Positions 1 through 21,975 of a stretch of DNA of 21,975 nucleotides are shown one piece after another (position 1 is the first letter of the stretch; every line of letters starts with the position of its first letter). The notes under the pieces are model-generated. The model worked only from the letters and a program-made list of their open reading frames with translations. It did no database searches and was not told where the DNA came from. The stretch is from Methanomethylovorans sp. (GTDB taxonomy: Archaea > Halobacteriota > Methanosarcinia > Methanosarcinales > Methanosarcinaceae), in NCBI GenBank assembly GCA_020854785.1, contig JAHFZE010000048.1, forward strand, positions 1 to 21,975, read 5' to 3'. The position numbers were made by a program, and so were the translations under genes.

Positions 1-73
1 GACGAAGCGGAACCCGCCAGCAGGCGGACGTTCCGCGCCCTTTGCCTACCGGCGGAGATCTGACCCTAAGACC

Positions 74-142
74 TTCTCACCGCAGTGGGCGCAGAAGGTG
101 GAGCCCCGCAGAGAAAACCATTCTTTGTGAGAACCGGGGACC
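74..142 (+). repeat. Dispersed repeat R1, copy 1
   Basis: This is a roughly 69-bp unit that starts TTCTCAC and carries the inverted match GTGAGAA near its other end (127-133), followed by ACCGGGGACC. The interior is GC-rich (GCAGTGGGCGCAGA, then GCCCCGCAGAGAAAA). Further copies lie at 202-271, 373-440, 3460-3528, 3614-3682 and 5908-5952. The inverted ends and intergenic positions make it MITE-like or REP-like, but I cannot link it to a transposase in this window. Confidence 0.8.
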
Positions 143-201
143 CAAGATTTGTCTGGTTTTGGTGTTTGATCTTTCGACTCACGATTCGCGACTCACGGCT
201 T

Positions 202-271
202 TTCTCACCACAGTGGTCGCAGAGGGTGGTGCCCCGCAGAGAAAAACCATTCTTTGTGAAAACCGGGGACC
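202..271 (+). repeat. Dispersed repeat R1, copy 2
   Basis: Same unit as 74-142 with a few substitutions (CACAGTGGTCGCAGAGGGTG). It is joined to copy 1 by a linker at 152-203 that contains GACTCACGATTCGCGACTC. The same linker recurs at 3564-3615 between copies 4 and 5, so R1-linker-R1 behaves as a composite unit. Confidence 0.8.
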
Positions 272-372
272 TAAGATTTGTCATTCTGAGGACCAGCGGG
301 ACGAAGCGGAACCCGCCAGCAGGCGGACGTTCCGCGCCCTTTGCCTACCGGCGGAGATCTGACCCTAAGACC

Positions 373-440
373 TTCTCACCGCAGTGGGCGCAGAAGGTGG
401 AGCCCCGCAGAGAAAACCTTTTTTGGGGAGAACCGGTACC
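373..440 (+). repeat. Dispersed repeat R1, copy 3 (degenerate 3' part)
   Basis: The first 46 bases match copy 1 exactly because they lie in the 119-bp direct repeat. The second half has diverged (TTTTTTGGGGAGAACCGGTACC instead of the GTGAGAACCGGGGACC ending). Confidence 0.7.
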
Positions 441-514
441 TAACCCAGATTCTTCCTCACGTTGGTCCTCAGAATGACAAGCCCTTGCCCCTGTTTTCCG
501 TCCTTTCACCATCC

Positions 515-542
515 TTGCTTTATGTAATAAAAATAGTATAAT
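515..542 (+). promoter_or_regulatory. Putative promoter of the abiE operon
   Basis: A TTGCTT -35-like box (515-520) is followed after 16 bp by a perfect TATAAT (537-542), 26 bp upstream of the ATG at 569. The sequence turns AT-rich here, immediately after the repeat block. AbiEi family antitoxins usually repress their own promoter, but I see no clear inverted operator. Confidence 0.5.
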
Positions 543-568
543 AATCCTTACAAAAGGGGGTGGGGAAA

Positions 569-1192
569 ATGGCTGAAAACATAACAAGGGCAATAAAAGA
601 TCAGATAAACAGAAAGGGCAGAGGTTGGGCCTTTTCTCCAAAAGACCTCTCCAGGCTTGGTCCCTCGGAGGCAGTCCACGTGGCTCTTCACAGGCTGGAA
701 AAACAGGGCAGGATCCGAAGAGTAGCCCATGGCCTTTACGATCTCCCCAGGTACAGCAGCCTGCTCAAATCAAACCTGAGTCCTGATGTCGACAAGGCTG
801 CACATGCCTTGGCCAGGAAATTCGGGTGGAGGATAATCCCGAACGGAAACGTCATTCTCAACATGATGGGGATATCCACCCAGGTTCCTGCCAGGTACGA
901 ATACTTGTCCGACGGCCCATATCGTAAATTTTGTATCGGGGACACAGAACTTTCTTTCCGAAAAATTGCCTCGAAAGAAGCTTCCTTCAAATACCCTGAA
1001 AGCGCACTTATCGTTCAGGGTCTGAGGACCCTTGGCAAGAATGCTATAGATGAAAAAGCGATAAAGAAGATGAGAGCGTGGCTTCCGGCAGGCATGAGGG
1101 GGAAAATCCTGGACGACACCCGAAACGCTACGAAATGGATCTATGATGCCATCCGCAAGATCTGCAGTGAGGAAGATTATGCCGTATCTTGA
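569..1192 (+). CDS. AbiEi-family antitoxin / transcriptional regulator
   Basis: A 207-residue protein, the antitoxin half of a type IV (AbiE-like) toxin-antitoxin pair. The first ~70 residues look like a winged helix-turn-helix: a helix pair with SPKDLSRLGPSEAVHVALHR, then the wing-like GRIRRVAHGLYDLPRY typical of AbiEi N-terminal domains. The remaining ~130 residues resemble the AbiEi/DUF6088-type C-terminal region. I chose ATG 569 over the upstream GTG 560 because an AGGGGG ribosome site (555-560) sits 8 bases before it. Its 3' end overlaps the toxin start by 14 bp. In this family the antitoxin neutralises the toxin without stable complex formation and represses the operon. Family assignment is from motif pattern and gene order. 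Confidence 0.8.
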   Translation: MAENITRAIKDQINRKGRGWAFSPKDLSRLGPSEAVHVALHRLEKQGRIRRVAHGLYDLPRYSSLLKSNLSPDVDKAAHALARKFGWRIIPNGNVILNMMGISTQVPARYEYLSDGPYRKFCIGDTELSFRKIASKEASFKYPESALIVQGLRTLGKNAIDEKAIKKMRAWLPAGMRGKILDDTRNATKWIYDAIRKICSEEDYAVS

Positions 1193-2195
1193 TATGTTCT
1201 CTGCTAGAAGCCTTGAAGACCTCTGCCGGGAAACAGCCTCAAGACTTCAGATAACCCCTGTTGTAGTCGAAAAGGACTACTGGACATGCTGGGTGCTGGA
1301 CAGGCTCTTCTTGGATCACTTTGTCAATGAACAGATCATGTTCAAAGGTGGTACCACTCTTTCAAAAGTATTTGGATTGATTGAACGGTTTTCCGAAGAT
1401 ATTGACCTGATATTGAATTGGGATCTGCTGAAAGAAAGAATGGGCCCAATGGAAGCCCAACGTAGCAAAACCGGGCAGGACAAGTTCAACAAGCGAACCA
1501 TCGAAGTATCCCGGGAGTATCTCAAAAAAGAGTTTCACGATTCTGTCGGCAAGGCTTTGGGACGGACTGTCCAGACCGAGATCCCGGAAGATGAACCAGA
1601 CGTGATAGAGATAACCTATCCTCGAAGTTTCAAAGACCCATACCTGAGGCCGGGGATTCGCCTGGAAATAGGTCCTCTTGCAGGCTGGAACCCTAATGAC
1701 GAATACTACATCACACCTTATGTTGCTGAAGCATTCCCGGATCTCTTCTCGAACCCCCGTGTAAAGGTCAGGGCAATAAGTGATGAGAGGACTTTCTGGG
1801 AAAAAGCAACGATCCTTCACCAGGAGGCCCACCGGCCTGCTGAGAAGAAGCAGCCCGGGCGTTATTCCAGGCATTATTACGACCTTATGCGAATGGCCAT
1901 TTCCGTTAAAAGACAGACTTACCTGGATAGAATTGATCTACTGGAAGAAGTCGTGGCATTCAAAAAGAAACATTATCCCTGTACGTGGGCTTCATACGAC
2001 TCTGCAAAACCGGGTACCATCAAGCTGATTCCTTCTCAAGTAAAGATAAGAGGGTTTGAATCTGACTACCAGCAGATGAAGACCATGATATTTGGAGAGA
2101 CACCGGAATTTGACAGTATATTGAAGATACTCAAGGATCTTGAAGACAGCATAAACACACCCAGTGTCAGGATGAAATCTTCCCTTTCTTTATGA
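1179..2195 (+). CDS. AbiEii/AbiGii-family nucleotidyltransferase toxin
   Basis: A 338-residue protein. The polymerase-beta-type nucleotidyltransferase core is visible: FKGGTTLSK with Gly57-Gly58 to Lys63, then SEDIDL with the metal-binding pair Asp74 and Asp76. VVEKDYWTCWVLDRLF precedes it, as is usual in AbiEii. The C-terminal half contains FWEKATILHQEAHRP and YSRHYYDLMRM, the conserved DUF1814 region. I chose ATG 1179 because GAGGAAG lies just upstream and it gives a 14-bp overlap with the antitoxin gene; an in-frame start at 1143 would lie deep in that gene. Known family members transfer nucleotides to tRNA or other targets to stop growth upon phage infection. Confidence 0.88.
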   Translation: MPYLDMFSARSLEDLCRETASRLQITPVVVEKDYWTCWVLDRLFLDHFVNEQIMFKGGTTLSKVFGLIERFSEDIDLILNWDLLKERMGPMEAQRSKTGQDKFNKRTIEVSREYLKKEFHDSVGKALGRTVQTEIPEDEPDVIEITYPRSFKDPYLRPGIRLEIGPLAGWNPNDEYYITPYVAEAFPDLFSNPRVKVRAISDERTFWEKATILHQEAHRPAEKKQPGRYSRHYYDLMRMAISVKRQTYLDRIDLLEEVVAFKKKHYPCTWASYDSAKPGTIKLIPSQVKIRGFESDYQQMKTMIFGETPEFDSILKILKDLEDSINTPSVRMKSSLSL

Positions 2196-2233
2196 CCAGG
2201 GCACAATGTGGGTTTATGATTAGAGGACGAAAC
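2192..2233 (+). repeat. Repeat R3, copy 1 (about 42 bp)
   Basis: The unit reads ATGACCAGGGCACAATG, then GGGTTTATGATTAGAGGACG. It overlaps the abiEii stop codon. Similar copies lie at 3798-3839 and 9137-9178. All three are on the + strand in intergenic DNA, and one abuts a truncated rhuM gene. Confidence 0.65.
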
Positions 2234-2276
2234 TAAGTTCATAGATCTCGACAAAATCCTGCTGGGGGGATCAACG

Positions 2277-2366
2277 ATGGCCAGGCGAAAGAACGACTCA
2301 AAATCCTCTAACGGAAACTCCGCTGCCATCGCCAAAAACCTGGAGGCTCCGGGCTATGGTGAATGA
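2277..2366 (+). CDS. Small hypothetical ORF coupled to the RhuM gene
   Basis: A 29-codon frame from ATG 2277 to TGA 2366, preceded by a GGGGGGA ribosome-site-like run (2265-2271). Its last 11 bases overlap the start of the RhuM-like gene (ATG 2356), an arrangement typical of translational coupling. The peptide is short, polar and Ser/Asn/Lys-rich (MARRKNDSKSSNGNSAA). It resembles the flexible start of some restriction-modification methyltransferase subunits, so it could be a leader remnant of a deleted upstream gene. It is too short to assign a function, and expression is uncertain. Confidence 0.3.
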   Translation: MARRKNDSKSSNGNSAAIAKNLEAPGYGE

Positions 2367-3408
2367 CCTAACAACTCTCCCCCCCGAAGGCCAGTTGCTC
2401 ATATACCAGGACGGTGCACTGCGCGTTCAGGTGCGTATGGATGGCCAAACCGTCTGGCTGACACAGGCTGCAATAGCCGAGCTATACCAGACAACGCCTC
2501 AAAATATCACTATGCATCTGAAGAGTATTTATTTGGATGACGAGCTGAACGAAGGATCAACTTGTAAGGAATTCTTACAAGTTCGACGAGAAGGGTCACG
2601 AGATGTTCTCCGAAAGATGAAATACTACAGCCTCGAAGCGATCCTTGCCGTAGGGTATCGGGTCCGCTCCGAACGCGGCACCGCCTTCCGGCAGTGGGCC
2701 ACTTCACGGCTTTCGGAACTCCTGGTCAAGGGCTTCACAATGGATGATGAGAGGTTGAAAGCGGGACAAACCCTCGGGGACGATTACTTCGACGAACTGC
2801 TCGAACGCATCCGGGACATACGTGCTTCCGAACGGATGTTCTACCAGAAGATCACCGACATCTACGCCACCAGCATCGACTACGACTCAAGATCCGGGGT
2901 CACCCATACCTTCTTCGCCTCCGTCCAGAACAAGCTTCACTGGGCCATCCACGGTCACACGGCCGCAGAGATCATCCGCCAGAGAGCCGATGCATCCACC
3001 CCTAACATGGGGCTTGCCACCTGGAAGAATGCTCCTCAAGGCCCCATTCGAAAGGCCGATGTGTATTTGGCCAAGAATTACCTGACCGAAGAGGAGATCC
3101 GCGAACTGAACCGCGTCGTCACCATGTACCTCGACTACGCAGAAGATCAGGCTCGCAGGCGCAAGCCCATGCACATGTCCGACTGGGCGAAGAAGCTCGA
3201 TGCTTTCCTGGAATTCAACGAACGCGACATTCTGACCCATGCAGGCAAAATTTCGCAAAAGATGGCCGAGGAACACGCCCGGAAAGAATTCGAGCAATAC
3301 GAGGCCGAACGCCACAGGTTGGAAGCAGCAACCCCGACGAGCGATTTCGACAGGTTCGTCGAACAATCGAAAAAGCTGGAAGGACAGGAGATTAAGGACC
3401 CCTCATAG
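2356..3408 (+). CDS. RhuM-family protein (virulence/mobile-island associated)
   Basis: A 350-residue protein of the RhuM family. The N-terminal part contains VWLTQAAIAELYQTTPQNIT (about residues 34-53), a helix-turn-helix-like segment found in this family. It is followed by HLKSIYLDDELNEGSTCKEF and YYSLEAILAVGYRVRSERGTAFRQWA, the hallmark RhuM block. The C-terminal half is helical and charged, including MYLDYAEDQARRRKPMHMSDW. The length fits the family. RhuM was named from a Salmonella pathogenicity island; its biochemical role is unclear, and homologues are common beside type I restriction genes and toxin-antitoxin modules. The same gene type occurs as a truncated relic at 3835-4017. Confidence 0.85.
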   Translation: MVNDLTTLPPEGQLLIYQDGALRVQVRMDGQTVWLTQAAIAELYQTTPQNITMHLKSIYLDDELNEGSTCKEFLQVRREGSRDVLRKMKYYSLEAILAVGYRVRSERGTAFRQWATSRLSELLVKGFTMDDERLKAGQTLGDDYFDELLERIRDIRASERMFYQKITDIYATSIDYDSRSGVTHTFFASVQNKLHWAIHGHTAAEIIRQRADASTPNMGLATWKNAPQGPIRKADVYLAKNYLTEEEIRELNRVVTMYLDYAEDQARRRKPMHMSDWAKKLDAFLEFNERDILTHAGKISQKMAEEHARKEFEQYEAERHRLEAATPTSDFDRFVEQSKKLEGQEIKDPS

Positions 3409-3430
3409 GTGCCGCACCTGCACTTTTTTT
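3407..3430 (+). terminator. Weak terminator-like hairpin after the RhuM gene
   Basis: AGGTG (3407-3411) and CACCT (3415-3419) form a 5-bp stem with a 3-base loop, followed four bases later by seven T (3424-3430). The stem overlaps the stop codon at 3406-3408. The stem is short, so termination efficiency is doubtful. Confidence 0.35.
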
Positions 3431-3459
3431 ACAAAACGTGAGGAAAAGACCCTGGGACC

Positions 3460-3528
3460 TTCTCACCGCAGTGGGCGCAGAGGGTGGTGCCCCGCAGAGA
3501 AAACCATTCTTTGTGAGAACCGGGGACT
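3460..3528 (+). repeat. Dispersed repeat R1, copy 4
   Basis: Near-identical to copy 1 (TTCTCAC at the start, GTGAGAACCGGGGACT at the end). It is followed by a small foldback at about 3541-3565, where ATTCT and AGAAT flank CCC-GAA-GGG. That foldback is not present between copies 1 and 2. Confidence 0.8.
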
Positions 3529-3613
3529 TAAGATTTGTCATTCTGAACCCGAAGGGTGAAGAATCTGGTTTTGGTGTTTGATCTTTCGACTCACGATTCG
3601 CGACTCACGGCTT

Positions 3614-3682
3614 TTCTCACCACAGTGGACACAGAGGGTGGTGCCCCGCAGAGAAAACCATTCTTTGTGAGAACCGGGGACC
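3614..3682 (+). repeat. Dispersed repeat R1, copy 5
   Basis: Same unit again, joined to copy 4 by the linker at 3564-3615 that is also present at 152-203. The downstream 3683-3797 stretch is C/T-rich (CCTCCAGTCTCCCGACTCC and similar) and shows no coding signal. Confidence 0.8.
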
Positions 3683-3797
3683 CTTGCCTTGCCAGCCTCC
3701 AGTCTCCCGACTCCTGCCGCCTCCCGGAGACCCCTCACGCCCCTGCTCTCCCCGTTCACCGTTTACGCCTTTGTTTTATTGATCTTGACCCCATCTA

Positions 3798-3839
3798 ATG
3801 ATCAGAACACAATATGGGTTTATGATTATAGAACGAAAC
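3798..3839 (+). repeat. Repeat R3, copy 2
   Basis: Matches 2192-2233 (ATGATCAGAACACAATATGG, then GTTTATGATTATAGAACGAAAC). The final GAAAC runs directly into the truncated rhuM reading frame, so the repeat sits at the break point of that relic. Confidence 0.6.
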
Positions 3840-4017
3840 CGTCTGGCTGACGCAAAAATTGATGGCGACGCTCTTTGATGTCGATATACGAACTATTAGC
3901 GAACACTTGAAAAACATCTTCCTAAGCGGCGAATTGCATGAGGATTCAGTTATCCGGAAATTCCGGAATACTGCCGCAGGCGGTCTGATGATCAATGATG
4001 ACAAGTCTTATATTTGA
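3835..4017 (+). pseudogene. Truncated RhuM-family gene
   Basis: An open frame of 60 codons plus TGA reads ETVWLTQKLMATLFDVDIRT, then ISEHLKNIFLSGELHEDSV and KFRNTAAGG. It matches the helix-turn-helix-like block of the intact RhuM gene at about residues 32-80 (QTVWLTQAAIAELYQTTPQN). The region before the VWLTQ block is replaced by repeat R3, no start codon is present near the true N-terminus, and the frame ends about 290 codons early. It is a relic of a second, diverged RhuM gene rather than a duplication of the intact copy. Confidence 0.75.
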
Positions 4018-4068
4018 CCTTCGGGCCTGTCGCAAGGTAAGGAAGCCTCTTTAGGCATTGCCGGGAAA

Positions 4069-4098
4069 TTGTCAAAAGCGTAGGTGTGATGCTAATGG
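4069..4098 (+). repeat. REP-like repeat (degenerate)
   Basis: TTGTCAAAAGCGTAGGTGTG and the following GATGCTAATGG match the RAYT-associated repeat with several changes; the GTAG core is kept as CGTAGG. The preceding GGCCTGTCGCAAGGTAAGG (4024 onward) resembles the sequence before the REP at 9046, so the repeated unit may be longer than the REP alone. Confidence 0.5.
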
Positions 4099-4111
4099 GT
4101 TGCATTGAAGG

Positions 4112-4140
4112 TTGAAGACATCAATTGATGGGTGTAAGAT
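4112..4140 (+). promoter_or_regulatory. Putative promoter and operator of the toxin-antitoxin-chaperone operon
   Basis: TTGAAG (4112-4117) and TAAGAT (4135-4140) are spaced by 17 bp. The spacer contains a perfect 12-bp palindrome, CATCAATTGATG (4119-4130), well placed for a repressor to block polymerase. MqsA-type antitoxins bind palindromic operators in their own promoters, so autoregulation is the likely role. The boxes are only moderate matches to consensus. Confidence 0.4.
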
Positions 4141-4162
4141 TTGAGTCCAAGGGGGCTGCGGT

Positions 4163-4507
4163 GTGCGCGACGAACTAAAAAAGGTCGGTGCTTTCCTTGA
4201 TTTCATCAAGGTTTGCCTGACAGACGATGCCAAGTGGGAGATCTGGCACAACCGCAAGAATATTGACTTTCAAACAACACACGGGCTCCTAAGAGGAGAT
4301 ATCAGGGAAGAAATCGAAAAACTCTTACCCAGTCATTATTTCCAAGGCCCGATGGACGATGATTCAATGTCCAGGGATGCCGGGACAGTTTTTGTGTTCA
4401 AAAAATTCTTTGAACATGAAACAAATTCTATGACAATCTATATCAAGATCAAGGTTCCAGATTGTTGTCCTGAGTGTGTTGTTCTCTCGTTCCATGACTC
4501 TATTTAA
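4163..4507 (+). CDS. MqsR-like type II toxin (mRNA interferase fold)
   Basis: A 114-residue protein starting at GTG 4163, with AAGGGGG (4149-4155) as ribosome site. It precedes an MqsA-like antitoxin gene by 18 bp, the toxin-first order of mqsRA. The C-terminal strand pair, MTIYIKIKV followed by ECVVLSFHDS, resembles the MqsR ending (YLKITV...LIVSF). The N-terminal half contains LDFIKVCLTDDAKWEIWHNR and a helix with GLLRGDIREEIEKLLPSHYF. MqsR toxins cleave mRNA at GC-containing sites. Similarity is weak at residue level, so the call rests largely on context: antitoxin plus SecB-like chaperone downstream. Confidence 0.62.
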   Translation: MRDELKKVGAFLDFIKVCLTDDAKWEIWHNRKNIDFQTTHGLLRGDIREEIEKLLPSHYFQGPMDDDSMSRDAGTVFVFKKFFEHETNSMTIYIKIKVPDCCPECVVLSFHDSI

Positions 4508-4525
4508 GATCTGGGGGTAATTAAA

Positions 4526-5260
4526 ATGGTCGATAGGTATTGTCCGGAATGCGGATGTGAGCGACCAATTGAAACAAAAGAGATCACAGAGATTTTCAAC
4601 GTCAGGGGAGAGCAGGTATCCGTTTCCGGGAACGCCAATGTCTGTACGGAATGCGATAATCCTCTGGGGGACAAACTTTTTGATGATCTGATCCAAAAAG
4701 CCTATGACAAGTACCGCGTGCTCCACGGCATGCTGAACGCGCAAGAGATCAAGTCCATTCGGGAGGGGTATTGTCTAACCCAAACCTTGTTTGCCCAGAT
4801 ACTGAAGATCGGAGAGGCGACACTTCAGCGTTACGAGAGGGGGAGCCTTCCGTCATTGTCCTTGCATGATCTTCTTGCGAGAGCACGCGACCGGGATCAG
4901 TTTCTTGACCTCATAGAGGAAGCAAAAGGCCGCCTCACTGAGGTTGATTACAAGGCTGCCAGGAATGCAGTTTTAACTTCAAGCGCAGAACAGAACCCTT
5001 GGAGGGACTATTATTCTGAGCTTGATGGAATTGATATATCAGTGGTGGATTATATGCAGGAAGGTGGGTCATACCAAAATATTTCTCCTCAATATCTAGC
5101 CGGGTTTCCAAGAACAATGTCAAAAAGAATTGAGGAAAAACTGGAGGGCCATAGAGTGCCCTCTTGCGGGGATGAAGATGCCTTTTCCTCCGATTTTAAA
5201 AAAACAACGATGTCTCAACAAAACGACGGAAAGGGATCTTCTTATGACTTGGCTGCTTGA
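4526..5260 (+). CDS. MqsA-like antitoxin with C-terminal extension (chaperone-dependent type)
   Basis: A 244-residue protein. The N-terminal zinc site is visible as CPEC (Cys6, Cys9) and CTEC (Cys40, Cys43). A helix-turn-helix follows at about 68-118, with IKSIREGYCLTQTLFAQIL then GEATLQRYERG. This is the MqsA plan, which normally ends near residue 131. Here about 100 extra residues follow, containing NPWRDYYSELDGIDISVVDY and a polar tail. In described toxin-antitoxin-chaperone systems, such an extension (chaperone addiction region, ChAD) makes the antitoxin aggregate or degrade unless its SecB-like partner binds it. The gene overlaps the chaperone gene by 17 bp. It probably also represses the operon through the 4119-4130 palindrome. 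Confidence 0.82.
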   Translation: MVDRYCPECGCERPIETKEITEIFNVRGEQVSVSGNANVCTECDNPLGDKLFDDLIQKAYDKYRVLHGMLNAQEIKSIREGYCLTQTLFAQILKIGEATLQRYERGSLPSLSLHDLLARARDRDQFLDLIEEAKGRLTEVDYKAARNAVLTSSAEQNPWRDYYSELDGIDISVVDYMQEGGSYQNISPQYLAGFPRTMSKRIEEKLEGHRVPSCGDEDAFSSDFKKTTMSQQNDGKGSSYDLAA

Positions 5261-5702
5261 TTCAATCATCCCACCCATCCAGCTGGAAAATTATTTTTTT
5301 ACAAATGTTCAGTTTGAGGCCTTCCCCGTAAGCGAGAAGGGAAAGCCCAGTTTCCCCCCGATACGGAAACCTGTTATCCAGGTTTCCCGACTGGACGATA
5401 AAAAGACCAGATGGGGCATTCTCCTCTTGGTAGAGTCAGAGAAACCGTCTGAAGAAAAGAACCAGTGTTTTTCATTTAGACTAAATGTATATGGAATATT
5501 CAACTGGAAAGGGGAAGAAATTACCGAGAAAAACTCGGATGAAATCAAGAAAGCAATTGCCGTGTCAGGGACTGGTATCCTTTTCGGTTCCTGCCGGGAG
5601 TTCCTTCAGACCATCGTCTCTAAAGGTCCCTATCCGGGTTACAGGCTTCCAGCTGTACGCTTTGTTCCGACCGAACTTCAGATCAAGGATATATCAGAGT
5701 AA
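5244..5702 (+). CDS. SecB-like chaperone of the toxin-antitoxin-chaperone operon
   Basis: A 152-residue protein, the length of SecB. SecB-like features: IPPIQLENYFFTNVQFEAFP at the N-terminus, alternating strands (RWGILLLVESE, FSFRLNVYGIFNW), and a C-terminal block ILFGSCREFLQTIVSKGPYP followed by RLPAVRFVP. That block parallels the SecB pattern of 'LFPYARE...L...G.FP...L.PVNF'. I chose ATG 5244 because GGAAAGGGA lies upstream and the N-terminus then starts right at the domain; the frame is open further upstream inside the antitoxin gene. The likely role is to fold and protect the antitoxin, so toxin release is tied to chaperone availability. General SecB export work is possible but unlikely for an island copy. 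Confidence 0.78.
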   Translation: MTWLLDSIIPPIQLENYFFTNVQFEAFPVSEKGKPSFPPIRKPVIQVSRLDDKKTRWGILLLVESEKPSEEKNQCFSFRLNVYGIFNWKGEEITEKNSDEIKKAIAVSGTGILFGSCREFLQTIVSKGPYPGYRLPAVRFVPTELQIKDISE

Positions 5703-5720
5703 TTTAAAAACCTTATAGCC

Positions 5721-5749
5721 AGTAGGGGTCTCCGCTTTTGACTAAACGG
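5721..5749 (-). repeat. REP-like repeat (degenerate, shortened)
   Basis: AGTAGGGGTCTCCGCTTTTG then ACTAAACGG aligns with the REP at 21843-21870 (AGGGGTC...CACTTTTGACTAAATGG) if about five bases of the centre are deleted. Confidence 0.4.
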
Positions 5750-5828
5750 TTTCCCCTCGGAGTTCCTGCTAAGAGCAGTGGCCCAAAGGGACGGGGGAAA
5801 TCTTGATAGGCAGGGGCTTAAACCCGAA

Positions 5829-5859
5829 TTGTCAAATGTGTAGGTCTGACACCATTGAG
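5829..5859 (+). repeat. REP-like repeat
   Basis: TTGTCAAATGTGTAGGTCTG followed by ACACCATTG. It has the TGTCA and TGACA arms and the GTAG core of the family bracketing the RAYT gene at 8032-8979. It lies between the chaperone gene and the methyltransferase-nuclease gene. Confidence 0.85.
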
Positions 5860-5907
5860 GGGTCCCTCCTCCGATTTAAGATTCCCGATTCACGGGGTCT
5901 TAGGTCC

Positions 5908-5952
5908 CTTCACCGCAGTGGGCGCAGAGGGTGGGGCCCCGCAGAGAAAACC
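5908..5952 (+). repeat. Dispersed repeat R1, copy 6 (partial)
   Basis: CTTCACCGCAGTGGGCGCAG through GCCCCGCAGAGAAAACC, equal to the front two thirds of R1. The GTGAGAA end is missing. Confidence 0.7.
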
Positions 5953-6103
5953 TGGATATTTTTGCGGGTTTAAAAACCAGTCACGAGTTACGGTTCTTTG
6001 CACCACAGGGGACGCAGACAAGGTCCCGGAGTTTCTGCGGGAGGAGTGCAAACAGAGGAAATCTTTTTTGGGAAAAACAAGGCAGCAGGAGGCGGTTAAG
6101 GCA

Positions 6104-7795
6104 GTGGATAGAGGTCTGGATCTTCAAACCCGGAAATACTATTCTGAAAACGCTTCCGACGTTGCCAGGCGTTACGCATCCGTCTCCGGTGGAATAGACT
6201 CATGGTTCGACGTTGCCTTCCCAAAAGGTTCCCAGGTCCTCGATGTCGGCTGCGCCGCGGGACGTGATGTGCTGCTGCTCCTCAAAGGGGGATGGGATGC
6301 CTACGGTGTGGATCCCTGCGCCGAACTGATCGACGAAGACCTCCGCACGGAACCTGCCCTTAAAGGCCGCCTCTCCTGCGATGCCATCCCCGAACTGCAA
6401 TCAATTCCCGATCAAAGTTTTGAAGGCGTTCTCTGTTCTGCCGTCCTTATGCACCTGCCGGAAGAAACGCTCTTTGACGCTGTGTTCGGCCTCAGGAGGG
6501 TGCTGAAGCCAGGCGGCAGGCTCCTGGTATCGCTTCCACTGGATACCAATGGAAGCCCCGTCAACGGGCGTGATCAAAAGGGAAGATTCTTCAACGGCCT
6601 TTCCCCCGATAGACTTGAACTCCTTTTGTCCCGCCTCGGCTTTACATGTATCGGCAGAGGGGAGAATGCTGATACTCTCGGGCGTGATGATCGGAAGTGG
6701 GTTGTGCTCCTGTTTGCTCTGGGAACTGATGGGGCTGAGCGAAGCATCGACCGTATCGAATCTGTGCTCAACCGCGACCACAAGGTCGCCACCTACAAAC
6801 TCGCTCTCTTCCGCGCGTTGGCCGAGATTGGCATGACCCAGTACAACCGAGCAAAATGGCTCGCCGACGGCCGGGTCGCCGTGCCAATAAATGTTGTTGC
6901 CGAAAAATGGCTCGAATACTACTGGCCGATAGTATCCTGCGGGACATTCATCCCCCAGATCAACGGAGAGAAGCCCTCATCGCCAAAACCCATAGCCTTC
7001 CGGCGCCTTATGCGGGATCTTGCGGAGAGGTTCCGACCCAGGGGAGGACTTGCCGGATTCCTGATCGCGAAAAGATCGGGGAAACTCGACAAGGAAGAAA
7101 AAAACCTCTACGGCCAGCTTATGGGCAAACTCATCAACACGATCCGGGTCGGCCCCGTCAGATATTCAGGTGGCGGAGGAACTTCCCTGCAGATCTTCAG
7201 TTACGAACCCTCCAGCGGATGCATCCTCATGGAAAGAGGCATTTGGCAGGAGTTCTGCCTTATGGGAGCCTGGGTAAGGGATGCAACGATCCTGCGCTGG
7301 GCCGAACTGACAGAAAGACTCTCGAGAAATGAGGTAGCAGCAGGCAGGGTGATCGGACTGCTCATAGAAGACCCGCTTCCGGAAAGAGAGGTCTCCGACG
7401 CCAGGGATCTTTTCAGGAAAGCGGAGATAACCGAAAGCGTCTGGAGCGGAGCTCCTCTTGCGAAAAGGAACTTCGACGTGGACCACGCCATCCCTTTTTC
7501 CCTCTGGCGCTGCAACGACCTATGGAACCTCTTCCCCGTAAACAGCAGTGAAAACAGGAACAAAAAAGACAAACTCCCGAGCCGGAGGCTGATCCTGGGT
7601 CGAAAAAGGGCCATCCGCCAGACTTGGGAGAAAACCTTCGAAGCGTTTCCTGTCCGTTTCAGAACGGAAGCCGCTTCCTTCTCAGGGGCGACGATAACCG
7701 ATGATCCCCGCTGGCCGGATATTCTCTTCTCCCTCTTCGCCGAGGCCGTTGAAGTAACGGCCATCCAGAGAGGAGCCGAGAGGTGGGAGCCGTAG
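6104..7795 (+). CDS. Fused SAM methyltransferase and HNH nuclease
   Basis: A 563-residue protein from GTG 6104 (AGGAGG at 6087-6092). Residues 1-~190 form a class I SAM methyltransferase: VLDVGCAAGRDVLLLL at 45-60 is motif I, GVDPCAELI the acidic loop, and FEGVLCSAVLMHLPEE plus LRRVLKPGGRLLVSLP later motifs. A middle region (~220-440) of unknown fold contains KVATYKLALFRALAEI and WLEYYWPI. The C-terminus holds an HNH-type site: FDVDHAIPFSLW (Asp460-His461), then NDLWNLFPVN (Asn475) and ENRNKKDKLPS. The methyltransferase half resembles small-molecule or lipid types rather than a DNA methylase, because no DPPY/NPPY motif is seen. The role is probably in defence or restriction. The frame is open upstream to 5855, but that part is repeat-derived, so I excluded it. 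Confidence 0.78.
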   Translation: MDRGLDLQTRKYYSENASDVARRYASVSGGIDSWFDVAFPKGSQVLDVGCAAGRDVLLLLKGGWDAYGVDPCAELIDEDLRTEPALKGRLSCDAIPELQSIPDQSFEGVLCSAVLMHLPEETLFDAVFGLRRVLKPGGRLLVSLPLDTNGSPVNGRDQKGRFFNGLSPDRLELLLSRLGFTCIGRGENADTLGRDDRKWVVLLFALGTDGAERSIDRIESVLNRDHKVATYKLALFRALAEIGMTQYNRAKWLADGRVAVPINVVAEKWLEYYWPIVSCGTFIPQINGEKPSSPKPIAFRRLMRDLAERFRPRGGLAGFLIAKRSGKLDKEEKNLYGQLMGKLINTIRVGPVRYSGGGGTSLQIFSYEPSSGCILMERGIWQEFCLMGAWVRDATILRWAELTERLSRNEVAAGRVIGLLIEDPLPEREVSDARDLFRKAEITESVWSGAPLAKRNFDVDHAIPFSLWRCNDLWNLFPVNSSENRNKKDKLPSRRLILGRKRAIRQTWEKTFEAFPVRFRTEAASFSGATITDDPRWPDILFSLFAEAVEVTAIQRGAERWEP

Positions 7796-7901
7796 GTCAC
7801 TGAGGCCACCTCTTCATGTCTTGAATTGCAAAAAAGATAGCTTCGTGTGAAATAGTCGACTCAAATTTGTTTTAACGAGGGTCACTTGATCAATTTTTCC
7901 T

Positions 7902-7938
7902 GGAGGCCTGTTAGATCAGTTGTTTATTTAAGGCCTCC
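7902..7938. repeat. 8-bp inverted repeat beside the RAYT element
   Basis: GGAGGCCT (7902-7909) and AGGCCTCC (7931-7938) are perfect complements around a 21-base AT-rich loop, immediately before the REP at 7937. No T-run follows on the + strand, so it is not a clear terminator. It may belong to the RAYT unit. Confidence 0.45.
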
Positions 7939-7967
7939 CATAGGTGTCAGACCTACACATTTGACAA
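7937..7967 (-). repeat. REP-like repeat, left flank of the RAYT gene
   Basis: TCCCATAGGTGTCAGACCTA followed by CACATTTGACA. It is inverted relative to the copy at 8965-8991, so the two bracket the transposase gene. The arms TGTCA and TGACA flank a 12-base loop containing CTAC (GTAG on the other strand). Its last six bases, TTGACA, are also a perfect -35 box pointing toward the transposase gene. Confidence 0.88.
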
Positions 7968-8000
7968 AACAGTCTTTTCCGTGAAAAATGAGTCCTGATG

Positions 8001-8017
8001 CCTGCGGAGCACGCAGG
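8001..8017 (+). repeat. Hairpin just upstream of the RAYT gene
   Basis: CCTGCG (8001-8006) and CGCAGG (8012-8017) form a 6-bp GC-rich stem with loop GAGCA, ending 14 bases before the start codon. It could be a transposase recognition foldback or reduce translation of the transposase. Confidence 0.45.
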
Positions 8018-8031
8018 AAACGGGGGGTGGA

Positions 8032-8979
8032 ATGATGAGCAGGCCGTTGAGGATAGAGTTTCCCGGAGCCTTTTATCATGTCACGTCGAGAGGGAACGAG
8101 CAGAAGGATATTTTCAAGAGCGAGGCCGACCGGGAGAAGTTCCTGACCTACCTGGGATCGGCTGCGGAGAGATACGGGGCAGTGTTCCACGCCTGGTGCC
8201 TTATGACCAACCACTATCACCTGATGATCGAAACCCCCGAAGGCAACCTTTCCAGAATCATGAAACACATCAACAACTCCTACACGAACTACTACAACAT
8301 CAAGAGGAAAAGAGCAGGCCATCTCCTGCAGGGGCGATATAAGGCGATCCTGATCGAGGCCGACGCCTATGCCGCAGAATTGTCCCGCTACATACACCTG
8401 AACCCCGTCAAGGCAAAGATGGTCCCCTCGCCTGAAGAGTACATGTGGAGCAGTTACCGGTTCTATGCTGAGGAAAATGGACCGTCGTGGCTTTCGACCG
8501 GTTTTGTTCTGGGTTATTTCGGAACTGAACAAGGCGAGCAGAGGAGAAATTACAGAACCTATGTCATGGAGGCTGTCGGGAGAAAGTGTCCTGATCCTCT
8601 GGCTGGTTCGATCGCTTCGACCATTCTCGGGAGCGAGGATTTTGTCAGGGACATCAGGGAAAAGTACCTGGAAGGGAAGGGATCCGACAGGGATGTCCCC
8701 GCACTTCGCGAACTGACCCTGAGGCCCGATATCGCGAAGATCAGGGAAGGGGCAGAGAAGGCTTTTCCCGAAAACGGCAGGCTGGCAAGATCTTCAGGGA
8801 TCTATCTTTGTCATCGTTTCAGCGGGGCAAGGCTGAAGGAGATCGGAGACCTCTACGGTATTTCGCTATCTGGAGTGACCCAGGCGGCCAGGCGGTTCGA
8901 AGAGGCGATGAAAAAGGACAGAGGACTGGAGAAGAGGGTCCTTGAAATAGCCGGGAAACAAGGTTTGTCAATTGTGTAG
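8032..8979 (+). CDS. REP-associated tyrosine transposase (RAYT, Y1/HUH family)
   Basis: A 315-residue protein. The first ~135 residues are a Y1 transposase domain. They show RPLRIEFPGAFYHVTSRGNE at the start, the HUH metal site as CLMTNHYHLMIETP (His61, His63), a catalytic-tyrosine helix NNSYTNYYN (one of Tyr84, Tyr87 or Tyr88), then GHLLQGRYKA and YIHLNPVKAKMV. A C-terminal helix-turn-helix-like part follows (RFSGARLKEIGDLYGISLSG), as in longer RAYTs. GGGGGG at 8022-8027 is the ribosome site; ATG 8035 is equally possible. REP copies bracket the gene in inverted orientation, and the last codons and TAG stop lie inside the right-hand REP. RAYTs cut and join single-stranded REP sequences and are thought to disperse them. 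Confidence 0.92.
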   Translation: MMSRPLRIEFPGAFYHVTSRGNEQKDIFKSEADREKFLTYLGSAAERYGAVFHAWCLMTNHYHLMIETPEGNLSRIMKHINNSYTNYYNIKRKRAGHLLQGRYKAILIEADAYAAELSRYIHLNPVKAKMVPSPEEYMWSSYRFYAEENGPSWLSTGFVLGYFGTEQGEQRRNYRTYVMEAVGRKCPDPLAGSIASTILGSEDFVRDIREKYLEGKGSDRDVPALRELTLRPDIAKIREGAEKAFPENGRLARSSGIYLCHRFSGARLKEIGDLYGISLSGVTQAARRFEEAMKKDRGLEKRVLEIAGKQGLSIV

Positions 8980-8991
8980 GTCTGACACCTC
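8965..8991 (+). repeat. REP-like repeat, right flank of the RAYT gene
   Basis: TTGTCAATTGTGTAGGTCTG then ACACCTC. The TAG of its GTAG core is the stop codon of the transposase gene (8977-8979), so gene and repeat are physically fused. Confidence 0.85.
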
Positions 8992-9045
8992 TAGACCCTA
9001 GGGCCTGTTGCAAGAGAAGCGGTCCCTGTAGGGTTCCCATAAAAT

Positions 9046-9075
9046 AGTCAAATGCGTAGGTTTGACCCCTATGGG
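9046..9075 (+). repeat. REP-like repeat
   Basis: AGTCAAATGCGTAGGTTTGA followed by CCCCTATGGG. This subtype ends TTTGACCCCTATGGG rather than CTGACACC. It lies about 55 bp past the right RAYT-flanking copy, in the same orientation. Confidence 0.8.
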
Positions 9076-9136
9076 CTGTTCTCTGGTTCCTCCCGTTCAC
9101 CGTTGACCGCTCACTGTTTACGCATTTAGGTCTTTA

Positions 9137-9178
9137 ATGACCGGAATGCAATCTGGGTTTATGATTAGAGGGCAAAAC
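9137..9178 (+). repeat. Repeat R3, copy 3
   Basis: ATGACCGGAATGCAATCTGG, then GTTTATGATTAGAGGGCAAAACC, matching 2192-2233 and 3798-3839. No coding relic follows it here. Confidence 0.6.
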
Positions 9179-9270
9179 CGTTGCCATTGTGGTTGGCGGA
9201 AGGGTTATGGAAGAGAAAGGGTCGGAATCATTGGCGGAGGAAGGGTCAAAAAGATTCGACAAAAACCAGA

Positions 9271-9300
9271 TTTTGTAAATTGTGTAGGTCTGCCGGCTTT
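9271..9300 (+). repeat. REP-like repeat (degenerate)
   Basis: TTTTGTAAATTGTGTAGGTC followed by TGCCGGC keeps the GTAG core and left arm remnants; the right arm is lost. Confidence 0.45.
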
Positions 9301-9383
9301 GGGGCTTTTCCCTTGTATCCGACAACTGACTTCTTGCTCTGTCTGATTGGTTTGGACAAACTTTAATTTGGGTAACAGCCTGC

Positions 9384-9403
9384 CTAGGTTTGACCCCTAT
9401 GGG
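9384..9403 (+). repeat. REP-like half repeat
   Basis: CTAGGTTTGACCCCTATGGG equals the right half of the 9046-9075 subtype. It sits 39 bp upstream of the first gene of the AT-rich operon and marks that operon's left boundary. Confidence 0.55.
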
Positions 9404-9442
9404 AATCGTTTTGACTTTAAAAAAAATTTATGAGGTTTTTTT

Positions 9443-10850
9443 ATGAGTGAAATTGAAGAAACAAAGATGGAAAAATTTGATGGGGTTCTGAGAACGCTTA
9501 GCGCCCCTGCTTTTCGTGCTCTTTTGAAAATTGGAGTGCGCGATTTTGATTCATTTGTAAAAACTAATCTTGTAAATAGATTGTTGGGTTGTTGCTCACC
9601 CACTCACATTTTTGAACTTACTGAAGCACAAAAAAAAATTATCGATCAGTTCGAAAAAAATCTTCGTGTCAGTGGAAAAAAGATTACCTCCTTAAAAGAT
9701 CAACAAAAGATCTTTGGAATTTTCCCCGCAATAACTCCTGTAGTCAGAAAAGCCTCTTTGGGGAAGGGGAAAAAAGTCGAAGAAAATAAAAAAATTTCAA
9801 TTAAATATATGAAAGCACACCCGGAAGACATGATTTATTATGAAATACCACCCAATAACAGTATTTTAAGGAAAACCATTCCCGATTTGATTTATGACCG
9901 AAAAAAAGTAGAAGAAATTTGGAGAATTGTTGATTCAAAAAACTTGGTATTAAAAGATTTTCTTTTGTTGTCGTCCGATCAATGGGAGGGACTGCAAAAA
10001 GACAGCGTTTTCCAAGATGATCCGGCTGAAGTTCTTTTGGCTTTTTGTCTTGGTTTTTGGATCAGAAAAAAGCAAGAACAATCCATTCTTACCGTAATAA
10101 TCGATGCTTTAAATTCTTTATTCCCCCAAAAAGAGAGTGGAATGGTTAAAAAAACCCTGGATATTGCATTATGTGAACCCTTCCTTAATGAACAGGAAGT
10201 TAAACCTATTGGAAATTTCCGCTTGGATTCTTTTGGTTTGCCCGAGTCACTAATTTCAACCTGTAAAAAAAACAATATTTTTTATTGGAAAGAACTAGCA
10301 GTCATCTCAGAGAAGGACATCATTGAAAAAGAAGGCATAAATATAAGATCTTTCGAAAAGATTGCGCTTTTTTGGGATCTAACAACCTTCCTTGGCAAAT
10401 CGCTAAATGAAATTGGTTCATGGGAAGAAAGAAATTTTGCAAACTATCAAATAATGGTTAATAATTTTTTGGAATCAATTCTGGATAAACCAAGAGATAG
10501 AGACATTATTTCTGCCAGGATGGGGCTTAGGGATGGTGAAAGCAAAACACTTGAGGAGGTTGGAAAACAATTTGGGATTACAAGAGAAAGAGTAAGGCAA
10601 ATTGAAAAGAAATCTCTGCAAAAAATTAAACACAAAAAGAATGTGGAAACACTTAATTTGCTTTGGTTTTCGATAACAAATCATCTTAAAGATGTCAGAG
10701 GAGTTTGTGGTTTTGATGATTTGGCTAAACAAATCACAGAACAATTTCAGTGGCCTCAAGAACCCCCACCCGCGGCACTTGCTACGCTAGCAACTTTCAG
10801 CCCAAGAATAGAGCTAAGAAAGGAGAATAACCTTCTTATTGATACGGATA
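9443..10850 (+). pseudogene. Sigma-factor-like / helix-hairpin-helix protein of the defence operon, 5' part (interrupted by IS21)
   Basis: The first 469 codons of a gene cut by the IS at 10851; the frame runs into the IS and stops at 10948. Residues 15-45 (LRTLSAPAFRALLKIGVRDF) resemble the helix-hairpin-helix of the RNA polymerase alpha C-terminal domain, and 259-310 (FRLDSFGLPESLISTC...) look like a second one. Residues ~345-397 are a sigma-70 region 4-like helix-turn-helix: RDIISARMGL, TLEEVGKQFGITRERVRQIE. Neither a sigma region 2 nor a catalytic motif is seen. It probably binds DNA or contacts RNA polymerase, perhaps sensing or regulating for the operon. Joined to the 3' part at 13549, it gives a 1047-codon gene. 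Base composition is clearly more AT-rich than the DNA to the left. Confidence 0.8.
10845..10850 (+). repeat. Target-site duplication, left copy (CGGATA)
   Basis: CGGATA directly precedes the IS start TGCG at 10851 and is repeated after the IS end at 13543-13548. Six bases is within the usual 4-8 bp range for IS21-family insertions. Confidence 0.85.
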
Positions 10851-11042
10851 TGCGTTTTTCGGAGCAACTCGGCCAGGGTTTCGGAGCAACTCGGCCACCC
10901 TGTCGGAGTAATTCGGCCAGCTTGACGGAGCAACTCGGCCACCCTTAGGTTGGTCGGGGAGGAGGAGTTTGCTCCCATTGGGGATCAGGAACAGCGCCGG
11001 GCAATCCAAAGCCATAAAATCGCATTTACGGGGGGTGATTTT

Positions 11043-12620
11043 ATGGCTAACAGGAGGTTGCCTGTGCGAAAGATAAAAGAAATTCTACGCATGAAACATG
11101 TCTGCTCTCTTTCCAAGCGGGAGATAGCGCAAAGCTGCAATGTCCCGAGGAGCACCGTCGGCGACTACCTCAGGAGGGCAAGGGCGGCAGGGCTGGATTG
11201 GTCCGAAGCTTCGAGACTCACCGACACCGAACTTGAATCCCGTCTTTTTCCCACGGAACATTTGCCGAGCTCGGTCCACCGTCCGCCGCCTGACTGCGCC
11301 TACATCCATGATGAGCTTCAGACCCACCGCAAGGTAAACCTCACTCTGACCCAAATGTGGCTGGAGTACAAAGAGCAGCACCCTGACGGCTATCAATATA
11401 CACAGTTTTGCGAATACTATCGCCGCTGGCGCGGCAAGCTGGATTACTGCATGCGCATCACCCACACAGCCGGAGAGAAAGTCTTCGTCGACTACTGCGA
11501 CGGTCTGGCTATCGTCGATCCAGTCAGCGGCGAGCAAATTCCAACTCAACTCTTCATAGCCGTATGGGGAGCTTCCAATTATACATATGCCGAGGCAACC
11601 CTCTCCCAGACACTGCCTGACTGGATAGGATCTCATGTGAGGGCCTTCCGCTATTTCGGCTGCGTACCCAGGTTGCTGGTGCCGGACAATCTCAAGAGCG
11701 GGGTACAGGATCCGTGTTTTTATGAAGCGGAGCCGAATCGCACCTATGCAGAGATGGCCGGGCATTATGGCTGCGCCATTCTGCCGGCTCGACCAGGTCA
11801 CCCCAGAGACAAGGCCAAAGTCGAGGCAGGAGCACTTATAGCTCAGAGGTGGATACTGGCTGTATTGCGCCACCGGACCTTCTACAGTCTGGAGGAGCTG
11901 AATATGGCCATCCGGGAGCTTCTGGAAAGCCTCAACTCCCGTTTACTGCGCCGCTTGGGCAAGTCGCGCAGGGAGCTGTTTGAAACCGTAGACACACCCA
12001 ACGCTCAGTCCCTGCCAGAACGTCCCTACGAATACGCTGAATGGCTCAAGGCAAAGGTCAACATCGATTACCACATAGAGGTCGACCATCACTATTACAG
12101 CGTACCCTTCCAGCTTCTGAGAGAAAGACTCGACATAAGGCTGACCGCCTCCACCGTTGAAGTACTCCGCAAGGGGGAACGTGTGGTTGCCCACGCGAGG
12201 TCTCACGTCAGAGGAACTCATACGACGCTCAAGGACCATATGCCCCCGGAGCACCGCAAATATGCCGAATGGAGTCCATCCCGCTTCATCCAGTGGGCAT
12301 CCAGGACCGGATCCGCCACTGCGGAGCTTGTGGAAAAGATTATGGCCTCACGCACATATCCTGAGCAGGGGTATCGCGCCTGCCTGGGAATAATGCGGCT
12401 GGGCAGGCATTACGAACCGGAGAGGCTTGAAGCGGCGGCCCAGAGAGCTCTCAAATTCAACACCTGTTCCTACAAGTCGGTACGGGCCATCCTGTCGGCT
12501 GGTCTCGATCTCCAGGCAGTCGAGGAAGAAGTTCTCACCCAGGCGAGCCTGCCGGTGCACGGCAACATCAGGGGCAAGGAGTACTACACGAATTTCAAAC
12601 AGGAGGAAGATCATGCTTGA
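11043..12620 (+). CDS. istA: IS21-family transposase IstA
   Basis: A 525-residue DDE transposase. The N-terminal helix-turn-helix is visible as KIKEILRMKH and LSKREIAQSCNVPRSTVGDY. The catalytic core follows: KVFVDYCDGLAIVDP (first Asp), RLLVPDNLKSGV (second Asp) and ARPGHPRDKAKVEAG (Glu). The C-terminal part contains the IstA-typical VNIDYHIEVDHHYYSVPF. I chose ATG 11043, with GGGGGGTGA 6 bases upstream; the frame is open back to 10950, but that would start in the terminal repeats. IstA cuts the IS ends and joins them to target DNA, working with IstB. Confidence 0.93.
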   Translation: MANRRLPVRKIKEILRMKHVCSLSKREIAQSCNVPRSTVGDYLRRARAAGLDWSEASRLTDTELESRLFPTEHLPSSVHRPPPDCAYIHDELQTHRKVNLTLTQMWLEYKEQHPDGYQYTQFCEYYRRWRGKLDYCMRITHTAGEKVFVDYCDGLAIVDPVSGEQIPTQLFIAVWGASNYTYAEATLSQTLPDWIGSHVRAFRYFGCVPRLLVPDNLKSGVQDPCFYEAEPNRTYAEMAGHYGCAILPARPGHPRDKAKVEAGALIAQRWILAVLRHRTFYSLEELNMAIRELLESLNSRLLRRLGKSRRELFETVDTPNAQSLPERPYEYAEWLKAKVNIDYHIEVDHHYYSVPFQLLRERLDIRLTASTVEVLRKGERVVAHARSHVRGTHTTLKDHMPPEHRKYAEWSPSRFIQWASRTGSATAELVEKIMASRTYPEQGYRACLGIMRLGRHYEPERLEAAAQRALKFNTCSYKSVRAILSAGLDLQAVEEEVLTQASLPVHGNIRGKEYYTNFKQEEDHA

Positions 12621-13386
12621 CGAACAGACCATAGCAACTCTCAACGCAATGAAACTCTTGGGCATGGCAAAAGGCCTTGAAGAGCGACTCAACACACCCG
12701 CTCACGCGGAACTCTCCCACGCTGAGTTTGTTGGATTTCTGGTTCAGGACGAGAAGCTTTACCGCGACAACCAGCGGCTCAAACGCCTGCTCAAGAATGC
12801 CAGGCTCCGCCAGGCCGCATCTCTGGAGGACATCGACTTTCGTCATCCACGCGGTTTGAACAGGCAGGTGATGCTGGAGCTTTCCAGCACCCGCTGGATT
12901 GATGCACACCGCAATGTACTCCTCACCGGCCCGACGGGTATAGGCAAATCCTATCTGGCCTGCGCCCTGGGCAATTTCGCAGCCCGGAACGGCTATACGG
13001 TTCTTTATATGCGAGCACCCAGGCTCTTTGAAAGTCTCCAGCAAAGCCGGGGAGACGGTTCGCACATGAAAACCCTCTCCAGGTTGGCGAAGGTGCATCT
13101 GCTCATTATTGACGACTTCCTGCTCAATCCTCTCGGGGATATCGAGCGTCGAGATCTGCTGGAAATAGTTGAGGATCGTTACCAGGCAGGATCCACAATA
13201 ATAACCAGTCAATGTCCCATAAATGACTGGCATCCGAATATCGGCGACCCGACCCTCGCCGACGCCATATGCGACAGGTTGTTCCACAACACCTTCAAGA
13301 TAGACCTCAGAGGAGATTCCATGCGCAAGGGCAAGAAGGAATCCGAACCGATTCCGACTGAGAAGCAGAGAAAAGGCAAAGAGTAA
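12613..13386 (+). CDS. istB: IS21-family AAA+ helper ATPase IstB
   Basis: A 257-residue AAA+ ATPase. Walker A is LLTGPTGIGKSYLACALG, Walker B is LLIIDDFLL, and a sensor-like TIITSQCPINDWH follows. The N-terminal helical region (MKLLGMAKGLEERL...) is typical of IstB. ATG 12613 has AGGAGGAAG just upstream and overlaps the istA stop by 8 bp, so the two are translationally coupled. IstB selects the target site and stimulates IstA. Confidence 0.94.
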   Translation: MLDEQTIATLNAMKLLGMAKGLEERLNTPAHAELSHAEFVGFLVQDEKLYRDNQRLKRLLKNARLRQAASLEDIDFRHPRGLNRQVMLELSSTRWIDAHRNVLLTGPTGIGKSYLACALGNFAARNGYTVLYMRAPRLFESLQQSRGDGSHMKTLSRLAKVHLLIIDDFLLNPLGDIERRDLLEIVEDRYQAGSTIITSQCPINDWHPNIGDPTLADAICDRLFHNTFKIDLRGDSMRKGKKESEPIPTEKQRKGKE

Positions 13387-13542
13387 AGAGGAAGGGGGTA
13401 GAAAAAGGGGAAATTGTCATTGAAATAACCTTGAGCTAAACTGAATCAAGCTCGACGCTGTTCACCCGAATAGGTGGCCGAATTCACCGTGCCGCTGGCC
13501 GAGTTGAACCGGGACCGGTGGCCGAGTTCGCCGAAACCGGCA

Positions 13543-13548
13543 CGGATA
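13543..13548 (+). repeat. Target-site duplication, right copy (CGGATA)
   Basis: Second copy of the 10845-10850 duplication, immediately after the IS end CCGGCA. Confidence 0.85.
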
Positions 13549-15284
13549 TGCTATGCCCCAAATGCGAACTAGTTAGGTATACCTTAGAAAATGAAATCAA
13601 AGAGAACAAAATCGAGCTAACTTTTGAAGATGCACGCCAGGTCATCAATAGAACCTGTTCTCAGGAACAAGGATGTAGGGTAATGGTTGAACATACGAAA
13701 TGCTCAGATGCCTTTATTTTAAAAATAATTTTTGATTCTGATTACCTCAAGACAAAAGATAAAATTATTTATTCTGATGAAATATGGAGTGGAAGATGGG
13801 GTTCAAAAGCTCAAATGACAGAAAAAATTTTGAAAGAATTTGGAAGGCCTGTTCATTTTCGAGAAGTCTTTTTGAAGCTAAAGAAATTATACCCTGCAGA
13901 TGAATCTATTTCTGAGCGTAATGTGCATGCTTATTTAACAAGAGAGAATTCTAATGTTTTGCTTTGGGACAGAGGAGCCTTTGTTCATAAGGATTTCGTA
14001 GAGATTGATTTTAGTTTTATCAAAGAAATTGAAGAGTTTCTGTTAAGCAAACTTCCAAATGGAATTCCATTTGTTTCGGTAGCAGGGATATTTAAAGAAT
14101 TTAATGATGAATGTCTTAATAATGGAATACCCTCTGAAACCGCTCTTTATACATGTCTCAGACTATCAGCAAATCCAGAATTACTGTTGCCAAAATATCC
14201 ACAAATATATTTATCCCGAAATTTTGAATCGCGGATTCCCAATAATGTAGCCATAGAACAATATATAGAGGATTACGGTGGTTTCATTTCGTTATCAGAA
14301 TTGAAGAGCTATGTTTTGGATTCGCTGATGCTAAAAGATTTTCAATACCAACAAATTTTGTCCGGTTTCTCAGATAACTTCTATATTGGAAGCAAGGGCA
14401 TCATCGCAAAGAAAAACTTTGAAATTGATCCAGAGAAAATAAAGGAAATTTATTTATACCTCCATACTTTTGTTTGCAAAAACGGTAATGTCTCTATAGA
14501 AAAAATTTTTTATGACAAACGTGTTACTTGTATTAGTTTAGGTATAAAAGATCCAAAGTTTCTATACAACGTTCTTAAATCAGAGGCTAAAGGATTATCT
14601 TTTGACAATTACCCGGCAGTTCGTTGGATCGAAGAGGGAAAAACTACATCCGAAATAACAATATCCGATCAGGTAGAAAGGTTTTTGGAAAACAAAAAAA
14701 CGCCCTGTTCTTTCGAAGAACTTGAAGAAACCTTTATCGGAAAATATGGCTATAATGAAAACACCCTTTATGCAGCACTCCAGAAAGAAAACATACTCAG
14801 GTATGGTCAAGGCTCTCTTATTCATATTAATTCCATCGAGTGGACAGATCTAAAAAAAGAATCATTAATTAATCAGGCGAGAAATTGTCTGGATCAAGCT
14901 AATAGAATCAATAGGAGGTATGGCTTGATAAGCGAATTAATAGAATATGACGATCTACCCCCACTCCCGGAGGGTATTTTAAGGACAAAAACACTTCTTG
15001 GAGAAATGCTAGGTTTTACCAATGAATTTAAAGTTCTGGGTAGTGCCAAGAACGCCTTTGTATCCAAATATAACGAAGAAGGAATTAAAGTATTTGAAGA
15101 CCTCGTTTACCTCATCCTAGCAAAAGATTTCGGCGGGGCTGAAAACCTCAAAGTGCTTGGGGAAATGCTTAAAGAAATGCAGATTATTCAAAACCAGTTA
15201 ACCTCAAGCATGCTTGGGGAACAAAAGAAGGTTGTGGTATACGGAGATGTTGTTATATTAAGAGAGTTGGTTCAGAATGCTTAA
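13549..15284 (+). pseudogene. Sigma-factor-like protein of the defence operon, 3' part (winged-helix repeats)
   Basis: The remaining 578 codons of the gene split by the IS. In the restored protein it begins near Met470 with MLCPKCELVRYTLENE, giving a Cys472-x2-Cys475 pair. Several winged-helix-like (HARE-HTH type) units follow. The clearest is at ~553-620: MTEKILKEFGRPVHFREVF, then ERNVHAYLTRE and LLWDRGAFVHK. Weaker ones centre on IEEFLLSKLPNGIPF, IEQYIEDYGGFISLSEL and VERFLENKKTPCSFEELEE with LYAALQKENILRYGQGSLIHI. The frame is open from a GTG at 13518 inside the IS end, so a chimeric protein lacking the sigma-like half might still be made. Its last 8 bases overlap the helicase gene. Confidence 0.78.
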
Positions 15285-17403
15285 AGACCTGGATTTACAA
15301 CTGGTTTATGACAGTTCCGAATACGATCTTGTTAAAGATTTACAGGTGCCGTTGCTTAAGCACTCAAATTTTTATTTGAGGGGTGTAGGTTTTTTTTCTT
15401 CTGGATGGCTAGGAATAGCTTCTTCAGGGATAGCAAGCCTGGCTTTAAATGGGGGGAAGGCCCAGATAATAATGTCCCCCGTTTTATCCAAAAAAGACTG
15501 GGAAGCGCTTCAATTCGGGCAAGAAGCCAAATTAGATGAAGCCCTAAAATCTTTGCTAGCAACAAGGATTGAGGATCTAAAAACTTCCTTGGAAACAGAT
15601 ACCTTGAATGCACTCGCATGGTTAATTGCTGACGGGTTGCTGGAAATAAGGTTTGCCATTCCTCGGCAAATAGGTTATCCAGGTAACTACCACGACAAGG
15701 TGGGAGCGTTTAGGGATGAATATGGCGATTCTGTTGTAATCCACGGATCTTTGAATGACTCCATTCAGGGCTCGCTCAACGGAGAAGCTTTTTCGGTTTT
15801 TAGATCGTGGAAAGAAGGTCAGGAGCCATATTTACGCAAGCATTTTTCCAGGTTGGAAAGCCTTTGGAATGATGGTAATCAACAATTCAGGGTACATCAG
15901 TTACCAGATGCAATTCGTGAGAAGATGGTTGAAATGAGGTCATCAAAAGGAAGGCCCTACCCAATTTCTTCCAAGAATGTTGAAGAAGTGCCTCCCATTA
16001 AACTCTCTGTTCCCCTTGCATTACACCCCTATCAAGAACAAGCTATTGATTCCTGGAAAAAAGCAGGTCATAGGGGTATTTTTGAAATGGCTACCGGTAC
16101 TGGGAAAACAATTACATCTTTGGCGGCGGCTGTTGATGTTTACCAAGAGAATGGGAGAATTGCTCTAATAATATTGGTACCATATAAGCATTTGTTGGAT
16201 CAATGGTCGAAAAACGTTATTGAGTTTGGTTTTAACCCAATCCTATGCAGCGGGGATCATGGGAAATGGCAAATAGAAGTTAAATCTAAAATTCAGGATC
16301 TTAATATTGGAGCTATCCAGAATATTTGTATTATCGCTGTCCAAATGACTGCAGCATCTGAACGTTTCCAAGAGTCAATAGAGAAACTGAATCCATCTTA
16401 CACAATGATTATTGGAGACGAGGTCCACTATCTGGGAGCCAATTATTTGAGGAAAGCATTAACCGAAAAGGCCAAACAAAGATTGGGTTTATCCGCTACG
16501 CCAAGAAGATGGTTCGACCATGAGGGAACTAGCAGCATTTTTGATTATTTCGGGGATGTTTGTTTCGAATATCCCCTCGAAAAGGCAATCGGGACTTATC
16601 TAACGCCATATAAGTATTTCCCAAATCTTATTGAATTGACAAACGAGGAAATCCAGGAATTTGCAGTCTTAACACAGAAAATTATACAAATGAGTCATGT
16701 CAATAATTTGGACGATTCTAAATCCGATGGATTAAAAATCGTATTACAAAAACGTTCCATGATCATTTCATCTGCTCATAACAAGATGCGGGTTTTACTG
16801 GAGTTGCTTAAAAAAACGAGAGATGACGATTCACTAAAAGGGAAACCCACGAAAGATATTCTAATCTATTGTGCCCCTGGCAAACATAAAGCTGTTTTAA
16901 AAGAAGTTGCCAAACTGGGATTCAAGGCTCATGAATTCGTCCATGATGTGAATCTTCATGACAGGGAAAAAGTCCTTGGACAATTTAAAGAGGGAGAAAT
17001 ACAAGTACTTGTTGCAATTCGATGCCTTGATGAAGGGGTAGATGTTCCGTCAACAAAAACTGTGTTTATTATGTCAAGCACTACTAACCCTAGGCAGTTT
17101 ATTCAGAGGCGCGGTAGAATCTTACGGATGTCAGAAGGAAAAACATTTGCAGTTATTCATGATTTTTTTGTTGCTCCTAGCTTGGACCAGCAGGAAAACT
17201 TCCGAGAAATGTCAAAAACCATCTTGAAAAGAGAAATGCCCAGATTTGTGGAGTTTGCGTCTTCTTCCTTGAATGAATTTGAAGCCAGGGCTGAAATTTG
17301 GGATACTTTGAAGAGGATGGGGATGATTCATCTTTTGAATGAAAAGCCTTGGGAAATTTTCCATACCTTAGGTGAAGAGGAGAAAGAAATTAATGCCAAC
17401 TAA
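15277..17403 (+). CDS. PLD-like nuclease fused to XPB/Ssl2-like superfamily 2 helicase
   Basis: A 708-residue protein. Residues ~1-220 form a phospholipase D-like domain: YHDKVGAFRDEYG (His139, Lys141) followed by VIHGSLNDS is a single HKD-like site. The helicase core follows: PYQEQAIDSW, Walker A MATGTGKTITS (Lys277), ILVPYKHLLDQW, the DExH box GDEVHYL (Asp381-Glu382-Val-His384), LGLSATPRRW, and motif VI QFIQRRGRILRMSEG (Gln610 to Arg614). The plan resembles restriction helicase-nucleases of defence islands. It starts 8 bp inside the previous gene and its end overlaps the next gene by 11 bp. Its likely role is ATP-driven translocation and cleavage of unmodified or foreign DNA. Confidence 0.9.
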   Translation: MLKDLDLQLVYDSSEYDLVKDLQVPLLKHSNFYLRGVGFFSSGWLGIASSGIASLALNGGKAQIIMSPVLSKKDWEALQFGQEAKLDEALKSLLATRIEDLKTSLETDTLNALAWLIADGLLEIRFAIPRQIGYPGNYHDKVGAFRDEYGDSVVIHGSLNDSIQGSLNGEAFSVFRSWKEGQEPYLRKHFSRLESLWNDGNQQFRVHQLPDAIREKMVEMRSSKGRPYPISSKNVEEVPPIKLSVPLALHPYQEQAIDSWKKAGHRGIFEMATGTGKTITSLAAAVDVYQENGRIALIILVPYKHLLDQWSKNVIEFGFNPILCSGDHGKWQIEVKSKIQDLNIGAIQNICIIAVQMTAASERFQESIEKLNPSYTMIIGDEVHYLGANYLRKALTEKAKQRLGLSATPRRWFDHEGTSSIFDYFGDVCFEYPLEKAIGTYLTPYKYFPNLIELTNEEIQEFAVLTQKIIQMSHVNNLDDSKSDGLKIVLQKRSMIISSAHNKMRVLLELLKKTRDDDSLKGKPTKDILIYCAPGKHKAVLKEVAKLGFKAHEFVHDVNLHDREKVLGQFKEGEIQVLVAIRCLDEGVDVPSTKTVFIMSSTTNPRQFIQRRGRILRMSEGKTFAVIHDFFVAPSLDQQENFREMSKTILKREMPRFVEFASSSLNEFEARAEIWDTLKRMGMIHLLNEKPWEIFHTLGEEEKEINAN

Positions 17404-17601
17404 CAAAACCTATAAAGAGTCAAGTATTAACAAGATGATTGTCCAGAAGTTGAAAGAATTTCCTGAAGATGTTGCAGAATTGTCTATAGTTGCTGTTATT
17501 TTGTCCGAAAAATATCCAGAAATGACAGTTTTTGAACAGCTGGAAGCATTAGTGCGCGAGATAACAAAGAAAAGAGGGAATTTCGTTGATATTGCATAAA
17601 C
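17393..17601 (+). CDS. Small hypothetical protein of the defence operon
   Basis: A 68-residue, mostly helical protein (NKMIVQKLKEFPEDVAELSI, then EKYPEMTVFEQLEALVREIT). I prefer ATG 17393, with GAGGAG at 17376-17381 upstream, over an in-frame start at 17372; either overlaps the helicase gene end. Its 3' end overlaps the start of the ATPase gene, so it is held between helicase and ATPase by coupled translation. I do not recognise a family. The coding frame ends with the TAA at about 17597-17599. Confidence 0.6.
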
Positions 17602-19631
17602 TGACCCTTTTTAATTTTAGACAATTCAAAGGTGTTCAAGATATTACCTTTGCTGCCCCTTCGGAAACTCAGAAAAAAAACATCTCCATTTTTTTTGGAC
17701 AGAATGGGCGAGGTAAAACAGGAATCTTCAGGGCTATTGTGTTCTGTCTTTTTGGAGTTAAACGTCTCTCTCAAGACGGAGATGTTCCAGAATCTGAGAT
17801 CCAACTAGTCAATACAAATGTTTTAGGAAAATCACAAGGCGCGACAGTTGAGGCATTCGTTGAATTATTTTTTTCACATGAAGGAGTTAAATATTGTCTC
17901 AAACGATCAATCATTGGATTAATTAAAGACGGTGATGTGATTGAAGAAATGGGAAGCGTCAAACTCTCATCAACCAAATCAGATGGCAATACGAAAGTAA
18001 TTGATAAACATGATATTGACTCGTTGGTAGAAAAAATAATTAACCCTCGAGTCAAAGATTACTTTTTTTTCGACGGCGAGACAATAGAGCGCCTGACGAG
18101 GGCAAGTGTTGAGCAGAGAAAGGAGATATCCAAAGGAATCAGAAACCTTTTGTATGTTGATGCTCTTGAAACAGCGATTAAAGCCACAGCAAGGCTTACC
18201 CGGAAATTGGAATCAGAAATGCGAGAACATTCTACCCCTGAGTTGGCAAGACTTCTGAAAGAACTTAAGGACAATGAAGATAAAGAAAAAGAGAAAAAAG
18301 AACGTTTAGATAAGGTTGCTGAAGAACTAAGAATTGCAAATTGGCAATTGAAGGATATTGACAAAGAACTCGAAAAATTTAAAGCCATACATCATCTCCT
18401 TGAAGAAAGGAAAAGATTGGAGGAAACATTAAAAAATTTTCAAAATGACTCCAAGAATCTTCTATCCGAAATGAAAACTGGTTCCGCTAAGATGGCGATT
18501 CAATTGGTTGGCACAAATTTGGAAAATGTTTTTCATAAGATAGATAATCTGAAAAAAAGAGGAGATATACCATCAGAAATCCGCAAAGATTTGGTCGAGA
18601 AAATCTTGAATGAACACTGGTGTTGTGTTTGTGACAGAGCTGTTGATAAAGGATCTGATGCAGAGAAAAAGGTACTGGAATGGCTTCACAAAGCTACAGA
18701 TATTGCATTACAGGATTCGGCTTTGGATTTGTGGAGATATTTAAGTGATGTAATAAACCGTTTTTCTGATGATGGTACCCAGATTGAAAATATGCTCCTG
18801 TCTTATGGAAATCTTCGAAATAAGATAGATAATGCAAGAATGAAATTGCAAAAAATATCAGATCAAATAGGTGAGGGAGATTTTGGAAATGTTCCAGTAC
18901 TTGAGCAGGCCAGAGGAGAATTAAAAGAAAAAATATTAAAACTTGAGGCAGAAGATTTAGTAATCACCAACGAAATCAACGTGTTACTGGAAGAGAGAAA
19001 ATTGCTTTTCGAAAAAATCGAAAAAGAGAAGCAGATACAAGATAAGGGTAAAGAGGTAATCAAAAGAGCAAACCTTGCAAGAAAATCTTCAGAAGCGTTA
19101 ACCGCTGTTTACGAGGGATTTACTCAGGAAATTAAACACTTGATCAGTGAAAAAGCTACACTTTTCCTAAAGAGGTTTTTGGATTCTGAAGGTCAAGAGG
19201 CGATTAGAAAGGTTTTAGTAAAGGATGATTATTCCCTCCAAGTTTTGGATCGCTGGGAGAGGCCCTTTTTGGCAAACATTTCCGCTGGGCAAAGACAGAT
19301 AATGTCTATAGCATTTATTGTAGCCCTGGCTGAAGTGGCAGCTCAGGATAAACTTCTTGAAATGCCCTTGTTCATGGATACTCCTTTAGGTCGCTTGTCT
19401 GGAGGTCACAGGGCAAATCTAATTAGTTTTTTGCCGCAGTTTTCGTCTCAGTGGATTCTATTGGTTACTGATACCGAGTTTACAAAGACAGAGGCAAGGT
19501 TGTTTAAAAGTTCTCCGAACTGGGGAAATTTTTTTGTTCTTGATCCAGATGGACAGGGTAATACTGAAATACATGAGAAAAACATCGAAAACTATATAAC
19601 GTTATTGAATGATGAAGGTGAAGAGGAATGA
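17586..19631 (+). CDS. DndD-like SMC/ABC ATPase
   Basis: A 681-residue ATPase starting at TTG 17586, with GAGGGAA (17573-17579) upstream. The N-terminus is MILHKLTLFNFRQFKG with Walker A FFGQNGRGKTG (Lys44). Two long coiled-coil stretches (about 205-300 and 430-510) flank a hook EHWCCVCDRA (Cys346-x2-Cys349), as in Rad50/DndD. The C-terminal head has the signature NISAGQRQIMSIAFI (~564), Walker B PLFMDTPLGRLSGGHR (Asp598) and the DndD-like ending QWILLVTDTEF. In phosphorothioation systems DndD provides ATPase and DNA-nicking support for sulfur insertion. Here no DndC-like PAPS reductase is nearby, so the partner chemistry must differ. It overlaps both neighbours. Confidence 0.86.
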   Translation: MILHKLTLFNFRQFKGVQDITFAAPSETQKKNISIFFGQNGRGKTGIFRAIVFCLFGVKRLSQDGDVPESEIQLVNTNVLGKSQGATVEAFVELFFSHEGVKYCLKRSIIGLIKDGDVIEEMGSVKLSSTKSDGNTKVIDKHDIDSLVEKIINPRVKDYFFFDGETIERLTRASVEQRKEISKGIRNLLYVDALETAIKATARLTRKLESEMREHSTPELARLLKELKDNEDKEKEKKERLDKVAEELRIANWQLKDIDKELEKFKAIHHLLEERKRLEETLKNFQNDSKNLLSEMKTGSAKMAIQLVGTNLENVFHKIDNLKKRGDIPSEIRKDLVEKILNEHWCCVCDRAVDKGSDAEKKVLEWLHKATDIALQDSALDLWRYLSDVINRFSDDGTQIENMLLSYGNLRNKIDNARMKLQKISDQIGEGDFGNVPVLEQARGELKEKILKLEAEDLVITNEINVLLEERKLLFEKIEKEKQIQDKGKEVIKRANLARKSSEALTAVYEGFTQEIKHLISEKATLFLKRFLDSEGQEAIRKVLVKDDYSLQVLDRWERPFLANISAGQRQIMSIAFIVALAEVAAQDKLLEMPLFMDTPLGRLSGGHRANLISFLPQFSSQWILLVTDTEFTKTEARLFKSSPNWGNFFVLDPDGQGNTEIHEKNIENYITLLNDEGEEE

Positions 19632-20092
19632 AAATGGATGGAGAGATCAGAGTAAAAACAGAGGGGAAATACGGCTCTCTTTATAACGATTTAAAAAACC
19701 TAGTTGTGGGGGATTTTCACGAAATATTTTTTGTTTGTGCGTGCCTTGGGATCAAAAATAAACAAACTAAAGCATTAGGTAAAGATAAGGAAGACAGGTT
19801 CTGGTCTAAAACAATAAACCCACGCGAATGGGCTTGTTATTACGCAGCTGTGCTTGAAGAAAATAACATGGATTTTAATTCTATTCAGGATGACAAAAGA
19901 GTTATTTCAAGGATAGAAGAGTATGCAAATGGAGGGATGGAATTATTAATAGATGTTTTTTTGAAGGATTATTTGCTGCATAGTTCAAACGGTTTTCAAC
20001 TAGACCCCGGGGTTAGCCAAGAGATATCAAAAGAATTTCTTCATTTTATTTTTGAACAGGTAGATTTAACTACCCAAACAATTGATTCATGA
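19628..20092 (+). CDS. Small helical protein of the defence operon (possible Dnd-accessory type)
   Basis: A 154-residue, predominantly helical protein. The visible pattern is YNDLKNLVVGDFHEIFFVCA, CLGIKNKQTKAL, a middle helix REWACYYAAVLEEN, and ISRIEEYANGGMELLIDVFL. It begins with ATGA overlapping the ATPase stop (an alternative ATG at 19634 is in frame) and ends with ATGA overlapping the radical SAM gene. The EEYANGG motif and size remind me of small accessory proteins annotated beside Dnd systems, but I cannot confirm that. It holds the place DndE holds after DndD, though it does not look like DndE in sequence. Confidence 0.6.
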   Translation: MKMDGEIRVKTEGKYGSLYNDLKNLVVGDFHEIFFVCACLGIKNKQTKALGKDKEDRFWSKTINPREWACYYAAVLEENNMDFNSIQDDKRVISRIEEYANGGMELLIDVFLKDYLLHSSNGFQLDPGVSQEISKEFLHFIFEQVDLTTQTIDS

Positions 20093-21435
20093 GAAGTATT
20101 CTACTAGTTGAGCCAGGCTACAAAAATAAGTACCCTCCGCTGGGCTTAATGAAAATTTCAACCTATCATAAGTTGAAGGGAGATTTTGTTCAGTTTGCGA
20201 AGGGTTGCATAAAAGAATTTCAGGAAGAAAAGTGGGACCGAATATATATCAGTACTCTTTTTACTTTTCACTGGGACATTACAATAAAAACAATAGATTT
20301 CTTTTCTAATTCTATTGCTCCAAACGGAAAGATAATTGTAGGTGGGGTGATGGCAACCCTACTCAGAAAAGATCTTGAAAAAGCAACGGGAGTTACCGTA
20401 ATTCCTGGACTGATTGATCAACCAGGCATTCTGGATGCTGGGGATAGGATGATAGTAGATTCGCTGACCCCGGATTATAATCTTCTTGAGATGACAGATT
20501 ACAAATATGGATTGAATGATTCTTACATAGGATACGCCACCAGAGGTTGTCCGAATAAATGTGATTTCTGTGCAGTAAGAAAAATAGAACCCCTTTTTAA
20601 AAACTACCTTCCTTTGAAAAAACAAATCCAATCAATTGAGATGGTTTATGGCCCTAAACAGCATTTGGTTTTGATGGATAATAACGTCTTAGCATCCAAT
20701 TGTTTTGAAAGAATAATCGAGGACATTTGTGATCTTGGATTTTCTAAAGGGGCTAGATTTAGAAATAAGAACAGGTTTGTTGATTTTAACCAGGGAATTG
20801 ACTTACGGCTTTTAAATGGAGACAAAATGCGTCTGCTATCAAGGATTGCGATAAAACCGCTTAGGTTAGCCTTTGATCATATTGAGTTAAAAGATGAATA
20901 TATTGACCGGGTTAACATGGCAGTAAGACATGGAGTGAGAAACCTGTCGAATTATGTTCTTTATAACTATAAAGACACGCCAGAGGACTTTTACGAAAGA
21001 CTTAGAATCAATGTTGAGTTGAATGAAAAGTTAGGAACACAGATCTACTCATTTCCGATGAAGTATATACCCCTTGATGCCAAAGATAGGACCTATATCG
21101 GTAATAATTGGAGCAAAAGACTTATTAGAGGAGTCCAATGTATTCTTCTGGCAACTAAGGGCTCAGTTGGAACCCACAAGGATTTTTTTGAAGCTGCGTT
21201 CGGGCGTACACCCGAAGAGTTTATAGAAATTGCCATGATGCCTGAGGAATATATTATATTTAGGAATAGCCATATTGAAAACGGAGATGCCGACAAGTGG
21301 AAAAGAAAGTTTCGGTCTATGAATGCACAGCAGAGGAGAGAATTTATAAGGCATGCAAGTAAGTGCTCTTTTAAAAATAGGGAATCTATAGATCATGAGT
21401 TATTAGAGTATTTGAGAGTATCGAATTTATCTTAA
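20089..21435 (+). CDS. Radical SAM enzyme of the defence operon
   Basis: A 448-residue protein. Residues 1-~140 look like a B12-binding-like Rossmann domain (ILLVEPGYKNKYPPLGLMKI, IYISTLFTFHWD, KIIVGGVMATLL). The radical SAM cluster motif is RGCPNKCDFCAVRKIEP (Cys154-x3-Cys158-x2-Cys161). Downstream are strongly patterned blocks: LVLMDNNVLAS, FVDFNQGIDLRLL, LRLAFDHIELKDEY, LSNYVLYNYKDTPEDFYERL, YSFPMKYIPL and a C-terminal MMPEEYIIFR. No DxHxxG cobalamin-binding motif is seen, so B12 use is doubtful. ATG 20089 overlaps the previous stop by 4 bp. Fused into an operon with a DndD-like ATPase and a helicase-nuclease, its substrate may be DNA. It could instead make a nucleotide or act on RNA or protein. 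Confidence 0.85.
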   Translation: MRSILLVEPGYKNKYPPLGLMKISTYHKLKGDFVQFAKGCIKEFQEEKWDRIYISTLFTFHWDITIKTIDFFSNSIAPNGKIIVGGVMATLLRKDLEKATGVTVIPGLIDQPGILDAGDRMIVDSLTPDYNLLEMTDYKYGLNDSYIGYATRGCPNKCDFCAVRKIEPLFKNYLPLKKQIQSIEMVYGPKQHLVLMDNNVLASNCFERIIEDICDLGFSKGARFRNKNRFVDFNQGIDLRLLNGDKMRLLSRIAIKPLRLAFDHIELKDEYIDRVNMAVRHGVRNLSNYVLYNYKDTPEDFYERLRINVELNEKLGTQIYSFPMKYIPLDAKDRTYIGNNWSKRLIRGVQCILLATKGSVGTHKDFFEAAFGRTPEEFIEIAMMPEEYIIFRNSHIENGDADKWKRKFRSMNAQQRREFIRHASKCSFKNRESIDHELLEYLRVSNLS

Positions 21436-21446
21436 TTGGATCCTAA

Positions 21447-21469
21447 TGCCGGTTTCGGCGAACTCGGCC
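21447..21469 (+). mobile_element. Orphan IS21-type terminus
   Basis: These 23 bases (TGCCGGTTTCGGCGAACTCG, then GCC) are identical to the reverse complement of the right end of the IS at 10851-13542 (13520-13542). Similarity stops right after, so only a solo terminus remains, 12 bp past the operon's last stop codon. The body would have extended to the right. Confidence 0.75.
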
Positions 21470-21484
21470 TGTTTTCTGCAAAAT

Positions 21485-21552
21485 AGAAATGGCCAAAAAT
21501 GCAAACAGAAATCCCCACTATTGCAAGTGAGAAATCCCCAGAAATGCAAAGA
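21485..21552. repeat. Three tandem ~22-bp iteron-like repeats
   Basis: Units at 21485-21506, 21507-21529 and 21530-21552 share AGAAATCCCCA (GGCCA in the first) and end ATGCAA or ATTGCAA. Such spaced short repeats resemble the subterminal transposase-binding sites of IS21-like elements. They may therefore be the end of another, otherwise missing, element next to the orphan terminus at 21447. Confidence 0.6.
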
Positions 21553-21560
21553 AACCCGTT

Positions 21561-21588
21561 AGAGGTGTCAGACCTACACATTTGACAA
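21561..21588 (-). repeat. REP-like repeat
   Basis: AGAGGTGTCAGACCTACACA followed by TTTGACAA, the same subtype and orientation as 7937-7967. It again ends in TTGACA. Confidence 0.85.
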
Positions 21589-21643
21589 AATGACCGAAAC
21601 AGGGAAAATAAGGGCGGTTGAGGGGCGGCTCGACGGTTTGCTT

Positions 21644-21766
21644 TCAGGGCTTTCTTTTCACTTGGTTGTAAATGTTTTTCCGGTCTCCGATTGCGACAAC
21701 CATTATTTCTTTTCCCTCATTGTCGATATGACAAATTATCCGGTAGTTCCCGATCCTGGGAACCCT
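21644..21766 (-). pseudogene. RelE/ParE-like toxin, C-terminal remnant
   Basis: On the minus strand the last 40 codons read RVPRIGNYRIICHIDNEGKE then IMVVAIGDRKNIYNQ, which matches the RelE/ParE C-terminal pattern (R.G.YR.iy.id......v..vgHR..vY). Upstream in the same frame (to 21910) the protein is interrupted by two REP-derived stretches (VKCVVLTPI and VKSVGLTPLG), while RYKLHPF near 21908 may be what is left of the toxin start. The toxin is therefore broken by REP insertions. No antitoxin gene is visible before the window ends. Confidence 0.55.
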
Positions 21767-21795
21767 TATAGGTGTCAGAACTACACATTTGACAG
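21767..21795 (-). repeat. REP-like repeat inside the RelE-like remnant
   Basis: TATAGGTGTCAGAACTACAC followed by ATTTGACAG. It has one change in the loop, and the GTAG core on the complementary strand is kept. It lies directly at the upstream end of the RelE-like homology. Confidence 0.8.
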
Positions 21796-21842
21796 GTTGA
21801 GTATTTCCATGATTTTTAAGGAAAAATCGCAATGCGCAACCC

Positions 21843-21870
21843 AGAGGGGTCAAACCTACACTTTTGACTA
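21843..21870 (-). repeat. REP-like repeat (TTTGACCCC subtype)
   Basis: AGAGGGGTCAAACCTACACT followed by TTTGACTA. This is the subtype of 9046-9075 in opposite orientation. Together with 21767-21795 it splits the RelE-like reading frame. The sequence after it (21871-21975) shows no further recognisable gene on either strand before the window edge. Confidence 0.8.
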
Positions 21871-21975
21871 AATGGGAAAAAATCATGAATGGGTGAAGTT
21901 TGTACCTCAAACCGCAAAGCCCTTCGGGAACTGTTTCCGGCGAGTCCGTCTTCCGGGGAGGTTTCCCGAAGAGGC

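Follow-up and report, generated by a model that had tools for sequence, protein, structure and literature searches.

A PbeABCD-type operon of Methanomethylovorans with a radical SAM enzyme as candidate modification component

Does a run of overlapping genes on a Methanomethylovorans contig (JAHFZE010000048.1) encode a defence system of a new kind or a known system with an unusual partner, and what would that partner do? The window, by which we mean the whole stretch of 21,975 nucleotides analysed here, carries these genes on its plus strand between positions 9443 and 21435. The original prediction had presented them as a candidate undescribed defence or DNA-modification operon. We favour, with little more than even confidence, a different description: the operon would be a PbeABCD anti-virus system with a sigma-like fifth component, in which a B12-type radical SAM enzyme (rSAM) fills the modification slot and puts the mark on self DNA.

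Results

Operon layout and recurrence

Downstream of a sigma-like gene that is split by an insertion sequence (9443–15284), the operon continues with PbeA (15277–17403), a PbeB-like small protein (17393–17599), PbeC (17586–19631), PbeD (19628–20092) and the rSAM gene (20089–21435), all on the plus strand. Successive genes overlap by 8 bp (15277–15284), 11 bp (17393–17403), 14 bp (17586–17599), 4 bp (19628–19631) and 4 bp (20089–20092). The ORFs, their order and their overlaps are as the original prediction gave them, and its reading of the run as one unit is borne out by recurrence beyond chance. PbeA, PbeC, PbeD and rSAM were found in identical order in 7 further distinct loci near that of the window (L009, L010, L012, L013, L014, L016 and L018); for two of these the contig holds just the end of PbeA. 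L011 duplicates L010 and was left out. The entire neighbourhood was found again elsewhere, for example in L014, L016 and L018. Scans of the window for promoters and terminators gave no signal above that of shuffled sequences, and searching it for Rfam families and tRNAs returned nothing useful. A Methyltransf_11-HNH protein is encoded at 5855–7795, 1.6 kb upstream of the first operon gene, and was left out of the DNA methyltransferase counts given below.

The interrupted sigma-like gene

The first sigma-like piece (9443–10850) lies in an ORF that continues to 10948 within the end of an IS21-family element. This element (10851–13542, plus strand) has terminal repeats, and its istA (ORF 10950–12620; NCBIfam transpos_IS21, 264 bits) and istB (ORF 12427–13386; Pfam IstB_IS21, 220 bits) interrupt the sigma-like gene. 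The second piece (13543–15284) belongs to an ORF whose listed start, 13518, is within the other end of the element. A 6-bp target duplication, read by eye, flanks the insertion at 10845–10850 and 13543–13548, and the phase at the duplication is equal in both half-ORFs. Since the complete relatives (cluster 14) are single proteins of 934–1308 aa, we regard the two ORFs, kept unjoined here, as pieces of one gene. Because the element splits this gene, the copy of the operon in the window is probably impaired.

The predicted sigma-4 and helix-hairpin-helix motifs were recovered: Sigma70_r4 matches the first piece (Pfam, 52 bits) and all seven relatives, with two of the scores shown lying near the curated cut-off, and the RNA polymerase alpha-CTD (helix-hairpin-helix) model matches 5/7 relatives at E 0.05 or better. 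A true sigma factor was rejected, as region 4 alone matches, within a protein of about 930–1310 aa. The second piece alone gave no family match, and a HARE-HTH domain suspected there matched no Pfam model; by phmmer, this piece is related to the long protein encoded upstream in other Pbe loci (118–303 bits, six loci). A sigma-like DNA-binding protein accompanies PbeABCD in other loci too.

The PbeABCD core

The four genes at 15277–20092 are a complete PbeABCD in the published order (PMC6459918, PMC10853773), and this core is not new. PbeA, in which an HKD phosphodiesterase domain is joined to an SF2 helicase, scored 747 bits with the PADLOC PbeA model and 464 bits with TIGR04095, below the cut-off of 600 for the latter; it carries the HxK...D...GSxN residues of the predicted HKD site. 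The place between PbeA and PbeC is filled by an ORF of 68 aa (ATG at 17393, start read by eye), assigned to PbeB by position and size; it matched no family model, and weak phmmer relatives (25–47 bits) occupy the same place in 6 loci. PbeC is a DndD-like ABC ATPase with Walker A and a CxC-type hook, here CCVC, both as foreseen. It scored 545 bits with PADLOC PbeC and 195 with the best DndD model, and membership of DndD was rejected on this difference. PbeD has, by fold, the DndE-like double ribbon-helix-helix, with two strand-helix-helix units; hhalign against DndE and a Foldseek search gave weak or no support.

With the PADLOC PbeA and PbeC models and the published order and sizes all matching, neither the description of the operon as undescribed nor a wholly new six-gene system can be upheld. 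A full match to a named model had been named as grounds for refutation; the core has such a match, and the sigma-like and rSAM genes are outside the model. The proposed place of the ATPase and a small protein in a modification arm finds no support either: according to PMC6459918, dndCDEA alone gives phosphorothioate (PT) marks to a new host, and virus resistance needs pbeB, pbeC and pbeD and, partly, pbeA.

The radical SAM enzyme

The rSAM protein has a putative B12-binding-like Rossmann domain at its N terminus and the features of the radical SAM superfamily, namely a barrel fold and the predicted CxxxCxxC cluster motif, whose cysteines (C154, C158 and C161) are invariant across 37 rSAM sequences. 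Its match to Pfam Radical_SAM reached 18.7 bits, below the cut-off of 29.5. Fold comparison gave the fold of B12 radical SAM enzymes at 10–17% sequence identity, such as MgmA, TsrM, OxsB and CysS, from which rSAM also differs in its defence gene context. Comparison with solved sequences (PDB) returned one row at E 0.72, a profile search against them had no match, and the protein showed no recognisable conserved domain for DNA binding. In MiaB/RimO methylthiotransferases, three conserved cysteines in the N-terminal part serve a second cluster; an enzyme of MiaB type was rejected, as no cysteine beyond C154, C158 and C161 is invariant or nearly so in the 37 sequences. Across 8 loci, rSAM distances track neither those of PbeC (rho 0.12) nor those of PbeA (rho -0.05).

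Known and candidate modification genes across Pbe loci

Classified by known or candidate modification gene, 54 Pbe loci comprised 15 with rSAM, 14 with DndC, 15 with a DNA methyltransferase (one weak), 2 with Ssp and 8 with none, and no two of these kinds were ever found together (0/54). DndC, Ssp or a detected DNA methyltransferase was present in 0/15 rSAM loci and 31/39 others (Fisher p 5.7e-8, kinship ignored); 12 of these 15, the window among them, had been reached through rSAM, the flanks of L009, L012 and L013 are short, and the queries for methyltransferases were taken from the control loci, a bias that separate motif scans offset only roughly. The same contrast held among the 30 archaeal loci that had been selected through PbeA alone (0/3 versus 22/27, p 0.014). 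Genome-wide, DndC was found in 13/30 archaeal Pbe genomes and 0/12 genomes with Pbe beside rSAM (p 0.0077), a comparison of archaea with mostly bacteria, so that the groups differ in make-up. A Ruegeria plasmid carries the same five-gene core with dndCDEA in place of rSAM.

Scans of the window found neither DndC nor its partners, and the source assembly, which is 76.5% complete, gave no DndC match at E 1e-30, the best weak match scoring 34 bits, where the cut-off is 290. In the phylum of the window, rSAM (E 1e-60) was found in 5/392 genomes, and the window is the one place among them where it lies beside PbeA. A second phylum had PbeA in 3/297 genomes, two of them already in the set, and the third (L154) had neither rSAM nor DndC in the stretch examined. 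Comparative genomics supports rSAM as the probable occupant of the modification slot.

Radical SAM genes beside other gene sets

Among 105 distinct rSAM loci, counts for which retain the near-duplicates L055/L090 and L041/L042, 73 have rSAM near one of several recurring gene sets. These are Pbe, sets of the DISARM-like DrmAB, SNF2-helicase and PIN types, and an unnamed set of two genes; a GHKL ATPase is often alongside. A GHKL gene adjoins rSAM in 64/105 loci, and DndB-family DGQHR genes accompany rSAM in 18/105. Intact rSAM loci are present on plasmid pNL1 of Novosphingobium aromaticivorans DSM 12444, with genes for a PIN-like protein, an ATPase, a DGQHR protein, rSAM and GHKL, and on pR132505 of Rhizobium leguminosarum WSM1325. 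Directly after PbeD, rSAM stands in 7 other distinct loci from five named phyla. The proteins c5 and c6 matched no Pfam or PADLOC model, so that the c5-c6 set is at most a putative defence set, and a protein of ~136–170 aa in the SNF2 set matched no Pfam model. This recurrence beside other defence-type cores, with the exclusion pattern in the Pbe loci, argues from sequence comparison for the predicted role of rSAM in a modification arm.

Discussion

Proposed mechanism and alternative readings

In the mechanism that we propose, PbeC and PbeD would scan DNA for target sites, and rSAM would mark the sites of the host by means of its 4Fe-4S cluster and S-adenosylmethionine, perhaps with cobalamin. 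PbeA, a helicase-translocase that also has an HKD nuclease domain, would nick, cut or stall unmarked invading DNA, and PbeB and the sigma-like protein would regulate the system or read the sites. What we infer here is that rSAM acts on DNA, by what chemistry it does so, and that self is told from non-self in this way; the identities, order and recurrence of the genes, and the finding that loci with rSAM lack the other modification genes, come directly from sequence, fold and comparison. Several observations weigh against this reading: rSAM is rare in Pbe in the phylum of the window, the enzyme has no recognised conserved domain for DNA binding, its distances do not track those of PbeC or PbeA, a Methyltransf_11-HNH gene lies upstream of the operon, and most rSAM loci in the Pbe comparison had been reached through rSAM. 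More tentatively, and somewhat short of even confidence, the B12-type rSAM family may give host DNA a mark that has not been described, perhaps a methyl on carbon or backbone or some other group made by radical chemistry. It may act as an exchangeable module for self-marking that serves four or more cores (Pbe, DISARM-like DrmAB, SNF2-helicase and the unnamed two-gene set), often with the GHKL ATPase and sometimes with a DndB-family DGQHR protein.

Enzymes such as MgmA, MiaB and RimO modify protein or RNA, and rSAM might likewise act on a system partner, a tRNA or the ribosome and so regulate the system or sense infection. We consider this unlikely: that three cysteines alone are invariant is contrary to a second cluster of MiaB/RimO type, and such a modifier would leave unexplained both the exclusion of DNA modification genes and the company of DndB-family genes. 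Viperin makes an antiviral nucleotide, and an rSAM that produced such a nucleotide or another small molecule on sensed infection would be an effector or signal maker that leaves no mark on DNA; this we regard as improbable. A shade more improbable is an ordinary solitary PbeABCD to which rSAM was added as a defence-island passenger. Solitary PbeAC is common, with 165/553 Pbe systems having no known modification partner (PMC6459918, section 10), and rSAM is not fixed in Pbe. However, the 4-bp overlap with PbeD in the window, the recurrent position directly after PbeD and the repeated pairing with other cores all speak against a passenger.

The rSAM gene offers a specific, testable partner for part of the Pbe systems that have no known modification partner. 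If rSAM marks DNA as we favour, a further self-marking chemistry would stand beside methylation, phosphorothioation and 7-deazaguanines. Several defence-type systems might then share one DNA modification, and rSAM would be a possible hub gene in the search for others. Should rSAM not write DNA, an exclusion pattern this strong would itself call for explanation.

Relation to named systems

The window shares PbeA, PbeB, PbeC and PbeD, with unchanged order and similar sizes, with the DndCDEA-PbeABCD system (PMC6459918), from which it differs in having rSAM and not DndC, in the locus and the incomplete assembly alike, and in its extra sigma-like gene, outside the four-gene cassette as named there. 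With the CxC ABC ATPase-DndE systems of PMC10853773 it has in common the CxC hook, a DndE-fold partner, an HKD-SF2 helicase and a small protein. The main text of that paper ties these systems to PT genes or methylases, and in it "radical SAM" occurs twice, in one introduction passage concerning DndC. No published account of rSAM with Pbe was found in the literature covered, supplements and one key survey being outside its scope. The MORC/paraMORC ATPases of restriction systems (PMC2292703) place GHKL beside SF2 helicases, a likeness to the rSAM loci at the level of GHKL; the main text of that paper does not contain the word "radical", and the window has no GHKL gene. The SNF2 helicase of other rSAM loci resembles the ZorD and DpdE models of Zorya and Dpd, and their DGQHR protein resembles the DpdB model; neither is present in the window.

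Membership of the window in DISARM was rejected, as no Drm model is among the matches listed for the operon ORFs (for two of them the best 25, which are Pbe, DndD and helicase models). Elsewhere, rSAM follows DrmA/DrmB-type genes in 9/105 distinct loci, two of them identical in sequence. These loci have a NERD-helicase, and a motif scan found no plausible methyltransferase in them. Two plasmid DrmA loci were inspected, and one of them carries a DNA cytosine methyltransferase.

Organization of the operon and its interrupted first gene

The original prediction of overlapping genes at 9443–21435 was borne out; all lie on the + strand, and the overlaps following the first gene measure 4 to 14 bp. 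The operon core (15277–20092) is a known one, consisting of PbeA (HKD-SF2 helicase), PbeB, PbeC (ABC ATPase with CxC hook) and PbeD (DndE fold); it is preceded by a sigma-like gene (9443–15284), which is a recurrent fifth component, and followed by a B12-type radical SAM gene (rSAM; 20089–21435). An IS21 element (10851–13542) interrupts the first gene; the istA and istB of the element both match IS21 models and, as read by eye, a 6-bp duplication flanks it. The right end of this element recurs as an exact 23-bp inverted copy at 21447–21469, 12 bases 3' of the rSAM stop codon, possibly a second IS21 remnant beside the operon.

Intact relatives of the first gene encode one-piece proteins of 934–1308 aa; Sigma70_r4 matched seven of seven relatives, and an RNA polymerase alpha-CTD model matched five of the seven (E 0.05 or better). 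The sigma-like gene was located 5' of PbeA on a Lactiplantibacillus plasmid, with no rSAM within the stretch read, as well as on a Ruegeria plasmid that has dndCDEA, and was found in 11 of 54 tabulated Pbe loci; it is thus a recurrent Pbe partner independent of rSAM.

Known and candidate modification genes in Pbe loci

Of the 54 Pbe loci, 31 came from genomes searched with PbeA (30 archaeal and 1 from another search), 11 from 26 plasmid records with a match, and 12, including the window, were reached via rSAM. Categorization by known or candidate modification gene revealed rSAM in 15 loci (12 of them reached via rSAM or the window itself, a sampling bias), DndC in 14, a DNA methyltransferase in 15 (weak in L170, 48 bits) and Ssp genes in 2; all four were absent from 8 loci, three of which are on truncated contigs (L156, L177 and L183). 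No locus contained two of these four kinds of gene, within the limits set by short flanks at L009, L012 and L013 and by methyltransferase queries drawn from control loci. Among the eight control-locus methyltransferase candidates tested, seven matched N6_N4_Mtase (Pfam), and the eighth (L166) gave only a weak DUF1156 match. Three archaeal loci picked by PbeA alone (L161, L167 and L172) contained a distant rSAM near PbeAC, with a GHKL ATPase or DGQHR (DndB-family) gene. In this small PbeA-alone sample, which escapes the above sampling bias, DndC, Ssp or methyltransferase genes were found in none of three rSAM loci versus 22 of 27 without rSAM (p = 0.014). Genome-wide, 13 of the 30 archaeal Pbe genomes encode DndC (the three distant-rSAM genomes are counted among the 30 and lack it), versus none of 12 genomes in which Pbe adjoins rSAM (p = 0.0077); these statistics ignore phylogeny. 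The exchange of modification modules, in which rSAM takes the position of DndC, Ssp or methyltransferase, is probably real.

A motif scan revealed no plausible DNA methyltransferase in 15 Pbe–rSAM loci (L011, a copy, among them) and none in the window; a loose motif occurred in three ORFs of the Pbe–rSAM loci, one without a Pfam match and the other two being rSAM and GHKL genes. The protein at 5855–7795, 1.6 kb upstream of the first gene, combines Methyltransf_11 with an HNH_4 nuclease domain at its C terminus. It lacks the scanned motif and was left out of the DNA methyltransferase count, though others may include it; it may represent an independent defence or modification gene. On two plasmids (L188 and L194), Pbe genes lie beside Ssp-type genes (cysteine desulfurase, DUF4007, large ATP-binding protein, PAPS reductase family), and from this adjacency Pbe may also pair with Ssp.

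Distribution and gene neighbourhoods of rSAM

The rSAM family is large, since every one of the 8000 best-sharing candidates scored passed E 0.001, giving at least 8000 relatives. Of 392 genomes in the window's phylum, five had an rSAM match at E 1e-60, accompanied by a strong PbeA match in the window's genome alone; none of five same-genus genomes had an rSAM match at E 0.001. The gene was also present in 12 plasmid records, and in each of the three examined rSAM has a DGQHR gene on its upstream side and a gene for a GHKL-type 'ATP-binding protein' on its downstream side. In Marinitoga camini virus 1, a phage protein (7001–8083 of locus L216) is 36% identical to rSAM and adjoins genes annotated as HerA helicase and single-stranded exonuclease associated with Rad50/Mre11. 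Bacillota rSAM ORFs in L048, L051, L064 and L080 are 677–807 aa long, and the extra C-terminal part of the two scanned (L064 and L080) matched no Pfam domain.

Neighbour clustering and family scans revealed recurring gene sets around rSAM. The 105 distinct loci comprised 79 genome loci (from a species-genome sample of the best 80 of 264 relatives), 20 from viral contigs, 3 plasmid and 3 archaeal Pbe loci. Labelling the genes within 9 kb by phmmer (E 1e-8) gave 31 with an SNF2 set, 2 with SNF2 and PIN, 1 with PIN, 16 with c5–c6 (an unnamed two-gene set), 14 with Pbe, 9 with a DISARM-like set and 32 with no listed set. The DISARM-like set matches DrmA (594 bits) and DrmB (197 bits) and carries a NERD-helicase, and the closest models to the SNF2-set helicase are ZorD and DpdE, of Zorya and Dpd. 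The c5 and c6 proteins matched nothing in the family scans, so that a defence role for this set is a guess. rSAM has a same-strand GHKL ATPase gene as its neighbour in 64 of the 105 loci and a DGQHR gene nearby in 18; the window operon has neither.

In a tree of 106 rSAM rows (quick method, branch support by SH-aLRT only), none of the Pbe, SNF2, c5–c6 and DISARM sets formed a single clade; at least 6, 12, 7 and 3 changes, respectively, are required by the well supported branches. The set labels were still clustered: for every set, no shuffle out of 500 gave a value as low. The window falls within a supported five-row Pbe group (SH-aLRT 96), whose other members, mostly metagenome bins, are named Lentisphaerae, Candidatus Cryosericum, Actinomycetes and Rhodopirellula. 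Such bin names are unsafe, because L010 and L011 are identical in locus sequence despite being filed under different phyla (Candidatus Cryosericum and an Actinomycetota bin); one of them is probably a binning error.

Possible role of rSAM

In the papers listed by literature searches, titles and abstract beginnings described no radical SAM enzyme in Pbe, DISARM, DGQHR or CxC systems; supplements and the 2020 ABC-ATPase survey were outside this scope. We lean, at slightly better than even confidence, towards reading the operon as PbeABCD with a sigma-like gene and with rSAM filling the modification slot. The broader proposal, that the rSAM family writes an undescribed DNA mark as an interchangeable self-marking module for several cores, is plausible but held more tentatively, somewhat short of even. 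Confidence in both is held down by the sampling limits and the weak rSAM–Pbe co-variation. Xiong 2019 (PMC6459918) reports that dndCDEA gives a new host PT marks, that virus resistance requires pbeB, pbeC and pbeD and partly pbeA, and that viral DNA is not cleaved; Rakesh 2024 (PMC10853773) argues for cleavage on the basis of the HKD domain. rSAM replacing DndCDEA would retain the logic of the PT system with a different mark.

Across eight loci, PbeC distances agreed with those of PbeD (rho 0.67, permutation p = 0.01) and did not agree with those of rSAM (rho 0.12, p = 0.23). The latter discordance is consistent, as far as sequence distances go, with a loosely coupled module, and Xiong 2019 (PMC6459918) gives a rho of 0.107 for DndCD versus PbeAC; it could alternatively reflect weak coupling generally, which would argue against a dedicated partnership. 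The operon is a variant on a known core, and would be categorically new only if rSAM does write a DNA mark.

Base composition and remaining genes of the window

The G+C content of operon DNA outside the IS (within 9001–21435) was 34–44%, versus 46–56% to the left of the operon (1–9000); sixteen readable stretches of the assembly ranged from 38 to 49%. The operon can be assigned to its host only tentatively. The rest of the window encodes a toxin–antitoxin-like pair at 560–2195 (DUF6088/AbiEi_4, 560–1192; AbiEii nucleotidyltransferase, 1143–2195), a RhuM-family protein (2356–3408, 391 bits), an MqsA-antitoxin/HTH_3-like protein (4526–5260, both matches below curated cut-offs) and an IS200-like (Y1_Tnp) transposase (8032–8979). 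Repeats of 23 bp resembling REP elements lie around this transposase and the operon, near 5830, 7944, 8966, 21565 and 21772. Twelve copies of the repeat are spread over 5 of the 327 contigs of the assembly, and may help decide whether those contigs share one genome or are mis-binned.
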